Source: Phycisphaeraceae bacterium
GTDB lineage: Bacteria > Planctomycetota > Phycisphaerae > Phycisphaerales > Phycisphaeraceae
Assembly (NCBI GenBank): GCA_028277745.1
Contig: JANQFR010000005.1
Location: 1-64,000 of the forward strand
Reading direction: 5' to 3'
Length of the DNA: 64,000 bases
Position numbers and translations under genes: made by a program. How positions within the stretch are numbered: position 1 is the first letter of the stretch; every line of letters starts with the position of its first letter. Positions 1 through 64,000 of this stretch are shown here, one piece after another. The notes beneath the pieces are model-generated. The model made no database searches. It was not told the DNA's origin and saw only the letters and a program-made list of their open reading frames with translations.

Positions 1-522
1 GGCCGGGGCTTCGCGGTCGTCGCCGACGAGGTCCGCAAGCTCGCCGACCGCACCACCAAGGCCACCGAGGAGATCGCCGAGTCGATCACCGCCATCCAGA
101 CCGAGACCAGCCAGGCGGTCGAGCGCATGAACGCCGGCACCGAGCAGGTGCAGGTGGGCGTGGGCAAGGCCCAGGAAGCGGGCGAAAGCCTGGAGAAGAT
201 CGTGGCGTCGGCTCAGGAAGTCGCGGCCATGATCCAGTCGATCGCCGCCGCCGCCGAGGAACAGTCGGCCGCCAGCGAGCAGGTCAGCAAGAACGTCGAG
301 TCCATCTCGGCGGTCACCAAGCAGGCCTCCGAAGGCACCAACCAGGCCGCGTCCGCCGCGACGCAGCTCTCCAAGAAGGCCGAGCAACTGCTGCAGCTCG
401 TCGGCTCGTTCAAGATCGACCGGGACCGGCGCGGAGCGTCGGCCCCGCCGCCCACCGACCCGGCCGACCCGAATGACAAGCTCAAGGCCGCGGCCCGTGC
501 CTTTAAGCAGCAGGCCGCCTGA
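1..522 (+). CDS. Methyl-accepting chemotaxis protein, C-terminal fragment
   Basis: The reading frame is open from base 1, so the gene begins outside the window and only its last 173 codons are present. The first residues, GRGFAVVADEVRKLADRT, are the conserved segment just after the hairpin tip of the MCP cytoplasmic signalling domain. They are followed by heptad-patterned Ala/Glu/Gln-rich helix ending in LVGSFKI. A polar, proline-rich tail (about 40 residues) closes the protein. Such receptors control the CheA kinase, or related Che-like pathways, from the inner membrane. The sensor domain is not visible, so the ligand is unknown. No che genes follow; the next gene is unrelated and lies beyond a strong terminator. 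Confidence 0.93.
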   Translation, partial: GRGFAVVADEVRKLADRTTKATEEIAESITAIQTETSQAVERMNAGTEQVQVGVGKAQEAGESLEKIVASAQEVAAMIQSIAAAAEEQSAASEQVSKNVESISAVTKQASEGTNQAASAATQLSKKAEQLLQLVGSFKIDRDRRGASAPPPTDPADPNDKLKAAARAFKQQAA

Positions 523-554
523 CGCCGGACGCCACCGGACACTCTCCATCGTTT

Positions 555-600
555 GAGCCGCGGCCGTACGGGGCCGCGGCTCATTCTCTTTTTCTCAGCG
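555..600 (+). terminator. Rho-independent terminator after the MCP gene
   Basis: An 11-bp perfect stem (GAGCCGCGGCC at 555-565 with GGCCGCGGCTC at 572-582) and a 6-base loop are followed by a T-rich tract around 583-597. It lies 33 bases after the MCP stop codon. Confidence 0.85.
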
Positions 601-607
601 CTCATCA

Positions 608-650
608 GAAGCCCGGGGATCGCGATCTCCGGGCTTCGAATTCATATAAT
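608..650 (+). promoter_or_regulatory. Palindrome and -10 box before the tetrapyrrole operon
   Basis: Bases 608-637 form a near-perfect 30-base palindrome with one mismatch. A consensus TATAAT follows at 645-650, but no good -35 is visible at normal spacing. A transcript from here would start about 60 bases before the sirC-like gene. The palindrome could be an operator or a second terminator. Confidence 0.4.
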
Positions 651-719
651 GCCATTACCGGTCCCCCATGACTTGAAGGTGGATCGTGTGGTTTTGATGC
701 GTCGATAAACGCCCTATTC

Positions 720-1343
720 ATGCACTGCCTGCCCGTCATGCTGTGTGTCCGTGAACGGCGCTGCGTCATCATCGGCGGCGGGCCGGTCGCGGCGCGACGC
801 GCCGACGCCCTGGTCGATGCCGGCGCCGACGTGCATCTGGTCGCTCCCGAACTGGACCCGGCGATCGAGGGCTTGCCGATCACGGTGCATCGCCGGACGT
901 ACGAGCCTGGCGATCTCGACGGCGCCCTGCTGGTGATCGTCGCGACCGACCGCAAGCAGATCAACCAGCGCGTCGCCGACGACGCCCGCCAGCGCGGCGT
1001 CCTGGTCAACCGCACCGACGTTCCGGACGACGGCGACCTGGTCGTCCCGGCTCACGCCCACCACGGGCCGGTCACCCTCGCGGTCCATACGTCGGGGGTC
1101 TCCGCCGCCGCCGCCTCCACGATCCGGCGGGAGCTGTCCGACCGGCTCGACCCCGACTGGCCGACGTTGCTCGAAGCCGTGGCGCCCTACCGCGCCCTGA
1201 TCCAGCAACGCTTTGCCGACGCCGAACAACGCCGGGACCGGCTGCGGCGGCTGACGGATAAGGCCGCAATGCGTATCCTTAAGGATTCAGGCGTCGACGC
1301 CGTCAAGGCGCACTGCGACGCCCTGCTCGAAGGCACACCGTGA
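720..1343 (+). CDS. Precorrin-2 dehydrogenase / siroheme synthase N-terminal-type protein
   Basis: A 207-residue protein with a Rossmann nucleotide-binding start (VIIGGGPVAARRADAL, near residues 17-32). The downstream motif VNRTDVPDDGDLVVPA and the segment VHTSGVSAAAASTIRREL are typical of the Met8/CysG-N/SirC family. That family uses NAD to oxidise precorrin-2 to sirohydrochlorin and may insert the metal. The methyltransferase half of CysG is absent, so this is the stand-alone form. It overlaps the next gene by four bases (GTGA) and begins a three-gene tetrapyrrole operon ending in hemA. The N-terminus is slightly extended; an internal ATG at codon 7 is an alternative start. Confidence 0.9.
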   Translation: MHCLPVMLCVRERRCVIIGGGPVAARRADALVDAGADVHLVAPELDPAIEGLPITVHRRTYEPGDLDGALLVIVATDRKQINQRVADDARQRGVLVNRTDVPDDGDLVVPAHAHHGPVTLAVHTSGVSAAAASTIRRELSDRLDPDWPTLLEAVAPYRALIQQRFADAEQRRDRLRRLTDKAAMRILKDSGVDAVKAHCDALLEGTP

Positions 1344-2203
1344 ATCATCCGATCATCAGCATCCTCCTGAGCGTCCTGGCGGCTCTCTCGATCGCCGCCG
1401 AGGTGCTGGCGCTGCGCCGCCTCCGCCGCGCCGAGCCGACGGCCGGGGAGGACCGCGCCCAGCGCGGCATCGTGGTCGCCGTGGCCGTGGGCGCCGGCAC
1501 GGTCTTCGCCTACCGCTACGTCTCGTCCGGCCAATGGCAGCCGCTCACCGCCCACCTCGACGGCCTGCTGCTGATCAGCGCCCTGCTGGCCATCACCATC
1601 GCGTTCATCCAGACCCGGCCGCGGCTGTTCGGGCTCTCGGCGTTCGGCCTGCCGCTGCTCACCCTGATGCTCGCGTGGGGCGTCTGCTCGGCCGCGTGGA
1701 CCTACCGCCCCTTCAACCTCGACACGCTCCACCCGGTGTGGATGGGGTTCCACCTCACCTGTGTCTATCTGGGCACGCTGTGCGCCGCGGTCGCCGCCAT
1801 CGCGGGCGGCATGTTTCTCTATGTCCAGCGCCGGCTCAAACAGAAACGCGACCTGCCCGGCCTCGGCAAGCTCGCCAGCCTCGAACGGCTCGAACTGCTG
1901 ATCATCCAGACCGCCAGCCTCGGCTTCACTATCCTCACCCTCGCCCTGATCACCGGGCTGATCCTGCTCATCGACCAGCCCGGCGGGCTACCCGCCGGCT
2001 GGTGGCTCGATCCGAAGATCGTGCTCGCCACCGCCGCCTGGCTGGTCTACGCGGTCGTGATGAACGTCCGCTACGCCACCACGTTCCGCGGACAACGCGC
2101 CGCCTGGCTCTCGATCGCCGGCTTCGTACTGCTGCTGCTGGCCTACGGCATCGTCACCTCGATGCCCGGCCCGGTCGTCGTCGCCTACGGAGGACCCGGC
2201 TGA
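1340..2203 (+). CDS. hemX: HemX/CcsA-like cytochrome c assembly membrane protein
   Basis: A 287-residue protein with about eight hydrophobic segments. The segment around WMGFHLTCVYLGTL with the following GMFLYVQRRLK matches the CcsA/HemX pattern of a conserved His in a membrane helix and a basic cytoplasmic loop. HemX proteins sit beside hemA in many bacteria and are thought to influence glutamyl-tRNA reductase level or haem handling. The gene starts with GTG inside the stop of the sirC-like gene, and its TGA overlaps the hemA ATG by one base. This indicates translational coupling. A role in cytochrome c maturation cannot be excluded. Confidence 0.8.
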   Translation: MNHPIISILLSVLAALSIAAEVLALRRLRRAEPTAGEDRAQRGIVVAVAVGAGTVFAYRYVSSGQWQPLTAHLDGLLLISALLAITIAFIQTRPRLFGLSAFGLPLLTLMLAWGVCSAAWTYRPFNLDTLHPVWMGFHLTCVYLGTLCAAVAAIAGGMFLYVQRRLKQKRDLPGLGKLASLERLELLIIQTASLGFTILTLALITGLILLIDQPGGLPAGWWLDPKIVLATAAWLVYAVVMNVRYATTFRGQRAAWLSIAGFVLLLLAYGIVTSMPGPVVVAYGGPG

Positions 2204-3513
2204 TGCGCATCCTCCTGCTCGGCGTCAACCACCGCACGGCCGACGTCCAGCTCCGTGAGAAGCTGGCGATGGCGGGCGGCCCACTCAACGCGGCGCTCGC
2301 CCGCCTCCGCGAGACCTACGCCGACGCCGAGTTCGTCCTGGTCAGCACCTGCAACCGCACCGAGCTTTACACCGCCCGCCCGTCACACGCCGCCCCGTCG
2401 ATCGAAGACCTGCGCAACGTGCTGGCCGACCTCAGCGGGGTCGAGGTCGGCGCCGTCACCGCGGCCACCATCCACCGCGAGCAGGAGCAGGCGGTCGCCC
2501 ACCTCTTCCGTGTGTGCAGCGGGCTCGACTCCATGGTGCTGGGCGAGACGCAGATCCTCGGCCAGGTCAAACGCGCTTATGAAGTCGCCAGCGCCGCCAA
2601 TGCTATCGGGCCGGTGTTGCACCGGGTGTTTCAGTCCGCCTTGTCCGCCGCGCGCAAGGTCCGGGCCGACACCGGGATCGACGCCGGGCGGGTGTCGGTC
2701 GGCTCGGTCGCGGTCGACTTCGCCCGGCAGGTGTTCGACGACTTCGCCGACAAAACGATCGTGGGTGTGGGCGCGGGCGAGATGGCGAAAACGACTCTCA
2801 AGCACCTCAAGGCGTTGAATCCCCACCGCCTCTGGCTGGTCAACCGCACGGCGCAGCGTGCGGCTGAACTGGCCGCCACGATCGGCGTCGGGCACCCCGG
2901 GGGCGGGCCGCGGGCGTGGGACGAGTTGGATGAGCTGATGGTGGACGCGGACGTGATGGTCACGAGCACCGGCGCGACCGAGCCGATCATCACCGCCGAA
3001 CGGTTCAAGCCGCTGGCCAGGCGGCGGCGCAACCGGCCGCTGTTCATCATCGACATCGCCGTGCCCCGCGACGTCGACCCCACGGTCGGCGGGCTGTCGA
3101 ACATCTACCTCTACAACGTGGACGACCTCGAATCGGTGGTGGAAGCCACGCGCGATCAGCGCCGCGACCTCGTCGCCCAGTGTGACGGGCTGCTGACCGG
3201 TCACGTGGCCGCGTGCATGTCACAATTGCAGAACCAGGATATCGGGCGATTGGTCCGCGAACTGCGACGCCGCCTGCTGGACATCGGCGAAGCCGAGCGC
3301 GAGCGGACCCGCCGCAAGCTGACCGCCCAGCTCAACGGCGACGCGGAGCGGGCCGAGAAGATCCTCGACGAGCACACCCACCGCCTGATCAACAAAATCC
3401 TTCACCTGCCGTTGTCTCAGTTGGACCACGGCAACCCCGACGCGCCGCTGGGCTTCTACGCGGCGGCGCTGCGAAGGCTGTTCGACCTGTCGGACACGCC
3501 GCCCAAATCGTGA
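2203..3513 (+). CDS. hemA: Glutamyl-tRNA reductase
   Basis: A 436-residue enzyme reducing glutamyl-tRNA to glutamate-1-semialdehyde, the first committed step of C5-pathway tetrapyrrole synthesis. The N-terminal domain has GVNHRTADVQLREKL and the catalytic Cys50 in STCNRTELY. The substrate-pocket signature GLDSMVLGETQILGQVK follows, then an NADPH-binding domain (IVGVGAGEMAKTTLKHL) and a C-terminal dimerisation helix. The ATG at 2203 overlaps the hemX stop and gives the normal family N-terminus. The start therefore lies far inside the longer open frame that precedes it. Confidence 0.97.
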   Translation: MRILLLGVNHRTADVQLREKLAMAGGPLNAALARLRETYADAEFVLVSTCNRTELYTARPSHAAPSIEDLRNVLADLSGVEVGAVTAATIHREQEQAVAHLFRVCSGLDSMVLGETQILGQVKRAYEVASAANAIGPVLHRVFQSALSAARKVRADTGIDAGRVSVGSVAVDFARQVFDDFADKTIVGVGAGEMAKTTLKHLKALNPHRLWLVNRTAQRAAELAATIGVGHPGGGPRAWDELDELMVDADVMVTSTGATEPIITAERFKPLARRRRNRPLFIIDIAVPRDVDPTVGGLSNIYLYNVDDLESVVEATRDQRRDLVAQCDGLLTGHVAACMSQLQNQDIGRLVRELRRRLLDIGEAERERTRRKLTAQLNGDAERAEKILDEHTHRLINKILHLPLSQLDHGNPDAPLGFYAAALRRLFDLSDTPPKS

Positions 3514-3555
3514 CCGGCCGACCCCGCCGGGCGCGCCCAAGCTAAACTATGCGGC

Positions 3556-5625
3556 GTGTCACGACCACGTTTTATACTCCATAACCTGATCGTCCTGGCC
3601 ACCGCGTTGGTGTTGCTGGGGGCGACCATCGTGTTGGCCGCGGGCCGTGGAAGCGCTGCCAGTCTTTACCTCATCACGGAGTCGCTGCCCTGGTTGGCGG
3701 CGATGTGGCTGGGCGCGGCCGGTCTGGGTTACCCGCTCCGGGCCTGGTGGCTCAACAACGCGCGGTTCGCCGGGGTGTTGCAGACGATGCTGGGCATGAC
3801 GGTGCTGCTGATCGCGGGCCAGGTGATGGGGGTGATGGGCTGGCTGACCGGCCCGACGGCGTGGGGGCTGTGCGGGGTCGGGGGCCTGCTGCTGGCGGTC
3901 CAGCTCGCGCGGCGACCCAAGCCGGACGCCGAGCAACGCACGCCATGGCCTTGGTCGCTGACGCTGGCGGCGCCGGGGCTGGGGCTGCTGCTGGTCGCGG
4001 CGACCTGTCCGCCGGGGACGCTTTGGCGGGTCGAGGCGTTTGGTTACGATGTCACCACGTATCACCTGCAGTTGCCGCGTGAATGGATCGAGCTGGGCCG
4101 GATCAAGGGCCTTGAGCACAACATTTACGGTTACCTGCCGGGGCTGATCGAATCGGCGTTCCATCAGCTCGCGCTGATGCGCGGGTCGGTGCTGGACGCG
4201 GTGTATCTGTGCCAACTTTTCGTGGCGTCGCTGGCGGTCGCCGCGGCGATCGCGATCGGATGCGCCGTGGCGACCTTCGCCACCCCGGTCGCCGGCGCCG
4301 TGGCGGGAGCGGTTTTTCTCAACGTGCCGTGGGTGATGATCACCGGGTCGATGGCGTACAACGAGATGGGGGTCTGCGCGCTGGGGGCCGCGGCGTTGCT
4401 GATGGCGTTGCAGCCCGGGAGCGAGAGGCTCCGCGGCGCCGCGGCGGTGGGCGTGCTCGCCGGCGCGGCCACGCTCTGCAAGTTGACCGCCGGCCCGATG
4501 ATCGCGCTGCCCCTGGGCATCCTGATGCTCACCCGGCTCAACCACGCGTTGCGGTGGCGGCGGCCGCCCCGATGGGGCAGAGCCATCGCCGCGACCACCG
4601 CCTTCGGCCTCGCCGGCCTGGTCACCCTGAGCCCCTATTTCGTCCGCAACGCCGCCTGGACCGGCAACCCCGTGTTCCCGTTCGCCGCTCAACACCTCGG
4701 GCTGGCGCACTGGGACAAAGAGTTGGCCGACCGCTGGGACGCCGCCACCGGCCTGAAGTGGAACGACGCCAGCCGCACCGAGGCGATCATGCGGCAGTGG
4801 CTGGTCAACACCGGCTACGGCGCGATCGGCGGCGAGCCGACGCCCGTCGAAACCCGGAACATCGCTCGCTTTACCCGGGAAAACGGGGCGCCCATCCTGT
4901 GGATCGCGGTCCTGCTCGGCACGCTCCTGGCGGCGCTGCACCCCGCCACGCGCCGGGCCGTCTACCCGATGCTCGTCCTTCTTGGCTTCCAGTTAGTCTT
5001 CTGGCTCGTCTGCACCCATCTGCAAAGCCGGTTCCTGATCCCCACGCTCCTGCCGGCCTGCGTGCTCGTCGGCCTCGGCGCCGGGCGGATCGAAGCCCGG
5101 CTTGAACACCGCATGTGGTGGCTGATGCCCACCTTCGCCATCGTGCTGGTCATCCTCCTCTGGCAGACGAGTTTCATCACGCTCTTGAATCAGACACGCA
5201 AGGTTCCCGGTGAGGACAGACGCCCGGTGAACGCCCCCGTCTGGCTGATGGTCGACGCCCTGAACGAGGGATTCGCCGAACACCCGATCAATGCCTTGCC
5301 GCCCGACTCCAAAACCATGCTCGTGGCCGACGTCGGCGCCATCCTCTACCTCAAGCGGCCGGTCGGCTACCACACCACGTTCGACCCCAACCCGCTCGGC
5401 GGCATGATCCGCCAGGCGGAGGGCGACCCGCAGGCCGTCAACGCCCTGCTCCAAGACGCGGGCTACACCCACGTCTACGTCGGCTGGTCCGAACTCGACC
5501 GCCTCCACGGCACCTACGGCTTCGACCCCGACGTCACCCCCGACCGGATCAAGCAGTTCATCGCCACCGGCTGGCGCCCCGTGGCCCCGCAACTGTACGC
5601 CCTGCCCCGGAAACCGAAAAAGTAA
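3556..5625 (+). CDS. GT39/ArnT-like polytopic membrane protein, probable lipid-carrier glycosyltransferase
   Basis: A 689-residue protein starting with GTG, 42 bases after hemA. It has about eleven hydrophobic helices and a large C-terminal soluble part of about 140 residues. The first large extracytoplasmic loop has GYDVTTYHLQLPREWIELG and a following NIYGYLPG. This resembles the Asp-containing loop of GT-C glycosyltransferases of the family 39 type, which transfer sugars from polyprenyl-phosphate carriers outside the membrane. The acceptor cannot be deduced. It is probably co-transcribed with hemA, but a functional link to haem synthesis is not evident. An uncharacterised membrane protein with the same fold is the main alternative. 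Confidence 0.65.
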   Translation: MSRPRFILHNLIVLATALVLLGATIVLAAGRGSAASLYLITESLPWLAAMWLGAAGLGYPLRAWWLNNARFAGVLQTMLGMTVLLIAGQVMGVMGWLTGPTAWGLCGVGGLLLAVQLARRPKPDAEQRTPWPWSLTLAAPGLGLLLVAATCPPGTLWRVEAFGYDVTTYHLQLPREWIELGRIKGLEHNIYGYLPGLIESAFHQLALMRGSVLDAVYLCQLFVASLAVAAAIAIGCAVATFATPVAGAVAGAVFLNVPWVMITGSMAYNEMGVCALGAAALLMALQPGSERLRGAAAVGVLAGAATLCKLTAGPMIALPLGILMLTRLNHALRWRRPPRWGRAIAATTAFGLAGLVTLSPYFVRNAAWTGNPVFPFAAQHLGLAHWDKELADRWDAATGLKWNDASRTEAIMRQWLVNTGYGAIGGEPTPVETRNIARFTRENGAPILWIAVLLGTLLAALHPATRRAVYPMLVLLGFQLVFWLVCTHLQSRFLIPTLLPACVLVGLGAGRIEARLEHRMWWLMPTFAIVLVILLWQTSFITLLNQTRKVPGEDRRPVNAPVWLMVDALNEGFAEHPINALPPDSKTMLVADVGAILYLKRPVGYHTTFDPNPLGGMIRQAEGDPQAVNALLQDAGYTHVYVGWSELDRLHGTYGFDPDVTPDRIKQFIATGWRPVAPQLYALPRKPKK

Positions 5626-5644
5626 TCCCTACATGCGGGCTCAC

Positions 5645-5669
5645 TAGCCGGGCCGCTACGCGGCCCCGG
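5645..5669 (+). terminator. REP-like GC hairpin after the GT39-like gene
   Basis: TAGCCGG is followed by a GGGCCGC/GCGGCCC stem with the loop TAC. It lies 20 bases after the stop and has no strong T tract. The 22 bases at 5645-5666 recur exactly, inverted, at 15628-15649, so this is a dispersed repeat that may also terminate transcription. Confidence 0.6.
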
Positions 5670-5727
5670 TCCGGTTACGGTCATCGATGCGACCCCGTAA
5701 AGAATACGCCGCGGTTACCATACGCCG

Positions 5728-6609
5728 ATGTTCGGTTCTCACCTCTCCATCGCCGGCGGCCTCCACAACGCACTGCTCGAAGCCCAACGGCTCGGGATGG
5801 AGACCGTTCAGGTCTTCACCGCTAACCAGCGCCAATGGAAATCCAAGCCCCTGACCGAGGAGCAGATCACCGAGTGGCGCCGCGTCCGCCGCGAGACCGA
5901 CATCGACCAGGTGGTCAGCCACGACAGCTACCTGATCAACCTCGCCAGCCCGAAGCCCGAGACGTGGGAGAAATCGGTCGCCCTGTTCCGGGACGAGTGG
6001 CTGCGGTGCGAATCCCTGGGCATCCAACACGTCGTGACCCACCCCGGCTCCCACCTGGGGGAAGGCGAAGCCCAGGGCCTGCGCCGGGTCGCCAAGGCCC
6101 TCAATCAACTGCACCGCGACCTGCCGGGGCTCAAGCTTGTGACCTGCCTCGAGGTCACCGCGGGCCAGGGGACCAACCTCGGACACACCTTCGAGCACCT
6201 GAGACAGATCATCGACCAGACCAGAGAGCCCGAGAGGCTGGCGGTCTGTCTCGACACCGCCCACATGCTCGCCGCGGGATACGACCTGACCAGCGAACGC
6301 GGCGCCCGGCGGGTCCTCCAGGAACTCGATGAGGTGCTCGGGATCGACCGCGTGCGGGTGATCCATATGAACGACTCGAAAACCCCGCGCGGCAGCCGGG
6401 TCGACCGCCACGCCCATATCGGCCACGGCCACGTCGCGCTCGACGCCTTCCGTGTCATCGTGCGTAAACGCGCGTTCCGCCTCGTCCCCAAGGTCCTCGA
6501 AACCGCCAAAGACGAGGCCCCCGACGGCCGGCCGTGGGACGTCGTGAATCTCGAAACCCTCCGGGAACTGGCCGGCAGGCGGCCCAAACCCCGCAGCGGC
6601 TCCGCTTGA
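5728..6609 (+). CDS. nfo: Endonuclease IV (AP endonuclease)
   Basis: A 293-residue TIM-barrel enzyme that cleaves DNA 5' to abasic sites using three Zn ions in base-excision repair. The start MFGSHLSIAGGLHNAL is the family signature. Metal-binding motifs follow in order: HPGSHLGEG, then CLDTAHMLAAGYD, then VIHMNDSKTPRGSRVDRHAHIGHG. Length matches the family. It is probably a single-gene unit: REP-like hairpin upstream and about 280 non-coding bases downstream. Confidence 0.96.
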   Translation: MFGSHLSIAGGLHNALLEAQRLGMETVQVFTANQRQWKSKPLTEEQITEWRRVRRETDIDQVVSHDSYLINLASPKPETWEKSVALFRDEWLRCESLGIQHVVTHPGSHLGEGEAQGLRRVAKALNQLHRDLPGLKLVTCLEVTAGQGTNLGHTFEHLRQIIDQTREPERLAVCLDTAHMLAAGYDLTSERGARRVLQELDEVLGIDRVRVIHMNDSKTPRGSRVDRHAHIGHGHVALDAFRVIVRKRAFRLVPKVLETAKDEAPDGRPWDVVNLETLRELAGRRPKPRSGSA

Positions 6610-6887
6610 ACCGCCCGTTCTGGAAATAATATGAAAGACGCGGGGGAAACAGCCTTGCAAGCGCCCACACCATCTAAAACCGCCTCCCCCTTGACCCCCC
6701 GCCCCGCGGTGGGGAAAATACTATTAGACAGATGGTTCAAGAAAGGAGGTGCCTCGACGCGTGAAACACATCAAGTGAGTGGGGAAATCGCCGAGCGTGC
6801 GCCGAGTACCGATTTCAGACCGTTATTATCATTTGTTTCCGATTCTTTATCAGGCCTCGCTCGGTTTTTCTATGCGCGGAGCACACG
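6610..6887 (+). other. Intergenic region before upp with a strong Shine-Dalgarno and five-codon ORF
   Basis: No convincing protein gene was found. A CCCC/GGGG stem-like stretch around 6702-6714 may end nfo transcription. AAAGGAGGT at 6742-6750 lies 10 bases before a GTG at 6761, but the frame stops after five codons (TGA at 6776). The remainder is comparatively AT-rich (6800-6870) and probably contains the upp promoter and 5' leader. The perfect ribosome-binding site without a gene could be a leader peptide or a degraded small ORF. Confidence 0.4.
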
Positions 6888-7547
6888 ATGACGGATGCTG
6901 ACGCCCGGCCTCACCCCCGCCACGAGGCGATCCGCGTGGTGGATCATCCGCTCATCACTCATAACCTCACCCGTATCCGGGATCGCGACACGCCCTCTCA
7001 GCGATTCCGCGAACTGGTCGGACAGGTCGGGGCGCTGCTGGCCTACGAGGCGACGCGCGACCTCAACCTCACGCCGGTGCAGGTCCATACGCCGCTGGAG
7101 CGCTGTGAAGGCGCGCAGCTGAATCAGCCGATCAGCATCGTTCCGATCCTGCGGGCGGGGCTGGGGTTTGCCGACAGCATCCATCGGCTCATCCCCGACG
7201 CCCAGGTCGGCCACATCGGCATGTTCCGCGACGAGAAGCGGCTGACGCCCGTGCCTTACTACCAGAAAACGCCCCCCGCGATCGCCGACGGGCCGGTGCT
7301 GCTGGTCGATCCGATGCTCGCCACCGGCGGCAGCGCAGCCGCGGCCATCGATCTGCTGAGGTCCTGCGGCTGCCGGGACATCCGATTCATCTGCCTCATC
7401 GCCGCTTCCGAAGGCGTCGCCAAGCTCGCCGCCCACGCCCCCGGCGTGCCGATCTACACCGCCGCGATCGATCGTCAGCTCGATAAGAACGGCTACATCC
7501 TCCCCGGGCTGGGCGACGCCGGCGACCGCATCTACGGCACGGCCTGA
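6888..7547 (+). CDS. upp: Uracil phosphoribosyltransferase
   Basis: A 219-residue cytosolic enzyme making UMP from uracil and PRPP (pyrimidine salvage). Family motifs are HPLITHNLTRIRD near the N-terminus, ISIVPILRAGLGFAD, and the PRPP-binding loop VLLVDPMLATGGSAAAAI. The C-terminal segment GYILPGLGDAGDRIYGT is the uracil-binding signature. Length is normal. The gene appears monocistronic. Confidence 0.96.
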   Translation: MTDADARPHPRHEAIRVVDHPLITHNLTRIRDRDTPSQRFRELVGQVGALLAYEATRDLNLTPVQVHTPLERCEGAQLNQPISIVPILRAGLGFADSIHRLIPDAQVGHIGMFRDEKRLTPVPYYQKTPPAIADGPVLLVDPMLATGGSAAAAIDLLRSCGCRDIRFICLIAASEGVAKLAAHAPGVPIYTAAIDRQLDKNGYILPGLGDAGDRIYGTA

Positions 7548-7661
7548 TACGGCCCAGCCGCCGCAACGCACCAAACGCCGGGTGATTCGCGTCGGCAGTG
7601 GCGCCACCACGTTTCATCTGACGCCACGTGTCCGCGGGGTGATTCGGACAGTCATCTCCTG

Positions 7662-7667
7662 TATAAT
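7662..7667 (+). promoter_or_regulatory. Candidate -10 element of the first sugar importer
   Basis: A consensus TATAAT preceded by TG lies about 70 bases before the binding-protein gene. No clear -35 is seen at normal spacing. Confidence 0.35.
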
Positions 7668-7738
7668 GCAGTGCTCACCTGATCGGTCTGGTCCGGGGCG
7701 GGGGAAGCCGATCTTAAGTCGAGGTTTTCAATCATCTT

Positions 7739-9361
7739 ATGAAGTATTTTTTCCTTATCGTCTTCCTCCTCCTGATCCTCGCGAGCGTCGGTCTTCGGCT
7801 CTCCGCGCCGGACGTGCAGAGCGAGGTGCCGGTCACCTACTGGGTGACCGATCCCAACCCCGCACGGATCGAACAGATCAACCGCTTTCATCGATGGCTG
7901 ATCAAGAACGGCCACGTCAAGGAAGTGACCGTCACGACGCCCACCGAGGCCCGGCAGTTACGAGCCCGGGTGCCGGAGACCTTGGCGGATGACGTGATCG
8001 CCATGCAGCCCGAAGCGTCGGCCGTGTTGGGCCCTGACCCGGACACGTCGAAGCTGCCGATGACGATCCGCCTGCCGATCTGCGAGATGCGCACGGACGC
8101 GGCGAACCGCGACACCGGCAAGCAGGTGATCCAAGGCGTCTCCGGCGTGGCGGGAGACGTGATGGACGTCTGGACGGGCGCCGGGCAGGTGCAGTACTTC
8201 GAGGCGATCGGGCTCATCGAGAACCTCACCGAACACGCCACCGCGATGGGGTTCGACCTGTCTCAGACCTTCCCTGCCCTGGAGACCGAGCTGAGCGCGA
8301 ACGGGGAGCAATACGCGTTCCCCTGCAACGTCGCCACGCAGATGCTCTGGGTCAACCGCGCGACGTTCGCCAGGTTCGGCCTGCCTGCGCCGCCGCAGCA
8401 GTGGACGTTTTCGGAATTCGAGTCGTTCGGCAAGCGTTTCGTCGATGCCGCGAATCCGGAGGGGCAACGGCGTCTGTTTTTCTTCTGCAACCACGTCGAC
8501 ACCAATGACATGATCCGCAGCCTGGGCCTGTCGTTTTACAACGAAACGATGACCCGGTGCGACCTTGACGACCCGAGATACGCCGAGGTGCTCGAGCTCA
8601 AGTACAAGTGGACGTACGTCGACCGGCTCCTGCCCACCAAGGCCGACCAGAACTCTTTCGACACCGCGTCGGGTTATGGGGGCGTTTCGGCGCAGTTGTT
8701 CAACCGCGGCAACTACGCCATGCTCAAGTCGGGCCGCTGGATGCTGATCCAGCTGCGTAAGTTCGGCGAGCTGGACCTGGCGTTGGCGGAGCAGCCGCAC
8801 GGCGGGTTCCGGAACATGCGGATCGGGTCCCGCGCCGCGGTCGTCTACAAGGGCGGGGCGCACCGCGACAAGGCCAGGCTGTTCCTCGCCTACCTGGCCA
8901 GCGCCGATTACAACCACCTGATCGTCGACGACGCCGACGCCCTGCCCCCCAACCCCGCCTACGTGGACAGCGAGGCCTACCTCAAGCCGCCGAAATACCC
9001 CAACGAATGGGACGTTCACAACGTGTTTTCCCGGACCGCTCAAACGATCGCGATCGGCGGCTCGTTCAGCCCGTATGTGCTCGACAGCATCGCGCGGCGG
9101 CACATCACCCAGGCCGAGGATGCGTTCATGAACGACAAGCTGACCGCCGAGGAAGCCGGCGAGCAGGCCACGGCCCGCGTCAACGCGGAGATCGAGCGGA
9201 CACTCAAAGAGAACCCGGCCCTGCGGGATCAATACGAGCAGGACGTCGCCCGTCAGAAGAAGATCGACGCCCTTCGGGCTCAGGGCAAGCCCGTGCCGTT
9301 AGACTGGATCGACAACCCATTCCACCGCGTGTACTACCAGGCGCAAGGCTGGGCGGAGTAA
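7739..9361 (+). CDS. Sugar ABC transporter substrate-binding protein (family 1)
   Basis: A 540-residue extracytoplasmic protein starting with a short basic N-terminus and one strongly hydrophobic helix (FFLIVFLLLILASVGL). This helix could be a signal peptide or an uncleaved anchor; no lipobox is seen. The body has the MalE/family-1 layout, including VTYWVTDPNP near the start and GGVSAQLFNRGNYAMLKSGR. The C-terminal 70 residues are charged and helical, a longer tail than in typical binding proteins. It is followed after 3 bases by the MalF-like permease, and together with the MalG-like gene forms a three-gene operon. The ligand is probably an oligosaccharide, which cannot be specified. Confidence 0.88.
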   Translation: MKYFFLIVFLLLILASVGLRLSAPDVQSEVPVTYWVTDPNPARIEQINRFHRWLIKNGHVKEVTVTTPTEARQLRARVPETLADDVIAMQPEASAVLGPDPDTSKLPMTIRLPICEMRTDAANRDTGKQVIQGVSGVAGDVMDVWTGAGQVQYFEAIGLIENLTEHATAMGFDLSQTFPALETELSANGEQYAFPCNVATQMLWVNRATFARFGLPAPPQQWTFSEFESFGKRFVDAANPEGQRRLFFFCNHVDTNDMIRSLGLSFYNETMTRCDLDDPRYAEVLELKYKWTYVDRLLPTKADQNSFDTASGYGGVSAQLFNRGNYAMLKSGRWMLIQLRKFGELDLALAEQPHGGFRNMRIGSRAAVVYKGGAHRDKARLFLAYLASADYNHLIVDDADALPPNPAYVDSEAYLKPPKYPNEWDVHNVFSRTAQTIAIGGSFSPYVLDSIARRHITQAEDAFMNDKLTAEEAGEQATARVNAEIERTLKENPALRDQYEQDVARQKKIDALRAQGKPVPLDWIDNPFHRVYYQAQGWAE

Positions 9362-9364
9362 CGG

Positions 9365-10849
9365 ATGGCTTCTTCGATCAAGCAACGGCGCAACACCCTC
9401 ACCGCTCTTTTCTTCCTCGCCCCGAACATCATCGGCGTGCTGACCTTTGTCGTGTTCCCCGTGCTCTTCAGCATCCTGCTGGCGTTCACGAACTGGGACC
9501 TGCGCAAGCACAACATGTTCAAGGACGAGTCGCTCGAATTCGTGGGGTTCGAGAACTTCGTCCGGCTGCTCACCGAAGCCGATTTCATGCGGTATCTGGG
9601 CAACACGCTGTTCCTGATGATGGGGATCCCGGTCTCGATCGGCGGCGCGCTCTTCGCGGCGCTGCTGCTGAGCAAAGACTCACACGGGGGCAACCGGCGG
9701 GTGTTCGCCTGGCTGGCGACGTCGGCGGTGCTGGTGGCGAGCTGCGCCATGCTGGCGGCGGTCGGGATGGCGGGCACGGGCATGGTCATCCTGCTCACAG
9801 GCGTCGCGGCGGGCATCATGATCACCGGCGTGTTCGGGGGCATGACCGTCTACCGCACGTTGTTCTACACCCCGCACTTCGTGGCGGGCGTCGCGACGTT
9901 CCTGCTCTGGAAAAAGCTCTATAACCCGCAGACCGGCCCGATCAACGCGGCCCTGCAGCCCGTGCTCGATGTCCTGGCGACGTCCGTCAACGCCGTGCCG
10001 CCCCCAACCGTTTACGCCCTGACATGGGGCTGCCTGGGCCTGATGCTGGCCCTGGCGGCGTGGTGCATGAACTGGCTGCGGGCACAGTGGCGCGACGGCG
10101 AGATCGGCACGCAGGCCGCCATCGTCCCCTGCGTCTTCGTGTTGCTGCCGACCGTGATCGGCCTCCTGTGGGGGCAGACGCAAGGACTCGCGTGGGTGCT
10201 GCTGATCGGCCTGGCAGCGTTCGGCGGGTGGCAGATGATTCAGATCACCACCCGGGGCCGCGACTTCACCTGCCCTCGGGGCGAAGGGTTCGGCAGCTCG
10301 CTGATGATCTGCCTGGCGGTGATGGTCCTGCAGTTCATCGCGCTGGGGTTTGCCGCGGTCTTTCTGAACCTGCCCGGCATGGCGGCCGACGGGCTGGACG
10401 CGCCGGAGTGGATCTCCAACTACGACTGGGCCAAGCCTTCGCTGATGATCATGGGGCTCTGGGCCGCGATCGGCTCGAACAACATGCTGCTGTACCTGGC
10501 GGCGCTGACGAACATCCCGCCCGAGCTTTATGAGGCCGCGGACATCGACGGCGCCTCCCGACGCCAGCGGTTCTGGCACGTCACCTGGCCGCAGCTGGCG
10601 CCCACCACCTTCTTCATCTCGGTGATGGCGACGATCGGCGGCCTGCAGGGCGGCTTCGAGATGGCGCGCACCATGACCCAGGGCGGCCCTGCGGGCGCCA
10701 CCACCACGCTCAGCTACTTCATCTACATCGAGGGTTTCGAGACCGGCCGGCTCAGCTTCGCCGCCGCCGTCGCCTGGGCGCTGTTCATCCTGGTGTTCGG
10801 CTTGACCCTGTTCAACTGGAAGTTCGGAAACAAGTACGTCAATGACTGA
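9365..10849 (+). CDS. Sugar ABC transporter permease, MalF type with two inserted membrane segments
   Basis: A 494-residue inner-membrane permease. The canonical parts are the N-terminal helix, YRTLFYTPHFVAGVATFLLW, the EAA loop YEAADIDGASRRQRFW that contacts the ATPase, and a C-terminal helix pair. Usual homologues are about 290-310 residues. Here about 45 extra residues (near 112-158) and about 145 extra residues (near 200-345) carry additional hydrophobic helices between the normal transmembrane segments. The stop overlaps the start of the next permease by 8 bases. No ATPase gene is adjacent. Confidence 0.9.
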   Translation: MASSIKQRRNTLTALFFLAPNIIGVLTFVVFPVLFSILLAFTNWDLRKHNMFKDESLEFVGFENFVRLLTEADFMRYLGNTLFLMMGIPVSIGGALFAALLLSKDSHGGNRRVFAWLATSAVLVASCAMLAAVGMAGTGMVILLTGVAAGIMITGVFGGMTVYRTLFYTPHFVAGVATFLLWKKLYNPQTGPINAALQPVLDVLATSVNAVPPPTVYALTWGCLGLMLALAAWCMNWLRAQWRDGEIGTQAAIVPCVFVLLPTVIGLLWGQTQGLAWVLLIGLAAFGGWQMIQITTRGRDFTCPRGEGFGSSLMICLAVMVLQFIALGFAAVFLNLPGMAADGLDAPEWISNYDWAKPSLMIMGLWAAIGSNNMLLYLAALTNIPPELYEAADIDGASRRQRFWHVTWPQLAPTTFFISVMATIGGLQGGFEMARTMTQGGPAGATTTLSYFIYIEGFETGRLSFAAAVAWALFILVFGLTLFNWKFGNKYVND

Positions 10850-11705
10850 TCACCACGCCGCCCCTCCACGCCGCTCGGCCAACACCCGGCGCTTCTTCAA
10901 TAGCGCGGGGCTGCATGTCGTGCTGATCGCGCTGAGCTTCACCCTGTTCCTGCCCTTCGTCTGGATGGTGCTCACCAGCCTCAAGTCGCTCGAAGAGGTC
11001 GGCCTCGAGAGCTGGCTCCCCGGCGAGGGCGGCTGGAACTTCAGCAACTACATCGAGGTGTTCCGGCAGATCCCCTTCGCCCGGTACTTCATCAACAGCA
11101 TCTTCGTTGCGACCTGGGTCACGCTGCTGCAGGTCTTCACCAGCTCCATGGCCGCGTTCGCGTTTGCCCGGCTGAACTGGCCCGGACGCGACAAGGTCTT
11201 CCTGCTCTATCTCTCCACGATGATGCTGCCCGGCCTCGTCATGATGATCCCCAACTACCAGATCATGATCACCCTCGGCCTGGTCGACACGCTGCCCGGG
11301 CTGATCCTGCCCGCCGCCTTCTCCGCGTTCGGCACCTTCCTGCTCCGACAGTTCATGCTGACGATCCCCAGCGCCCTCGACGAGGCCGCCGAGATCGACG
11401 GCGCCAGCAAGTGGAGGTTGTTCTGGGACATCATCCTCCCGATGACCCGCCCCGGCCTGATCACTCTGGCGATCTTCACCTTCATGGGCAACTACCACAG
11501 CTTCTTCTGGCCGCTGGTCATGCTGCGGACCCAGGAGCGCTACACCCTGCCGATCGGCCTGCTGTATTTCGACTCCTCCGCCGGGCAGGAGACCAACCTG
11601 CTCATGGCGGCGGTCACCATGTCGATCGTCCCGCTGCTGATCGTGTTCGTCGTGCTGCAGAAGTACCTGATCAAGGGCATCCAGTTGGGCGCGGTGAAGG
11701 GGTGA
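10842..11705 (+). CDS. Sugar ABC transporter permease, MalG type
   Basis: A 287-residue partner permease with six predicted helices. It has the EAA loop DEAAEIDGASKWRLFWDIIL and the family ending IQLGAVKG. It forms the transmembrane dimer with the preceding MalF-type subunit and overlaps it by 8 bases. It is the last gene of the operon; a perfect 24-base palindrome (11711-11734) follows within 6 bases. Confidence 0.93.
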   Translation: MTDHHAAPPRRSANTRRFFNSAGLHVVLIALSFTLFLPFVWMVLTSLKSLEEVGLESWLPGEGGWNFSNYIEVFRQIPFARYFINSIFVATWVTLLQVFTSSMAAFAFARLNWPGRDKVFLLYLSTMMLPGLVMMIPNYQIMITLGLVDTLPGLILPAAFSAFGTFLLRQFMLTIPSALDEAAEIDGASKWRLFWDIILPMTRPGLITLAIFTFMGNYHSFFWPLVMLRTQERYTLPIGLLYFDSSAGQETNLLMAAVTMSIVPLLIVFVVLQKYLIKGIQLGAVKG

Positions 11706-11710
11706 GGCGG

Positions 11711-11773
11711 AGCCCCGCATGCGCATGCGGGGCTTCGGGGCAACGAGATGCGTCCGTTTGAAGTGAGATTCGG
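11711..11773 (+). repeat. Intergenic repeat copy 1: palindrome plus conserved 3' tail
   Basis: Bases 11711-11734 are a perfect palindrome with arms AGCCCCGCATGC/GCATGCGGGGCT, likely able to terminate the permease operon. The tail (GCAACGA, then CCGTTTGAA and TGAGATTCG) matches the sequence after the palindrome at 14043-14058, so the element is about 60 bp long. Direct copies flank the phosphoglycerate mutase gene. Confidence 0.75.
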
Positions 11774-11842
11774 ATCGGCGCAGGCCTTGCCCGGCCCGTC
11801 CGCCATCATCCATCTCACATCTGCCATTACAATGCCTGTCCG

Positions 11843-13048
11843 ATGAAATACGTCATCCTGATCCCCGACGGCGCGGCCGACGTCCCGCTCGATGAACTGG
11901 ACGGCAAGACGCCGTTTGAAGCCGCCTCAATCCCTCACACCGATCGGCTCGCGAACGAAGGGCGCCAGGGGACGGTCGCGACCACGCCCCGGGGGATGCC
12001 CTGCGGCAGCGACGTGTGCTCGATGAGCCTGCTGGGCTACGACCCGGCTCAGTACCACACCGGCCGGGCGCCGCTGGAGGCCGCCGCGCTGGGGATCGAC
12101 CTGGGCGATCACGACTGGGTCTTCCGCGTGAACCTGGTGACGGTGATCGACCAGAACATGGCCGACCACTCCGCGGGGCACATCTCAGACAAGGAAGCCC
12201 ACACGTTGCTGAATGATTTTGCGGCGCGGGTGGATGCCCCGGGGATGATGCTGTATCCGGGCGTGAGCTACCGCAACATCATGGTCGACCGCGACGCGGA
12301 GCGGGACTGGTCCGAGGTGGCGACGACCCCGCCGCACGACATCCCGGGCGAGCCGATCCGCAAGCACCTGCCGGTCGGGGGGCAGTACGCCCCATTGCTC
12401 CAGCAGCTCATCGCGGAGAGCCAGGCGGTGTTCGCGGACCACGAGATCAACCTGACGCGTCGGGAGATGGGGGAACTGCCCGCGACGCACCTGTGGCCGT
12501 GGGGTCAGGGTCGGCGACCGGCGATGCCGAGTTTTGCGGAGAAGTACGGCCTCAAGGGGGCGATGATCACCGCGGTCGACCTGCTCGCGGGCATCGCGTC
12601 CTTCATTGGCTGGGACCGCCTCGACGTGCCGAACCAGACGAGCTACCACGACACCGACTACGCCGCCGCCGGCCGACACGCGATCGCCGCGCTGGACACG
12701 TACGACATCGTCTGCGTTCACGTCGAAGCCCCCGACGAGGCCGCCCACGCCGCCGACGCCGCCACCAAGGTCGCCGCGATCGAAGCGATCGACGCCCATA
12801 TCGTCGGCCCGGTCCATCAGCACCTGACCGAGCGCGGCGATTACCGCATTCTATATCTGCCCGATCACTACACCCGTGTCGACACCCGCCGACACGACCC
12901 CACGCCGGTCCCGTTCGCGCTCTGCGGCAAGCAGGTCCGCGGCGTGCTCCAGCACCCTTTCAACGAAAACAACGCCCAAGCCGCGGACCTGCGCATCGCG
13001 CACGGCCACGAGCTGATGGAATACTTCCTTCACAGCGGGCTGAGTTAG
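11843..13048 (+). CDS. apgM: Cofactor-independent phosphoglycerate mutase, archaeal type
   Basis: A 401-residue enzyme interconverting 2- and 3-phosphoglycerate in glycolysis and gluconeogenesis. It starts with MKYVILIPDGAADVPLDEL, carrying a metal-binding Asp. The phosphorylated-Ser motif GSDVCSMSLLGYDP follows, and YLPDHYTRVDTRRHD supplies the C-terminal metal ligands. Its length fits the ApgM branch rather than the roughly 510-residue GpmI enzymes. The gene stands alone between two copies of the same intergenic repeat. Confidence 0.93.
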   Translation: MKYVILIPDGAADVPLDELDGKTPFEAASIPHTDRLANEGRQGTVATTPRGMPCGSDVCSMSLLGYDPAQYHTGRAPLEAAALGIDLGDHDWVFRVNLVTVIDQNMADHSAGHISDKEAHTLLNDFAARVDAPGMMLYPGVSYRNIMVDRDAERDWSEVATTPPHDIPGEPIRKHLPVGGQYAPLLQQLIAESQAVFADHEINLTRREMGELPATHLWPWGQGRRPAMPSFAEKYGLKGAMITAVDLLAGIASFIGWDRLDVPNQTSYHDTDYAAAGRHAIAALDTYDIVCVHVEAPDEAAHAADAATKVAAIEAIDAHIVGPVHQHLTERGDYRILYLPDHYTRVDTRRHDPTPVPFALCGKQVRGVLQHPFNENNAQAADLRIAHGHELMEYFLHSGLS

Positions 13049-13064
13049 AAGCCCCGCATACGCG
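13049..13064 (+). repeat. Intergenic repeat copy 2, left half (split by the IS)
   Basis: AAGCCCCGCATACGCG is the left arm of a palindrome whose right arm, CGCGTATGCGGGGCTT, lies at 14043-14058. Rejoining them over one CGCG gives a perfect 28-base palindrome equivalent to the one at 11711-11734. It directly follows the apgM stop, so it was probably the apgM terminator. Confidence 0.8.
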
Positions 13065-14042
13065 GGGATTATGCAAGGTTGAGCCTGATCCTGGCCGCGT
13101 TGATCAGTAGTTTGGCGTGCACGTAACGCCGGACGCGTCCGAGCCGCCGCACCCAGGGCGGCAGGTGCGTCAGCCCGGCGCCGAAGCTGGTGAGATTGCC
13201 GAAGCTGGTTTCGATCTGGCGACGCAGGTGCAGCAGGTGTCGGCCAAAGCGGTTGCCCACCCGCGGCCCGGCCTCCAGCAACGCGATACAACTTAAACGC
13301 TCGACGCTGTGAACACGATGCCCCAAGCCCGCGCCCGGCTGGCGACGCGGACAGATCAAGCGGTGGGTCTGCCTGGCCGACAGCTCATGCAGGTCATTGG
13401 CCTCATAGTTGGCGTCGGCCACCAGGTAGCCGGCGCCACGCAACCGAGGGATCATCCGACGGGCGACGTCCTTCTCGCCCACGTGCAGCGGCTGGACTTC
13501 AAACGCACAGGGCATGGCCGAACCATCGATAATCGCGTGCAATTTGTAGCCCCTCACCGGCTGGCGGGCCCCGCGGCCCCAGGTCGCATCGGGGTCTTGG
13601 GAATGAGCCGCCACGGCGATGGGCTTGCCGTCCATCAGCTTCAGCAGGAACCAGGCCGGCGCCAGGCGACCGGCCAGGCGTCGGCCCAGCCGTTGGAGGA
13701 ACTGCTGGACCGCCTCGGTCCGCAGGCGCCGGCTCATGGTCGACTGCGACGGCAGCGTCTGGGGCCGGGTGGGTGGGGTCCAGTGCCGCCGGTCACACGC
13801 CCAGACGATGGGCCGGTCGTGCAGGACCGACCAGAGGTAGACGCGTACGATCAGCGCCGTGGCGTGGCGGTGGTAAGCTGTGTCGTGTTGCCCGCGGCTG
13901 ACGTCGCGAAGCGCACGCATTAACAGAGCCCAAAGTTCGCGTTCCATGCTGCTGCTCCTTTGTGTTGAAGGGGACTTTGCAACAGGAGTATGGACGCGAA
14001 CTGCGCTGGGCGCAAGGGTTTAGGGCAACCGCGCATAATGTC
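13065..14042 (-). mobile_element. 978-bp insertion sequence inserted in the centre of a palindrome
   Basis: The ends are imperfect inverted repeats. The left end reads GGGATTATGCAAGGTTG and the right end, read inward, GACATTATGCGCGGTTG; 13 of 17 positions are identical. The element is flanked by a 4-bp direct repeat CGCG (13061-13064 and 14043-14046), taken as the target duplication. A single transposase gene fills it, and its stop codon lies inside the left inverted repeat. It appears intact. Four-base duplications and this transposase type are consistent with the IS4/IS5 superfamily. Confidence 0.85.
13069..13947 (-). CDS. DDE transposase (IS4/IS5 superfamily)
   Basis: A 292-residue transposase. 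The first catalytic Asp is likely in LMDGKPIAV. GYKLHAIIDGSAMPCAFEV is a typical RNase-H-fold strand of IS5-like enzymes. A second Asp lies in YLVADANYEAND and the Glu in RRQIETSFGNL, completing a DDE set. The N-terminal third is an Arg-rich helical DNA-binding region (SQSTMSRRLRT). An AGGAG-like sequence precedes the ATG. The TAA stop at 13069-13071 overlaps the terminal inverted repeat, as in compact IS elements. Confidence 0.9.
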   Translation of the reverse strand: MERELWALLMRALRDVSRGQHDTAYHRHATALIVRVYLWSVLHDRPIVWACDRRHWTPPTRPQTLPSQSTMSRRLRTEAVQQFLQRLGRRLAGRLAPAWFLLKLMDGKPIAVAAHSQDPDATWGRGARQPVRGYKLHAIIDGSAMPCAFEVQPLHVGEKDVARRMIPRLRGAGYLVADANYEANDLHELSARQTHRLICPRRQPGAGLGHRVHSVERLSCIALLEAGPRVGNRFGRHLLHLRRQIETSFGNLTSFGAGLTHLPPWVRRLGRVRRYVHAKLLINAARIRLNLA

Positions 14043-14095
14043 CGCGTATGCGGGGCTTAGAGCAACGATACGCAGCCGTTTTGAATGAGATTCGT
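14043..14095 (+). repeat. Intergenic repeat copy 2, right half
   Basis: The right palindrome arm (14043-14058) is followed by GCAACGA and a CCGTTTTGAATGAGATTCG-like tail. The tail matches the one after the palindrome at 11711-11734 with a few substitutions and one-base indels. It ends at the sulfatase stop codon. Confidence 0.75.
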
Positions 14096-14096
14096 A

Positions 14097-15539
14097 CTAC
14101 GCCGGGGCCGGCAAGAGCGGCAGCGCCGGGTCGTCGATCGCCTTCATGTGGTTGCGCATCTGCTCCTGCATGGCTTGGACGGTCTTCACCACATCGTCCT
14201 GCGTCGGCAGCGGCGCCGCCTCTGGCGCCGACCAGTTGGATCGCCGTTTGATCTCCTCGGGGCCCAGGTAACGCCAGGATTCACAGAGGTCACGCATTTC
14301 GTGCGGGTCGGCGTCCAGGTCGAAAAGCTGGAAGCGTGACAGGTGCGGGTAGAACACCAGTTTCCACCGGCCGTCGCGGATCATCCGTTGGGTCTCGGCT
14401 ACCCCGGGGTCCGCGCCGCAGACGCCCGTGCTGCGGGAATAGTGGTCCTGAGGACGGCGGAAGGCGCCGTACATCTGTTCGCGGACCGGGCGGTCTGCCT
14501 GAAGCATCGCCATCAGGTCGAAGCCGTCGGCCGCGGTGTCGGGACGCTCGATCCCCGCCAGGCGGCACAGGGTGGGGATCAGGTCGACATGGTGCGCCAG
14601 GTGGCCGCATTGCCTGCCGCGCGGCACGCCCGGGCCGCACCAGACCTGGGGGATCCGCATGCTGTGTTCGTACATGTTTTCCTTGCCCAGCAGGCCGTGG
14701 CTGCCGACCGCCAGGCCGTGGTCGGAGGTGAACAGGACGATCGTGTGGTCGAGTTGCCCGGAGGCTTCGAGTTGGTGCAACAGCCGGCCGATCTGCGCGT
14801 CATGGTGTGAGATCAGCCCGTGGTAACAGGCGCGGTATCGGCGCATCGCGTCCTGCGTGCGGGGCCAGGGTTCGAGCAGTTCGTCGCGGATCTGCATCTC
14901 GCCGTTGTCGAAGGGATGCTGGGGCATGTAATTGTCCGGCAACGGCGTGTCGTCGGGGCTGTACATGCTGGCGAACGGTTCGGGGCTGTCGAACGGGTCG
15001 TGCGGCGAGATCAGCGCCAGGTAGAGAAACAGCGGTCGGTCGTCGGGCGCGCGCTCCAACTCGTCGAGCGCGGCGTCGACGAATACCTCGGTGGCGTGGC
15101 CGCTCACCCGGCCGTGCTCGTCGTCGAAGACCACCTGCTTGCCGTGCTGGGCGTAGGCGGCTTGGTTGTCGTGGTGGAAGACGCAGCGTGTCTGGCTGAA
15201 GCCGCGGTCGCGGGGGTGGCCGTCGTTGTGCCACTTGCCGACGTGGACGCTGTGGTAGCCGTGGCCGCTCAGGTGCGCCGGCAGCAAGGTCAGCTCAGGG
15301 TCGATCGGATGGCTGAACCAGGTTACGCCGTTGGCGAAGCTGTGCCGACCGGTGAGGATTTCGGCCCGGGCCGGCGTGCAGATGGGGACGGTGCAATAGG
15401 CTTGCGTGAACGCCGTGCCCTCCTGAACCAGCCGATCCAGCGTGGGGGTCCGGACGGTCGGGTTGCCCAGGGCGCCGATCGTGTCGGCCCGCTGATCGTC
15501 CGCGACGATCATCAGGATGTTCGGACGGTTGATGGACAT
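14097..15539 (-). CDS. Cys-type sulfatase (family S1)
   Basis: A 480-residue sulfatase. The N-terminus RPNILMIVADDQRADT supplies the Asp14-Asp15 metal ligands. Cys54 in CTPAR is the residue converted to formylglycine by a maturase. Further markers are HVGKWHNDGHP and the Asp-His pair in VLFTSDHGLAVG. No signal peptide is visible, unlike many planctomycete sulfatases. This suggests cytoplasmic desulfation of imported oligosaccharides (inference). It follows the ThuA-Gfo/Idh gene after a 134-base gap with hairpins; both may be one transcript. No formylglycine-generating enzyme gene is in the window. Confidence 0.93.
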   Translation of the reverse strand: MSINRPNILMIVADDQRADTIGALGNPTVRTPTLDRLVQEGTAFTQAYCTVPICTPARAEILTGRHSFANGVTWFSHPIDPELTLLPAHLSGHGYHSVHVGKWHNDGHPRDRGFSQTRCVFHHDNQAAYAQHGKQVVFDDEHGRVSGHATEVFVDAALDELERAPDDRPLFLYLALISPHDPFDSPEPFASMYSPDDTPLPDNYMPQHPFDNGEMQIRDELLEPWPRTQDAMRRYRACYHGLISHHDAQIGRLLHQLEASGQLDHTIVLFTSDHGLAVGSHGLLGKENMYEHSMRIPQVWCGPGVPRGRQCGHLAHHVDLIPTLCRLAGIERPDTAADGFDLMAMLQADRPVREQMYGAFRRPQDHYSRSTGVCGADPGVAETQRMIRDGRWKLVFYPHLSRFQLFDLDADPHEMRDLCESWRYLGPEEIKRRSNWSAPEAAPLPTQDDVVKTVQAMQEQMRNHMKAIDDPALPLLPAPA

Positions 15540-15550
15540 CGTTAATCCCC

Positions 15551-15569
15551 GCGGCGGCCGATCCGCCGC
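15551..15569. repeat. GC hairpin between the sulfatase and ThuA-Gfo/Idh genes
   Basis: A perfect 7-bp stem GCGGCGG/CCGCCGC with loop CCGAT, without a T tract. It may be part of the repeat cluster that follows at 15599-15649. Confidence 0.45.
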
Positions 15570-15598
15570 GCTTATTGCAGTCGATCGCTTTGCAACCT

Positions 15599-15649
15599 TA
15601 GCCGGCGGGCTACGCCCGCCTGGGCCAGGGCCGCGTAGCGGCCCGGCTA
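15599..15649. repeat. Pair of inverted REP-like palindromes (BIME-like)
   Basis: 15599-15620 reads TAGCCGGCGGGCTACGCCCG and continues in a hairpin. 15628-15649, on the other strand, is identical over 22 bases to 5645-5666. Both share the head TAGCCGG, a loop containing CTAC and a GC stem, and they point towards each other. This resembles a bacterial interspersed mosaic element made of two opposed REPs. Confidence 0.65.
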
Positions 15650-15673
15650 TCGGCTAAGCCCAGTGGACACGCT

Positions 15674-17479
15674 CTAGACCGCGGCGATCGACTGTTGTTG
15701 ATAGCGGACCCGCGCCAGAGTTTCAACCGGCCATTCATCGGTGTCGTCCTCCAGCGGCAGATCGATCCGGTCGCGACGCAGCGAGCTGAGATACGCCGCG
15801 AGGTTGATCTCCGACGACGGCGCGACGGCGTTCAAGGATGTGCAGGGCTCGGGGCCGCCTTCGATCCAGGAAACCAGGTCGGTCACGAGCCGGTCCCACG
15901 TCTCGGTGAAGGGCTGCTCAAAGCGTTCCTCGGCCTGGCCCGATGCGTTCTGGAGCACGAGCCGGTGCCCCGCGTGGCCGTAGATGCGCAGCGTGCCCGT
16001 GGTCCCGGTGAGGGTCATGTGCATGGGCGCCTCGTCGCTGTGAAACGCGTGGCCGCCGTCGAGCAAGGCCTTGACGCCGTCGTCGAACTGGTAGTACGCG
16101 ATGGCGTGGTCCTCCATCGCGTGGCCGTAGCCGCGCGTCTCGCGGACCCGCGCCTGGCCCATCACCCAGGACACGGGCCGGTCGTGGCGCAGGAAGCGGA
16201 ACATGTCCAGCCAGTGGCTGCCCCACTCGGCGAGGTCCCACCCTTCGATGCCCGCAAAGAACAGGACGGGCCGACCGATCGCGCCCTCGTCGATCAGTTG
16301 TCGGGCGCGGCGGAAGCCCTCGCAGTAGCGTCGGACGTGCGCGACCACCATTTTGACGCCGGTCCGTTCCACGACGCCTCGCACTGCATCGAGTTCGACC
16401 GGCGACGCCGCCAGCGGTTTCTCGCAGATGATGCCTTTGACGCCCGACTCGGCCGCGGCTTCGATCATCTCGCGGTGCAGGCCCAGGTGGGTGCCGATGC
16501 TCACGAGGTCGGGCCAGGCCTCGTCGAGCATGCGGCGGTAGTCCTCGTATCGCCCCGCTTCGGGTAGTTTGTATTTCTGTGCGAACGCGTCGAGGTTCGG
16601 GCGGGAGATGTCGGCCGCCATCGACAAGGCGACCCGCGGGTGGCCGCGGAACGCGTCGGCGTGCCAGTACCCGATGCCGAAGCCGCCCGCCTTTTTGTCC
16701 TTGCGCTCGCCGGATTCACCGCAGCCGATGACGGCGGCGCGGTAGGGGGCCCGGGTCTCGTCTTCGGGCGTTTCCAGGGCCCAGCTCACGGTGTTCCGCC
16801 AGAGGCGTTGCATCATGGGGTGCTCGAAGACGCCCATGTCGTGGCCGTTGACCAGGTAGGCCAGTCTTCCGGCCCCCGGCGCTCGCCCGCCTTCGCCCTC
16901 GAGGGCGAAGATCATCGGCAGCTCGCGGCCGTCGTAGCGGGTCGACGCCAACACGCGCGGCTCGACGCCGGGCATGACCTTGATGTCGTAGTAAGCCTCG
17001 TCGGTCAGCTGGAAGTCGTCCACGCCCCGGGTGATCGGGTGGGCGCGGTCGGTCAGCCGGATGTCGAGCTCATGGATGGGCGAGTGCTTGGTCACCCCCC
17101 ACTCCCAGGTCAGGCCCAGCAGTTCGCCGAAGCGGGGCCAGTCGTCATAGCAGCCCGACGCGCCGTGGTGGATGATGATCGGGCGGCCGGAGCGGACATA
17201 CGCCTCGAACGCCTGCTTGTGCCGGTCTTCCAGGGGGACGTAAGGCATCGGCCTGCGGATATGAGGCAGCCCGCTCCAGTGCAGGCCCATCAGTACCAGC
17301 AGGCCGCAGTTGTCGAGGACCGCCGGCTCCAGGGCGTCTTTGCCTTCAAGATAGTGGTAGCGGTAGTCGTCTGGCCCCAGCCAGCCGGCGATCCGGCGGG
17401 CCTGGGCCTCGACCGGGTGAAAAGCCGGCGCCCCAAGCAGGAAAACAATGTGAGTCGGCCCAGACAAAACAAGCTCCAA
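15674..17479 (-). CDS. ThuA-domain / Gfo-Idh-MocA oxidoreductase fusion
   Basis: A 601-residue two-domain protein. Residues about 8-240 form a ThuA-like, glutamine-amidotransferase-fold domain (ending VNGHDMGVFEHPMMQRLWRN). Residues about 247-600 are a Gfo/Idh/MocA oxidoreductase, with AAVIGCGESGERK at the NAD(P) site and the signature GIICEKPLA. The two families are usually separate genes that co-occur in sugar loci. Such oxidoreductases oxidise or epimerise sugars, and ThuA proteins process keto-sugar derivatives. No signal peptide, so cytoplasmic. A separate promoter lies upstream and the sulfatase gene downstream. The substrate is unknown. Confidence 0.88.
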   Translation of the reverse strand: MELVLSGPTHIVFLLGAPAFHPVEAQARRIAGWLGPDDYRYHYLEGKDALEPAVLDNCGLLVLMGLHWSGLPHIRRPMPYVPLEDRHKQAFEAYVRSGRPIIIHHGASGCYDDWPRFGELLGLTWEWGVTKHSPIHELDIRLTDRAHPITRGVDDFQLTDEAYYDIKVMPGVEPRVLASTRYDGRELPMIFALEGEGGRAPGAGRLAYLVNGHDMGVFEHPMMQRLWRNTVSWALETPEDETRAPYRAAVIGCGESGERKDKKAGGFGIGYWHADAFRGHPRVALSMAADISRPNLDAFAQKYKLPEAGRYEDYRRMLDEAWPDLVSIGTHLGLHREMIEAAAESGVKGIICEKPLAASPVELDAVRGVVERTGVKMVVAHVRRYCEGFRRARQLIDEGAIGRPVLFFAGIEGWDLAEWGSHWLDMFRFLRHDRPVSWVMGQARVRETRGYGHAMEDHAIAYYQFDDGVKALLDGGHAFHSDEAPMHMTLTGTTGTLRIYGHAGHRLVLQNASGQAEERFEQPFTETWDRLVTDLVSWIEGGPEPCTSLNAVAPSSEINLAAYLSSLRRDRIDLPLEDDTDEWPVETLARVRYQQQSIAAV

Positions 17480-17490
17480 TCATCTATCCG

Positions 17491-17513
17491 TGTCATGCAT
17501 GACAAAACGCGTT
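17491..17513. promoter_or_regulatory. Operator-like palindromes before the ThuA-Gfo/Idh gene
   Basis: TGTCATGCATGACA (17491-17504) is a perfect 14-base palindrome. Two bases later AACGCGTT (17506-17513) has the CG-centred symmetry of LacI-family operators. Both lie between the probable promoter and the gene start at 17479, where a bound repressor would block transcription. Confidence 0.5.
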
Positions 17514-17548
17514 AAACGGCTTACAGTGCCAAAACGATTTATCTTGAT

Positions 17549-17576
17549 AGAATAGCGTTTTTCGCCCGCCAATCAA
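17549..17576 (-). promoter_or_regulatory. Candidate promoter for the ThuA-Gfo/Idh and sulfatase genes
   Basis: On the minus strand TTGATT (17576-17571) and TATTCT (17554-17549) are separated by 16 bases. The expected start site is near 17542, upstream of the two operator-like palindromes. Confidence 0.45.
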
Positions 17577-17677
17577 GAGACCTTCCGACGCCAGAAAGCC
17601 CCCGGGGTCCACCTCCGCATGGCTCGCGACTGGGTTGAGCACATCCCCCCATCTTTTGTGGATTGACGGAGCCTGGC

Positions 17678-18535
17678 CTAGCCTTTTACCCCCGACGTCG
17701 CGCCGGTGTCGACGAAGTAGCGCTGCGCCGCGAAAAACAGGGCGATGCAGGGCAACATCGTGACGAAGCTGGCGGCCATGAGCAGCTGGACGTTGCTCAC
17801 GCCGTACCGTCCGTTGAAAACATTGAGCGCCAGGGCGAGGGTGTTGTTCTGGGGGTCGTTGATGTAGATCAGCGGCCCGAGGAAGTCGTTCCAGGTGAAC
17901 ATGAAGGTGTAGATCGCGACGATGGCGATGACCGGACCCGACAGCGGCAGCATCAGCCGCCAGTAGATCATCCAGTTGCCGGCGCCGTCGATGCGGGCGG
18001 CCTCGATCAACTCCTCGGGGACCTGGCTGAAGAACTGGCGGAACATGAACACGTAAAACGGTGTCCCCAGCCAGAGCGGGAGGATCAGCGGCCAGAACGT
18101 GTCGATCATCCCCAGGTACCGGAACCCGATGAACAGAGGGATCATGCTTACCTGTGGGGGGAGCATCATCGTCGAGAGCATCAGCAGGAACAGGAAGCCG
18201 CGCCCGCGGAAACGGAACCGCGCGAAGCCGAACCCGACCATGCTCGACGAGAGCACCTGCCCGATCACGCACAGCGTGGTGATCACAACCGTGTTGGCCA
18301 GCGCGTTGGTGAAGCCCATCTTCGCCAGCGCGTCGGGGTAGTTCGACCAGAGGAACTGCCCGGGCAGCAGCGTCGGGGGGATGATGCTGGCCTCGGCCTC
18401 GGTCTTGAGGCTGTTGCTGAGCATCCAGTAGAAGGGGATCAGCAGCAGGGCGGCGCCGGCGAGCAGAAGCGTATAGGTCGGCCATGCCCCGGCGCCGCGG
18501 CGCCGCCTCCCGCGGGTTGTGCCGGTTGCCGTCAT
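17678..18535 (-). CDS. Sugar ABC transporter permease, MalG type
   Basis: A 285-residue, six-helix permease with the EAA loop IEAARIDGAGNWMIYWRLML and the family ending TGATSGVKG. It begins 2 bases after the stop of the binding-protein/permease fusion, which must supply both the second membrane subunit and the substrate-binding domain. No ATPase gene is adjacent. About 200 non-coding bases with a new promoter separate it from the next gene. Confidence 0.93.
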   Translation of the reverse strand: MTATGTTRGRRRRGAGAWPTYTLLLAGAALLLIPFYWMLSNSLKTEAEASIIPPTLLPGQFLWSNYPDALAKMGFTNALANTVVITTLCVIGQVLSSSMVGFGFARFRFRGRGFLFLLMLSTMMLPPQVSMIPLFIGFRYLGMIDTFWPLILPLWLGTPFYVFMFRQFFSQVPEELIEAARIDGAGNWMIYWRLMLPLSGPVIAIVAIYTFMFTWNDFLGPLIYINDPQNNTLALALNVFNGRYGVSNVQLLMAASFVTMLPCIALFFAAQRYFVDTGATSGVKG

Positions 18536-18537
18536 GT

Positions 18538-20904
18538 CTACCGCAGTCCTTCGTAATGCACCCAGCGTTTGCTCGACTTCACCACCGCCAGGGTCAGCGC
18601 CAGCAGCACGATGAACAGGACCCAGGCCATGGCGCTGGCGTAGCCCATCTTGTGATACTCAAATGCTTCGCGGTACAGCTTCAGCACATACACCAGCGTG
18701 GCGTCGCCCGGCCCGCCCCCGGTCATGACGTAGACCTGCGTGAAGATCTGGAACGACCCGATGAGGCTCATGACCAGGTTGAAGAAGATCAGCGGGCTGA
18801 GCATCGGGATGGTGATCGTGAAGAACCGGCGGACCCGGCCGGCGCCGTCGATCCGCGCCGCTTCATAGAGCGAGGCGGGGATGTTCTTGAGCCCGGCCAG
18901 GTAAATCACCATCCCTGCGCCCACGCCCCACAGCGCCATGATCACGAACGCGGGGATCGCAAAGGCCTCCGCGTCGGCGCCGAACCAGTCCGGGGCCGCA
19001 AACCCCAGCGGGTTCAGGAAAACGTTGAGCACGCGGTTGAGGATGCCCTTGTCGGGATCAAAGATCATCACCCATAGCGTCGCCAACGCCACGCCGGAGA
19101 CGACCGACGGCACAAAAAAGATCGTGCGGAAGACCGTGATCCCCCGCACCGCCTGGTTCATCAACACCGCCACCAGCAGCGCCGCGACCTGCAGCACCGG
19201 CACCGCCAACGCCGCGTAGTAGAACGTGACCCAGAGCGACTTGATAAAGCCCACGTCGTGCGTGAACAGGTGCGTGTAATTGCTCAGGCCGACGTACTCG
19301 GCCCGGCTCAGCGGCTGCATGCTCGTCCACCGCGACACGCTCAACAGCAGCGACACCACCATCGGCCCCAGCGTCAGCGCCAGGAAGCCGACGATCCACG
19401 GCGAGATGAAGAACCAGCCCGCCCGCTCGTGGGCCCGGTCGATCGACCCGAGTTTCTCTTTGCGAAGCCACGCAAAAAGCAGCCCCCCCGCCAGCAGGAC
19501 CACGCCCGCCGCGACGGCGCCGATCACGTCCCACCGCATCACGGGAAACGTGTTCTGGCGCAGCGGTGAGCCCAACTCGTCCAGCCAGCGCCGCTCGACA
19601 TGGGCCGCGGCGGCTTCCGGGGTGAGGCGGTTGAGGCGGATGGCCTGATCGATCTCTTCGTTCAGGTATCGCGCGAACTCGGTTTCCTGCGGCATCTGCG
19701 CGACCCGAGCGTTGTCCATCAGATCGATAAACAGACCCGCGTTCGCGGGCGGCAAGCCCGGCTGGAGGAAGTCGTCGGACTCGGCGGCCGCGCGGGTCGG
19801 CGGGATCGCCAGGCCCGAGCGCGCGGTCAGCTTTTGCCCCTCCGGGCCGCAGAGGAACCGAAGCAGGCGGAAAGCTTCATCCTTGTGCCGGCTCGCCGAC
19901 GCCATCGCCCAGCAGACGGTCACGATCGCCGAGCGCGGATCGACGCCGGGCTCGTGCGGCAACGGCACGACGTCCCACGCAAACGTGTCGATCGATCGGA
20001 AGCGCGGCGTGCGCCATCGGCCGATCGGCCCAACCACGCCGATGCGCCCGGTGTAGAACTCCTGTTCGCCAAGCCCCTGCGCATCGCCGGTGGTGGCGTT
20101 GTAGATCGTCCGCTCCTCGAAACGCAGCCGTTGGATCCGCCGCAGCGCCGCCTGCGCCCCGGGTTCGTCGAGCGTAACATCGGTCAGGTCCGCGTCCGTG
20201 AAGAAATCGCCGCCGTGCGACCAGACCAGTTGCCGCAGCACGTCCGGCCAGGTCGCGAGCACGCCCCCGTACACCTTTCCGGAAGGGTCTGTGAGCTGAG
20301 CGATTTTGCGCATCGCGTCGTCGAATTCCTCCCATGTCCACCCGTTGTAGGGCGGCGCGACGCCCGCGCGGTGGAAGAGGTCGAGGTTGATGTACATCAC
20401 CATCGTGGTGAAATCTTTGGGAATGCCGTAAAGCGGCCCCGCCCCGATGCGCTGGCCGTCGTAGCGGAACGCGTCGATCAGCACGGGGAAAAAAGCGTCC
20501 AGCCAGGGCGTCTCGGCCGCCCGTGCGTCCGCCGCGATGCGTTCGTCCAAAGGCTCGAGCAGCCCCATGCCCGCCATCTTGGGCAGTTGGCCTGAGCCGA
20601 GGTAGAACAGGTCCGGCGGGCCGCCCGCGGCGAACATCGTGTTCAGCTTGGCGTCGTAATCGCTGGCGTGGATGCGGTTGACCCGGATGTCGGGGTTCTC
20701 CGCCTCAAAGGCTTCCACCAGCGACGCGACGATGTCGGTCTCGGCGTTGTCGCCCCAGTGCAGGACCGTCAACTCGGTGCGCTGATCGAACCGGTCCGCC
20801 CCCCATTGCCGCAGCGTGCGCGTCCCCACGTGGATAAACGACCAGACCACCGCCAGCCCAGCGGCAAGGGTGAGCAGGATGCGAAGGGCGCGCGTCAGCT
20901 TCAT
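18538..20904 (-). CDS. Fused substrate-binding protein and MalF-type permease
   Basis: A 788-residue polypeptide combining two normally separate importer subunits. An N-terminal anchor helix (LLTLAAGLAVVWSFIHVG) precedes a family-1 binding domain (about residues 40-455; LTVLHWGDNAETDIV, GGPPDLFYLGSGQLPKMA). A second helix (about 460-482) leads to a short cytoplasmic stretch and a full MalF-like permease (about 490-788). The permease carries the EAA loop YEAARIDGAGRVRRFF near residue 680. The topology is consistent: the binding domain sits outside between two helices and the permease starts inside. The single frame shows no weak joint. It starts 42 bases after the PEP-CTERM gene. Confidence 0.9.
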   Translation of the reverse strand: MKLTRALRILLTLAAGLAVVWSFIHVGTRTLRQWGADRFDQRTELTVLHWGDNAETDIVASLVEAFEAENPDIRVNRIHASDYDAKLNTMFAAGGPPDLFYLGSGQLPKMAGMGLLEPLDERIAADARAAETPWLDAFFPVLIDAFRYDGQRIGAGPLYGIPKDFTTMVMYINLDLFHRAGVAPPYNGWTWEEFDDAMRKIAQLTDPSGKVYGGVLATWPDVLRQLVWSHGGDFFTDADLTDVTLDEPGAQAALRRIQRLRFEERTIYNATTGDAQGLGEQEFYTGRIGVVGPIGRWRTPRFRSIDTFAWDVVPLPHEPGVDPRSAIVTVCWAMASASRHKDEAFRLLRFLCGPEGQKLTARSGLAIPPTRAAAESDDFLQPGLPPANAGLFIDLMDNARVAQMPQETEFARYLNEEIDQAIRLNRLTPEAAAAHVERRWLDELGSPLRQNTFPVMRWDVIGAVAAGVVLLAGGLLFAWLRKEKLGSIDRAHERAGWFFISPWIVGFLALTLGPMVVSLLLSVSRWTSMQPLSRAEYVGLSNYTHLFTHDVGFIKSLWVTFYYAALAVPVLQVAALLVAVLMNQAVRGITVFRTIFFVPSVVSGVALATLWVMIFDPDKGILNRVLNVFLNPLGFAAPDWFGADAEAFAIPAFVIMALWGVGAGMVIYLAGLKNIPASLYEAARIDGAGRVRRFFTITIPMLSPLIFFNLVMSLIGSFQIFTQVYVMTGGGPGDATLVYVLKLYREAFEYHKMGYASAMAWVLFIVLLALTLAVVKSSKRWVHYEGLR

Positions 20905-20946
20905 GCCGTGATCATTGAGCCGAGGCCCGTTCGCCGGAGCCGGCGC

Positions 20947-21738
20947 TTAGAGCCCGCGCGGCTGGCGAAGGATCATCATGCCTCCCAGCCCAATCAACGC
21001 GAGGGAGGCGGGCTCGGGGACGATGCTCAAATTATTCACGTAAAGGTCCTGCTCCGAGCCGCCCGGGCCGTTGAAGTGAAAGAGCTCGAAGCGTTCCGCG
21101 ACGCCGGCGTAGGTCCCGCTGTCGAAATCGTTGATCCCGCCGCTGCGGGTGATCGACCACGTGCCGCCGCCCGCGCTGGTTTGTGTGATCATGATGCTGA
21201 ACGCGGTGTTGGCGTCGTAAGCGTCGCCGATGCTTCCGTTGCCGGTAGCCGCGTTTTCGACCGTGTAGTCGTCGCCGCCGCCGAGGTTGCCGATCGTAAA
21301 AGAGAACAGCTTGTTGGCGTCCGCGTCGGTGAGATGGAACCCTTTCAACCCACCCCGGAAGTTCACGGCAAGGTCGAGCGAGAACGTCTGTCCGACCGAC
21401 AGCGCCGATCCGAAAGAACGGGCCATGTTGACGAAGCTCCCGTCGTCCCCGAAGGAGAACAGCGCGAAAGACTCGCCGGCCATATTGATATCCGCGCCCG
21501 CGCCGCTCGCCAGGTTGGTCGAGTCGCCGATGAATTTCCCGGCCCCCCCGTTCTGGGTCTCGCCCCAGGCGCCGAACGCCGCGTCGCCGGTGATCGACCC
21601 GTCGTCGCCGTTGTCAAAACCATCGTCATAAGCGGCAGCGCCGGCGTGGTCCGTGCCGATCACCGCGGCGCTGGACGTGCCGGACAAGGCGAACAGGCCA
21701 AACGCGACAAGCCATATCTCTGCAATCAGAAGTTTCAT
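20947..21738 (-). CDS. PEP-CTERM sorting-domain protein
   Basis: A 263-residue secreted protein. The start at 21738 is chosen because GGAGGT lies six bases before it and a clean signal peptide follows (MKLLIAEIWLVAFGLFALSG, then a cleavage region SSAA). The C-terminus VPEPASLALIGLGGMMIL followed by Arg is the PEP-CTERM anchor recognised by an exosortase. The Asp/Gly-rich beta body has ADANKLFSFTIGN-type segments like the other PEP-CTERM proteins here. It probably displays at the cell surface; a carbohydrate-binding role is suggested only by position between the pseudopilin and transporter genes. Confidence 0.88.
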   Translation of the reverse strand: MKLLIAEIWLVAFGLFALSGTSSAAVIGTDHAGAAAYDDGFDNGDDGSITGDAAFGAWGETQNGGAGKFIGDSTNLASGAGADINMAGESFALFSFGDDGSFVNMARSFGSALSVGQTFSLDLAVNFRGGLKGFHLTDADANKLFSFTIGNLGGGDDYTVENAATGNGSIGDAYDANTAFSIMITQTSAGGGTWSITRSGGINDFDSGTYAGVAERFELFHFNGPGGSEQDLYVNNLSIVPEPASLALIGLGGMMILRQPRGL

Positions 21739-21921
21739 ACGTGGACCTCCATCCAAAGGAAACAAACGATGTGCCCCGTCTGCCTTGAAGCGTCAAGCCA
21801 GACCAACGTTAAGCGTGCGTCCGCCGTCGCGCGATCTCGTCGGGCGGCGCGCCGGCGGACCTCGATGCGACAGGCGAATGGTTCGGTTTGCTCGTGAGAT
21901 CGGGTCATGGTGGATCGTCCC

Positions 21922-22422
21922 TCAGCGTGACGGCAGGACCGGCTCCAGCGCGTCTCGGGAGCCGCCGGGCGCCCGGATATCCAGGACCCGAAGGGCCGCG
22001 GGCTCACTGCGCTTGGTCCAACCGGCGTCGCCCGGCTTTTTAATCTCCTGGTCGCGCAAGGCGGGGCCTCGCGGCGCCGCCGGGTCCGCATGACGCGGCT
22101 GGTCCGCCGCCGCCAACCGCTCGCGGGCCTCGGGCGTCAACCGTTCCAGGTACCCGACGAAAGGGGCCCCGTCCGCCGCCCGGAAGACATGAGCCCGGTA
22201 CGCCGGCCGGCCTTCGTGATCGAAACCGCTGATCTTGTCGGCGTCGTCGAGGAAGTAAGACCGGCCGTCATCCACGCTGTAGAACGCCTTGTCGGTCGCC
22301 CGGTCGGGGCCGGCGTTGACGAACGAGCGGTAGCCGATCGCGCCGACCAGGATGGCGATGATCGCCAACAAAACCGCGGCGGCGCCCCCCTGGTTCTGTT
22401 CAAGGATCTTTCGGATATTCAT
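21922..22422 (-). CDS. Small membrane-anchored protein next to the pseudopilin
   Basis: A 166-residue protein, start chosen at 22422 (MNIRKILEQNQGG) because one hydrophobic helix (AAAVLLAIIAILVGAIGY) follows at once. The exposed part has a Tyr/Asp-rich motif, KAFYSVDDGRSYFLDDADKI, then FDHEGRPAYRAHVF and FVGYLERLTPEA. I recognise no named family. The pattern DDG-(S/T)-x-F plus FDHxGxPAxRAHVF looks like a conserved domain, possibly an accessory of the pseudopilin 50 bases upstream. Codons before 22422 lack coding character and overlap the pseudopilin terminus. Confidence 0.7.
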   Translation of the reverse strand: MNIRKILEQNQGGAAAVLLAIIAILVGAIGYRSFVNAGPDRATDKAFYSVDDGRSYFLDDADKISGFDHEGRPAYRAHVFRAADGAPFVGYLERLTPEARERLAAADQPRHADPAAPRGPALRDQEIKKPGDAGWTKRSEPAALRVLDIRAPGGSRDALEPVLPSR

Positions 22423-22472
22423 CACGCTTACTCGGCTTAAAAACCCGTGCAACGTTTTGGGACGCCCTAGAA

Positions 22473-23303
22473 CTACGGGCTCTGGTTGGTTAGTGGGTTG
22501 CCGCTGTTGTAAACACTCGGCATATAAAGCATGCGCCACATCGTCAGCGGCTGGGTGGTCGAGCCGCCCAGTTGCTCCCACGTGTCGCCCCACCGGATGA
22601 CCGTGGCGTGCCCGTCGAGGAACAGAAAATTCGAGGCGCCGTCGTTGACATTGCTCCCGCCGCCATGACGGTTGTAATCGACGTTGTCAACCGTGAGCCG
22701 TCCGACCCTGATGTCGCTGTCGGACTTCCAGGTCGAGAGCCACTGCTGGGGGTATTGCGCAGCGTTGATGCCTTCCGCGATGATCATCGTGTCCGAAGGC
22801 TGCGGGACATGGTCGAGTTTCAAGCCGGTTTCTTCATCCGCGTAATGGCTCATGTTCCAGACGTAAGAAGCGTGGATATTGTCGTCCTCATGGTTGGGCC
22901 CGGCCCAGGCGCCGGTCCATTCCCCGTAGAAGAACTCTCCCGGATCGCTGGGGCATCGGAACACGTCCTTGACGCCGTTCATCTGTTGAGAAAGCACATA
23001 GTTCCAGCTGTAGAGCGGGTCCGTGAACTCCCATGACGTGTCACTCATGTTTGGGCCCGTATTGGCCCAGCTCCGGACAAGCCAGCCTTTGCGTTCGGTG
23101 GCGAACGCCTGGTTGGCCAGGCCGATCTGCCGCAGGTTGGACAGGCAGGCCGCGCCCCGCGCCGCATCGCGGGCGGCGCCCAGGGCCGGGAGCAGGAGGC
23201 CGATCAACAACGCAATGATCGAGATGACCACCAGCAATTCAACGAGCGTGAAGGCAGCCCGACCCGGCGTCTTTCGATTTGTGATGCGATCTGATGCGTT
23301 CAT
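22473..23303 (-). CDS. Type II secretion-like pseudopilin (prepilin N-terminal motif, H-X9-DG type)
   Basis: A 276-residue protein, start chosen at 23303 ([17 protein letters not shown]). It carries a class III prepilin signal, with cleavage before [18 protein letters not shown] and Glu at +5. It continues with the planctomycete pseudopilin pattern [20 protein letters not shown]. The C-terminal [13 protein letters not shown] is the DG motif of the H-X9-DG family. Processed by a prepilin peptidase, it would sit in the inner membrane with its globular domain outside. It lies between a LacI regulator and a small anchored protein, part of a recurring module. Confidence 0.9.
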
Positions 23304-23328
23304 TTCTCTGACCTGTAAATGAAAACAC

Positions 23329-24378
23329 TCATGACGGGCAGGGGCCGGTGGTCCGGCCGACGACGAGCCCGCCTCCGGGGACCAGGCGGTGAATCGGGTC
23401 CCGCTTCGGATTCTGAATGATCTGCTCAAGACACGCAGCGCAGGCCTTGCCTTCCTCCTCCACCGGGCACGACACGGTGGTGATCTGGTGCCCCGGCGCC
23501 GAGACCAGCGGCGAATCGCCGATGGTGGCGACCGAGACATCCTCGGGGCAGCGCAGCCCCTGGGCCCGGAGGATGCCGAGCACGCTGATGGCGATATCGT
23601 CGTAGAGCGCGAAAAAGGCCGTCGGCCGGTCGGGTCCCGCAAGCAGTTGCCTGACCGGCGCCTCGAAGTCCGCGCCCGGCTCGTTCAGGACGATGTCCCG
23701 GCGCGAGCACGCCAGCCCCGCCTCCTCCAGGGTGTCACGGTAGACCCGGCGCCGGGCCGCGGAGATCGTCCGGCTGTCGCGCACGCCCAGGTACGCGATG
23801 CGTCGGTGCCCCAGCTCGATCAGATGCCGGACCGCAACCCCCACCGCGGCAGGGTCCCACGCCGCGTAGCTGATCGCGTCCAGCCCCTTCGGGGCATCGC
23901 CCAGAAACACCAGCGGCACGCCCCGGTCACGGACCTGCAGGTAACGGTTGAAGCCGTCCGCCAGCGGGTTGCAGATGATGCCGTCCACCCGACGCTCGAC
24001 CAGCGACCGGAGCAGCTCACGCTCCAGCTCGCCGGACCCGTAATGGCACACGATCAGCGGAACCGTCTTGGAATCGCCGAGGCCTTCCGCGATGCCCTGG
24101 GTGATGCGGTGGGCCCAGTCTCCCTTGAGGTGCGGGAACACCACGCCGATCGCGTGGGTCCGCTTCTGGCGTAATCCGCGCGCCAGGGCGTTGGGGACGT
24201 AGTCCACCTCTTCCGCCGCGGCCAGGATCCGCTTGATCGTCTCCGGGGCGATCTTGCGCGCTTCCGCCTGGCCGTTGAGCACGAACGAGACGGTCGTCGG
24301 CGAGAGCCCAAGGTGCTTGGCGAGCCCGCTGAGCGTGGTCACCCGTCCGGTCGGCTTGTTCTTGATTTTGGCGGTCAT
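23329..24378 (-). CDS. LacI-family transcriptional regulator
   Basis: A 349-residue repressor. The N-terminal helix-turn-helix ([20 protein letters not shown], residues about 15-34) is followed by a hinge with ARGLRQ. The periplasmic-binding-protein-like sensor domain starts at [13 protein letters not shown]. It is divergent from the GH31 glycosidase gene across a 190-base region with two operator-like dyads. It heads the minus-strand run of pseudopilin, PEP-CTERM, transporter and catabolic genes. The inducer is probably a sugar released by the GH31 enzyme (inference). Confidence 0.95.
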
Positions 24379-24435
24379 CGGTTGTGTGAGCCTATACCGA
24401 AACGGAATTACGCGGGAGACGGATCGTAAGCCTGA

Positions 24436-24490
24436 AACTAATTCCTTTTAGTTGACAACCGGAGTGTAGATGACTAAAACCATTTAGTCA
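24436..24490 (+). promoter_or_regulatory. Promoter and LacI operator candidates in the regulator/GH31 divergent region
   Basis: TTGACA at 24452-24457 and TAAAAC at 24475-24480 are 17 bases apart and face the GH31 gene. Dyad one, AACTAA-N6-TTAGTT (24436-24453), overlaps the -35. Dyad two, TGACTAAA-N4-TTTAGTCA (24471-24490), is perfect over 8-bp arms and overlaps the -10. Both share the ACTAA/TTAGT core, so they may bind the same regulator. Confidence 0.55.
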
Positions 24491-24567
24491 ACCCTCGATA
24501 TCTACTACTTCTCGAAAATGCTGAATTTCCGCCCCGCTGAACCGGTCTTCAGGAGTTGAAACAGGTC

Positions 24568-27500
24568 ATGCAGTTGTTCATAAAATCTTGTTTTTTATTG
24601 GCTTGCGCATCTTTTCCCGCCTGTTTTCCTGTGGTGGGCGCTGCACAAGGCGTCGGTGATCCACGGATTCAGCAAGGCTTGCGGGTGAGTGTGTCTTCCA
24701 TGGGTGATAAGTACCCCCACGCGGTCCGTCTTGAGATCACCGGGGTTGAAGCCGGTCAGGCCGACCCTGCATCCGAGGATTGGAGTCGGGACGTCGGGGA
24801 GTGTCATGTCTCCTTTGAACGCAGCGCCCAGACGTTGACCGTGTCACATCGTGACGGAGGCCGATGGATCGCTCGTCTACGCGAGTTGGAGATGTTCGGC
24901 CGGGCGCAGGTCCCCGGCCTTGAGATCGTGTGGGAAGCCCGTCCCGACGAGGCCATCTATGGTCTGGGCGAGCGGTTCGATGCCTTGAACGTCGCGGGCC
25001 GACGCGTCGAGATGTGGATCGAGGACCGCCCGGGCCAGGGCGATGGCAGCGCCAGCTATTTTGTGACGCCGATCCTGTTTTCGACCGCGGGGTATGGGTT
25101 TTTCGCAGACGACAACCCCGAAGGCGTTTTCGATCTCAACAGCACCGGTGACGGCCGAAACCGTTATCAGCGTGCGGGGCGGAACGCGTCGTTCGTGTTG
25201 ACGTTCGGCGAGGATGTGCCTTCGATGATCCGCGACCGCACCGCCATGATCGGCGGGCTCGAGCCGGCGCCGGCGTGGGCGTATGCGCCGTGGATCAGCC
25301 GCAACAGCTACGAGACCCAGGCCGAGGCCGAGGCCGCGATCGACGGCATGCGGTCCCGCGGCCTGCCCTTCGGCGTCATCGTGCTCGAGGCGTGGAAGGG
25401 CCATAGCAAGTCCGGCGACTTCAACCGCTTCTCCACCGAACGCTGGCCCGACGCCCGGGGTTTCCTCGAACGCTGCCGGCGTGAAGGCGTCAAGGTCATC
25501 CTTTGGCAGGTCCCGATCCTCCACCCCTCCTCGCCCTGGTTCACGCAGGCGAAAGACAAGGGCTACCTCGTCCGCGATCCGGCGGGCGAGGTGAGCCTGC
25601 GGGAAGAGTGGATGGCGGGCTACGGCAACATTGACTTTTTCAACCCCGACGCCGTGGCGTTCTGGAAAGACATGCTCCGGCCGGTCGTGCGCCTGGGCGT
25701 CGCCGGGTTCAAGGCCGACGACGGCGAAGCGATCAAGCCCACCGACCGGCTTGGTGACGGGGTCCCCGGCTGGCAGGCCCACAACCAATACTCCGCGCTT
25801 TACAACAATGCGACCTACGAGCTTTTCAAGGAAGAGGGCGTCGACGGCATGATCTGGGCCCGCAGCGGCAGCCTCGGCATCGAGTCGGCTCCGGCGCTGT
25901 GGGCGGGCGACCAGGGCGCGAGCTGGGACCAGATGCAACGCATCGTCACCGCCGGGCTCAGTTCGTCGGTCTCCGGCATGCCCTATTGGGGGCATGACAT
26001 CGGCGGCTACTACGGCACGTGCAGCCCCGAGCTCTATATGCGCTGGCTCCAGTTGGGCGCGTTGAGCCCGTTCATGCAGTTCCACGGCATCGAGCCGCGC
26101 GAGCCCTGGCACTTCGGCGACCGGGCGGTGGACGCCTACCGCCTGCTGGCCAACCTGCGCATGAACCTGCGTCCGATGTTGATCGAGCTTGGCGCGGAAG
26201 CAGCGGAGACAGGGATGCCGATCATGCGGCCGATGTTCTTCGCCACCGGTCAACACGACGGAGAGACGCTGGCCAACCAGTTCATGCTGGGCGAGGACCT
26301 GCTGGTGACGCCGGTGATAGAGGAAGGCGCCGCGGGCCGCGTCGTGCGGTTCCCGCCGGGCCGCTGGCTCCATGCGTTGTCGCCGATGGCGTTCGAGGGC
26401 CCCGGCGAATTCAGCGTGCCGATCGGCCTGGTCGATGCGCCCCTGTTCATCCGTCAAGGCGCGACACTGCGGCTCGAACTGGCGCCGGGACAGCGGCTCG
26501 GGCATTGGAAACAAGGCGAACCGACAACCACGCGGGAAGCCACGCCCCGGGCGCTGTGGGGTAAGGCTCCCGTGCTGTCAGACCTCCGTGCCCCGTTACG
26601 CGGCGACCCGTTGGGCGACGAGGTCGTCATCGACTTCAAGCTCCATCAGGAGCAGGGCGAAGATTTGCACGCCCGCTGGTGGTTCGAGGACGCGCCCGGC
26701 CAAGTGTTCGCCGCTCCGGTGGCGGTCACGCCCGAAGGCGTGGGGCGGGTGGACCTGGCCCCGCCGACGGTCGCCGACGCGGCTGGGCGACGTCAGGTCT
26801 ACGAACTCCGTGATGCGGCGGACCCGGACTCCAAGACGCTGGTCCGTGGCGAGGTCGACTGGAACGACCTGGTCCGCGTGACGCTTGACAACCCGTATCT
26901 CGATGTTGTGACCGAAGGCGAAACCGTCATCCGCGGCCGGGCGGTCAATCGGTCGGCTGTGACCTGCGAGGTTGAACTCAAGCTCGTGTTGCCCGAAGGG
27001 GTCGCCGCCTCCTCGAGCACACAGACGCTCCGTCTCGATCCCGGTCGGGAGGCGGGATTCTCCTGGGTGCTCCGGGTGGGGGACGCGCGGGGGATGGTCG
27101 GCGACAGCCGGGTGGTGGTCGAGGCGCGCATCGGCGATGCCGTGTTGGATCGTGCGGACGCGGCGCTGATCCGTTCGCCCCGGTGGCTGCTGGCCGGGCC
27201 GTTCCCCGCTGGATCAAAGGGCCAGAGCTTCGGCGCGACGACCGCCGCCGAGTGGGCCTTCGGTCCTGAAGCCCGTTTCCCGACCGCCCGGGGCGCGGTC
27301 CGCTGGGAGGCGCTGGACCCTGAAGCCGTCGCCGAGATGAACGGCATGGACTTCAACCGGATCTTCGGCGAACGCGAAAACGCCTTCGTCTACGCCACGG
27401 CCGTGATCCATAGCGATCGTGAGCAGCCGGTGCAGCTGCGCGTCGGCAGCGACGACACCCTCTCGCTCTGGGTCAACGGCGACATGCTGATCGCCGAAGA

Positions 27501-28212
27501 ATACGACCGCCCCGCGTTGCCCGATCAGGACATCATCGATGCCGTCTTCAAGGAGGGCGAGAACCGTGTGCTGATCAAGGTCGCCCAGGGCGTCGGGGGG
27601 TGGGGGCTGGTGGCCCGCATCACCGCGCCGGACGGGGGCCCGGCTTCGGGGCTCACCGATGCCCTGACCGACGCCGCCGCGTATCGCCAGGACCGCCCCG
27701 GGCAGGGCGTCCGGGTCGACGCCGGCCCGCCCCTCGCCTGGCAATACCTCGGCCCCATCGTCTATGACCCCAAAACGGACATCCGGGGCATCCCTGCGCT
27801 GGAACAAGCCATCGTCGGCGGCAAGCCGATCCCCCAGCGTGTCGGCGGGCTCACCTGGCGGGAACTGAGGCCGGGTGACCGTGGCGTTTGGACCGACCTT
27901 AAAACCGTCAGCGAAGACGACCATGTGGTCGTTTACTGCATGGCCCGGTTCACACTCGACAAGCCCACGGAAGTCGAGCTGCGCTGCGGCTCCGACGACG
28001 GCCTGGTGCTTTGGGTCGACGGCCGGCGGGTCATCGATTCCGAAGTATTTCGGGCGTTTCAGCCCGGGCAGGACGCCGCCCGCGTGAAACTGGACGAAGG
28101 CCCCCATCAGATCATCGCGCGCATCAGCCAGGGGCAAGGCGACTGGGGCTTCGATGTCCAGCTCTGGGACAGGAGCCGGACGCCCCCTGTGCCGCTGGGG
28201 GCGCCTGACTGA
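24568..28212 (+). CDS. Secreted GH31-family glycoside hydrolase with C-terminal accessory modules
   Basis: A 1214-residue exported enzyme, probably an alpha-xylosidase or alpha-glucosidase. The ATG at 24568 gives a good signal peptide; a TTG at 24556 directly abutting AGGAG is the alternative. The GH31 barrel carries the nucleophile Asp384 in GFKADDGE and the acid/base Asp448 in WARSGSLGIES...WAGD. YGLGERFDAL and FMQFHGIEPREPW also match the family. The last 400 residues add an Ig-like region and two related beta modules. These share LRVGSDDTLSLWVNG and LRCGSDDGLVLWVDG, each ending in a GGWG/GDWG strand, and may bind carbohydrate. Confidence 0.9.
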   Translation: MQLFIKSCFLLACASFPACFPVVGAAQGVGDPRIQQGLRVSVSSMGDKYPHAVRLEITGVEAGQADPASEDWSRDVGECHVSFERSAQTLTVSHRDGGRWIARLRELEMFGRAQVPGLEIVWEARPDEAIYGLGERFDALNVAGRRVEMWIEDRPGQGDGSASYFVTPILFSTAGYGFFADDNPEGVFDLNSTGDGRNRYQRAGRNASFVLTFGEDVPSMIRDRTAMIGGLEPAPAWAYAPWISRNSYETQAEAEAAIDGMRSRGLPFGVIVLEAWKGHSKSGDFNRFSTERWPDARGFLERCRREGVKVILWQVPILHPSSPWFTQAKDKGYLVRDPAGEVSLREEWMAGYGNIDFFNPDAVAFWKDMLRPVVRLGVAGFKADDGEAIKPTDRLGDGVPGWQAHNQYSALYNNATYELFKEEGVDGMIWARSGSLGIESAPALWAGDQGASWDQMQRIVTAGLSSSVSGMPYWGHDIGGYYGTCSPELYMRWLQLGALSPFMQFHGIEPREPWHFGDRAVDAYRLLANLRMNLRPMLIELGAEAAETGMPIMRPMFFATGQHDGETLANQFMLGEDLLVTPVIEEGAAGRVVRFPPGRWLHALSPMAFEGPGEFSVPIGLVDAPLFIRQGATLRLELAPGQRLGHWKQGEPTTTREATPRALWGKAPVLSDLRAPLRGDPLGDEVVIDFKLHQEQGEDLHARWWFEDAPGQVFAAPVAVTPEGVGRVDLAPPTVADAAGRRQVYELRDAADPDSKTLVRGEVDWNDLVRVTLDNPYLDVVTEGETVIRGRAVNRSAVTCEVELKLVLPEGVAASSSTQTLRLDPGREAGFSWVLRVGDARGMVGDSRVVVEARIGDAVLDRADAALIRSPRWLLAGPFPAGSKGQSFGATTAAEWAFGPEARFPTARGAVRWEALDPEAVAEMNGMDFNRIFGERENAFVYATAVIHSDREQPVQLRVGSDDTLSLWVNGDMLIAEEYDRPALPDQDIIDAVFKEGENRVLIKVAQGVGGWGLVARITAPDGGPASGLTDALTDAAAYRQDRPGQGVRVDAGPPLAWQYLGPIVYDPKTDIRGIPALEQAIVGGKPIPQRVGGLTWRELRPGDRGVWTDLKTVSEDDHVVVYCMARFTLDKPTEVELRCGSDDGLVLWVDGRRVIDSEVFRAFQPGQDAARVKLDEGPHQIIARISQGQGDWGFDVQLWDRSRTPPVPLGAPD

Positions 28213-28522
28213 GCGCCGAGCGGGTCCTGTACGTGCCGACGAAGGTGATGCTCCGCGTTTAGCGCCGGCCCGTAGGGCCGGACTGTTGCCGAATTTAAAT
28301 TCCTTTATTAAAAGATTTTAAAAGCGTTTGGCCGCCTTCGATGTCGCTTTATCACGTCACATCAAGGGTTCTGAGGAATCTTCGGCCTAAATAGATTCAA
28401 AAATAATTCATAAAATAGTGAATATATATTGAATCTAACTCATAAATATGATTATAATTCAGGACTGAATTCATGATTCAAATGACGATGACTAAGGCTA
28501 TTCCTTTCAAAGGAGGTTCCAA
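28213..28522 (+). other. 310-base intergenic region: hairpin then AT-rich regulatory stretch
   Basis: A CCGGCCC-GTA-GGGCCGG hairpin (28265-28281) with a TAGCGCCGG head ends the GH31 unit. It resembles the REP-like elements elsewhere. From 28291 the sequence becomes unusually AT-rich: a GAATTTAAATTC palindrome (28291-28302), then many TTCA/TGAA elements between 28393 and 28480. A promoter is listed separately. No ORF or RNA gene was recognised. Confidence 0.65.
28429..28458 (+). promoter_or_regulatory. Promoter of the PEP-CTERM gene at 28523
   Basis: TTGAAT (28429-28434) and TATAAT (28453-28458) are 18 bases apart. Overlapping dyads are AGATTCAA/TTGAATCT (28393-28400, 28429-28436) and AATTCAG-GA-CTGAATT (28456-28471). 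One covers the -35 and the other the -10 and start region. Confidence 0.55.
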
Positions 28523-29350
28523 ATGATGATCGGCAGTAAGTGTTTGAAAGTGATCGCAGCGACTGGGGCGGCAACACTCGTGGCGTCGGCGCAGACGTCC
28601 GCGGCGAACGTGGGCGTCCCCTTTCTGGAAGGATTTGATGATGCCGCGACGCCGGTCGTTTTGAACTTCAATGACTTCGGAGGTCAGGTGAACCCGCTCG
28701 ACACCAGCCCCACCAACGGGGTCGCCCCGGGATGGACGGTCACCGGGGGCGAGGCGCTGTTTTTCGATAACACCGACTTCGGCGATGTGGCGACCGCGCT
28801 GGTCCAGACCGTGGTGCCGCCCACCGCGGACTTTTCGGTCTCGGTCGATGTGGATATCGACGTCATCGACTTCACCAACACCAAGGTGGGGGTCGTGGCG
28901 ATGGGGATCGATCCCACCAACTTCAACGAGGATTTCAGCGGCTTTCAGGCGCAGGTCGAGAATGTCAGTGTCAGTGGTGACCAGTATCAACTGGTGCTCA
29001 AGAATAATCAGAACACCCTGGCGACCAGCGCGGTGTTCGACCTGACCGACGGGACGCCGAACTTCAATCTCACCCTCGCGGGCGTCTTCCAGCCCGACGG
29101 TTCCGTGGTGGTGACCGCGACCTTCCTCGACGATGGCGGCGAGAACGTGATCGCCGCGTTGAGCGATACGGTGGCCGGCGTCGATATCCCCGGCGGCAAC
29201 CAGTTCGGCGTCCGCACCCAGATCGGCTTCAACGCGTTCGAGGCCTCCTTTGATAATCTGGCGGTCAACGTCGTGCCCGAGCCGGCCTCGCTGGCGTTGC
29301 TCGGACTCGGGGGTCTGGTGATGCTGAAGCGTCGCCGCGGCCGTTGCTGA
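28523..29350 (+). CDS. PEP-CTERM sorting-domain protein
   Basis: A 275-residue secreted protein. AGGAGGT five bases before the ATG fixes the start. The signal peptide is IGSKCLKVIAATGAATLVAS with an Ala-x-Ala-like cleavage near TSAAN. The mature part is Asp/Asn-rich beta sequence resembling a lectin-like jelly roll (FLEGFDDAATPVVLNFNDFG; FEASFDNLAVNVV). VPEPASLALLGLGGLVML followed by KRRR is the exosortase sorting anchor. It stands between the GH31 gene and a GntR/LacI-type regulator, suggesting a surface role in polysaccharide capture (inference). Confidence 0.88.
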   Translation: MMIGSKCLKVIAATGAATLVASAQTSAANVGVPFLEGFDDAATPVVLNFNDFGGQVNPLDTSPTNGVAPGWTVTGGEALFFDNTDFGDVATALVQTVVPPTADFSVSVDVDIDVIDFTNTKVGVVAMGIDPTNFNEDFSGFQAQVENVSVSGDQYQLVLKNNQNTLATSAVFDLTDGTPNFNLTLAGVFQPDGSVVVTATFLDDGGENVIAALSDTVAGVDIPGGNQFGVRTQIGFNAFEASFDNLAVNVVPEPASLALLGLGGLVMLKRRRGRC

Positions 29351-29444
29351 TTTCGCCTGTATCCTTTTTGACGTCGGCGTGAGCCGGCGTCGAGCCTCGC
29401 GGGCGCGTGTCGCCCGTTTCCCGCACCGCGAACCAGGTCGCCCC

Positions 29445-30635
29445 ATGAAATCAACCACCGACACATCACCGCCCGCCCTCGACGCCCGCCAGGCGTTAAG
29501 CCGGCCATACCCCGCCCGCGGAGCCGTGGAGGTGTTGAGCGATCGGGTCTGTCACCTGCTTAGCCACGCGGGCTACACGGTGGGCGATCGCTTCCTGACC
29601 GACGATGAACTGGTCGAGCTGACGGGCCTGAGCCGATCGACCGTCCGGCGGGCGTTGGCGGCGTTGCGGCAGCGGGGGTGGCTGCAGAGCCGAGCGGGCA
29701 TGGGGACCTACGTCGGCCGCATCGACGGCGAACGGCCCCGGTCATCCCACGTGAAAACGCCGGTGGGTCGGCAGGCGATCCGGATGGGGGTGCTGGCGTT
29801 CAACGGCAAGATGCCGGATCACGACTGGTACACCCCCCAGGTCATGCGGGGCGTCAGCGAAGCGAGCGCGGATCACAACGTCCGGGTGGAGATGCTCACC
29901 GGCCTTACGGGCCCGCTCTCCGAATCCGTCGTCAAGCTCGAGTCGGTTGCGCCGGACGTGGTGATCAGCCTGTCGGCCGATCCCAACGACGGCCCGCTGC
30001 TGCGTCTGGCCTCCGAGGGGGGGATGCGCTGCCTGCTGGCGGGCACCACGTTCCCCGAGCTCGACCTGCCCCGGGTGTGTGAAGACAACCGCGGCGGGAT
30101 GGACATGGTGGTGCGGAAGCTGGCCGAGCGGGGCCACGAGCGGATCGGCCTGATCATGCGCCGCTGGGTGGGGTCCTGGCTGTTCAAGCGGCACGAGCAA
30201 TGGCACAACACGCTGCGCCGGTTAGGGCTGGCCCATGATGAGCAGCTGATGCACTGGCTGCCGATGCAGGACGCCGAGCTGGTCGCGCCGCAAGCTTTCA
30301 CGGACGTGGCGGACTGGTTTGAGCGGGCCAGGCCCACGGCGATCATCTGCGGCCATTACGCGCCCGCGCTGCACCTGGGCCATCTCATCCGAGAAGGGCG
30401 GCTGCGGGTTCCCGAGCAGGCTTCCGTGGCGGTGATCGACCTGCACCCCGAGGTTCCTCGGATGCTGGGCATGCCGCCGGCCAGCGCGGCGCTCCCGCTG
30501 AGGGAGATCGGGCGTAAGGTCGTCGAGCTGGCGTCCGCATGGTGTGACGGGCAGGCCCCGGCTTCGCTGACCCGGCTGCCCCTGACGTGGATCGAAGGCC
30601 CGACGCTCGCGGACCACAAACCCGAGGGCCGTTGA
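29445..30635 (+). CDS. GntR-type winged-helix regulator with LacI-like sensor domain
   Basis: A 396-residue regulator, start chosen at 29445 (MKSTTDTSPPALD) because the preceding in-frame codons are Arg-rich and lack a family match. Residues about 25-80 form a GntR helix-turn-helix (FLTDDELVELTGLSRSTVRR) and wing (GMGTYVGR). A LacI/periplasmic-binding-type sensor follows (IRMGVLAFNGKMPDHDW; DNRGGMDMVVRKLAERGHER). This matches the AraR-like architecture used in sugar control. It probably regulates the flanking PEP-CTERM, secreted-protein and pseudopilin genes. Confidence 0.9.
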   Translation: MKSTTDTSPPALDARQALSRPYPARGAVEVLSDRVCHLLSHAGYTVGDRFLTDDELVELTGLSRSTVRRALAALRQRGWLQSRAGMGTYVGRIDGERPRSSHVKTPVGRQAIRMGVLAFNGKMPDHDWYTPQVMRGVSEASADHNVRVEMLTGLTGPLSESVVKLESVAPDVVISLSADPNDGPLLRLASEGGMRCLLAGTTFPELDLPRVCEDNRGGMDMVVRKLAERGHERIGLIMRRWVGSWLFKRHEQWHNTLRRLGLAHDEQLMHWLPMQDAELVAPQAFTDVADWFERARPTAIICGHYAPALHLGHLIREGRLRVPEQASVAVIDLHPEVPRMLGMPPASAALPLREIGRKVVELASAWCDGQAPASLTRLPLTWIEGPTLADHKPEGR

Positions 30636-30689
30636 ATCCGTAAGACTCTTGCGCTCGCAGGCCGACCGTTCCCTGCATCCGAACGCATC

Positions 30690-31502
30690 ATGAATCATCA
30701 GGAAGCCACAACCCCTCATCGATCAAGCGGCACGCCCGCCTTCTGGGCGCTGATCGTCGGCGCGTCGCTGTCCGCCGGCCTATGTTCGGCCGGCGCCGAG
30801 GCTGCGCCGACCGAATCGTCGGACGAGGCGGTGCTGTATCGTGAGACATTCCCGAACGACGGTGACCGGGGCCGACCGCTCGCCGACGCCGGGTGGCGTT
30901 ACTACCTCGGCCCCGATGGGTGGGATGAGAAAGATAACCCCGCGACGCACGGCCTGTTGAATGAGAACCCCGGCGGTTCGCCCGACCTCAAGCCGGTGGC
31001 CTCGGAATCCGTCACCGAGACCGATCACGGGTTCGTGGTCAACGGGCTGGGCCCCAACGGCGACCACCCCGATGATTACTGGAACCAGCTCACGCATTAC
31101 GCGACCAACGAGTGGACGCTGGATCTGTCTCAGACCGAGCTGACGGCGATCACGTTCGACCTGGCGTTGAGCCAGCCGGATGAGGTGCGCGTCACCGTTC
31201 AGGTGGACGGCAAGTGGTACGCGTCAGAGGAAACGTTCACCGCCCCGCCCATCGCCGGCTACGGGGTCTACGGCGGGTTCAGGGATGGGCATGTGACCCG
31301 TACGCTCTCCCTGGGTGGCGCGGGGTGGCTGCCGTTTGGCTTCAAGCCCGGCGTCACGATGAGCCTCGACACGACCCAGAAGCCCGTCGAGCTGCCGGCC
31401 GGCCGGCTCGAAGGCTTCGGGCTCATGCTCCAACCCACGGGTTTCGAGGCGTTCGACACCTATACGCTGATCGGCCGGCCGCGCGTCATTGAACCCGAAT
31501 GA
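30690..31502 (+). CDS. Secreted protein of unknown function
   Basis: A 270-residue protein with a long N-region and a hydrophobic signal segment (AFWALIVGASLSAGLCSAG), followed by an Ala-rich cleavage area. The mature part looks like a beta-sandwich: VLYRETFPNDGD at the start, ATNEWTLDLSQTELTAITF in the middle, and a C-terminal LEGFGLMLQPTGFEAFDTY. The alternation of Trp, Asp and Gly resembles carbohydrate-binding jelly rolls, but I recognise no family. It lacks a sorting signal. Its stop falls just after the first possible start of the following pseudopilin gene. Confidence 0.75.
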   Translation: MNHQEATTPHRSSGTPAFWALIVGASLSAGLCSAGAEAAPTESSDEAVLYRETFPNDGDRGRPLADAGWRYYLGPDGWDEKDNPATHGLLNENPGGSPDLKPVASESVTETDHGFVVNGLGPNGDHPDDYWNQLTHYATNEWTLDLSQTELTAITFDLALSQPDEVRVTVQVDGKWYASEETFTAPPIAGYGVYGGFRDGHVTRTLSLGGAGWLPFGFKPGVTMSLDTTQKPVELPAGRLEGFGLMLQPTGFEAFDTYTLIGRPRVIEPE

Positions 31503-31540
31503 TCGATTGCAACGACGATGACCATCCTGGGAGACCAGAA

Positions 31541-32359
31541 ATGCGATACCGCCTGCCTTCCCTTCGTCCCTCAACGGCTGAAAAAACGATAGCCGGCTTC
31601 ACGCTCATTGAACTGATCGTGGTGATTGCGATCATTTCTTTGCTGATCGCCGTCCTGCTGCCGGCGCTTAGTGCAGCGCGGGCGACAGCGCGTGATGCTG
31701 CGTGCGCTTCAAACCTGCGCCAGATCGGCTTCGCCACCATGGCGTACGCCGTGGATTACGGCGTGCTCCCGGTCGGAGTCGAAAGCACCTCGCCCGATTA
31801 TCGCGACTGGACGTTTACCCTACCGGATGGGTACATGGGCGGCAGCACGAGCGGCGCGTCCGCGGCACAGCAACGGGAAAAGGTCCTGCAGTGTCCCACC
31901 GCCAGAGCGTTGGGGTATCCCGGCGATCAACCTAACCACTACTCGGCGCATCCCCGGCTGTTTCCGGATATCGGAATGACCGATCCTTTTACCGGTCATA
32001 CGACTCAGCTTCGACCCTATCGTGTGGAAGAGATCGAGCGGCCGACGGACGTATTTCTTGTTGCAGATGGATCACAGCAGGCGTCGATCGATGATGGAGC
32101 CCAACCCTTGGCCACCTCGATCGATAGTTTTCGGATTTTTTGGAATCCCGGTTACGGCCTTGTCAAGGAGCCGTGGGTGAATCTTGAGGACACAATCGAT
32201 CAAGGGCCGAACGCGGACATCGACTCGATTAGCAGTTCGCATGTTCGTTTCCGTCATGGAGGAGACAACGTCGCCAACCTGTTGTTTGCCGACGGCCACG
32301 TCGCAACGATTCAATACGGTGAATTGCGTGTGAAGCATACGCGCGTCAATCGGCCATGA
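31541..32359 (+). CDS. Type II secretion-like pseudopilin
   Basis: A 272-residue protein. ATG 31541 is preferred over 31499 because a GGGAG-like site lies about 9 bases upstream and the leader is then 20 residues (MRYRLPSLRPSTAEKTIAG). Cleavage is before FTLIELIVVIAIISLLIA, with Glu at +5. LLPALSAARATARDAACASNLRQIG and VANLLFADGHVATI match the planctomycete H-X9-DG pseudopilins and the paralogue at 22473-23303. The gene is less GC-rich than its neighbours. It is part of the second regulator/pseudopilin/PEP-CTERM module. Confidence 0.88.
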   Translation: MRYRLPSLRPSTAEKTIAGFTLIELIVVIAIISLLIAVLLPALSAARATARDAACASNLRQIGFATMAYAVDYGVLPVGVESTSPDYRDWTFTLPDGYMGGSTSGASAAQQREKVLQCPTARALGYPGDQPNHYSAHPRLFPDIGMTDPFTGHTTQLRPYRVEEIERPTDVFLVADGSQQASIDDGAQPLATSIDSFRIFWNPGYGLVKEPWVNLEDTIDQGPNADIDSISSSHVRFRHGGDNVANLLFADGHVATIQYGELRVKHTRVNRP

Positions 32360-32387
32360 CCGTGAGCGTTGGTCCGCCGGGCGGACG

Positions 32388-34673
32388 ATGGAGCAGATCA
32401 TGTTGGAAGCGACGCCCCACAAGCGGGGCCGTTCGAGTGGTATGACCCCCCGATGGCTGGTTTTTTTAATGACGGTAACCATCGGTCCTGCTTGTGTTCT
32501 GGATGCCGACACGCGGCAAACCCCTCCCGGGAGCCCGGCGGGGGCTTCCGACGCGGCGGCGGGCTGGCGCCCGATGGCGTTCGTCACCGAGGAGGCCCGG
32601 GACGCGGGCGTGCGGATCGGCGGCGAAGGTGCGCAGTGGCCGCAGTCGATCGACGTCGATGAAGTCGACGGCTCGTTCGTGCTGTTCGCGACCGACGTGG
32701 GGGGGATCTGGCGGAGCCTCGACGGCGGCGAGCGGTGGGAGCCTTGCAACGTGGGCTACACGCCGCGCGGCAGCTGCGGCATCGCGATCGATCCGCACTT
32801 CCCGGACCGGGTGATCAGCGTCGGCAGCAACTCGATGGGCTCGAAATTCAACGGCCTATACCTCAGCGAGGATCGCGCGGCTTCGTGGCGGCCCGTACGG
32901 CTCGAACCGATCTCCGGCCGTGAAGACCGCAGGCGGCAGGTCGTCTTTGATCCGACCACACGCGACGAGGCGGCGGGGCTGACGCGGGTGGCGTATTGGT
33001 CGCGCACCGCGGAAGTCCAGCAAGACAACTGGGGCGACCTCGAGATCAACCCCGGGCTCTACCGCAGCGACGACGGCGGCCGGACCTGGAAACGCCTGAA
33101 TGATGAGGCCTCGCGCATTGCCGGGCACAGCGCGTTGGCGGTGCATCCCGCCTCCGGCCGGCTTTACGCAGCCAACGAACGCGGTGTCTTTATCAGCGAC
33201 GACCGGGGAGAATCCTTCGAGCGGGTGCTCGATCGGCCGGTAACCAGCATCGCGGTGAGCAAGGCCCGGCCTGAGTCGGTCTGGATCACCCACGCGGGTG
33301 GGCTGCGGGTTTCGGATGATGCCGGGCTTCACTGGCGTGAGATCGAGACAACCGGCCTGGAAGAACCGATCGCGGGCGAGAGCGGCCGGGATGCGCAGGC
33401 GACGCCTCGGACCAACGTCGAGTTCGGCGCCTTGCGCGTGAATCCTGTTGATGCCGACCGCATGGTGATGCGTTCGCTGGCGGACGACTGGCGCTGGCTG
33501 CGCCACGTGTCGGACGACGGTGGGCGGACCTGGGCGACGGCGCAGGTCGATCCAGGCCGGGCGTTCTTTCCGCAGAATGCACGCCAGGCGATGTTCAGTT
33601 GGCACCCGACGGACGTCGGACGGGTGTGGTCCTTTGGCGGCGACTGGCCGACGTTGAGCACCGATGGCGGGCGGACTTATCGCTGGGCCGGCGACGGCCA
33701 GAACGCGGTTTTCGTCGCCGGGCTTTTTAACCTTAACCCACATCATCCCGGCCTGTTGTTCTTATCGAGCCAGGACTACAACGGTGGGGTGACGCACGAC
33801 GGCGGGCGCACCTGGCGATACACCAACGTCTCTAGCAACGGCTGGGGCGGGTTTACGTACGGTGGGACCGCTTTGTCGCCGCACGTGCTGGCGGCGGGGC
33901 ACGCGGCGGGCGGCTGGTCCGCGCCGCGCGTCCTGACCATCAGCCGGGACGGCGGCGCGACCTGGACCGGCGACCACGCCCTGACCTGGACCAGCGACCG
34001 GCAGACCGAGACGTTTGGATTTGATGTCGGGCTGGTTCACCCGATTGACGAGAAGGCCGCTTATGTGGCGCGTTTCCGCACCACCGATGGCGGCCAGACC
34101 TGGCGGGCGATGGAGGGCTGCTCTGGCGTGTTCGCCGCCGACGCGTCTGGCCGACTCTTCGGCGTTCGGCAGCGCGCCGATAACGCCGACCTCGTGATCA
34201 GCGAAGACCTCGGAGAGACTTGGCGCGTCATCTGTTCCGTGAAAGGCGGGATCGATGATCTCTCGGTCACGCCCGACGGCGGTACGGTCTACCTCTGCTC
34301 ACGCAATCGGCTGTGGTCCGTCGATACGGAGTCCGATCGCGCGGCGACGCTCGGCAATCCACTGCGGTTGATCGACACCCCGCCGACCTCGACCGGCTGG
34401 ACCCGCATCGCGACCGTAAGCGTCGACCCGCAGCGGCCGAATGTCATCTATGTCGGGCAACGCATTGATCTGCATGTTGCCGACAAGGGCGTGATGCGCT
34501 CTGACGACGGCGGTGAGATCTGGACCAACCTCAACCTGGATCAGCCGATCGATGATCAAAGCGGGCAACGCGACGGCGGCCGCGAGCCTCAATGCGTCCG
34601 CGTTGATCCGCATACCGGCGCCCTCTGGGTGACCACGGGTTGCTACGGCGTCTGGCAATTCTCGTCAGAGTGA
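32388..34673 (+). CDS. Secreted Asp-box beta-propeller protein (GH74/sortilin-like)
   Basis: A 761-residue protein. About twelve Asp-box motifs (S/T-x-D-G-G-x-T/S-W) are visible, among them YRSDDGGRTWKRL, HVSDDGGRTWATA, ISRDGGATWTGD and MRSDDGGEIWTNL. They span the length, as in two stacked seven-bladed propellers. GH74 xyloglucanases and Vps10/sortilin domains share this layout; catalytic Asp residues were not identified with certainty. The N-terminus from Met19 has a signal-peptide-like helix (RWLVFLMTVTIGPAC), which could also be a weak lipobox. It starts 28 bases after the pseudopilin. Xyloglucan-type activity would fit with the GH31 enzyme. Confidence 0.82.
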   Translation: MEQIMLEATPHKRGRSSGMTPRWLVFLMTVTIGPACVLDADTRQTPPGSPAGASDAAAGWRPMAFVTEEARDAGVRIGGEGAQWPQSIDVDEVDGSFVLFATDVGGIWRSLDGGERWEPCNVGYTPRGSCGIAIDPHFPDRVISVGSNSMGSKFNGLYLSEDRAASWRPVRLEPISGREDRRRQVVFDPTTRDEAAGLTRVAYWSRTAEVQQDNWGDLEINPGLYRSDDGGRTWKRLNDEASRIAGHSALAVHPASGRLYAANERGVFISDDRGESFERVLDRPVTSIAVSKARPESVWITHAGGLRVSDDAGLHWREIETTGLEEPIAGESGRDAQATPRTNVEFGALRVNPVDADRMVMRSLADDWRWLRHVSDDGGRTWATAQVDPGRAFFPQNARQAMFSWHPTDVGRVWSFGGDWPTLSTDGGRTYRWAGDGQNAVFVAGLFNLNPHHPGLLFLSSQDYNGGVTHDGGRTWRYTNVSSNGWGGFTYGGTALSPHVLAAGHAAGGWSAPRVLTISRDGGATWTGDHALTWTSDRQTETFGFDVGLVHPIDEKAAYVARFRTTDGGQTWRAMEGCSGVFAADASGRLFGVRQRADNADLVISEDLGETWRVICSVKGGIDDLSVTPDGGTVYLCSRNRLWSVDTESDRAATLGNPLRLIDTPPTSTGWTRIATVSVDPQRPNVIYVGQRIDLHVADKGVMRSDDGGEIWTNLNLDQPIDDQSGQRDGGREPQCVRVDPHTGALWVTTGCYGVWQFSSE

Positions 34674-34683
34674 TCATGCAGGC

Positions 34684-34704
34684 CCGAAGCGGGAATCGCT
34701 TCGG
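34684..34704. terminator. Hairpin between convergent genes
   Basis: CCGAAGCG-N5-CGCTTCGG, a perfect 8-bp stem located 10 bases after the Asp-box gene and facing the end of the GH28-like gene. It may act in both directions. Confidence 0.6.
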
Positions 34705-34757
34705 ATCGTGAATGATACGGTTGTCTCGGGGCCGGCGGCCTTGGCGCAGCTCTTTGA

Positions 34758-36020
34758 TCAGTGCGGCCCGTTCTGTTGCAGGTCATCCGACGTGCGGATG
34801 TCACGGCGGCGGGATTGCGTCACCTTGTCGAACATGAGCGGGGGTCGGGCGTCGGAACGATCGTTGTCGAGGTTGACGTTGTCCAAGATCAATCGGTCGA
34901 CGCGTCGGGCGTACAACCCCCACGCCGGCAAGGTGCGGGCGCCTCGCCCCGGCTCTGTGATCTCGCCGGGCTCGCCGACCGACCCCGGCGGGTATGAGAA
35001 GCCGACGCTGACGTCCCGGAAGGTTGCGCACCCGACCGGTTCTTCAGCCCAACTCTCGACCGAACACGCGGCGCCGTATACGCCCGTCGCGGTGATGCGT
35101 TCAGCATGAACGCGGCCGATCCGGCTCGGCGGTTTCGCAAAGATCATCAAGGCGCACTCGACGTTGTGCATGGTCACGTTCGTGATCCGAACGTCGTCCA
35201 ATTCTCCGGGCATGGCGCTCCACGCGCTCGGCTGAAGTGTGACGCCGACCAATGTGTTGTGCCGATCCTGGGTGATATGAGGGTGGCGCCCGGGGCCCAC
35301 GACCAGGCACTGATCGATCGTCATGCGTCGGGCCGGCCCGATCCATCGGATCCCGTTGCAGGAGCTGTTGAGCACACAGTTATAGACCAGCAGATCGTCG
35401 ACCCACGCGCCGGCAATGGCGTCGTCGCCGGTGAAAAACCGGCAGCCGGTCACGGTGACCCGCTGACAAGACCGCTCCGCCGAGCCGCGGATGTGAAACC
35501 CATCCCACCCGCCTTGGACGGTAACATTATGGATGTCGATATCGTCGCCTTGTTGGACCAGGATCGCGTAGTTTGCTGAGTCGACCACTGTGACATCACG
35601 GACCGTGAAATGCCGGCAGCGTGCGGCAAGAATCGTGTGCGGCCCGCGCATCTTCTCCTCTCCCAGCGGATCAAACACCCGGCCTCCGTCGATCACCCCC
35701 GAGCCCGCGACCGCCGCGTTCTCCACCTGATCCGCCAGGATCAATGCACGATGCCAGCGCGCCGGTTTGCCCTGCGGTTCGTACCCGTGGTAGGCGTCCG
35801 GGTCTTCGATCCCCCGCAGCACCGCCCCGGCTTCCAGAAACAACGTCACTCCCGACCGCATGTGGAGCGTTGACGTGAGATACCGGCCCGGAGGCAACCG
35901 GACTTGGCCGCCCACTCCCCCGGCTGCGGACGCGTCGATCGCCCGCTGGATCGCCTGCGTGTCGTTCGAAACCCCGTCGCCGATCGCGCCATGATTCAGA
36001 ACGTCCGTGCCGGCTGCCAC
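34758..36020 (-). CDS. GH28-like right-handed beta-helix protein
   Basis: A 420-residue protein. The start is placed at GTG 36020 because AAGGAG (36033-36028) lies seven bases before it; a GTG at 36041 is seven codons earlier. The N-terminus NHGAIGDGVSNDTQAIQRAI is the pectate-lyase/GH28 superfamily opener. Beta-helix coils follow, with GGWDGFHI and FFTGDDAIAG where polygalacturonases have NTDG and GDD. The usual GHG and RIK motifs are not evident, so the activity may differ from polygalacturonase. No signal peptide, so probably cytoplasmic. It is divergent from the alginate-lyase-fold gene. Confidence 0.8.
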   Translation of the reverse strand: MAAGTDVLNHGAIGDGVSNDTQAIQRAIDASAAGGVGGQVRLPPGRYLTSTLHMRSGVTLFLEAGAVLRGIEDPDAYHGYEPQGKPARWHRALILADQVENAAVAGSGVIDGGRVFDPLGEEKMRGPHTILAARCRHFTVRDVTVVDSANYAILVQQGDDIDIHNVTVQGGWDGFHIRGSAERSCQRVTVTGCRFFTGDDAIAGAWVDDLLVYNCVLNSSCNGIRWIGPARRMTIDQCLVVGPGRHPHITQDRHNTLVGVTLQPSAWSAMPGELDDVRITNVTMHNVECALMIFAKPPSRIGRVHAERITATGVYGAACSVESWAEEPVGCATFRDVSVGFSYPPGSVGEPGEITEPGRGARTLPAWGLYARRVDRLILDNVNLDNDRSDARPPLMFDKVTQSRRRDIRTSDDLQQNGPH

Positions 36021-36249
36021 ATCGAGGCTCCTTTTCGTCACAGCTTACTTCGTCGCGGTCGGCCGCGTCGGCCTCCGATGTGGAGCACAGCGCCCAAGCG
36101 TGGCGCCGGTTGTTCGGGTGGCTTGTGGCCCCGGGCGTCGCATCGGATCGGGCTTGTGCGCATTTGGATAACATATATACCTTAATAGATGTGCGTGCGG
36201 CTGTTATGGTGACTGTCGCAGCGGAAGCGCAAGACGACGCTGGATTCTG

Positions 36250-37479
36250 ATGAGAGGTGTTTGCGTAATGGCTTTCCTCGATGATGTGCACCGCCGTTCG
36301 ATTCGCAGAGGCGCTGCCGTGGCGCGGCTGACTCCGGCTCACGCGACCTGTGCGGCCGTCTTGCTGACCATCGGCCTCACGACGCCGGCCGACGCCCAAT
36401 CGCCCGACGGCAGCGCGACAACGCCTCGGTCAGATCCCGGCGAATTCCGGATCCCCTCGGTGCTTCCTTTGAACCCGGATCAACGCGCGAAGCTGGCCCA
36501 GCTCATCGCGGATGATGAGCAAGCCCGGGCGCTGACCGATGCGGTGAAAGCCGAAGCGCAGCCGGCGCTGGGACGTCCGCCGCGGCCACTGGCGGTGCTT
36601 CATTATGAAGGGCTGGTCAACACCGACCCACGCCGGGTTCGGACCGTCGCGCATCTCAACCAGATGGCGGACGTCGCCCGGCTGTTCCGCGCCTGGCAGG
36701 TCTCGCCCACTCCTGATGTGGAGCAACATCTCTGCGAGATTATTCTCGCCTGGGCGGACACCTATGTCGTTACCGGCAACGATGTCCATGAAAACAAGTT
36801 CTTCCCGTTGTTCACAGCGTATGACGCGTTGCGAGAGCGGCTGGCGGAGAACGAGCGGGTGCGCGTCGACCGTTGGGTGCGCGAGATCGGCCGACGGCAC
36901 CACCAACGCATTCAACAAGGCGCCGGCCGAAACAACCGTTTCGCCAAGTCGATCCGGATCGCCGCGATCTGTGGTCGGGCCCTGGGCGAGGCCCGCTGGA
37001 TCGACGACGCTCGCCGCGCGGCCCAACGCTTGATCCAACAAAGTCTTGATGCAGACGGCGCCAGCTATGACCTTAAAGAACGCGACACATTAACCTATCA
37101 CAACAGCACGCTTAAGCCGCTGATCGAATTGTCTATTATCCTCGACGGCAATGCTCCGGACGCGCTGTACTATTGGGTCAACGATAAGGGCGGCTCCATT
37201 CAGAAGTCGGTTCGTTACGTCGTGCCATATGCTTCAGGCGAGAAGACCCGGCAGGAGTGGCTCAACAGCCGGGTCGCGCTGGATCAGCGCCGAGCGGCGG
37301 CGGGCATCGAAAAATATCGCCTGGGACGTCAGTTCCAGCCCCGCCAGGCCCTCGCGATGCTGGAACTGGCGGAGTATTACGAGCCCGATCTCACCCCGAT
37401 GATTGCCGACCTGACCGGGTCCGATGCGGACCGTTTCCCGAGTTGGCAAACCTTGATCAATGACGCCTGCCGTGATTGA
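36250..37479 (+). CDS. Alginate-lyase-fold (PL5-like) secreted protein
   Basis: A 409-residue protein with a long basic N-region and a signal-type helix (CAAVLLTIGLTTPADAQS). The body is an alpha/alpha toroid: LFRAWQVSPTPDVEQHL and AWADTYV near the middle, RNNRFAKSIRIAAICG, and DGASYDLKERDTLTYHNSTLKPL. The last two align with the active-site regions of PL5 alginate lyases. There NNH is expected, but here it is NNR; the Tyr of YHN is kept. The His-to-Arg change may alter or abolish lyase activity. An uronic-acid polymer is a likely ligand. Confidence 0.72.
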   Translation: MRGVCVMAFLDDVHRRSIRRGAAVARLTPAHATCAAVLLTIGLTTPADAQSPDGSATTPRSDPGEFRIPSVLPLNPDQRAKLAQLIADDEQARALTDAVKAEAQPALGRPPRPLAVLHYEGLVNTDPRRVRTVAHLNQMADVARLFRAWQVSPTPDVEQHLCEIILAWADTYVVTGNDVHENKFFPLFTAYDALRERLAENERVRVDRWVREIGRRHHQRIQQGAGRNNRFAKSIRIAAICGRALGEARWIDDARRAAQRLIQQSLDADGASYDLKERDTLTYHNSTLKPLIELSIILDGNAPDALYYWVNDKGGSIQKSVRYVVPYASGEKTRQEWLNSRVALDQRRAAAGIEKYRLGRQFQPRQALAMLELAEYYEPDLTPMIADLTGSDADRFPSWQTLINDACRD

Positions 37480-37542
37480 GCGCTGCCCGCCGGCTAAGAG
37501 GGCTTCCAGAATTGATGCATTCTTTTCGCTCGCACGACGGGG

Positions 37543-40500
37543 TCAGGTTCCTGGAGGCAAATCGAGGTCGTCGTCGAAGAAGCCGTCGTCTGGCTCAGAA
37601 GCACCTTGGGCGGCGTGCGTTTGGCTGGGGGAATGCTTCAGCCGTTCGAGGATGCGCGGAGCCAGGGAGAGGATCAGCAGGAGGACCAGGAAGAGGCCGG
37701 CCGTCCAGGCGGCGGTGGGACTGACGCCCGCGACGCCGGGCGGGTCGGCGTCAAAGGTGACGGTCATGTCGGCGTTGGGCTCCACCTGGATCGCGCGGCC
37801 GAACTCGATCACGTGGCCGCGCAAGGGCATGGCGATCACTAGGGGGACGCTCGCGGCGGCGGCGGCCTCCTGCGTCTCGATGAGTTGCGAGATGATCAGG
37901 TCCAGATTCTCGCTGTCCGACTGACTGAGGCTGGTGCGGATGCGGTCGGCTTGAGCCGCGTCGAAGCCGGCGTCGATGGGAGGAAGCGCCTGCTGACGGA
38001 CCATATCGGGGTCGGGTGTGGGGCCGGCAAGTTGACGGAGCCGGCCGCGGGATTCGACCAGGCCGAGCAGCGCCTGGTCACGGTTGAGCCGGTGTAGCTG
38101 GACGCGCGCGTCTTCATTAAAGGCTTCGTCACCGAGGGAGTAGTTGTAGGCGTTTTCGAGGGCTTGTTTGGCGGCGCGCAGGTCGCCCCGGCCGGCGAAT
38201 TGATTGCCCTTGGCCTGGAACGCGGCGGCTTTGCCGAGGTTGCTGCGCTGGTAGCGGCGGACCGCCTGCTCATATGTGGCGGCGTCGTATTCGGTGATCA
38301 CGGGCCGCGCCGTGTCCCGCGGTTTTACTGCAAGCGTGCCGTCAAAATTGTCATAGCGGTAACCTTCGGGGAGGTAAAAGACCCAACTGAGGTTCTGCAG
38401 GGGCAGGTCGAAGCGTGGGCCTTGGAAAGCCGGGCTTGTCCATTGGCGCGTCGGCCCGGAGGGGATGATATAGACCATGTCGATGTTGACCGGCAGCTCG
38501 CCCGAGGCGCTTTGTGAGAGGGGCACGAGATAGACCTCCGGGTTGCCGGTGCGGTCGCGCCGGATCGCGGGGGTGGCGGATCGGCCGTTGACCAGCAGCG
38601 ACCAGACCTCGGCGCCTGGGGGCAGCCGGGTTTCGAGGTTACGCTTGGCGCCGACGCTCATCGCCATCTGGACCCGGTTGATCGTCTCGCCTCGCTCGGT
38701 GACGACGCTGGTGATCTCGGCGCTGAGCACCTCGGCGTCGAGCAGTTGGGCGGCGTCGAGCCGCTGGGCGCGTAAGACCAGGGCATAGTCCGGCGATGCG
38801 GCTCGATACGCCAGCGCGGCATCGGAGAGGTTGCCGGCCGCAAACGAGCGGGGAATGGTGCGGGCTTCGGCGATCTGGAGCGATGGGCTGAGTTGCTCCG
38901 CGGTCAATTCCACCCGGTCGTTGGATTTGGCGACGACGTAGCACGATTGCAGGTCGGCGTCGTTGGCGATGACCGGCAGCAACTCGACCCGCTGATCATT
39001 GCGGTCGAATCGTGTCTCGTAGCGGACAGTCAATGGATACGGCCGATCGTACCACTTGCCGGTCAGCTCGATACGCCAGCGCCCGCCGCCAGGCTCGATC
39101 TCCTCCCGCCGGGCGATATTGGGCCCGGTGATCAGCAGCCCCAAGGCGTCGGGTTCGATGGTGATCTCGAGTTGCTTGATTCCGGCATGGCGGAGGTTGT
39201 AACGGAGGTTGTGAGTATGACGAACCAACCCTTCACTGACGGTCGCGACGTGCAGCGATTCAACGGTGATGCGTGGTTCGATCACCTCGGTGTTCAGCGC
39301 CAGCGACCAGGCGGGGCGCAGCAGGCTGAACGCGAGCGTACCCTGTTCGCGGATGCCCAGGTCGGTGGGATTCAGTTCGCTGACGCCTTGCCGTTCGACG
39401 ACGGTAAGCCGTACGCCGCGGTCGGCGGAGATGATGATCCGTCCGCTGTGCTTTAACGCATCGGTTACCGAAACCCGTGGCGCGTCGAGTTCGGGCGGCA
39501 GCCCGGAGATGGGGCGGCTGAGCGCGAGATGGACCGGCGTCGGGCCGAGGCGTTTGTTGGGCAGGTGCACCGTTGCGATGCGCTGACCGGCTTCGATGCG
39601 CTCATCCCAGTGGCTCATGCCCTCGGCCGAGAGCGTGTCGATGTCGTAACCCTCGGGGATCTCGAGTTGGAATGAGAAGACGCCCGCCTTCGCGATCTGG
39701 ACGTTAAATTGACCGACATACACCAGCCGGTCGTCGGCCACGGTGAAGGTGACGCTCTCGTGGCTGCGGATCTCGGGCTGGACATCGAGAACGTTGACGA
39801 CGACGCGATCGTCGGGCCTGTCGAGACGATAAGCAAACCGGACTTCGCGCAGCGTCGCGGCCGAGAAGGATTGAAGCAGCCCGGTCGCTTCGCGGGTGAA
39901 GTCGGAGGCATTGATGGCGGGCGGGTGCTGGTCGACGGTGATATCGACCGCGTCGCTGACGGTCAGGCCGAGCGTCGCACGCTGACGGGCGGTGTCAGTG
40001 ACGTGCAAGCTCTGAACGGCGACCGGTCGGCTGTCGGCCGGGGGTTCGATCTGCGTGACGACGGCCAGGCGGTATTCGCCGGCTGCGGGTTGAGAGAGCT
40101 TGACCTCCAACGCGTGTGTAGCCGGGTCGAACCGCCACGCCCCGACGTTCTGGCCGGCCACGGCGGTGACGGTCATGTTGTCCGGAACCGTGACGCGGAT
40201 TTCGTCGAGTTGGCCCTGGGCGACTTCGAAACGCAGGTCGTGCCGGGCCTCGACCAAGCCGGCGTCGAATCGAACAGCGGAAAGGATGGTCGTGAAGAAC
40301 TTGGTCTGCTCGAGTTCGCGTTGCCGAGCGCGGGGTTTCCAGTCGACCGCGAGGTGGTCGAGCGGGCCGAGACCGGCGTCGATCAGGGTGGCGCCTTCAT
40401 CATTGGTTTCGATCTGCTTCCGCAAGGCGGCGGGTATGCGCACTTCGACATCCGTGCGGGGGATCGTCAGCCGAACCTGCTTGGTCATGGCGGGGGGCAG

Positions 40501-43500
40501 CGACAGGTTGAAGCCGCGGACTTGATTGTCGTCGGCCAGGGGGAGCGGCAGCAGGAAACGGACGGTCGCGTCGTACCGGCCGGGTTGTGCAATCGCGACG
40601 TGGTAGCCGCTGTCGCTGTGACGGAGACGAAGCGCCTGATGGTTAACGCAGGTGTCGAGCAGGATCGCGTCGGCGGGCAGTAAATCGAAGCGGATTGGTT
40701 CAGCGGCGTCGACCGTGAAGGTCATTTCGCCTGTCAGGTTGTCATCCTCGGCGGTGAATTCAAGCTGAAGGTCGCGCAGCACAATCGCTTCTTCGTTCAG
40801 TTCGGTCTTTGTGGTGGTGGTGCAGCCCGGCAACCCCAGCGCCAACACAAGGGTCGCGGTGGCGACCGCGCCGCCGGCGGGTCCGTGCGCCGCTCTGCGC
40901 TGCACGGCGAGACGCCACGCCAGTGCGATCAAGAGCAACAGCGGCACACCCCATGTCAACAAGTGCCCCAACAACCACGCGCCGAGCATGAACCGGCACG
41001 CAGCGTACGCCAACCCGGTCAACGCCGCGGCGAGCAACACCGGTCGCCATCGACGCCAACCGAAAGAGGCGAGCAGACACAGCAGCGACGCGATCGGCAC
41101 GATCACTGCGCTGAAGAACGTGACATGCCGCCGCCAGTCCGGCACAATCCGGGTTGTGACCGCCAGCGGCGTATCGGTCGCAAGGTCGATCACCTGCGTG
41201 TATCGCACGGCGGTGAAGTCGCCCGTGTTTTGTAAACCAGTTTTGAAGGCGGACGTGGTGGCCGCCATCCCGCCGATACACAACGCGGCGACGAGCACAA
41301 CGAGGACGAAAACCTGCCGGAACCATCCGCGGCGTAAGATGTAAACGCCGATGAGCAGGCAGGCCGCAATGGCGATCAGCGCGATCGCCATTGGAAGGCG
41401 CGTAAGGCTTTCGAGTGCTTGTGCCCACGCGTTACCAATGACTCCGAAGACCGGGGCGATCCCAACGCGCTCGGCGGCCGGGACGTCGGGCTTCATGCTG
41501 CCGCCTATCGCCTGGATCGACCATCCCTCGGGAACGTGCAGCGTCCAGCTGTCAAAGGTGCTGGGCACGTCACTGATCGGCGCGATGAATGATGCGCGGC
41601 CGGGCCATCCGAGCCGATCGTGGACCTGCCCGTATTCAAGCTCGATCGTGATGGGTTCATTGGGATCGCGCTGGCGTTGGAGGGGGACCATGAGCCGGCC
41701 GGTGGCGCGATCCAGTGAAGCCGTGATGCGACGGGTCGATTCATTGCCTTCGGGCGTGCGTTCGATCAGACGCGTCGCCCAGACATCGGCGCCGACGGGG
41801 ATCGAGAGTGTCAGGAATTGCTGAGAAGAATTCTTGACTTTATAGCGGACCTTCGTCAGTGACTCGACCGCGGCGTTGTCGCGCGGGACGATATTCGTTT
41901 CGGCCTGCATCAGCTCGATGACCACCGGCGTCAGCACGCCGCGCTCGTATGGGTCGATGCGAACGCGTCCGGTGTGCGGGGCGGCGACATACTTGTATGT
42001 CTGTAGCAGCGGGGCGTTGATCAGCAGGCGATAGTTTGCGGGCATCTCTTCGCGGTCGATGACCAGCAGTCCGGCGTCAGGCTTGATGTCGGACGTGAGC
42101 TTGAGATTCAAGTGGCTGGCGATGCCGACAAAACCGATCTGCGTTTCGACGCCTTCGCCCTCGACCCCACCAATCAAAACAAGCGGCTGCTCGCTGTCGT
42201 AACGCTGGGTATACGTGACGCCGAGGTTATAGTCGCCGATGACTTTCCGTTGAAGAGTGACGATCCACCGGGTGGGGTCGTTCGGGTCCTGCCGCCAGCG
42301 GCGGACGTCGCGGCCGACAAACTGGATGTTGTCCAATTCGGGCGCGATGACGAAGCGCAACTCATCGACCGGCGAGCCGGTGATGAAATAGTTGGCCGCG
42401 ACGCTGCCGTAGGCGACGCCCTCACCGAGCGACAACAGGTGGAAGGCTTCCATGCGGATGCCCGCGGGAGTCTGCGTGGTTCGGAGTGTGATGGACCAAT
42501 CCGGATCGCGGAAACGGTAAGCGAATTGTGCATCGGGGATGCGTGTGGGCGCCGATGCGGCGGAGATCGTGCGTAGGTTATTGGTTTCCGGAGGATCGAC
42601 CTGCAAGCCGTTTTCCACGACAACCACGAGGTAGCCGCGCTGATTGAGGGCGCCCTCAACACGCGGCGCCTGGATGCGCCGCGATTCATCGAGCGGTGAC
42701 CGGCCTTGCTCCATCTTCAGCGTCACCAGGCCGCGCCCAAGCAACGGTTGCTGAAACTGCACGCGCACCGGCGTGCCGGGCGCCCCCTCTCGTGCGGTCA
42801 GCACCCGGTAATCCGTGACGCCGGCTCCGGTCGCCTCGACCATCGTGAACCCGTCGGGGACGATGATCGTGGCGTCGCGGATCGGTGCGTCACGCACGTC
42901 CAACTCGATCTGCGTCTCGAGCGTGAGGTCTTCTTCACTCACGATCAGCACATGACGCTGCACCGCGTCATAGGCCGGGACGATATTGTCCAGCGCCAGA
43001 CGGACGCGATAGCCCACACCGGCGAAGGAGTAATAGAACGCCTTGCCCGTGGGCAACGGGCGAGGGTGCCGCGCATCCAACTGTGCGCGGGGCATGGCGG
43101 CTGCGTCAATCTGCGCCAGGCCGGCGGCTTGTTCGACAACCATCTGGATCGCGCTGTTGGTGCCGATGGTCAGATTCCCGCCGGCACGCATGCCAACGGT
43201 GGATTCGATCTCGGGGAGGTCGACCTCCGTCGGCAGTGCGGACAAGGGCATCTCGGCCAACACTTGCAGCGCATAACGCCGTGTCTGAGGACGGTTGAGT
43301 GCGACAACCAGTTCACGCCCGCCATCTTCCAATGTATCCAATCGCCAATCGCGGATGAAAGCGCCCCGCACCTGCGTAATGTTCAGTGAAGGAGATGCCG
43401 CGAACCGCAGCTCATTGAGTTGGCCCTGGGCAACGTCGAACACCGTCAGCGTGTCCAGACGCAATGCGCCGACACGGATATCGGCGATGACATTCGATCG

Positions 43501-44073
43501 GCTTGACACCACAAGTTTCGCGTCGAGCTCTTGCACCTGAGGCTTCCAGCGCAGATGGAACTCACGCTGTGCCCCTTGCAGCGCGGTAAGCGTCAAGCGG
43601 CTGTTGTCGATCAAGCGTTCGATCCGGACCGCTCCCGGCAGTTCGATCTCCAGGTCGTTACGGTCCGATGAAATCTTGATCGGTCGAAGCTGTGCGCTGG
43701 GCAGTGTGAAACGTACGTCCCGCCAGGACGGGTTGTTGGCATCGCTTTGCGCCCGGGCAGCGAACCGCAAAGATAGCTGATGGTTGCCCGCTCTTGAAAA
43801 GATCGCTGTGTACGACCTTGTCTCCGGGTTGTAGCGGATCTTTCGTCCATCGGTTGTTTCCACCGGCTGGTCGAGAGCGACGTCGCCTTCGATGAGTGTG
43901 ATTTGCTGATCCGCGCGTGTCGTTGTGATTTTGTAGGTCGCGGTGAAACGGAACTGTGTCTTGTCGATCTCGCCGACAATCTGAGCTTCCAAAACGATTG
44001 GCGGCTGGGCCCCCGCCGCTGGCGCCAAGGCAAGGAGGACGGTCGGTAAAACCAGCAAGAGGATCAGACGCAT
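37543..44073 (-). CDS. Giant secreted two-half repeat protein
   Basis: A 2176-residue protein, start chosen at 44073 for the clean signal peptide MRLILLLVLPTVLLALAPA. Two related halves of about 1085 residues are visible. Both contain strands of the type QGQLNELRFAASPSLNITQV / QGQLDEIRVTVPDNMTVTAV, each followed by a (D/A)WR(L/F)D turn. The first half ends in several hydrophobic helices (about 885-1080). The second begins with LALGLPGC, a lipobox-like sequence with Cys1084. A final helix (about 2115-2140) and an acidic tail close it. No enzyme motif is seen. Third gene of the sigma-factor operon, 28 bases after the VWA gene. Confidence 0.82.
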   Translation of the reverse strand: MRLILLLVLPTVLLALAPAAGAQPPIVLEAQIVGEIDKTQFRFTATYKITTTRADQQITLIEGDVALDQPVETTDGRKIRYNPETRSYTAIFSRAGNHQLSLRFAARAQSDANNPSWRDVRFTLPSAQLRPIKISSDRNDLEIELPGAVRIERLIDNSRLTLTALQGAQREFHLRWKPQVQELDAKLVVSSRSNVIADIRVGALRLDTLTVFDVAQGQLNELRFAASPSLNITQVRGAFIRDWRLDTLEDGGRELVVALNRPQTRRYALQVLAEMPLSALPTEVDLPEIESTVGMRAGGNLTIGTNSAIQMVVEQAAGLAQIDAAAMPRAQLDARHPRPLPTGKAFYYSFAGVGYRVRLALDNIVPAYDAVQRHVLIVSEEDLTLETQIELDVRDAPIRDATIIVPDGFTMVEATGAGVTDYRVLTAREGAPGTPVRVQFQQPLLGRGLVTLKMEQGRSPLDESRRIQAPRVEGALNQRGYLVVVVENGLQVDPPETNNLRTISAASAPTRIPDAQFAYRFRDPDWSITLRTTQTPAGIRMEAFHLLSLGEGVAYGSVAANYFITGSPVDELRFVIAPELDNIQFVGRDVRRWRQDPNDPTRWIVTLQRKVIGDYNLGVTYTQRYDSEQPLVLIGGVEGEGVETQIGFVGIASHLNLKLTSDIKPDAGLLVIDREEMPANYRLLINAPLLQTYKYVAAPHTGRVRIDPYERGVLTPVVIELMQAETNIVPRDNAAVESLTKVRYKVKNSSQQFLTLSIPVGADVWATRLIERTPEGNESTRRITASLDRATGRLMVPLQRQRDPNEPITIELEYGQVHDRLGWPGRASFIAPISDVPSTFDSWTLHVPEGWSIQAIGGSMKPDVPAAERVGIAPVFGVIGNAWAQALESLTRLPMAIALIAIAACLLIGVYILRRGWFRQVFVLVVLVAALCIGGMAATTSAFKTGLQNTGDFTAVRYTQVIDLATDTPLAVTTRIVPDWRRHVTFFSAVIVPIASLLCLLASFGWRRWRPVLLAAALTGLAYAACRFMLGAWLLGHLLTWGVPLLLLIALAWRLAVQRRAAHGPAGGAVATATLVLALGLPGCTTTTKTELNEEAIVLRDLQLEFTAEDDNLTGEMTFTVDAAEPIRFDLLPADAILLDTCVNHQALRLRHSDSGYHVAIAQPGRYDATVRFLLPLPLADDNQVRGFNLSLPPAMTKQVRLTIPRTDVEVRIPAALRKQIETNDEGATLIDAGLGPLDHLAVDWKPRARQRELEQTKFFTTILSAVRFDAGLVEARHDLRFEVAQGQLDEIRVTVPDNMTVTAVAGQNVGAWRFDPATHALEVKLSQPAAGEYRLAVVTQIEPPADSRPVAVQSLHVTDTARQRATLGLTVSDAVDITVDQHPPAINASDFTREATGLLQSFSAATLREVRFAYRLDRPDDRVVVNVLDVQPEIRSHESVTFTVADDRLVYVGQFNVQIAKAGVFSFQLEIPEGYDIDTLSAEGMSHWDERIEAGQRIATVHLPNKRLGPTPVHLALSRPISGLPPELDAPRVSVTDALKHSGRIIISADRGVRLTVVERQGVSELNPTDLGIREQGTLAFSLLRPAWSLALNTEVIEPRITVESLHVATVSEGLVRHTHNLRYNLRHAGIKQLEITIEPDALGLLITGPNIARREEIEPGGGRWRIELTGKWYDRPYPLTVRYETRFDRNDQRVELLPVIANDADLQSCYVVAKSNDRVELTAEQLSPSLQIAEARTIPRSFAAGNLSDAALAYRAASPDYALVLRAQRLDAAQLLDAEVLSAEITSVVTERGETINRVQMAMSVGAKRNLETRLPPGAEVWSLLVNGRSATPAIRRDRTGNPEVYLVPLSQSASGELPVNIDMVYIIPSGPTRQWTSPAFQGPRFDLPLQNLSWVFYLPEGYRYDNFDGTLAVKPRDTARPVITEYDAATYEQAVRRYQRSNLGKAAAFQAKGNQFAGRGDLRAAKQALENAYNYSLGDEAFNEDARVQLHRLNRDQALLGLVESRGRLRQLAGPTPDPDMVRQQALPPIDAGFDAAQADRIRTSLSQSDSENLDLIISQLIETQEAAAAASVPLVIAMPLRGHVIEFGRAIQVEPNADMTVTFDADPPGVAGVSPTAAWTAGLFLVLLLILSLAPRILERLKHSPSQTHAAQGASEPDDGFFDDDLDLPPGT

Positions 44074-44101
44074 AACGGACACTCCGGGGCATTGAATCGA
44101 A

Positions 44102-47100
44102 TCAGGGCGATGGCGCAGGCGGCAAGCCCTGAGCCTGCCGGGCCAGTTCAAGCAGGTTACGCGCTTGCGCGTCGAGGGGCAGCGCGGCGCTGACTTCTTC
44201 CATGACGCGGACCACTTCTGCAAAGTTCCCGTTTTGTGCGTGCGGGCTGCCGCGCAACAACTCGGCGAACTGAGCCGCGGAGGCGGCCAGATGGAACCGC
44301 GGGTCGGATGAAGCCGTGTGTGTGTGTGACGCTACCGCAGGTAACCGGCCGGTGATCTCTTGGACCTGTCCGGTCTGCGGGTTTTCGTGCCGCACATACA
44401 CCGTACCCATATCCCGCGGCCCGCCCTCGGCGTCCTGCGCGGCCAACAGTTCGAGTTCATACAGCGCAGTGGCGGATTGGCCGCTGCCGACCTCGCCAGC
44501 ATCGACCGCGTCATTACGGAAATTAACATCTGCAATGTCGCGGTTCTCGTAGCCGATCAGCCGATATCGCCGCACGCACAACGGGTCGAAAGCAACCTGG
44601 ATCTTCACGTCCCGAGCGATCGTCGGCAGTGTCGCGGCCAAGTCGTCAACGAACAGCCGCTTGGCTTCTTCCACCGAATCGACAAACAGGTAGCTTCCAT
44701 CGCCACGGTTGGCCAATTGTTCAAGCAGGCGGTCGTCGTACGAGCCGGCGCCAAACCCGACGCTGGTGAACGTGACGCCGTGGTCGCGGTAAGCCGCGGC
44801 GTGGGCGAGCACTTGCTCGGCGTCGGCGGGCCCGACGTTCGCGACACCGTCGGAACAAAGGATGACACGGTTGACGCCGCCGGGCGTGAAATGCCGCCGA
44901 GCCACCTGGTAACCCAGCTCGATTCCGCTCATCAGATTGGTTGAACCGTGGCATTGGATCGACTGGATGACGGTGTCAAGATCCCGCCGCTTCTCATCCG
45001 CGGGCCAGTTTTCGGCCAACAGGTTCGCGCCCGTGCCGTAGGCGATCACCGAGACGCGGTCGTGTTCGCCGAGCTGATCCAACAGCATCCCCAGCGATTG
45101 TTGAACCAGCGGGAGCCGATCTTCCGTGTCCATCGAACCGGAGCTGTCGATTACAAACACGAGGTGCGCAGGTTTGAGCTGGTCCCGTCCGATGACCTTG
45201 CCGCGCACCCCGATTTTAAGCAGCGTCAACTCCGGGCGATAGGGCGAGGGCCCCGCCGCGACATGGACCGTGAATGTCTGCCGGGCGTCTCGACCGGTCG
45301 GATAGTTGTAATCGAATGCGTTGATGAACTCCTCCATACGCACCGTATGCCGTGGCGGCAGGTGGCCCTGCGCGATTGAACGCCGGGCGATCGCGTAAGA
45401 CGCGGTGTCCACGTCGATCGCAAAGGTCGACAGCCGATCGGCCCGGGTCATCACCCACGGATTCACCGGCGGCGCAACCAGCGGGGGGGCTTGCGTTTGC
45501 GGTTCATCGACCGGCGGCTCCGGCGCGGACTCCGGTTGAGGCTCAATCTTGTCTCGCTGACCCACGCCGGCACGCAGGGTTTCAAGCAACCGATCGACCT
45601 GTTTGAGGTGTTCGGCTGGGGCGCGGATGATCAGTCGCCCGCCCAATTCACGGATTTCCGCCGTGTCGCCGCCGTAAACCGCCCAGTCTTCCTGCCGGCC
45701 GACGGAATCCTGAATCAGGGTCAGAACCCCTTCGATCCGTTCGGGCGTCGTCATCTCCGGGTCCGGATCGTCAGCCGCCATCTGTGTAAGCAGACCGGTG
45801 ATATCAAACACCCGCAGGTCGCGGTTGCGATTCAGGTCTTGGCGGGTGGAGATCGTGACGACGCCGTCAGCTATGGAGTAAGCGATCGGGTCGAAATCGT
45901 GGCTGACCTGTTTAAGCACCAGCCGGAGCGCCTGCTCGGCCGGGGCGTCGTTTAACTGCAGGGTGATCGGGGTGTCCATCTCGACCCCCGCCGCTTCGAG
46001 CGCGGTCCAATTCACAAAGAAATTGGCGCCGGTCGTGTTGCGCAGGTAGTCGACAACACTGACCAACCGATTCTCATGAAAGTTGATCGGCACCGGATCA
46101 CGGAGCTTGAGCACGACGCGGCGGTCGGCTGCACGGCCGGCGGCCTCGGTCTGGGATTCCTGGCCCCGGAGCCGACGAAGCAGGTCAGCGATCTTCTCAT
46201 GGTTGACTGGCGACGTATGGATGTTGATCCGGCCGTCAACGATGCTGATCGGCGGATCATCGCCATCCGCTTCGGTGGTTGTCTCGTCATCGATCGATTC
46301 ACGCAGCAACGCGCCCAACATGATCAACTGTTTTTCGCGGTGTGATTCCGCCGACTCGACTTCTTCATCGTCGCCCGCGTCGCCAAACAGACCTGCCCCA
46401 ACGCCGAATTCTTTCGCGTTCGCGCCACCCGAATTTGTGTTGGATAACGCATCGACCAGGCTGAATCGCCGACTATCGGTACGGTCGGGGGCTTGTGTTA
46501 ACAGATCACGAACGTCGTAAGCTTGTGTCTGCTGTTTGAATGATCTGCCGAGCCGCCTCTCAGTCAACTGCGGCCAGTCCGTGGGAGTAACGATCAGGTC
46601 ACCGTGCGGAGGAGCTTCCTCCGGCTCCGGCGTGGCGGTTTGGAGGTGTTTTTCTCGAACCAACTGCTCTTCACTCCTCGCCCCTTGCACGTTTTCGATC
46701 AGCTGACGCATGTGACGGGCCGGGGCGTTGTCCGGATCGACGAACAATGTCTGATCAACCAGATCCAGGGCGTCGTCGTAACGCTGGTCACGTTGCAGTT
46801 CGACGGCCCGGGCCAGCTGTTGGGCGGCTTTGTCCGTGCGCCTCGACGCCTCTGACTCGGCGAGTTCCTGCAGGACACGCCGCTCCATCTGCTCAATCGT
46901 TGGTTGAGGCTTCGCGCCGCCAGCGCCTCTAGCGCCGCTCGACTCTGCGAACCGTGTCGTGATTTCAGGTAATGGTTTGACGCTTACGGTCACGTCGTAG
47001 CCCATGGCGTCGGGGACCGGCTGCAGGTTGGAGATTTGGTCGGCCGGCATGGAGGCCGGCGGCGTCATGGCGGCGATCGGGTGATCAAACAGATCCGAAT

Positions 47101-48190
47101 GATTCTCAATCCCCAAGGCGTGCCCGTTGGCCGCAACGCTGCCGAACCAATTTTTGGCCTTGCCCTGTCCCTCGCCATCCTGATCAACGAGCGTTTCATC
47201 TCTTTCGCGGTCGCTCAACCGAGCGTTGACGTTGCGGTCAGCGATCCTGATGTCGGATAAACCCGCCTGTCTGTAATCGTCATCCGTCACCGGCAACCGT
47301 TTGAGCCGGCCGTTCGCGTCTTGTCTCTCGGCCACTGCAAAAGATTCGCCGCCGCTTAATTGTCCGGCTTGTTCAAAAAACTCGGTCACTTGCTCGACGG
47401 TCCGCCCGGTCTGCGATTCGATCAGCTTACGGGCTTCGTCTTTAGGCAGATATACAACGTGGTTGTCCTTGAACACGACGGAGACCCCGGGTTTATCACT
47501 GCTGAATCGCTCGAAGCCAGCGACAACTTCGGCGTTCAGGTCGTCCTGATCACCCAGGCTCGTGGCAACGTAAGAGCTGTTTTCATGAACCCATTGTTTT
47601 TTTTGCTGCGGGCTGTAGCTGTCGAAGTCGGCGGGGACCGAAGCGCTGTCGGAAGGCGAAAGCAGGTAGCCGGGGGCGATGTAGCTCTCGGCCACCAGCA
47701 CGCCGAGGTCGTCGGGGTAGCGCCCGTCGTTTTTCTGGGAGTACATCACCATGCCCTGGTGAATGCCGCGCAGCTGGGTGCTGCTTTGCATCTGCCGGGC
47801 GGTTCGCCGGGCCGCGCCGAGGCTTGGGAACAGCAACGCCGCCAGTACGCCGGCGAGCATCAGGCCCGCTGCCGCGGCGATGATCGGCTTCCCGATCCGC
47901 CATCTCCCCGTGCCGCGCAGAGGTTTCCCGAAAGGACTCGGGCCTCCGGCGGCGGAGGGTTCCTCGTTGAGTTTGTCGAGAACCGACGCCCGTCGGTCGG
48001 CGCTCAGGCACGGCGTATCGTCCGATTCGAATCCCTCACGCAGCAGATTGGCGAGAACGCGCATGTCTCCCAGCCGCTCGCTCAGTTGCGGGTCGGTCTT
48101 GAGGTAGTCCAAAAGCTGCGTCTTCGTCGGTTCGTCGAGCTCATTGAAGACCAGTTGGGCCAGCAGCATCTCCGCCTGTTCGCGGTTCAT
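44102..48190 (-). CDS. Membrane VWA protein with anti-sigma-like, pseudopilin-like and STN domains
   Basis: A 1362-residue mosaic. Residues 1-95 are a helical cytoplasmic part, placed like an anti-sigma domain. A membrane helix (about 102-122) runs into LLFPSLGAARRTARQMQSST and ends at VVFKDNHVVYLP, closely resembling the H-X9-DG pseudopilins. TPR-like helices lie near 440-510. An STN/secretin-type domain (about 700-790) has INFHENRLVSVVDYLRNTTG. A YfbK-type N-terminal region (NPWVMTRADRLSTFAIDVD) precedes a VWA domain with the MIDAS sequence Asp1015-SSGSM. A YfbK C-terminal region follows. Stops 46 bases from the sigma gene. Probably holds the sigma factor and senses envelope state (inference). 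Confidence 0.83.
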   Translation of the reverse strand: MNREQAEMLLAQLVFNELDEPTKTQLLDYLKTDPQLSERLGDMRVLANLLREGFESDDTPCLSADRRASVLDKLNEEPSAAGGPSPFGKPLRGTGRWRIGKPIIAAAAGLMLAGVLAALLFPSLGAARRTARQMQSSTQLRGIHQGMVMYSQKNDGRYPDDLGVLVAESYIAPGYLLSPSDSASVPADFDSYSPQQKKQWVHENSSYVATSLGDQDDLNAEVVAGFERFSSDKPGVSVVFKDNHVVYLPKDEARKLIESQTGRTVEQVTEFFEQAGQLSGGESFAVAERQDANGRLKRLPVTDDDYRQAGLSDIRIADRNVNARLSDRERDETLVDQDGEGQGKAKNWFGSVAANGHALGIENHSDLFDHPIAAMTPPASMPADQISNLQPVPDAMGYDVTVSVKPLPEITTRFAESSGARGAGGAKPQPTIEQMERRVLQELAESEASRRTDKAAQQLARAVELQRDQRYDDALDLVDQTLFVDPDNAPARHMRQLIENVQGARSEEQLVREKHLQTATPEPEEAPPHGDLIVTPTDWPQLTERRLGRSFKQQTQAYDVRDLLTQAPDRTDSRRFSLVDALSNTNSGGANAKEFGVGAGLFGDAGDDEEVESAESHREKQLIMLGALLRESIDDETTTEADGDDPPISIVDGRINIHTSPVNHEKIADLLRRLRGQESQTEAAGRAADRRVVLKLRDPVPINFHENRLVSVVDYLRNTTGANFFVNWTALEAAGVEMDTPITLQLNDAPAEQALRLVLKQVSHDFDPIAYSIADGVVTISTRQDLNRNRDLRVFDITGLLTQMAADDPDPEMTTPERIEGVLTLIQDSVGRQEDWAVYGGDTAEIRELGGRLIIRAPAEHLKQVDRLLETLRAGVGQRDKIEPQPESAPEPPVDEPQTQAPPLVAPPVNPWVMTRADRLSTFAIDVDTASYAIARRSIAQGHLPPRHTVRMEEFINAFDYNYPTGRDARQTFTVHVAAGPSPYRPELTLLKIGVRGKVIGRDQLKPAHLVFVIDSSGSMDTEDRLPLVQQSLGMLLDQLGEHDRVSVIAYGTGANLLAENWPADEKRRDLDTVIQSIQCHGSTNLMSGIELGYQVARRHFTPGGVNRVILCSDGVANVGPADAEQVLAHAAAYRDHGVTFTSVGFGAGSYDDRLLEQLANRGDGSYLFVDSVEEAKRLFVDDLAATLPTIARDVKIQVAFDPLCVRRYRLIGYENRDIADVNFRNDAVDAGEVGSGQSATALYELELLAAQDAEGGPRDMGTVYVRHENPQTGQVQEITGRLPAVASHTHTASSDPRFHLAASAAQFAELLRGSPHAQNGNFAEVVRVMEEVSAALPLDAQARNLLELARQAQGLPPAPSP

Positions 48191-48235
48191 GGTTGTTTTT
48201 CTCGCTGTCGCCTCTGAACTGGGGGGAGGCGGGGT

Positions 48236-48838
48236 TCAGATCGCTCCGTTGTTTTTCAGTCTTTGCGTCAATTCCGTCATGGCTTTATTCAGCCGGTGGG
48301 CCACGCTGCCGGGGGTCGACTCGGTCACTTTGGCGATCTGGCGGATAGACAAGCCCTCGACGAGCTTCAGCACCAGCGCTTCTCGCTGTTCCCGCGGCAG
48401 CCGGCGAACCATGCGCATCGCGTAGTCCACCAGGTCCCGTCGCTCAAGGTCCATCAGCGCTTCGCCCGGGTCGGACGTCTCAGCCCTTGAGGTTTGCTGC
48501 AGGTGTTGTTGGCCGCGGCGAAGTCGGGACCGCTTGCGTAAGACATCCATCGCCAAGTTGTGCGTCACCCGGTAAAGCCAAGTGGACAGGTGCCGGATGT
48601 CACGGGCTCGGTCGGTGTCGCGGTAGCGGTGAAGGCGGAGGAATGCTTCCTGGACGACGTCCTGGGCCTCATCACCGCTTGTGCCGACCAACTGGCGGGC
48701 GTAGCGTAGCAGCGGCCCTTCAAACCGGTCGACCACCTGCTCAAAACTGTCGGCCAACGCGGGCGCCGCAGCGCTCAGGCCCGGCCGGGCGTCACTCCCG
48801 ATCCCGCCGACCTCCTGTGATTCACACGCCTCATCCAT
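48236..48838 (-). CDS. ECF-type RNA polymerase sigma factor
   Basis: A 200-residue sigma-70 family protein. Region 2 is visible as LLRYARQLVGTSGDEAQDVVQEAF with HLSTWLYRVTHNLAMDVLRK. Region 4 reads RLPREQREALVLKLVEGLSI with the helix-turn-helix IRQIAKVTESTPGSVAHRL. Regions 1.2 and 3 are absent, as in ECF factors. The N-terminal 25 residues are an unconserved extension. It is the first gene of a minus-strand operon with the membrane VWA protein and the giant secreted protein. A GCGAAC-N16-CGTCTCA promoter before it suggests autoregulation. Confidence 0.95.
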   Translation of the reverse strand: MDEACESQEVGGIGSDARPGLSAAAPALADSFEQVVDRFEGPLLRYARQLVGTSGDEAQDVVQEAFLRLHRYRDTDRARDIRHLSTWLYRVTHNLAMDVLRKRSRLRRGQQHLQQTSRAETSDPGEALMDLERRDLVDYAMRMVRRLPREQREALVLKLVEGLSIRQIAKVTESTPGSVAHRLNKAMTELTQRLKNNGAI

Positions 48839-48867
48839 GCACGTTACCGTTTTACCGTCACTTAGGT

Positions 48868-48896
48868 TGAGACGCTTGAAGGGGGCCGCTGTTCGC
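48868..48896 (-). promoter_or_regulatory. Candidate ECF-type promoter of the sigma operon
   Basis: On the minus strand GCGAAC (48896-48891) and CGTCTCA (48874-48868) are 16 bases apart, resembling the GGAAC/CGTC pattern read by ECF sigma factors. It lies 30 bases before the sigma start codon. Confidence 0.4.
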
Positions 48897-48927
48897 TCGG
48901 ATCAAAGATTTATTTGTTTTTGATGGG

Positions 48928-49959
48928 GTGGTGTTAGTGACCCATCCAGAGGCGGCGGTTACGATTCTGGTCATGTTTCGGGCGATTGACAATCCAGAAA
49001 ACCATGTAAGCAATGTCCCGAAGCCCGGGGTTGCACCTCAAGGGGACTTGGGCGGCCGCCCGGTAGAAGCCGAGGCGTACCTGGGGCTGCTTGACGGCAC
49101 CGACCGTATGGTCGCCGAATGTTGCCTCTGGTGGCGTCATACCCCGATATTCCGCGGCGGGCGGTGCGGCTGTATCGGGCGTTTTTACGCCGAGACCCAG
49201 GAGGCCTGTCAAGCGTTACTCCAGCATGCCGTCGATCGGCTCAAGCGGGAGCGTTGCCATGTGGCGATCGCACCCATCGACGGCAACACCTGGCGGCCGT
49301 ACCGATTTATGACAACTTCAGACGGTCGGCCAACGTTTCTCTTCGAACCCGCCAATCCGCCGGAATGGCCCCGGTGGCATATGGCGTCGGGATTTGAGCC
49401 GATCGCGGATTACTACTCGGCCGCGGTTGACGATTTGACCCATCGCGAGGACCGTCTTACGCGGGTCTGCGATCGGCTCGACCGGCAGGGCGTGCGTATC
49501 CGGAACCTGGACCTTGACAGATTTGATCAGGAGTTAAGATCGCTGCACAACCTGAGTGTCGAAACCTTTCAGAACAATTTCCTCTACACGCCGATCGAAC
49601 AGGGCCGGTTCCTGTCGATGTACCGGCCGATTCGTGAGATGCTCCTGCCGGAGTTGGTGCTGTTGGCCGAAGCCGAGGGTGAGCTGGTGGGGTTTGTGTT
49701 CGGCGTGCCCGATCTTGCTCAGGCGCAGCGAGGCCGCCCGGTGGACACCGTGATCGTCAAAACCGTCGCGGCCCTGCCGGGCAGGGCTTGGGCGGGGCTT
49801 GGTCACCTGCTCGTTGAGCGGTGTCACCTCGCGGCGCACAAGGCTGGCTATCGCCGCGCGATTCATGCGTTGATGCACGAATCGAACAAATCCATGAACC
49901 TGTCCGCCCGATACGGCAAACCGTTTCGTCGATATGCACTCTACGCCCGGTCACTTTGA
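48928..49959 (+). CDS. GNAT-like acyltransferase, first gene of the lipid operon
   Basis: A protein of up to 343 residues. GTG 48928 gives the longest form; ATG 48973 (MFRAIDNPENH) is an alternative and neither has a strong ribosome-binding site. The segments VAIAPIDGNTWRPYRF and FEPANPPEWPRWHMASGFEP resemble a GNAT acyltransferase subgroup. ELVLLAEAEGELVGFVFGVPDL, then GLGHLLVERCHLAAHKAGYR, match the acyl-CoA-binding strands and helix. The donor and acceptor are unknown. It precedes the OleC-like gene by 2 bases and is divergent from the sigma operon. An amide-forming step in lipid head-group or acyl modification is possible (inference). Confidence 0.75.
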   Translation: MVLVTHPEAAVTILVMFRAIDNPENHVSNVPKPGVAPQGDLGGRPVEAEAYLGLLDGTDRMVAECCLWWRHTPIFRGGRCGCIGRFYAETQEACQALLQHAVDRLKRERCHVAIAPIDGNTWRPYRFMTTSDGRPTFLFEPANPPEWPRWHMASGFEPIADYYSAAVDDLTHREDRLTRVCDRLDRQGVRIRNLDLDRFDQELRSLHNLSVETFQNNFLYTPIEQGRFLSMYRPIREMLLPELVLLAEAEGELVGFVFGVPDLAQAQRGRPVDTVIVKTVAALPGRAWAGLGHLLVERCHLAAHKAGYRRAIHALMHESNKSMNLSARYGKPFRRYALYARSL

Positions 49960-49961
49960 CC

Positions 49962-51509
49962 ATGAACATCGCCACCACCTTGCTTCAGCAGGCTGCCGAC
50001 CGTCCGGATCAACCGGCAATCATTGAGGCCACACGATGGGGGGATCTGCGGATCACCTTTGCGGAACTGGATCTCGCGTCGGCGCTGCTGGCCGACCGGT
50101 TGGTGCGGCGGGGCGTGGAGCCCGGGCAACGCGTGCTCGTGATGTTGGGGATGTCAATCAATCTGTACGTGGCGCTTGCGGCGGTGCTCCGAGCGGGGAT
50201 GGTCGCGATGTTCATCGACCCGTCCGCGGGCCGCGGCCACCTTAAGGCGTGCTGCCGCGCGGCGCCGCCGGATGTTTTGCTCGGGACGTGGAAGGCGCAG
50301 TTGCTGCGTGTCGTGCATGGATGTCTCCGGTGTGTGCCGGGCGTGGTTTATCCCACCCTGTTTGGACCTCCCCGTACCGAACTGCGAAACCCGTCATGCG
50401 AGGTCGTTCCGTGCGGCGCGGAGGCGCCGGCCCTGCTCACGTTCACCAGTGGCAGCACGGCAACGCCCAAAGCCGCGGTGCGGACCCACGGCCTGCTCAA
50501 GGCGCAGCAGACGGCGCTCACCGAAGCGATCGATCTGCAGGCCGGTGAACTGGACTTGGCGACGCTGCCTGTTTTCGTGTTGGCCAACCTCGCGGCGGGG
50601 GTTACCAGCCTGATCGCCGACGCCGACCTGAGACGTCCCGGGAACATCGACGCCGGTCCTGTCCTGAACCAAATTGACAAGCACGCTCCAACACGGTGTG
50701 CCGCGTCGCCCGCGTTTTTTCAAAGGCTTGTCGAAGTCTGCGAACGCGAGCATCGATCCCTCGGTTCATTGCAACAGGTGTTTACGGGCGGCGCCCCGGT
50801 TTTCCCCGATCTGTTGGAACGACTGGCGCGCGTCATGCCCGATGGCGCCCCTTCCGTGGTGTACGGCTCAACAGAAGCCGAGCCGATTTCGCACGCACGG
50901 TGGACCGACATCACCCCCTCCGACCACGCAGCCATGGCCCGGGGGCGTGGGTTGCTGGTCGGGCTCCCGTCGCCACGGATTCAGGTACGGGTGGTCGATC
51001 CTGACCGGCTGCCCGCAGGCGTCATGAGCCCGGCTCTGCTGTCCAGCCTGTGTTGCGGCCCGAGCGAGCCGGGCGAGATCCTGGTCACAGGCGACCACGT
51101 CCTTAAAGGCTATCTCCATCCACGTGATGACCTTGAAACCAAGCTCCGCATCGGCGACACCGTGTGGCACCGCACCGGCGACTGCGGTTATCTTGATGAT
51201 CGCGGGCGGCTGTGGCTGCTGGGCAGGGTCGGCGCCCGGATTATCGATGGCCGCGGGGTGCTGTTTCCGTTTGCGGTCGAGTGCGCGGCGAGACAGGTCC
51301 GCGGCGTTCGACGCGCGGCGCTGTGCGAGCGCGGCGGCAAACGGGTCCTGTGCGTCGAAGCCGACAGCCCGGAGAGTGTTGACCAGGTGCGCGAACGGTT
51401 CGGTGATCAGATCGACACGGTCGTTCCACTCGATCATATCCCTCTCGATCGTCGGCATAACGCCAAGGTGAACTACCCCGAACTCAGACGGATGCTGGAC
51501 AACACCTGA
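49962..51509 (+). CDS. OleC-like AMP-dependent acyl ligase
   Basis: A 515-residue adenylate-forming enzyme, start chosen at 49962 (MNIATTLLQQAADRPDQPAI). The AMP-binding P-loop reads LTFTSGSTATPKAAVRTHG, the A5-type motif VVYGSTEAEPI, and the hinge region HRTGDCGYLDDRGRLW. The C-terminus IPLDRRHNAKVNYPEL matches the RHNAKI ending of OleC proteins, which form beta-lactones from 2-alkyl-3-hydroxy acids in olefin synthesis. No OleA, OleB or OleD genes are here, so it may instead activate a fatty or hydroxy acid as acyl-AMP or CoA ester. Second gene of the seven-gene operon. Confidence 0.82.
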   Translation: MNIATTLLQQAADRPDQPAIIEATRWGDLRITFAELDLASALLADRLVRRGVEPGQRVLVMLGMSINLYVALAAVLRAGMVAMFIDPSAGRGHLKACCRAAPPDVLLGTWKAQLLRVVHGCLRCVPGVVYPTLFGPPRTELRNPSCEVVPCGAEAPALLTFTSGSTATPKAAVRTHGLLKAQQTALTEAIDLQAGELDLATLPVFVLANLAAGVTSLIADADLRRPGNIDAGPVLNQIDKHAPTRCAASPAFFQRLVEVCEREHRSLGSLQQVFTGGAPVFPDLLERLARVMPDGAPSVVYGSTEAEPISHARWTDITPSDHAAMARGRGLLVGLPSPRIQVRVVDPDRLPAGVMSPALLSSLCCGPSEPGEILVTGDHVLKGYLHPRDDLETKLRIGDTVWHRTGDCGYLDDRGRLWLLGRVGARIIDGRGVLFPFAVECAARQVRGVRRAALCERGGKRVLCVEADSPESVDQVRERFGDQIDTVVPLDHIPLDRRHNAKVNYPELRRMLDNT

Positions 51510-51525
51510 CGTATGGAGAACCGCA

Positions 51526-52830
51526 GTGCCCACAGACCACAACCGAGCCCGCCGATATCTCGATCGGCTTCTCGCCGGCCAGGATGAGCAAGCGTTAGGC
51601 GAGCGATTGACCCCAAGCGAAGACGACCTGTCTCCCCGCCTGTCGGCGGCCACACGCATCACCCCCGAGTCGGTCGACAAGCGGTGGGGGGCGATCGGGG
51701 GCGGCAGCGACGCCCGATCACGCCTTTTCGACGAGCAGACGCGTCACGAAGCGGAGTTGTACAGCCGGAATATCGAGAATTTCATCGGGACCGCGAAGAT
51801 CCCGCTCGGCGTCGCCGGCCCGCTTCGTGTGCGCGGGCTTTTCGCCCAGGGAGATTATTACGTGCCGATGGCGACCACCGAAGCGGCATTGACCGCGTCG
51901 TGCACCCGGGGCGCCCAGACGATCTCGCGCGCCGGCGGGGCCCGGGCCGCCGTCATTAACGAGGGCGTCGGCCGATCCCCCGTGTTTGCGTTTTCGACGT
52001 TCGCCGACGCCGGCCGATTCGTGGCGTGGCTCACCGACCACGTTCAGGCGATCCGTGAATCGGCCGAGGCGACCACCCGTTACGGCAAACTCGTCGATGT
52101 GCGCGTGTCGATCCAGGGCAACCACGTCTACCTGCTGCTCGAATATCATGTCGGCGACGCGGCGGGTCAGAACATGGTCACCATCGCCACCGATGCCGCC
52201 TGCCGCTGGATCGAGGCCAACAGTCCGGTACAGCCCGTGCACTGGTTCGTCGAGGCGAACATGAGCGGCGACAAGAAGGCGACCCATCAATCCTTCCTCG
52301 GCGTGCGCGGAAAGAAGGTCATCGCCGAAGTCACGCTGCCCGCCCGGCTTGTGCAAAGCCGATTCCGCGCTGGCGTCGACCGGATGGTGACGTATTACCA
52401 CATGTCGTCATTGGGGGGAGTGATGAGCGGCGCGTTGGGCGTTCAGGGGCATTACGCCAACGCCCTGGCGGCGGTGTTTCTCGCGTGCGGGCAGGACGTC
52501 GCGTGCGTGGCCGAGGCGGCCTGCGGGATCACGCGGCTTGAGGCCGTCGAAGACGGCGCGCTCTATGCGTCGATCACGATGCCCAACCTCATTGTCGGCA
52601 CGGTCGGGGGCGGCGCCGGCCTGCCGTCGGCCCGGGCCTGCTTCGACATCCTCAAGCTGCCGGAGACCAACCCCGCCAACGCCTTCGCCGAGGTGTGCGC
52701 TGCGCTGGTGTTGGCCGGCGAGCTCTCGATCATCGGCGCCTTGGCGGCCGGCGACTTTGCCGCCGCGCATCAACGCATGGCCAGGGGAGAGCCGACCCCT
52801 CCGCCGTCCAGCGAGGGGGGGCATGGTTAA
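51526..52830 (+). CDS. HMG-CoA reductase, class I-like
   Basis: A 434-residue enzyme starting at GTG 51526, with GGAG eight bases upstream. The class I catalytic set is complete: Glu119 in TTEAALTAS, Lys250-Lys251 in GDKKATH, Asp324 in ACGQDVA and His415 in AAHQRM. ENFIGTAKIPLGVAGPL and VGTVGGGAGLPSA are family signatures, and DAAGQNMVT replaces the usual DAMGMNM. The family reduces HMG-CoA to mevalonate with NADPH. No other mevalonate-pathway gene is in the window, and planctomycetes mostly use the MEP route. The last 8 bases overlap the UbiA gene. An altered acyl-CoA substrate is possible. Confidence 0.92.
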   Translation: MPTDHNRARRYLDRLLAGQDEQALGERLTPSEDDLSPRLSAATRITPESVDKRWGAIGGGSDARSRLFDEQTRHEAELYSRNIENFIGTAKIPLGVAGPLRVRGLFAQGDYYVPMATTEAALTASCTRGAQTISRAGGARAAVINEGVGRSPVFAFSTFADAGRFVAWLTDHVQAIRESAEATTRYGKLVDVRVSIQGNHVYLLLEYHVGDAAGQNMVTIATDAACRWIEANSPVQPVHWFVEANMSGDKKATHQSFLGVRGKKVIAEVTLPARLVQSRFRAGVDRMVTYYHMSSLGGVMSGALGVQGHYANALAAVFLACGQDVACVAEAACGITRLEAVEDGALYASITMPNLIVGTVGGGAGLPSARACFDILKLPETNPANAFAEVCAALVLAGELSIIGALAAGDFAAAHQRMARGEPTPPPSSEGGHG

Positions 52831-53737
52831 TCGCTGGTGGGTCTATCAACGCGAACGTTTCCCACTCGTCGCGCACGGGCTGCTGATCCTGGCGTTCAGC
52901 TTTTCCGCTGTAGCGGTTTCGTCGATGTTGCGCGGCCGCTTCTCTGTCCCGCCATGGCCGTCGCTACTGGTCGCGTTTGTGACCTGTTTCCTGTTTTTCC
53001 TGCAATTGCGTATCGCAGATGAATTCAAGGATTTCGATGAGGACGCCAGGTATCGGCCTTACCGGCCGGTCCCTCGCGGGCTGGTCTCGCTGCGCGAGCT
53101 GGGCGCGGTGTTCGTCCTGGCCTGCGTGGTTCAAGCCGGGTTGGCGTGGTGGCTCGATCCGGACCTGATCCTGCTGTTGTTGATCACATGGGCGTACCTG
53201 GCGTTCATGAGCAAGGAGTTTTTTGTTCGTGATTTCCTGAAAAATCGGCCCGTGCTGTACATGGTCAGTCATATGTTCATCATGCCGCTGATCGATCTTT
53301 ACGCGACCGGCACAGACTGGCTCGTCGCGGGCGCCGGGCCGCCGCGAGGCTTGCTCTGGTTCCTGTTGGCGAGTTTTTTTAACGGGATGGTGATTGAGAT
53401 CGGGCGAAAGGTCCGCAGACCCGAGGACGAGGAGGAGGGCGTCGCCACGTATTCCGTCGTCTGGGGCCGGGCGTGCGCCGTGGCGGCGTGGCTGGGCGTC
53501 ATGCTGGCCACGGCCGGGTTTGCGCTGCTGGCCGCGATGCATATCGGCGTGCCGTTTCAGATCGCCATCATCCTGGGCGGCGCCCTCGCCGCGGCGGCGG
53601 TTCTGGGGCTGTGGTTCCTGAGGGCGCCGGCTCCTGGCCGGGGTCGATGGATCGAGCATATGTCGGGCCTCTGGACCTTGATCCTTTACACTGCTCTTGG
53701 CGTTCTGCCTTTGGTCTGGAGAGCAACCGTTGGCTGA
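52823..53737 (+). CDS. UbiA-family prenyltransferase
   Basis: A 304-residue membrane protein with about eight helices. The first Asp-rich site, DEFKDFDED (residues 66-74) followed by YRPYRPVPRGLVSLRE, corresponds to the NDxxDxxxD diphosphate-Mg motif of UbiA enzymes. The second site is IEIGRKVRRPEDEEEG (about residues 190-206). Such enzymes attach polyprenyl groups from prenyl diphosphate to aromatic or lipid acceptors. The gene overlaps both neighbours by 8 bases. Near HMG-CoA reductase and a CTP-dependent lipid kinase, a prenyl-lipid product is suggested. Confidence 0.88.
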   Translation: MVNRWWVYQRERFPLVAHGLLILAFSFSAVAVSSMLRGRFSVPPWPSLLVAFVTCFLFFLQLRIADEFKDFDEDARYRPYRPVPRGLVSLRELGAVFVLACVVQAGLAWWLDPDLILLLLITWAYLAFMSKEFFVRDFLKNRPVLYMVSHMFIMPLIDLYATGTDWLVAGAGPPRGLLWFLLASFFNGMVIEIGRKVRRPEDEEEGVATYSVVWGRACAVAAWLGVMLATAGFALLAAMHIGVPFQIAIILGGALAAAAVLGLWFLRAPAPGRGRWIEHMSGLWTLILYTALGVLPLVWRATVG

Positions 53738-56420
53738 TCAACCGCTGATCCTGACGCCCGGCGACACCCCCGACGTCATGATGATGGGCGGCAAAGCCGC
53801 GGCGTTGGCGCGGCTTGCCCGGCACGACCTGCCCGTTCCGCCGTGGGTTGTTCTGACCCCGGCCGCCTTCTGGGCGAGTCTCGGCGAGGATCGACGCACG
53901 CCACTCGAACAATCGGACAATGACGCCGAACGGTCAGCAATCGCCGCCAACGCTTCGCCCTCGCCCGGCGTCCTGGCCTTGCTTGAGCAAAAGATGGCGG
54001 ACGCGGGATTGACCGCCGGGCCGTTTGCCGTGCGCTCCAGCGCGACCCAGGAAGACGCGGCGGGCCACTCGTTTGCCGGCCAGTTCGAGAGCTATCTTTC
54101 AGTCTCCGCAGATCAACTGGCGCAGCGCATCGCACAGGTTTGGCAGAGCGCATTTAGCCCGCGTGTGCTGGCTTATCATCGTGAGCACGGCTTATCCAGT
54201 TGCCCCCAAGCTCCTGCGGTGCTCATCCAGCAACAGGTCCGGGCCGACACGGCGGGCGTCGCGTTCGGGGCCGACCCCATCACCGGACGACGACAAGTCG
54301 CCGTGGTCTCGGCGGTCTACGGCCTGGGTACGGCGCTGGTGGGCGGCGAAGCGGACGCGGACACCTGGCGGGTCGATCGGGACGGCCGGATCACTGAACG
54401 ACATATAGCGTCCAAGCCGACGCAGCACATCGCCAGCGGCGACAGCCGCGAAGGGGTCCGGTCTGAACCGGTGGCGGAATCGATGCGTGATCGTCCGGTT
54501 CTGGACGACCGCCAGGTCCAGCGCATCGCCGATCTGGTCCGCCAAACGACCCGGTTCGGCGGGCGCCCGCAGGATATTGAGTGGGCGTTTGAGGGCGGCG
54601 ACCTGTGGCTGCTGCAGTCGCGCCCGATCACATCCCTCTCCGAAACGCCCGATCCGGATGGCGATGTCACGCTGTGGGACAACGCAAACATCGCGGAAAG
54701 CTACAGCGGCGTCACCACGCCGCTGACTTTTTCTTTTGCCCGCCGCGCCTACGAGGGTGTCTACCGGGAGTTCTGTCTGATCCTGAACGTGCCGCGATCG
54801 ACCGTTGATCAACACGCCAACACCTTCCGCAACATGCTTGGCCTGATCCGGGGCCGGGTGTATTACAACTTATTGAATTGGTATCGCGTCCTCGCGCTGT
54901 TGCCCGGCTTCGCCTTCAATCGCCGCTTTATGGAACAGATGATGGGAGTGCGTGAAGGGCTGCCCGAGTCCTTCCTCGAACAGTTTCAGACCACCCGGCG
55001 AGGGGCGAAAGCGGCGGACGGGGCCCGGCTACTGGCCGCCGCGGCGTCGTTAGTCTGGCGGCATCTGACGCTCGGCCGATCGATCCGGCGGTTCTACCGC
55101 CGACTCGATGCGGCGCTGGCGCCGCCGGACCCGCCGCTGGACCGCCAGCGGCTCGACCAACTCGCCCAGACCTACCGCCAACTCGAGAGCTCACTGCTCA
55201 CCCGTTGGGACGCGCCGCTGGTGAACGATTTTCTGTCCATGATCTTCTTCGGCGTGCTCGCCCGCCTGACGTCGCGTTGGGGCGGCGAGGACGCGGATCA
55301 ACTGCACAACCATCTCCTGTGCGCCGAGGGCGGCATCGTCAGTGCCGAACCGGCCCGGCTGATCCGCGAGATGGCCGAACTGGCCAGGGAGGATGACGCG
55401 TTGGTTGCTTCGCTGTGTGAGGACGACGCCGAACCGGCTCAACGCCGCGTGTCGCAGCACGCCGCGCTTCACACACGGTTTCGCCAATACATTGAACGGT
55501 TCGGCGATCGCTGCCTGGAGGAGCTTAAGCTGGAGTCGCTGACGCTCGCTGACGATCCGACGCCGTTGCTGCGGTCCATCGGATACGCGGCCCGCCGCGC
55601 GCCGAACGATGCCGAACCCGGTGAACTTGACCGTCGACTGCGCAGCGAAGCCGAATCCGCTATGACTTTGGCCCTGCGTCGCCGCCCCCTGAAGCGATGG
55701 ATATTTCGGTGGGTGCTCCGGAACGCCCGGGCCCGGGTGCGTGACCGCGAGAATCTGCGCTTTGAGCGCACCCGCTTATTCGGCCGGGTCCGCCGAATCT
55801 TTCTGGAGATGGGCGCCGGATTAACCGCCGAAGGGGGATTAGACCAACCGCGCGACGTCTTCTTTCTTGAGGTTGAAGAGCTCATCGGTTTTGTGGAAGG
55901 GACCACAACCTGCACGGATCTTCGCGGGCTGGTCCGTGTTCGGGCAACAGAGTTCGAAGGCTTTGCCGATCGGCCGGCCCCGGCGGACCGGTTTGAGACG
56001 TACGGCGCGGTCCCGATCGGCAACCGCTTTGAAACCGACGCGCCTGCGGACGATTCGCCGGAAGGCGTCGACGTTTTGCAGGGGCTGGGCTGTTGCCCCG
56101 GGGTCGTTCGCGGCCGCGTCCGTGTGGTAACCGACCCGCGCGGGGTCGAGCTCGAGGCTGGGTCGATCCTGGCGGCCCGGCGCACCGACCCGGGCTGGAT
56201 CATGCTCTTCCCCGCCGCGGCCGGCGTGCTGGTTGAGCACGGCAGCCTCCTGTCGCACTCGGCGATCGTGGCGCGAGAACTGGGCGTGCCGACGATCGTC
56301 GCGATCCCTGGTCTGTTGCAGCGCCTCGAGAACGGACAAGAGATCGAGATGGATGGTCGGACCGGCGTGGTGCGCCTCATCACCGACCTGCCCGGCCAGG
56401 GAGGCGACGCGAACCCGTGA
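53730..56420 (+). CDS. Rifampin-phosphotransferase-like / PEP-synthase-related phosphotransferase
   Basis: An 896-residue enzyme, start chosen at TTG 53730 with GGAGAG upstream; the stop of the UbiA gene overlaps it by 8 bases. The N-terminal ATP-grasp domain has MMMGGKAAALARLARHDLPV, RSSATQEDAAGHSFAGQFES and LLQSRPIT. The C-terminal swivelling domain has GSLLSHSAIVARELGVPTIV with the phospho-accepting His843. The C-terminal PEP/pyruvate barrel of true PEP synthases is missing, and an approximately 450-residue middle domain replaces it, as in rifampin phosphotransferase. The middle domain probably sets the acceptor. In this operon a lipid or prenyl alcohol or phosphate is a candidate. Confidence 0.85.
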   Translation: MADQPLILTPGDTPDVMMMGGKAAALARLARHDLPVPPWVVLTPAAFWASLGEDRRTPLEQSDNDAERSAIAANASPSPGVLALLEQKMADAGLTAGPFAVRSSATQEDAAGHSFAGQFESYLSVSADQLAQRIAQVWQSAFSPRVLAYHREHGLSSCPQAPAVLIQQQVRADTAGVAFGADPITGRRQVAVVSAVYGLGTALVGGEADADTWRVDRDGRITERHIASKPTQHIASGDSREGVRSEPVAESMRDRPVLDDRQVQRIADLVRQTTRFGGRPQDIEWAFEGGDLWLLQSRPITSLSETPDPDGDVTLWDNANIAESYSGVTTPLTFSFARRAYEGVYREFCLILNVPRSTVDQHANTFRNMLGLIRGRVYYNLLNWYRVLALLPGFAFNRRFMEQMMGVREGLPESFLEQFQTTRRGAKAADGARLLAAAASLVWRHLTLGRSIRRFYRRLDAALAPPDPPLDRQRLDQLAQTYRQLESSLLTRWDAPLVNDFLSMIFFGVLARLTSRWGGEDADQLHNHLLCAEGGIVSAEPARLIREMAELAREDDALVASLCEDDAEPAQRRVSQHAALHTRFRQYIERFGDRCLEELKLESLTLADDPTPLLRSIGYAARRAPNDAEPGELDRRLRSEAESAMTLALRRRPLKRWIFRWVLRNARARVRDRENLRFERTRLFGRVRRIFLEMGAGLTAEGGLDQPRDVFFLEVEELIGFVEGTTTCTDLRGLVRVRATEFEGFADRPAPADRFETYGAVPIGNRFETDAPADDSPEGVDVLQGLGCCPGVVRGRVRVVTDPRGVELEAGSILAARRTDPGWIMLFPAAAGVLVEHGSLLSHSAIVARELGVPTIVAIPGLLQRLENGQEIEMDGRTGVVRLITDLPGQGGDANP

Positions 56421-57514
56421 CCACCGAGGCCGCCCAGCACACCGACTTTTCACACATCCGCTATGCGCAGGTGTGGGAGGACGCCGACGTCCTGCTCGAT
56501 GCGCTCGACATCCAGCCGGGTGATACGTGTCTGTCCATCGCGTCGGCTGGCGACAACGCGTTGGCCATGCTCACGCGCGACCCCGCGAGGGTCATCGCCG
56601 TCGATCTGAACCCCGCGCAGCTGGCCTGCGTTCGCCTGCGCGTCGCCGCGTATCGCAGGCTCGAACACGGCCAGTTGCTGGAGCTGATCGGCTCGCGCCC
56701 CAGCGACCGGCGAAGCGAGCTCTACCGCCTTTGCCGCCCCGAGCTGGATGACGCGACGCGGGCCTTCTGGGACAGCCGCCCGGCCGCCGTGGAGGCGGGG
56801 ATCGGCGCCGCGGGGAAGTTCGAACGCTATTTCGCCGCTTTCCGCAAGCACATCCTGCCGCTGATCCACTCGCGTCAACGCGTGGCTGAGTTGCTCCGTT
56901 ATCGAGCCCCCGACGCTCGGCGAACGTTCTACGACCGGCGGTGGAACAACCTGCGCTGGCGACTGCTGTTTCGTGTTTTTTTCTCACGTTGGGTCATGGG
57001 CCGGCTCGGCCGAGATCCGGCTTTTTTTCGGTATGTCGAAGGGTCGGTTGCGCAACGCATCCTGGCCCGCGCGGAGTACGCCTTGGCGACGCTCGACCCG
57101 GCCGGGAACCCTTATCTCGGTTGGATCCTCACCGGCGAACATGGGCAGGCCTTGCCGTTGGCGCTCCGCCCCGAAGCGTTCGAGCCCATCCGCAGCCGTC
57201 TCGATCGGCTCGAGCTTCGCCAGGCCACGGTCGAGGATGCTCTCGACGCTTGGTCGGGAGCCCCGATCGCCCGATTCAATCTCAGCGACATCTTCGAGTA
57301 CATGTCAGCAAGCAACACCGAAGCGATCCTCGGCCGGTGCGTTGACCACGGCCTCGCCGGCGGCCGGCTCGTTTACTGGAACATGCTCGTTCCCAGGAGC
57401 CGCCCGGACACCCTCGCGGATCGGCTTCATCCCCGTGAAAACATCGCTGGGCGTCTGTTTCTTCGGGATAAGGCGTTTTTCTATAGCCGCCTGGTGGTTG
57501 AGGAGATCGCTTGA
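56417..57514 (+). CDS. BtaA-like (DUF3419) S-adenosylmethionine 3-amino-3-carboxypropyltransferase
   Basis: A 365-residue protein starting at GTG 56417 within the previous stop (GTGA). The SAM-binding segment is CLSIASAGDNALAMLTRDPA with AVDLNPAQLACVRLR. RYAQVWEDADVL at the start, and NLSDIFEYMSAS with GGRLVYWNMLVPR in the C-terminal half, are typical of BtaA/DUF3419. BtaA moves the aminocarboxypropyl group of SAM to diacylglycerol in betaine-lipid synthesis. The partner N-methyltransferase BtaB is absent here, so the product may be a homoserine-ether lipid rather than a betaine lipid. Confidence 0.85.
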   Translation: MTTEAAQHTDFSHIRYAQVWEDADVLLDALDIQPGDTCLSIASAGDNALAMLTRDPARVIAVDLNPAQLACVRLRVAAYRRLEHGQLLELIGSRPSDRRSELYRLCRPELDDATRAFWDSRPAAVEAGIGAAGKFERYFAAFRKHILPLIHSRQRVAELLRYRAPDARRTFYDRRWNNLRWRLLFRVFFSRWVMGRLGRDPAFFRYVEGSVAQRILARAEYALATLDPAGNPYLGWILTGEHGQALPLALRPEAFEPIRSRLDRLELRQATVEDALDAWSGAPIARFNLSDIFEYMSASNTEAILGRCVDHGLAGGRLVYWNMLVPRSRPDTLADRLHPRENIAGRLFLRDKAFFYSRLVVEEIA

Positions 57515-58872
57515 TTCTCGACCTGGTCAAGATGGCGTTGGTGCTGATCGAGCTTGGCGTGCTGATCGCCGCGGTCAAGCTGATCGAGCGCCGTTTTCGT
57601 CCGCACCCGGAGGTCTGTCGGAAGCTGCTTCACGTTGTGCTGGGCTTGACCGTGCTGACGTTTCCGTGGCTGTTTGACCAGGCCTGGCCGGTGGTGGCGT
57701 TGAGCGTCATCGCGGCGGCGGGCCTGGCGGCGCTGCGTTTCGCCCGCGGGCGGCTCGCTCAACTGACGACGGTCATCGCCGCCGTGAGACGGCCGAGCTT
57801 CGGTGAGTTGTACTACCCGCTGGCCGTGGGCGTGCTGTGGTTGCTCAGCGGCGGCGATGTGTTGCTGTTCGGCGTGCCCATGCTCGTGCTGACCCTCGCG
57901 GACGCGGTGGCGGCCCTGATCGGGGTTCGCTACGGGTCGGTGCATTACGACACGCTTGACGGCCGGAAGAGCGCCGAGGGATCGGCGGCGTTCCTGGTCG
58001 TCACGTTTCTCAGCGTTCACATCCCCGTCCTCCTGATGACCCAGACCGGTCGTGCCGAGTCGCTGCTGCTGGCGCTGATTGTCGCCTTGCTGGTGATGCT
58101 GCTGGAATCGATCGCCTGGCACGGCCTGGACAACCTGTTTGTGCCTTTGGGGACATTCGCCTTTCTTTCGATGTACCTCGACGCCGACGCGGCTGCGCTG
58201 GCGTGGCGTTCGCTCGCGACCATCGGGTTTGTGTTTTTCATGCTCGCCTGGCGGCGCCGATCGTCACTCGATGATGCGGCCCTGCTCGCCGGCGCGCTCT
58301 ACGGCTACGCCGCCTTGATGCTGGGCGGTTGGCTCTGGCTGTACCCGCCGGTCATGGTCTTTGCCTTTCACTCTGTCCTGTGGGCGCGCGACGAGCATTC
58401 CAACGCTCATCACGTCGGCGCGGTTATCGCGGTTACGCTCGTCGGTTTTCTCTGCCTGATCCTCCACGCCCGCGGGCCTGATTCTGTTTGGTTGTGGCCT
58501 TACGCCACCAGCTTCGCCGCGCACCTCGCCATGGTCGGGGCCTCTTATCTGCTCTGGCAGCGCCCGCTGCTGCGGTGGGCCAGCGCCTGGCGCGTGGCGT
58601 TGGCGGCGTTGGGAGGCTGGGGGGTGGTGCTGTTGCCTCTTCTTTTCAACCCGGTGCTCCGCACGCCCGCAGACATCCCGCCCGTCGAACTCTGGCGGCT
58701 GGTGAGCCTGACGATCGGCGGCGTCGCGTTGGCCGCGGTTGGCTTTACCGTCCTGATGCCCAGGCTCTACGCGGACGCCGCCCCGCGCTGGCTGCCTGAC
58801 GCCACGGGGCTGGGGCTCGGCCTGATCGCCGCTGTCTCGGCTTGGATCGGCGCCGCGACCTTCAGCCTTTGA
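57511..58872 (+). CDS. DGK1/VTE5-like CTP-dependent lipid kinase, membrane protein
   Basis: A 453-residue polytopic protein, start TTG 57511 overlapping the BtaA-like stop (TTGA). RKLLHVVLGLTVLTFPWLF and TLADAVAALIGVRYG are shared with phytol, dolichol and diacylglycerol kinases. DGRKSAEGSAAFLVV (from residue 150) is their nucleotide-site motif. Those enzymes phosphorylate prenols or diacylglycerol with CTP. The usual family length is about 220-300 residues; here about 200 extra C-terminal residues carry more helices of unknown role. Last gene of the operon; its end overlaps the convergent permease gene by 11 bases. Confidence 0.82.
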   Translation: MILDLVKMALVLIELGVLIAAVKLIERRFRPHPEVCRKLLHVVLGLTVLTFPWLFDQAWPVVALSVIAAAGLAALRFARGRLAQLTTVIAAVRRPSFGELYYPLAVGVLWLLSGGDVLLFGVPMLVLTLADAVAALIGVRYGSVHYDTLDGRKSAEGSAAFLVVTFLSVHIPVLLMTQTGRAESLLLALIVALLVMLLESIAWHGLDNLFVPLGTFAFLSMYLDADAAALAWRSLATIGFVFFMLAWRRRSSLDDAALLAGALYGYAALMLGGWLWLYPPVMVFAFHSVLWARDEHSNAHHVGAVIAVTLVGFLCLILHARGPDSVWLWPYATSFAAHLAMVGASYLLWQRPLLRWASAWRVALAALGGWGVVLLPLLFNPVLRTPADIPPVELWRLVSLTIGGVALAAVGFTVLMPRLYADAAPRWLPDATGLGLGLIAAVSAWIGAATFSL

Positions 58873-59746
58873 CGGCGCCCGCGGTGAGGCCCGCGATGAA
58901 CTCCCGTTGCAGCAGCAGGAACAGGACGAGCACCGGCGCGATCGAGATGACGGTGCCGGCCATCAGCAGGCCGTAGTCCTGTGAATATACGCCGCGGAGC
59001 TGGGCGATAGCGACCGACAGCGGCAGCTTTTCAGGGCTCTGCAGGACGATCTGCGGCCAGATGAAGTTGTTCCAGGTTCCCAGGTAAGTAATCAGAACGA
59101 ACGCCCCGATCATCGGCCTCACCAGCGGCAGGCCGATCGAGACGAACAGGCGCAGCTCGCCGCACCCATCGATGCGGCCGGCTTCGAGCAACTGCGGCGG
59201 GAGGCTGCTGAGGAACGCCTGCCGGAACAGGAAGACGCCGAACGCCGGCGCCGCGGCGGGCAGGATCAGGCCGGTGTAAGTGTCGAGCAAGCCCAGGAAG
59301 TACAGCAACTGATACGACGGGGCGAGCATCAGCGCCGCGGGGATGATCAGCGCGAAGAGCACGAGGTTGGTGACGAACCGCCGGCCGGGGAAGCGGATCA
59401 TCGCCAGCGCGTAGCCGCCCATCGCGGCGCCGAGCGTCGCGAGGATGCTGGTGGTGGAGGCGAGGAACACCGAGTTGACGATGTTGTTGGTGAAGTCGAA
59501 CTCGGAGATCAGCCGGGTGTAGTTGGCCGAGGTGATGCGGCCCCACGCGACGCCAAAGACCCCCTCGCCGGCGGGGAGGAACAGCGATCCGAAGAAGTCT
59601 TCGCCGGTCTTGAGCGAGGAGGCGAGCAGGTAAGCGAAAGGCGTGAGCACGATCGCCGCCGAGGCCGCCAGCATCGCGTAGGTCAGGCATGCGGCCGAGA
59701 GTTTGGCGAGGGTCCGGCGAGGCGTGATGGAGAGGGTTGGCGTCAT
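58862..59746 (-). CDS. Sugar ABC transporter permease, MalG type
   Basis: A 294-residue, six-helix permease. The EAA loop reads LEAGRIDGCGELRLFVSIGL and the protein ends FIAGLTAGAVKG. It starts 3 bases after the MalF-like gene and is the last gene of the third importer operon. The 3' end runs 11 bases into the convergent kinase gene. Confidence 0.93.
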   Translation of the reverse strand: MTPTLSITPRRTLAKLSAACLTYAMLAASAAIVLTPFAYLLASSLKTGEDFFGSLFLPAGEGVFGVAWGRITSANYTRLISEFDFTNNIVNSVFLASTTSILATLGAAMGGYALAMIRFPGRRFVTNLVLFALIIPAALMLAPSYQLLYFLGLLDTYTGLILPAAAPAFGVFLFRQAFLSSLPPQLLEAGRIDGCGELRLFVSIGLPLVRPMIGAFVLITYLGTWNNFIWPQIVLQSPEKLPLSVAIAQLRGVYSQDYGLLMAGTVISIAPVLVLFLLLQREFIAGLTAGAVKG

Positions 59747-59749
59747 GGG

Positions 59750-60625
59750 TCACCGTTCGTCGAGAGCCGAGACATAGCGTTGGGCGACGGCGAAGCCGCC
59801 CAGCAGGATGGCGATGGTCCAGCCGATGGCGCTGGCGTAGCCCAGATCGCCGGCGTCGAAGCCGGCCTGGTAGAGGTACATGACGACCGTCAGCCCCTGG
59901 TTGTCCGGCCCACCGCCGCCCAGCAGGATGTAGGGCAGCTCGAACAACTGGAAGCTGCCGATCAGCGACAGCAGCACGAGGAACGAGCCGACCGGCCGGA
60001 TGGCGGGGAGGGTGACGTGCAGGAACCGCCGCAACGGTCCCGCCCCGTCAACGGTCGCCGCCTCGAGCAGGTCGCGGCTGACGTTCTGCAACGCCGCCAG
60101 GAAGAACACCATGTTGAACCCCGCGTAAAGCCACAGCGCCGCGATGATCAGCGCCGGCATGACGTATTGCTGAAGCCACGGGAACTCCGGGTCGAACCCG
60201 GCGACGGCGTGCAGGGTGACGTTGAGCAGGCCGGTCCGCTTCTCGAAGATCAGCCCGAACAGCACCGCGACAAACACCAGCCCCACCAGCGCCGGGGAAA
60301 AGAAGATCAGCCGGAAGAACGCCCGGCCGCGCACGTCCGGGCGGTTGAGCAGCATTGCCAGGCCCAACGCGATCGGCAGCTGGATGCACACCGAAGCCAG
60401 CGCGAACACAGCCGTGTTCCAGAACGCCTTCCAGAACAGCCGGTCGACCGCGATTGACTTGAAATTGTCCAGCCCAACGTAGCGGGTGATGCTCGGCCCG
60501 TGCGTCTGCTGGAACGCCAGCCAAAGCGATTGCACCAGCGGGTAGATCAGGAACACCACGAACAGCGCCAGGAAGGGCGTCAGGAAGAGGTAGGCGGCGC
60601 GGCTCTGGGCGGCGTGATGGTTCAT
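59750..60625 (-). CDS. Sugar ABC transporter permease, MalF type
   Basis: A 291-residue permease of normal length. The ATG at 60625 overlaps the binding-protein stop (ATGA) and gives the usual N-terminus MNHHAAQSRAAYLFLTPFL; an earlier in-frame start at 60667 is unlikely. The EAA loop is LEAATVDGAGPLRRFLHVTL, and ELPYILLGGGGPDNQGLTV is a family segment. Partner of the MalG-type protein downstream. Confidence 0.92.
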   Translation of the reverse strand: MNHHAAQSRAAYLFLTPFLALFVVFLIYPLVQSLWLAFQQTHGPSITRYVGLDNFKSIAVDRLFWKAFWNTAVFALASVCIQLPIALGLAMLLNRPDVRGRAFFRLIFFSPALVGLVFVAVLFGLIFEKRTGLLNVTLHAVAGFDPEFPWLQQYVMPALIIAALWLYAGFNMVFFLAALQNVSRDLLEAATVDGAGPLRRFLHVTLPAIRPVGSFLVLLSLIGSFQLFELPYILLGGGGPDNQGLTVVMYLYQAGFDAGDLGYASAIGWTIAILLGGFAVAQRYVSALDER

Positions 60626-62016
60626 GGCGACCGCTCCCGCACGAACACGTTGCGGTTCATGTGCCACCGCACCCGTGCTTCAGCCGCCTCAAGGAGTTGT
60701 TTCGCGACCGGCTGCAACGCGGCCGCGTCGTAGACGCCGGTCTCCTCGGCGTGCCGTTTGAGTTGGATCACCACGTCCTGGAGCCCCGCCTTGGCGATCG
60801 TGTCGAACGGCGAGCTGACGCGGCGCGGCACATCCGGCGCCTGCTCCAGGTAAAGCCGCCCGGTGCGCTGACCGCCAAAGTACGCCCGCGGCGCCGCGTA
60901 CCAGCCGCGGTCCCACAACGCCCGGACCGGCGAGATGATGCCCGCCCGCTCGTACAGCTCGCGGGCCAGCGGCTCGCTGAGGTAAAGCTCCTTGGCGACC
61001 GCCCAGGCCTGCTCGGGGTCGGGCGTGGTCTTGGGGATCCCGATCATCGTGCCGCCCCACACGCTGGTGCGCCGCCCGCCGGGCTCCCACGCCGGCAACG
61101 GCATCAGCCGCAGCTTGCCTTCGAGCTGCGGCAGGTCGCTCTCCCACACGCTGGTGAGCCAGTCCGACATGAGCGAACACACGACATAGCCTTCCAGACG
61201 CAGCCGATTGCCCGACGCACTGAACTCCGGGGCGTCCCCCGCGATCCGGCCGGGCCCGGTGAGCCACGTCGTGATCTCCGCGAGCGTCGCGGCGTTGACG
61301 TCGCTGGCGAGCGTTGGGACGCCGTCGATATCGAACAGCCCGCCGCCGGCTTGAAGCAGCAGCGCCTCGATCTGGTCGAGGTGGGTTTCCGAGAGGCTCA
61401 GCGGATAACGGTCGGGCCGACCGTCGCCGTCCAGGTCGACCACCATCGCCCGCATGGCTTCTTTGAACGAAGCCCACGTGGTCAGCGACGTGATGTCGAT
61501 CCCCGCCTCCTCGACCAGGTCGGCGCGGTAACACAACAGCACCGGGTGGACATCATGAGGCAGCCCAAACACCCGGCCCGACACGGTCCAGGGCGCGAAC
61601 GACGGCTCGTTGAACCGGTCGTACAACCCCTCGGCGTGGAGCCGATCGGTCAGGTCGATGAGGCCGATCCCGTCGATCGGCCCGCTGAACACCTGTGAGG
61701 CCATCGACCGTTCGATCTCCACCAGGTCGGCCATGTGGGTGCCGGCGTGCATGGACGCAATCAGCCGGCGCGGCAGCGCGTCGGCGCTCAACAGCGCGAC
61801 GTCCAGGCGGTGGCCGCCCGCTTCCCGCCAACGGTCGGCGACGGGGACGTACATCTGATAGTGCGTCCTGGCGAACACCCAGAAGCTCAGGCCGTCGCGC
61901 TGCGCCACCGGGCGGACCGCGACCCACGCGGCGGACGCCAGCATCAGCCCGGCGATCACCACCACCCCCGGCGATATGGGCGAGCCTGAACGGAGATATT
62001 GTCTTAAGCGAATCAT
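60622..62016 (-). CDS. Sugar ABC transporter substrate-binding protein (family 1)
   Basis: A 464-residue binding protein with an N-terminal hydrophobic helix (PGVVVIAGLMLASAAWVAV) that may stay as an anchor. Family segments include FGLPHDVHPVLLCYRADLV, AGIDITSLTTWASFKEAM and GGTMIGIPKTTPDPEQAWAV. It heads a binding protein, MalF, MalG operon. A divergent LacI gene with an operator over the -35 lies 148 bases upstream. The ligand is unknown; no glycosidase accompanies it within the window. Confidence 0.9.
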   Translation of the reverse strand: MIRLRQYLRSGSPISPGVVVIAGLMLASAAWVAVRPVAQRDGLSFWVFARTHYQMYVPVADRWREAGGHRLDVALLSADALPRRLIASMHAGTHMADLVEIERSMASQVFSGPIDGIGLIDLTDRLHAEGLYDRFNEPSFAPWTVSGRVFGLPHDVHPVLLCYRADLVEEAGIDITSLTTWASFKEAMRAMVVDLDGDGRPDRYPLSLSETHLDQIEALLLQAGGGLFDIDGVPTLASDVNAATLAEITTWLTGPGRIAGDAPEFSASGNRLRLEGYVVCSLMSDWLTSVWESDLPQLEGKLRLMPLPAWEPGGRRTSVWGGTMIGIPKTTPDPEQAWAVAKELYLSEPLARELYERAGIISPVRALWDRGWYAAPRAYFGGQRTGRLYLEQAPDVPRRVSSPFDTIAKAGLQDVVIQLKRHAEETGVYDAAALQPVAKQLLEAAEARVRWHMNRNVFVRERSP

Positions 62017-62079
62017 TTTTCGTGACTTATAGATTTTGGATCCGTGCGATGCGAGAGACGGGCGACCGTTTCATTGATA

Positions 62080-62120
62080 ATTATGAGGCGGCGCTTGACA
62101 GATTGCAACCGGTTGCGCAA
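62080..62120. promoter_or_regulatory. Minus-strand promoter and LacI-type operator between importer and LacI gene
   Basis: For the importer, TTGCAA (62108-62103) and CATAAT (62085-62080) are 17 bases apart. The perfect palindrome GCAACCGGTTGC (62105-62116), with the central CG typical of LacI operators, overlaps this -35. On the other strand TTGACA (62095-62100) may be the -35 for the regulator gene. The same operator could thus control both directions. Confidence 0.6.
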
Positions 62121-62164
62121 GATGTGAGCGCTGAGCTATTCATTTTCTCGTTCCGGCGATCACC

Positions 62165-63202
62165 ATGCCACCGCTTTCCACCGGCACATCCCCCACGCTT
62201 TCCGATATCGCACGGCGGTGCAACCTCTCCAAGGGGACCGTCAGCCGAGCCCTACACATGTCCGCGGAGGATTGCCCCATCAGCGAGGCGACCCGCCGAC
62301 GCGTCCGCCAGACCGCCCGCGAACTCGGCTACCGCGCGAACTGGCAGGCCCAGTCGCTCAGCCGCGGGCGGACTTATGCAATCGGATTGGTCTACGAGGG
62401 GAACCTGCCGTTTCTGGATGGCGTGTACAACGAGATGCTCGGGTCGTTCGTGCAATCGCTCCGCGACGCGGGTTATCACCTCCAGTTGGTCCCGGTCGAT
62501 CACCAGGAAAGCTGGAAGGAGGCGTTGCTCGGGCGGCGAGTCGACGGCTGCGCCATGCTCCACAGCGCGCCCGACGACCTGCTGGACACCGTCGCCGAGT
62601 TGGGCATCCCGACCGTTCTGCTCAATATGGATCGAGGCCGCGGCCTCCCGGCGATCTGCCCGGACGATGAACAGGGCGGCCGACTTGCGGGCCGACACCT
62701 GCTCGAACTCGGCCACCAGCGGATCGCGATGTATGTGGACACCAGCGAGACGCCGCACTTCAGCATCGCCGCCCGGCGGCGGGGCCTCGAGCAGGCGATC
62801 GAGCAGGCCGGCGCCCGGGAACTGGTGATGATCGAAGACAATTGCGAGGACGCCATGGCCGTCTTACGCGACACTTCGCACGACATCACCGCGGTGGTTT
62901 GCTATTCGCAGTACGAAGCGACGTCCCTGCTCAGTCGTTTGTGGACGGCCGGGGTCTCGGTGCCGCGTGACATGAGCCTGATGTGTTTCAACGATGAGTT
63001 CCCGCTGGCCGATCTGATCCCGCCGGTCACCACCGTGGCGGTGCCTTCGGCCGAGATGGGCTGGCGGGGCGCCGAGATGCTGCTGGGCTGCATCGGCGCC
63101 GAGTCGTCCGGCGATCAGCCCGGCGACGCCCCGCGGCCGGTGGTGCTCCAGGAGCAACTGATCACACGTTCGTCCACCGCGCCGCCGCGTTCGCCTTCTT
63201 GA
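62165..63202 (+). CDS. LacI-family transcriptional regulator
   Basis: A 345-residue regulator. The helix-turn-helix is TLSDIARRCNLSKGTVSRAL and the hinge RANWQAQSLSRGRTYA. The sensor domain runs from IGLVYEGNLPFLDG to the end, with the effector-pocket segment CPDDEQGGRLAGRHLLELGH. It is divergent from the third importer and very probably represses it through the palindrome at 62105-62116. A PEP-CTERM gene follows after 78 bases. Confidence 0.95.
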   Translation: MPPLSTGTSPTLSDIARRCNLSKGTVSRALHMSAEDCPISEATRRRVRQTARELGYRANWQAQSLSRGRTYAIGLVYEGNLPFLDGVYNEMLGSFVQSLRDAGYHLQLVPVDHQESWKEALLGRRVDGCAMLHSAPDDLLDTVAELGIPTVLLNMDRGRGLPAICPDDEQGGRLAGRHLLELGHQRIAMYVDTSETPHFSIAARRRGLEQAIEQAGARELVMIEDNCEDAMAVLRDTSHDITAVVCYSQYEATSLLSRLWTAGVSVPRDMSLMCFNDEFPLADLIPPVTTVAVPSAEMGWRGAEMLLGCIGAESSGDQPGDAPRPVVLQEQLITRSSTAPPRSPS

Positions 63203-63280
63203 TGATGGCCGCGCCTGTCCGCGAGGCCTTGACTGGGAATACTTGTTTCTTGCTTCACTTTTCATGTTAGGAGGTTCGAC

Positions 63281-63964
63281 ATGCTTTCTCGCGCAACCGG
63301 TTGCAAGCTGGCCTTGGCTGCCTTCACATCCGTCTGTCTGATCGGTTTCGGCCAAGCCCGCGCCGCGAACGTCACGCTGTTCCAGGGCGACGGCAACTTC
63401 TTCGGCGGCGCGCCCGGCGGGTTCGCCTTCGACGCCTTCACCGGCAACGTGACCGAGAGCCCGACTTCCCTCACCGTCGACGTCAGCGCTTTCGGCGGCC
63501 TCGGGCGCGATGTTACGCCCGTGGACTTCGACGCCGACACGCATCAGCTCCGCATCGTCTACCGGACGCTGGCGAACAACGCCGCCAATGACTACCGCAT
63601 CATCCTCCGCGATAACGATGGCGACGACTCGGCGCCCGGGCAGGGCTCCGAGGACTATCAATTCTTCGTGGATATGAGTTTCGCCAGCCCCCTGAACGAC
63701 GGCTCGGGCTTCAGCGAACAGTTCGTGCCGCTGACCGAGTCCGGCAACCCGGTCTTCCGGCAGCAGGCTTTCGGCTTCAGCAACGACGGCGACACGGTGC
63801 TGAACTTCGGCCTCGATCAGTGGCAGCTCCAGAGCGCGTTCGGCGGGACGGACCGTCTGAACATCGAGATGCAGCTGATCGAGATCGTCCCGATCCCCGA
63901 GCCCGGCGCGCTCGGCCTGGCCGCCGTGGGGCTCGCCGCGCTGCTGATGCGCCGCGGTTCGTGA
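63281..63964 (+). CDS. PEP-CTERM sorting-domain protein
   Basis: A 227-residue secreted protein with AGGAGGT five bases before the ATG. The signal peptide is KLALAAFTSVCLIGFGQA with cleavage near ARAAN. The mature beta-rich body has FQGDGNFFGGAPGGFAFD and FVDMSFASPLNDGSGFSE. The sorting anchor IPEPGALGLAAVGLAALL precedes a short basic tail. It probably follows the LacI gene in the same transcript; the last 36 bases of the window hold no further feature. Confidence 0.87.
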   Translation: MLSRATGCKLALAAFTSVCLIGFGQARAANVTLFQGDGNFFGGAPGGFAFDAFTGNVTESPTSLTVDVSAFGGLGRDVTPVDFDADTHQLRIVYRTLANNAANDYRIILRDNDGDDSAPGQGSEDYQFFVDMSFASPLNDGSGFSEQFVPLTESGNPVFRQQAFGFSNDGDTVLNFGLDQWQLQSAFGGTDRLNIEMQLIEIVPIPEPGALGLAAVGLAALLMRRGS

Positions 63965-64000
63965 CCCCTTGAATCCTGTTGGAATGTCGTTTTTTCACCT

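Follow-up and report, generated by a model that had tools for sequence, protein, structure and literature searches.

The stretch of DNA analysed here (the window) covers positions 1 to 64,000 of the forward strand of contig JANQFR010000005.1 of a Phycisphaeraceae bacterium. On its reverse strand lie the gene of an ECF sigma factor, the gene of a mosaic protein of 1362 amino acids and a giant third gene of the same operon. The sigma factor and the mosaic protein had been paired in the original prediction; both reading frames lie exactly where it had placed them, and the mosaic architecture with its four named parts is borne out by Pfam, own-genome and profile comparisons. From its N-terminus onward, the mosaic protein consists of an anti-sigma-like domain, a membrane helix with a pseudopilin module, a series of secretin pieces and a VWA-YfbK end. 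Listed from upstream to downstream, the features are:

48891..48896, reverse strand: possible -35 element (GCGAAC), 16 nt before the -10-like element; by eye, weak
48869..48874, reverse strand: -10-like element CGTCTC of the sigma operon, a one-base variant of CGTCTA; by eye
48236..48838, reverse strand: ECF sigma factor gene, 200 aa (ORF list and Pfam)
44102..48190, reverse strand: gene of the mosaic anti-sigma/VWA protein, 1362 aa
47906..48190, reverse strand: putative anti-sigma domain of the zinc-less class I type, residues 1-95 (homology to zf-HC2 and anti-sigma N-termini)
47399..47875, reverse strand: membrane helix and pseudopilin module without prepilin cleavage motif, residues 106-264
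46979..47035, reverse strand: scrap of a secretin barrel domain, 19 aa, residues 386-404 (E 5.9e-05)
46547..46891, reverse strand: secretin TPR and linker (..DWPQLTERR), residues 434-548 (E 2.3e-23)
46160..46531, reverse strand: secretin N1, first copy, residues 554-677 (E 2e-21)
45773..46135, reverse strand: secretin N0 (STN), residues 686-806 (E 2.9e-59)
45572..45769, reverse strand: secretin N1, second copy, residues 808-873 (E 3e-17)
44129..45463, reverse strand: vWF_A, VWA and YfbK_C, residues 910-1354 (Pfam)
37543..44073, reverse strand: giant downstream gene, third gene of the operon, start placed by eye at the signal-peptide Met

The sigma factor matches the Pfam domains Sigma70_r2 (E 1.5e-13) and r4_2 (E 2.7e-12). 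For the mosaic protein, Pfam alone is confident for the VWA-YfbK end only, and the other parts were recognized by comparison with proteins of its own genome. At that end, vWF_A (residues 910-992), VWA (1010-1177) and YfbK_C (1186-1354) all score above the Pfam cut-offs and stand in YfbK-type order. The MIDAS site, which had been described as intact, is indeed so, as its DxSxS...T...D residues were located by eye.

The giant gene was listed as an open reading frame at 37543-44223, and its start was moved by eye to 44073. Its product is beta-rich, is built with two repeats that have diverged (about residues 77-872 and 1151-1955) and is kept at about 40% identity in relatives. It had no Pfam or NCBIfam family match above cut-off, nor a match at E <= 1 in a PDB sequence search. 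A 632-aa stretch was predicted to be all-beta (pLDDT 77), and its Foldseek matches, an oligosaccharyltransferase subunit and an integrin, had TM-scores of only ~0.2. Elsewhere in the window, positions 22476-37479 carry polysaccharide-degradation genes (GH31, alginate lyase, BNR repeats) and a GntR-type regulator, with two DUF1559-type pseudopilins nearby at 22.5-37.5 kb. A T2SS operon beside the mosaic gene was considered and rejected, as the 10 ORFs scanned at 22.5-37.5 kb contained no T2SS core gene.

The N-terminus of the mosaic protein resembles those of two orthologs, with 45% identity to L054 over residues 1-131 (E 4e-23) and 37% to L057 over residues 1-140 (E 4e-16). Both orthologs match the anti-sigma family NF052375 (E 6e-10 and 6e-13). 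The window protein had no direct anti-sigma family match at E <= 1 in the NCBIfam scan, and its N-terminus is devoid of zinc residues. Class I anti-sigma domains occur in zinc and zinc-less forms, even inside one group, according to an extract of PMC7406223. By homology to orthologs with NF052375/zf-HC2 matches, the N-terminus is anti-sigma-like, and together with the adjoining ECF sigma gene this makes the protein a probable class I anti-sigma factor (ASDI). From homology and gene order, we infer that this domain binds or holds the neighbouring sigma factor; the mosaic protein probably keeps this gene-activating factor silent. Known pairs of ECF sigma and class I anti-sigma factors likewise have adjoining genes, a helical N-terminal domain with or without zinc and one apparent membrane helix. 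They differ from the mosaic protein in its putative periplasmic part, ~1240 aa of machine fragments and VWA-YfbK.

The pseudopilin likeness that had been proposed for residues 100-260 is upheld. A profile of nine pseudopilin-type proteins of the own genome matched the mosaic protein at E 1e-22, almost entirely through residues 115-159; it also matched L048 (E 3e-19) and L102 (E 1.5e-18), again with nearly all of the signal in the helix region. In a profile-profile comparison (hhalign), eight modules of fused proteins matched seven own-genome pseudopilins with probability 99.9 and E 4.9e-36. Because this match spans 147 columns, the whole module is homologous, and not the helix alone. The resemblance to pseudopilins of the same window did not hold, as the closest ones belong to the TQLRGIHQ group, which lies in other parts of the genome. 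The own genome contains 13 further matches around residues 84-182 (mostly 104-161), and those inspected are pseudopilin-type genes. A phmmer search with residues 96-285 matched L048/L059, L102 and fused proteins of another type across the whole module. Free pseudopilins of the own genome are not the nearest relatives of the module, which lies closest to these fused proteins and to the two further anti-sigma copies. A 735-aa fused protein of that genome matches residues 107-278 with 44% identity. Proteins of another family of roughly 735-770 aa (L009:6389-8593 on contig 88 of the own genome, L105, L107, L108 and L109) carry the same module at their C-terminus, also without the cleavage motif, and the members scanned had no Pfam or NCBIfam match.

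Like the DUF1559 and GspG-like pseudopilins, the mosaic protein has a helix followed by a globular module with a ..DNHV.. end. Unlike them, it has no cleavage motif and carries the anti-sigma-like domain in its place: Pfam found no N_methyl prepilin cleavage/methylation motif, and the helix is without FTLIE. The motif is missing in the fused pseudopilin forms as well. The predicted structure of the module reached a pLDDT of 46.7 from an alignment of two rows only. In a PDB search, the module had matches at chance level. A second copy of the pseudopilin end, suspected by eye at residues 310-370, was rejected (2.9 bits; 2 of 300 shuffles scored higher).

Between this module and the VWA domains, the window protein matches a profile of seven true secretins, the source of the E values listed above for the secretin pieces, with an overall E of 4.3e-116; the match falls into five stretches. 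In the order in which they stand in the protein, they correspond to profile positions 886-904, 387-505, 619-745, 514-634 and 678-743. The pieces are homologous to secretin parts, including the N0 and N1 domains, and they are permuted. Among 525 shuffled or reversed controls, the best reached E 0.023; of 92 further ORFs (400 aa or longer) taken from the ortholog loci, not one matched at E <= 0.1. The 19-aa scrap is 53-74% identical to seven secretins and is the only part to resemble the secretin C-terminal domain PF00263, for which Pfam found no match in the mosaic protein. The N0 is 64% identical over 112 aa to the own-genome secretin, which is encoded on contig 7 and matches residues 429-874. 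The N0-N1 region had one chance-level match in the PDB. An STN domain had been predicted here; it is present as the secretin N0 (residues 686-806; Pfam STN below cut-off, E 0.13), but it forms part of a longer secretin segment that has been rearranged. The sequence of TPR, linker, N0 and N1 is shared with the T2SS and T4P secretins GspD and PilQ, from which the mosaic protein differs in its changed order, doubled N1, inner-membrane anchor and lack of any barrel beyond the 19-aa scrap.

Secretin N0-N1 pieces also occur apart from secretins: they make up most of two short, apparently exported proteins of the own genome (L011:7009-8064 and L012:5959-7074, contig 84), one of which has a lipoprotein-like start. 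Since these are not anti-sigma proteins, the recycling of secretin pieces is not exclusive to the mosaic gene.

Searches for the VWA-YfbK end, with the own genome counted in each, found it in the class at E <= 1e-115 (12 of 397 genomes) and in the family at E <= 1e-110 (8 of 51 genomes). Relatives occur in records named Planctomycetota, Phycisphaerae and Lentisphaerae. Of the 27 VWA relatives, 22 have upstream sequence, and 20 of these carry a sigma gene directly in front of the VWA gene; in the five without upstream sequence (L050, L058, L099, L102, L103) the VWA gene reaches the edge. The exceptions are L064, with no upstream sigma gene at E <= 1e-5, and L101, with a weak match on the other strand only. 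The giant downstream gene was found in 17 of the 27 relatives and is absent from L060-L064 and L101; L048, L053 and L058 end at or near the sequence edge, and L047 has 1.1 kb left. The operon of sigma factor, mosaic protein and giant beta-protein recurs in related Planctomycetota. In the VWA tree L060-L064 form a separate clade, and the window protein groups with L102.

While the ends of the mosaic protein are conserved across relatives, the middle is not, and its pieces differ in order and content in nearly every relative. Our census covered 25 middles, that is, the 28 VWA proteins except L061, L064 and L101. Secretin pieces occur in 13 of the 25, pseudopilin pieces in 4 and either kind in 15, or 16 if L055 is included. 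Seven further middles match the secretin profile at 2e-36 or better, and library profiles also detect secretin pieces in L047 (Amuc_1098 secretin family, E 4e-25), L094, L096 and L099. The remaining nine (L050, which is cut, L051, L053, L056, L058, L093, L095, L097 and L100) yielded no machine piece in these tests, although a regular expression for the secretin end motif matches two of them, L093 and L097, and none of 200 shuffles.

Comparisons with the own genome used the whole protein for the window, all but the N-terminus for L055 and L098, the secretin piece alone for L104, L099 and L057, and the pseudopilin module for L102. Across eight genomes searched, the middle of L098 had matches in its own genome only: its pseudopilin end (32 aa) is 63% identical to a true prepilin-type protein there, and its secretin linker piece (53 aa) is 43% identical. 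In L055, from genome G057, residues about 419-702 hold two pieces of the genome's own EPS chain-length determinant (L214) in swapped order; by eye, they come from between the determinant's two membrane helices.

Eight middles with strong secretin pieces were each compared with 26 secretins of 26 genomes. The own-genome secretin ranked first of the 26 in seven of these eight; in the window it ranked only sixth, so that tracking of the resident secretin is shown in the relatives but not in the window. For instance, the L104 piece is 73% identical over 411 aa to its own secretin, compared with 64% to that of G019 and 45% and 44% to those of G429 and G428, two others of the genus, and the L057 piece is 62% identical to its own and 48% to the next best. 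The L099 piece does not discriminate (own 45-49%, G222 46%, G298 43%). The sister orthologs L103 and L104 are 79% identical in VWA and 36% in their secretin pieces; these pieces are 66% and 72% identical to the respective own secretins, which are 41% identical to each other. A tree of 26 N0 domains has five label changes, of which at least three are forced by well-supported branches, with an unsettled bootstrap. Together, the likeness to resident secretins and the N0 tree indicate several origins for the pieces, through repeated gain or through repeated overwriting by gene conversion. A chimeric assembly was rejected: the relatives' pieces are roughly 50-73% identical, not identical, to their own secretin, and they occur in several genomes, one of which is a single contig (G431).

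The captured pieces look constrained at the protein level. In five trios, a counting method gave a dN/dS on the piece branch of 0.38, 0.12, 0.46, 0.32 and 0.14 (upper 95% bounds 0.53, 0.19, 0.69, 0.48 and 0.25), where dS on the piece branch exceeded 1.2 in three of the five; in several trios dS is near saturation. These values bear on an alternative explanation, in which the middle is a tolerant spacer: recombination would insert fragments of secretin and other envelope genes, gene conversion would renew them owing to their sequence homology, and only the anti-sigma and VWA ends would work. The ever-changing order and content and the nine middles without a machine piece are in line with such a spacer, as are pieces like the 19-aa scrap that look too small to fold, and gene conversion would also produce likeness to the own genome. 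However, the low dN/dS of the pieces (0.12-0.46, with no upper bound beyond 0.69) disfavours it. Moreover, most of the long secretin pieces are whole domains in the secretin's own reading frame, and the orthologs draw on different export machines, all of them envelope-facing. We therefore consider a spacer unlikely, though it is the strongest competitor.

In the explanation that we prefer, and to which we give about an even chance, the mosaic protein is an anti-sigma factor that is anchored in the membrane and into which decoys of the cell's own export machines are integrated. On the cytoplasmic side, the N-terminal domain would hold the ECF sigma factor encoded next to it; one helix would cross the membrane, and the periplasmic part would display copies of contact domains from these machines. 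Here the decoys would be the pseudopilin module together with the TPR, N0 and N1 of a secretin; the decoys of relatives would be pseudopilin ends or derive from a polysaccharide co-polymerase. STN domains bind to each other, and also to inner-membrane proteins through the periplasmic domains of the latter (extract of PMC11637429), and for this reason the decoys may detect whether the real machine parts are there, are engaged or have become faulty. The state of the decoys could be held or passed on by the VWA-YfbK domain and the giant partner from the operon. The sigma factor, released through proteolysis or a conformational change, would then activate mainly its own operon. The original prediction had suggested that the protein senses secretion or pilus assembly; this suggestion gains indirect support because the pieces of the relatives follow the resident secretin and look constrained, and we infer both the sensing of an export machine and the periplasmic display.

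More tentatively, and by analogy, the protein may act as a guard with integrated decoys, its periplasmic region being rebuilt in each lineage from the host's export machines and continuing to match the watched machine; we regard this extension as somewhat doubtful. In plants, immune receptors with integrated decoys use as bait copies of components of their own cell, and these were gained repeatedly. The parallel is an analogy only, as no effector or attacker has been shown for the mosaic protein.

Alternatively, the N0, N1 and pseudopilin parts might serve for docking and not for sensing, recruiting the VWA domain and the giant beta-protein to the secretion apparatus; the whole would then act as an accessory factor or in surface assembly, controlled by a sigma factor that regulates itself. 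Several observations would suit docking: few parts are kept as widely as the VWA domain and the giant partner, the promoter suggests control of the own operon (see below), and the same genome encodes free-standing N0-N1 proteins. Yet a pure docking factor needs neither an anti-sigma-like N-terminus nor the sigma gene upstream in 20 of 22 loci, and we consider this explanation rather improbable. Least of all do we expect FecR-type cell-surface signalling, in which the partner of the STN would be the signalling domain of a transducer in the outer membrane: FoxR and PupR do have STN-like periplasmic domains (extract of PMC11637429), but no FecR family match was found with Pfam and NCBIfam at E <= 1, and the N0 is of the secretin type, 64% identical to the own secretin and surrounded by secretin TPR, linker and N1. 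Thus, the mosaic protein shares with FecR, FoxR and PupR an anti-sigma factor with an STN-like periplasmic domain, but has no FecR domain and instead carries permuted secretin N0, N1 and TPR/linker with the pseudopilin module.

A literature search, with most subscription papers outside its scope, found no paper on such mosaic anti-sigma proteins. If the decoy explanation is true, bacteria would monitor large secretion machines by means of a transcriptional switch that carries copies of machine parts, and these copies would be renewed as the watched machine evolves. The proteins would offer a testable case of modular, recurrent self-mimicry in bacterial signalling, and a handle on the role of the many pseudopilins and secretins in Planctomycetota.

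The promoter bears on what the sigma factor would switch on. The element CGTCTA is shared among relatives, occurring exactly upstream of the sigma gene in 13 of the 17 loci read, compared with a chance expectation of about 0.09 per 350-nt stretch (calculated by hand for equal base frequencies). L048 has CGTCTT and the window CGTCTC, and no CGTCTA-like element was seen upstream in L051 and L057. In the whole genome G045, the pattern TTKNAA at 15-17 nt before CGTCTA has one match, which is its own sigma promoter. Across nine genomes, the promoter pattern had 60 matches versus 93 for the reversed pattern, without a genome-wide excess. These promoter-pattern results make it probable that the sigma factor controls transcription of its own operon; for want of an excess over the reversed pattern, no wider or T2SS regulon is visible. 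At L123 in genome G057, a DUF1570 gene has its start codon 7 nt after a TTTGAAC..CGTCTA site, which makes it a possible leaderless target of the sigma factor. In G298, one MoxR gene lies behind a matching promoter site.

Follow-up and report, generated by a model that had tools for sequence, protein, structure and literature searches.

A widely conserved seven-gene cassette in a Phycisphaeraceae bacterium, possibly directing the synthesis of an undescribed amphiphilic metabolite

The locus and its gene products

Seven open reading frames, designated g1 to g7 (Table 1), follow one another on the forward strand of the window, the 64,000-nucleotide stretch of Phycisphaeraceae DNA that was analysed. 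An earlier note on this DNA had described them as a coupled operon, and ORF calling returned every frame, position, gap and overlap exactly as claimed, with intergenic gaps of 2 and 16 bases and overlaps of 8, 8, 4 and 4 bases. For g1, an ATG at 48973 is at least as probable a start as the one at 48928. A scan for promoters and terminators returned sites no commoner than those in shuffled sequences.

Table 1. Genes of the cassette and its boundaries, in window coordinates
Feature	Position	Strand	Basis
g1, tandem-GNAT N-acyltransferase	48928..49959	+	ORF; fold match; Acetyltransf_1 matches of relatives
g2, acyl-AMP ligase, OleC/PRK09274-like	49962..51509	+	Pfam AMP-binding PF00501, 1.3e-52
g3, HMGR-like acyl-thioester reductase (putative), altered substrate pocket	51526..52830	+	Pfam HMG-CoA_red PF00368, 3.8e-113; residue comparison
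g4, UbiA-superfamily membrane prenyl/alkyl transferase	52823..53737	+	PF01040, 65.6 bits, 5.7e-18 (cut-off 34.2)
g5, PEP-synthase/Rph/PigC-like ATP dikinase or ligase, 896 aa	53730..56420	+	Pfam PPDK_N, 2.7e-60; PEP-utilizers, 2.2e-21
g6, DUF3419 (BtaA-superfamily) SAM-dependent transferase, separate branch	56417..57514	+	PF11899 (DUF3419), 232.6 bits, 1.1e-68 (cut-off 28.2)
g7, polytopic membrane protein, putative CTP-dependent lipid-alcohol kinase (DGK1/VTE5/VTE6-like)	57511..58872	+	Motif pattern; weak DUF92 matches
Divergent sigma-factor-like gene, operon boundary	48236-48838	-	
Convergent ABC-permease-like gene, operon boundary	58862-59746	-	

The Pfam GNAT match of g1 is weak in the window protein and clear on its relatives, 51 of 53 of which match Acetyltransf_1 and nine of 53 NMT. 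Fold comparison of its AlphaFold2 model (pLDDT 91) indicated two GNAT domains of the tandem type, the model aligning with the tandem GNAT 7q3a at a Z of 22.5 and an rmsd of 3.5 over 286 residues, and g1 resembles the N-myristoyltransferases in both fold and sequence. The adenylation motifs of g2 and the lysine of its C-terminal RHNAK motif are kept in 55 relatives; the protein scored 362 bits against NF006754, under the cut-off of 478, and fell short of the cut-offs for OleC β-lactone synthetases (208 of 900 bits for NF045786 and 199 of 850 for NF045785). The two proteins plausibly form an N-acylation pair. Ligase and GNAT pairs of the SidI/SidF type or the bacterial ceramide type couple acyl activation to GNAT-type N-acyl transfer; the likeness drawn here is one of pathway logic, and g1 differs in being a tandem GNAT.

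The first motif of g4, DExxDxxxD, is conserved, and the second Asp motif is altered, with Arg or Lys at the Asp position. The architecture of g5 (ATP-binding, large middle and phospho-His domains) is that of Rph and of PigC/RedH, but its scores lie below the equivalog cut-offs of all three (286 of 999 bits for Rph, 292 of 1300 for PigC and 329 of 1350 for RedH) and below that of every curated family. Its phospho-His site, LSHSA, aligns with MTHGA of the PDB homologue 5fbs and is conserved.

The earlier note had likened g7 to the DGK1/VTE5 kinases. No Pfam or NCBIfam match was found for the window protein, so that the call gains no significant family match; what speaks for it is a motif pattern conserved in 65 relatives (ExxRKxxH..G, DAxAAxxGxxYG, KSxEGS and GxDNxxxP), together with weak DUF92 matches in eight of 54 relatives, the best at 0.0022. 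No solved structure was found by sequence for g1, g6 or g7. Catalytic residues are intact across the cassette enzymes.

Conservation and spread of the gene set

A locus survey seeded with g6 retrieved the conserved unit, in nearly fixed order, at 80 loci from at least 16 named phyla, in addition to a plasmid copy in Roseinatronobacter, and the proposal of a Planctomycete-specific system was rejected on this range. Of the 45 loci with enough flanking sequence, 31 have the complete set of seven, arranged in either of two orders that are circular permutations of each other; g4 occurs at 44 of the 45, and so does g5. These figures rule out chance: the cassette is a real, conserved and self-contained biosynthetic unit. 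The alternative of a loose cluster of unrelated genes brought together fortuitously has a vanishingly small probability, being refuted by a set and order common to many phyla, by overlapping genes and by correlated divergence. In the latter respect, each of the 21 pairwise comparisons between gene-distance matrices showed a correlation (r 0.46-0.80), a level that none of 200 permutations matched and to which shared ancestry contributes. Close gene coupling is likewise seen in the cassettes of relatives. Failure of the set to persist in relatives had been named in the earlier note as grounds for abandoning its proposal; the set proved to be conserved.

The conserved neighbourhood comprises these seven families only. 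Neither an eighth conserved family nor a recurring transporter, resistance or regulatory gene was found at the cassette loci. The ligase g2, GNAT g1, UbiA g4, dikinase g5 and DUF3419 g6 constitute a core of five, whereas the HMGR-like g3 and DGK1-like g7 are dispensable in some lineages. The distribution is patchy, with carriers amounting to approximately 5% of the sampled Planctomycetota genomes, and extends from cyanobacteria to Brevibacillus, including anaerobes and phototrophs. Gene fusions were rejected as a pointer to adjacent steps, the only long ORFs with parts of two cassette genes being two uninformative ones (g4-g5 at locus L028, and g7 with a UbiA-like part at L081).

The HMGR-like and DUF3419 proteins

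The earlier note had proposed that g3 yields mevalonate for prenyl supply and that the end product of the cassette is a betaine-type lipid, a prenylated homoserine lipid. The fold of g3 is that of class I HMG-CoA reductase, the enzyme that statins target (its best solved match is the HMG-CoA reductase 6hr7). In support of the proposal, both the catalytic residues E559, K691, D767 and H866 and the HMG contacts R590, D690, K692 and N755 are kept in all 53 cassette HMGR-like proteins. Against this, the HMG-binding Ser684 is replaced by Glu in 53 of 53, and Lys735, which forms a salt bridge with the HMG carboxylate (PMC9500038), is lost from every one of them in favour of a hydrophobic Met, Val, Ala, Ile or Phe. 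Met657 is furthermore changed to Gln and Ala751 to Gly throughout, whereas the canonical HMGRs of the same phylum retain Ser684 and Lys735. An Arg or Lys immediately precedes position 735 in 40 of the 53 and may preserve some of the missing charge; at this preceding position the window protein has His. The cassette proteins form one clade (SH-aLRT 99). No functional lead came from the gene neighbourhoods of L165 and L166, two HMGR-like sisters encoded elsewhere than in the cassette.

The genomic context also argues against mevalonate supply. HMG-CoA synthase was above its cut-off in none of 30 carrier genomes, mevalonate kinase was missing from 29 and over its cut-off in one, and mevalonate-PP decarboxylase gave a single weaker match with none over the cut-off; the MEP pathway (DXR) was present in 24 of the 26 carrier genomes tested. 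Any HMGR at all is missing from eight of the 30, and the core of five is still present in genomes of this kind. Mevalonate supply for isoprenoids was therefore rejected, and the HMGR step of the earlier note is probably wrong. The best reading of the residue pattern is that g3 would be an acyl-thioester reductase of new specificity, whose substrate is not HMG-CoA.

The second half of that proposal concerned g6. The BtaA family corresponds to DUF3419, and BtaA makes diacylglycerol-O-homoserine from SAM (PMC10685587). The description of g6 as BtaA-like holds at the level of the Pfam family and the SAM-dependent transferase fold; a fold search with its AlphaFold2 model (pLDDT 93) pointed to nothing more specific than the class I SAM-transferase fold. 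Beyond that level, however, g6 departs from BtaA at many positions that are fixed within the family, is 24-30% identical to the BtaA-type proteins of related genomes and is, from these comparisons, a distinct DUF3419 branch. In contrast to the BtaA-BtaB route to betaine lipid (DGTS), neither BtaB nor any methyltransferase was found among the conserved cassette neighbours, and a canonical BtaA with a BtaB-like gene lies at another site in the genome. Membership in the betaine lipid pathway was thus rejected at the residue level, and the combined mevalonate and betaine lipid proposal is very improbable. That g6 is a SAM-dependent DUF3419 enzyme is plausible; given the many fixed differences from BtaA, aminocarboxypropyl transfer is not assured, and g6 could methylate or perform other SAM chemistry instead.

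A candidate pathway and its product

Taken from the gene set and its distribution, our leading reading is a tentative one, standing somewhat short of an even chance: the operon may be a horizontally spread, self-contained cassette that makes an amphiphilic metabolite, lipid-like or terpenoid-like, of a kind not described before. The product is best read as an amphiphile in which a prenyl or alkyl portion is combined with an aminocarboxypropyl group derived from SAM and with an N-acyl group. In such a scheme, g2 would activate a carboxylic acid to an acyl-AMP or acyl-CoA, and g3 would yield an alcohol by reducing an acyl thioester different from HMG-CoA. This alcohol would be phosphorylated by g7 and g5; alternatively, the role of g5 may be an ATP-driven condensation like that of PigC. 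From g4 the activated chain, prenyl or alkyl, would pass to an acceptor, g6 would take the 3-amino-3-carboxypropyl group from SAM and attach it to a nucleophile such as a hydroxyl, thereby supplying an amine, and the tandem GNAT g1 would place an acyl group on that amine, with the product remaining in the membrane. The order of the steps and the acceptor are guesses.

Part of this logic has a precedent in tocopherol biosynthesis, where VTE5 and VTE6 phosphorylate a lipid alcohol prior to transfer by the UbiA-type enzyme VTE2. The cassette would be alike in pairing lipid-alcohol phosphorylation with UbiA-type transfer, but its kinase call is weak, it has no aromatic acceptor enzyme and it possesses an additional ligase, GNAT and DUF3419 protein. 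A related suggestion, that the product is an unrecognised cofactor or quinone-like membrane redox carrier prenylated by g4, would suit the frequent prenylation of quinone precursors by UbiA enzymes and the wide phylogenetic range of the carriers, anaerobes and phototrophs included. It is nevertheless very unlikely, and marginally more so than the betaine lipid proposal, given that the recurring genes include no enzyme for an aromatic ring, no hydroxylase and no redox partner, and that so few of the sampled Planctomycetota genomes carry the cassette.

Fair consideration is due to the view that the cassette makes no membrane lipid but a diffusible specialised metabolite, either a terpenoid alkaloid or an acyl amino acid, with a PigC/RedH-like dikinase joining two halves at the expense of ATP. 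The patchy distribution and the plasmid copy would agree with it, as would the scores of g5 against RedH and PigC, far under the cut-offs though these are. In five verrucomicrobial relatives, moreover, neither HMGR nor g7 lies near g6; one of the five, L084, was examined and has a PigE-like class III aminotransferase and a second PEP-synthase-like gene. The lack of any recurring transporter, resistance or regulatory gene weighs against such a metabolite, as do g1, g4 and g7, which point to lipid substrates; on balance it is rather unlikely, although not remotely so.

Returning to the amphiphile, a bolder form of the proposal would have the cassette, spread horizontally across much of the bacterial domain, make lipids or lipid-like compounds of a class not recognised before. 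In this form an HMGR-fold reductase of a non-HMG-CoA thioester would act alongside a DUF3419 enzyme with a new acceptor, and ligase, reductase and kinase would lead by a new route from a carboxylic acid to the activated donor, of prenyl or alkyl type, that the UbiA enzyme uses. We consider this form doubtful, at well below an even chance. The claim in the earlier note that no pathway with this combination was known has so far stood, in that no description of the seven-gene set turned up in a search of openly available papers, which took in few subscription articles and no preprints. No named pathway is known to contain the gene set.

That the gene set is so conserved, and so widely shared between phyla, implies that its product is worth retaining and handing on; identifying the product would give bacteria from cyanobacteria to Brevibacillus a further class of metabolite. 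An HMGR hit in bacteria is unsafe evidence of a mevalonate pathway, and the HMGR-like enzyme offers a test case for substrate change in a much-studied fold. Since cultured carriers exist, among them Desulfobulbus rhabdoformis DSM 8777, Methylomonas sp. SURF-1, Alkalilimnicola ehrlichii AK92, Dulcicalothrix desertica PCC 7102 and Roseinatronobacter sp. S2, the question of the product is directly testable. Only one plasmid copy is annotated; there two members of the cassette are called hypothetical and the others are named by family alone.

Extent, recurrence and distribution of the cassette

The seven reading frames, with the gaps and overlaps claimed for them, lie exactly where the earlier note had placed them. 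Its family names hold for g2 (acyl-AMP ligase), g3 (HMGR-like), g4 (UbiA superfamily), g5 (PEP-synthase-like dikinase) and g6 (DUF3419) on curated profile matches, and for g1, a tandem GNAT, on its relatives and predicted structure. Since a divergent gene stands upstream and a convergent one downstream, the operon comprises just these seven genes (see table). The window is almost the whole of contig C69 in a genome of 5.1 Mb; by eye, a repetitive-looking neighbour probably encodes a large surface or membrane-anchored protein, and the downstream unit has the appearance of ordinary sugar uptake.

Coordinates of the features in the window and in related loci
Feature	Locus	Positions	Strand	Remark
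2226-aa ORF	window	37543-44223	-	repetitive-looking; by eye
Sigma-factor-like gene, then 1362-aa protein with von Willebrand-like part	window	44102-48838	-	divergent from operon; by eye
Sigma-factor-like gene	window	48236-48838	-	divergent; upstream boundary
ABC-permease-like gene	window	58862-59746	-	convergent; downstream boundary
Two ABC-permease-like genes and solute-binding-like gene; LacI-type regulator	window	58862-63202	-; regulator divergent	by eye
Canonical BtaA, then BtaB-like methyltransferase	L020 (G000:C24:60000-75000)	6413-7825, 7866-8510	+	window's genome
Verrucomicrobial variant cassette	L084	1085-13702		without HMGR and g7
Three ORFs upstream of UbiA	L064	3257-5957
Three ORFs upstream of UbiA	L097	3442-6159
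Distant g6 relative	L123	1209-3691		Planctomycetota
Distant g6 relative	L124	9046-10191		Planctomycetota

Orthologues of g6 (60-67% identity) occur in three genomes of the same taxonomic order, two of which carry the complete set in the window's gene order, the third (L017) having g3 to g7 close to a contig start. When four g6 proteins were searched against 84,980 species genomes, at least 528 related stretches were returned, and in most of the best 80 of these homologues of the other six genes adjoin g6. All seven are present in 31 of the 45 loci with sufficient flank, a prevalence that is lower among DUF3419 relatives at large because the loci were seeded on the best g6 matches; the two gene orders seen, g1 to g7 (10 loci) and g3-g4-g5-g6-g7-g1-g2 (21 loci), are circular permutations of one another. 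Across the 45 loci g5 and g4 were each found in 44, g1 in 41, g2 in 39, g7 in 37 and g3 in 34, and adjacent genes overlap or almost touch in the relatives also. Clustering every ORF of the cassette loci yielded no eighth conserved family, the remaining clusters being shadow reading frames or local groups. The recurrence of the gene set as a conserved unit is firm. Pairwise distances correlate for all 21 gene pairs (r 0.46-0.80, with none of 200 permutations as high), which fits inheritance as a block, shared ancestry accounting for part of it since the correlation was computed without a control gene. Planctomycetota g6 relatives at 34-43% identity mostly lie in other contexts; one of two distant relatives (37-38%), in L123, has by eye an epimerase-like neighbour and another that may be lipid-kinase-like.

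By record title the best 80 of at least 528 loci span 16 named phyla, many being metagenome bins in which contigs may be misassigned. Cultured carriers include Methylomonas, Alkalilimnicola, Desulfobulbus, Brevibacillus and several cyanobacteria, and a Roseinatronobacter plasmid holds a complete cassette (g3 spanning the record start), its members annotated by family name or as hypothetical only. Of 392 sampled Planctomycetota genomes, 20 have a g6 relative with an E-value no higher than 1e-60. The g6 tree groups partially by phylum with several phyla mixed (25 label changes, where 15 would be the fewest possible), which suggests horizontal transfer, short of proof.

The HMGR-like enzyme

The mevalonate role assigned to g3 in the earlier note is probably wrong. 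In human HMGR numbering, the catalytic E559, K691, D767 and H866 are invariant in all 53 aligned cassette proteins, as are R590, D690, K692 and N755. Ser684, in a gap-free part of the alignment, is replaced by Glu in every one, Lys735 by Met, Val, Ala, Ile or Phe, Met657 by Gln and Ala751 by Gly; the Ser and Lys are retained in other HMGRs of the phylum. The charge of Lys735 may be partly replaced, given a one-residue gap immediately before it and an Arg or Lys at position 734 in 40 of the 53 (His in the window protein). All cassette proteins fall into one clade (SH-aLRT 99), distinct from canonical HMGRs; the tree has long branches.

Among 30 carrier genomes, HMG-CoA synthase and mevalonate-diphosphate decarboxylase exceeded the cut-off in none (the latter with one weaker match) and mevalonate kinase in one, and the MEP enzyme DXR is present in 24 of 26. 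Gaps in draft genomes are possible, but the missing mevalonate genes are too consistent to be so explained. Eight of the 30 have no HMGR of any kind, their cassette loci retaining most or all other core genes. Taken together, the altered residues and this genomic context indicate that g3 most likely reduces an acyl thioester other than HMG-CoA. The non-canonical group extends beyond the cassette: two more HMGR-like proteins, in L136/L165 (G196:C296) and L138/L166 (G450:C94), also without Lys735 and outside any cassette, form the sister group of the cassette clade.

The remaining enzymes and the proposed pathway

The g6 protein is a solid DUF3419 member by profile, and its high-confidence predicted structure matches the class I SAM-transferase fold with helical additions. 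BtaA, of the same family, uses SAM to place an aminocarboxypropyl group on diacylglycerol (PMC10685587). The BtaA-like label stands as to family. The cassette branch, however, is set apart at many fixed positions from the BtaA-type proteins that related genomes encode, and outside the cassette the genome of the window holds a canonical BtaA with an adjoining BtaB-like gene; g6 is therefore unlikely to be the enzyme for betaine lipid in this organism. Our best guess is that it would transfer the aminocarboxypropyl group to another acceptor.

The adenylation motifs of g2 are present, including the C-terminal lysine, and its adjacency to g1 in nearly all loci, in either operon order, suggests that acyl activation and N-acylation are coupled; the likeness of g1 to N-myristoyltransferase would fit a long acyl donor. 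The first Asp-rich motif of g4 is kept in variant form and the second is altered, whilst g5 keeps its ATP-binding and phospho-His domains and scores under the cut-off of every curated family. The kinase call for g7 is tentative: its conserved motif pattern resembles, on our reading, CTP-dependent lipid-alcohol kinases, and weak DUF92 matches occur in 8 of 54 relatives, but g7 matches no curated family.

We infer a scheme, its order and acceptor conjectural, in which g2 would activate an acid, g6 would introduce an amine from SAM to be N-acylated by g1, g3 would reduce a thioester to an alcohol, g7 and g5 would phosphorylate, and g4 would transfer a chain. That the cassette has no conserved transporter favours a product retained in the membrane, a diffusible metabolite being a serious rival. 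In line with the earlier note, no published pathway with this gene combination was found in the open-access literature searched, against which we call the cassette new as a pathway, though every enzyme comes from a known family or superfamily.

Variant cassettes

Five verrucomicrobial loci (L030, L050, L061, L069 and L084) form one g6 clade in which HMGR and g7 are missing near g6. In L084, whose layout L030 matches by ORF pattern, their place is taken by a PigE-like class III aminotransferase (its C-terminal half without an assigned family), a second PEP-synthase-like gene and a SnoaL-like gene. Cyanobacterial L064 and L097 likewise have neither HMGR nor g7; in both, UbiA is preceded by three other ORFs, of which the first in L064 encodes a radical SAM/SPASM protein. 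These variants point to a core module (ligase, GNAT, UbiA, dikinase and DUF3419) and to interchangeable modules beside it, which may tailor one building block. Amongst the metagenome bins, L050 and L078 are titled Akkermansia muciniphila and L061 Opitutus sp.; the g6 genes of L050 and L061 are very similar, so at least one of these two species labels looks doubtful.
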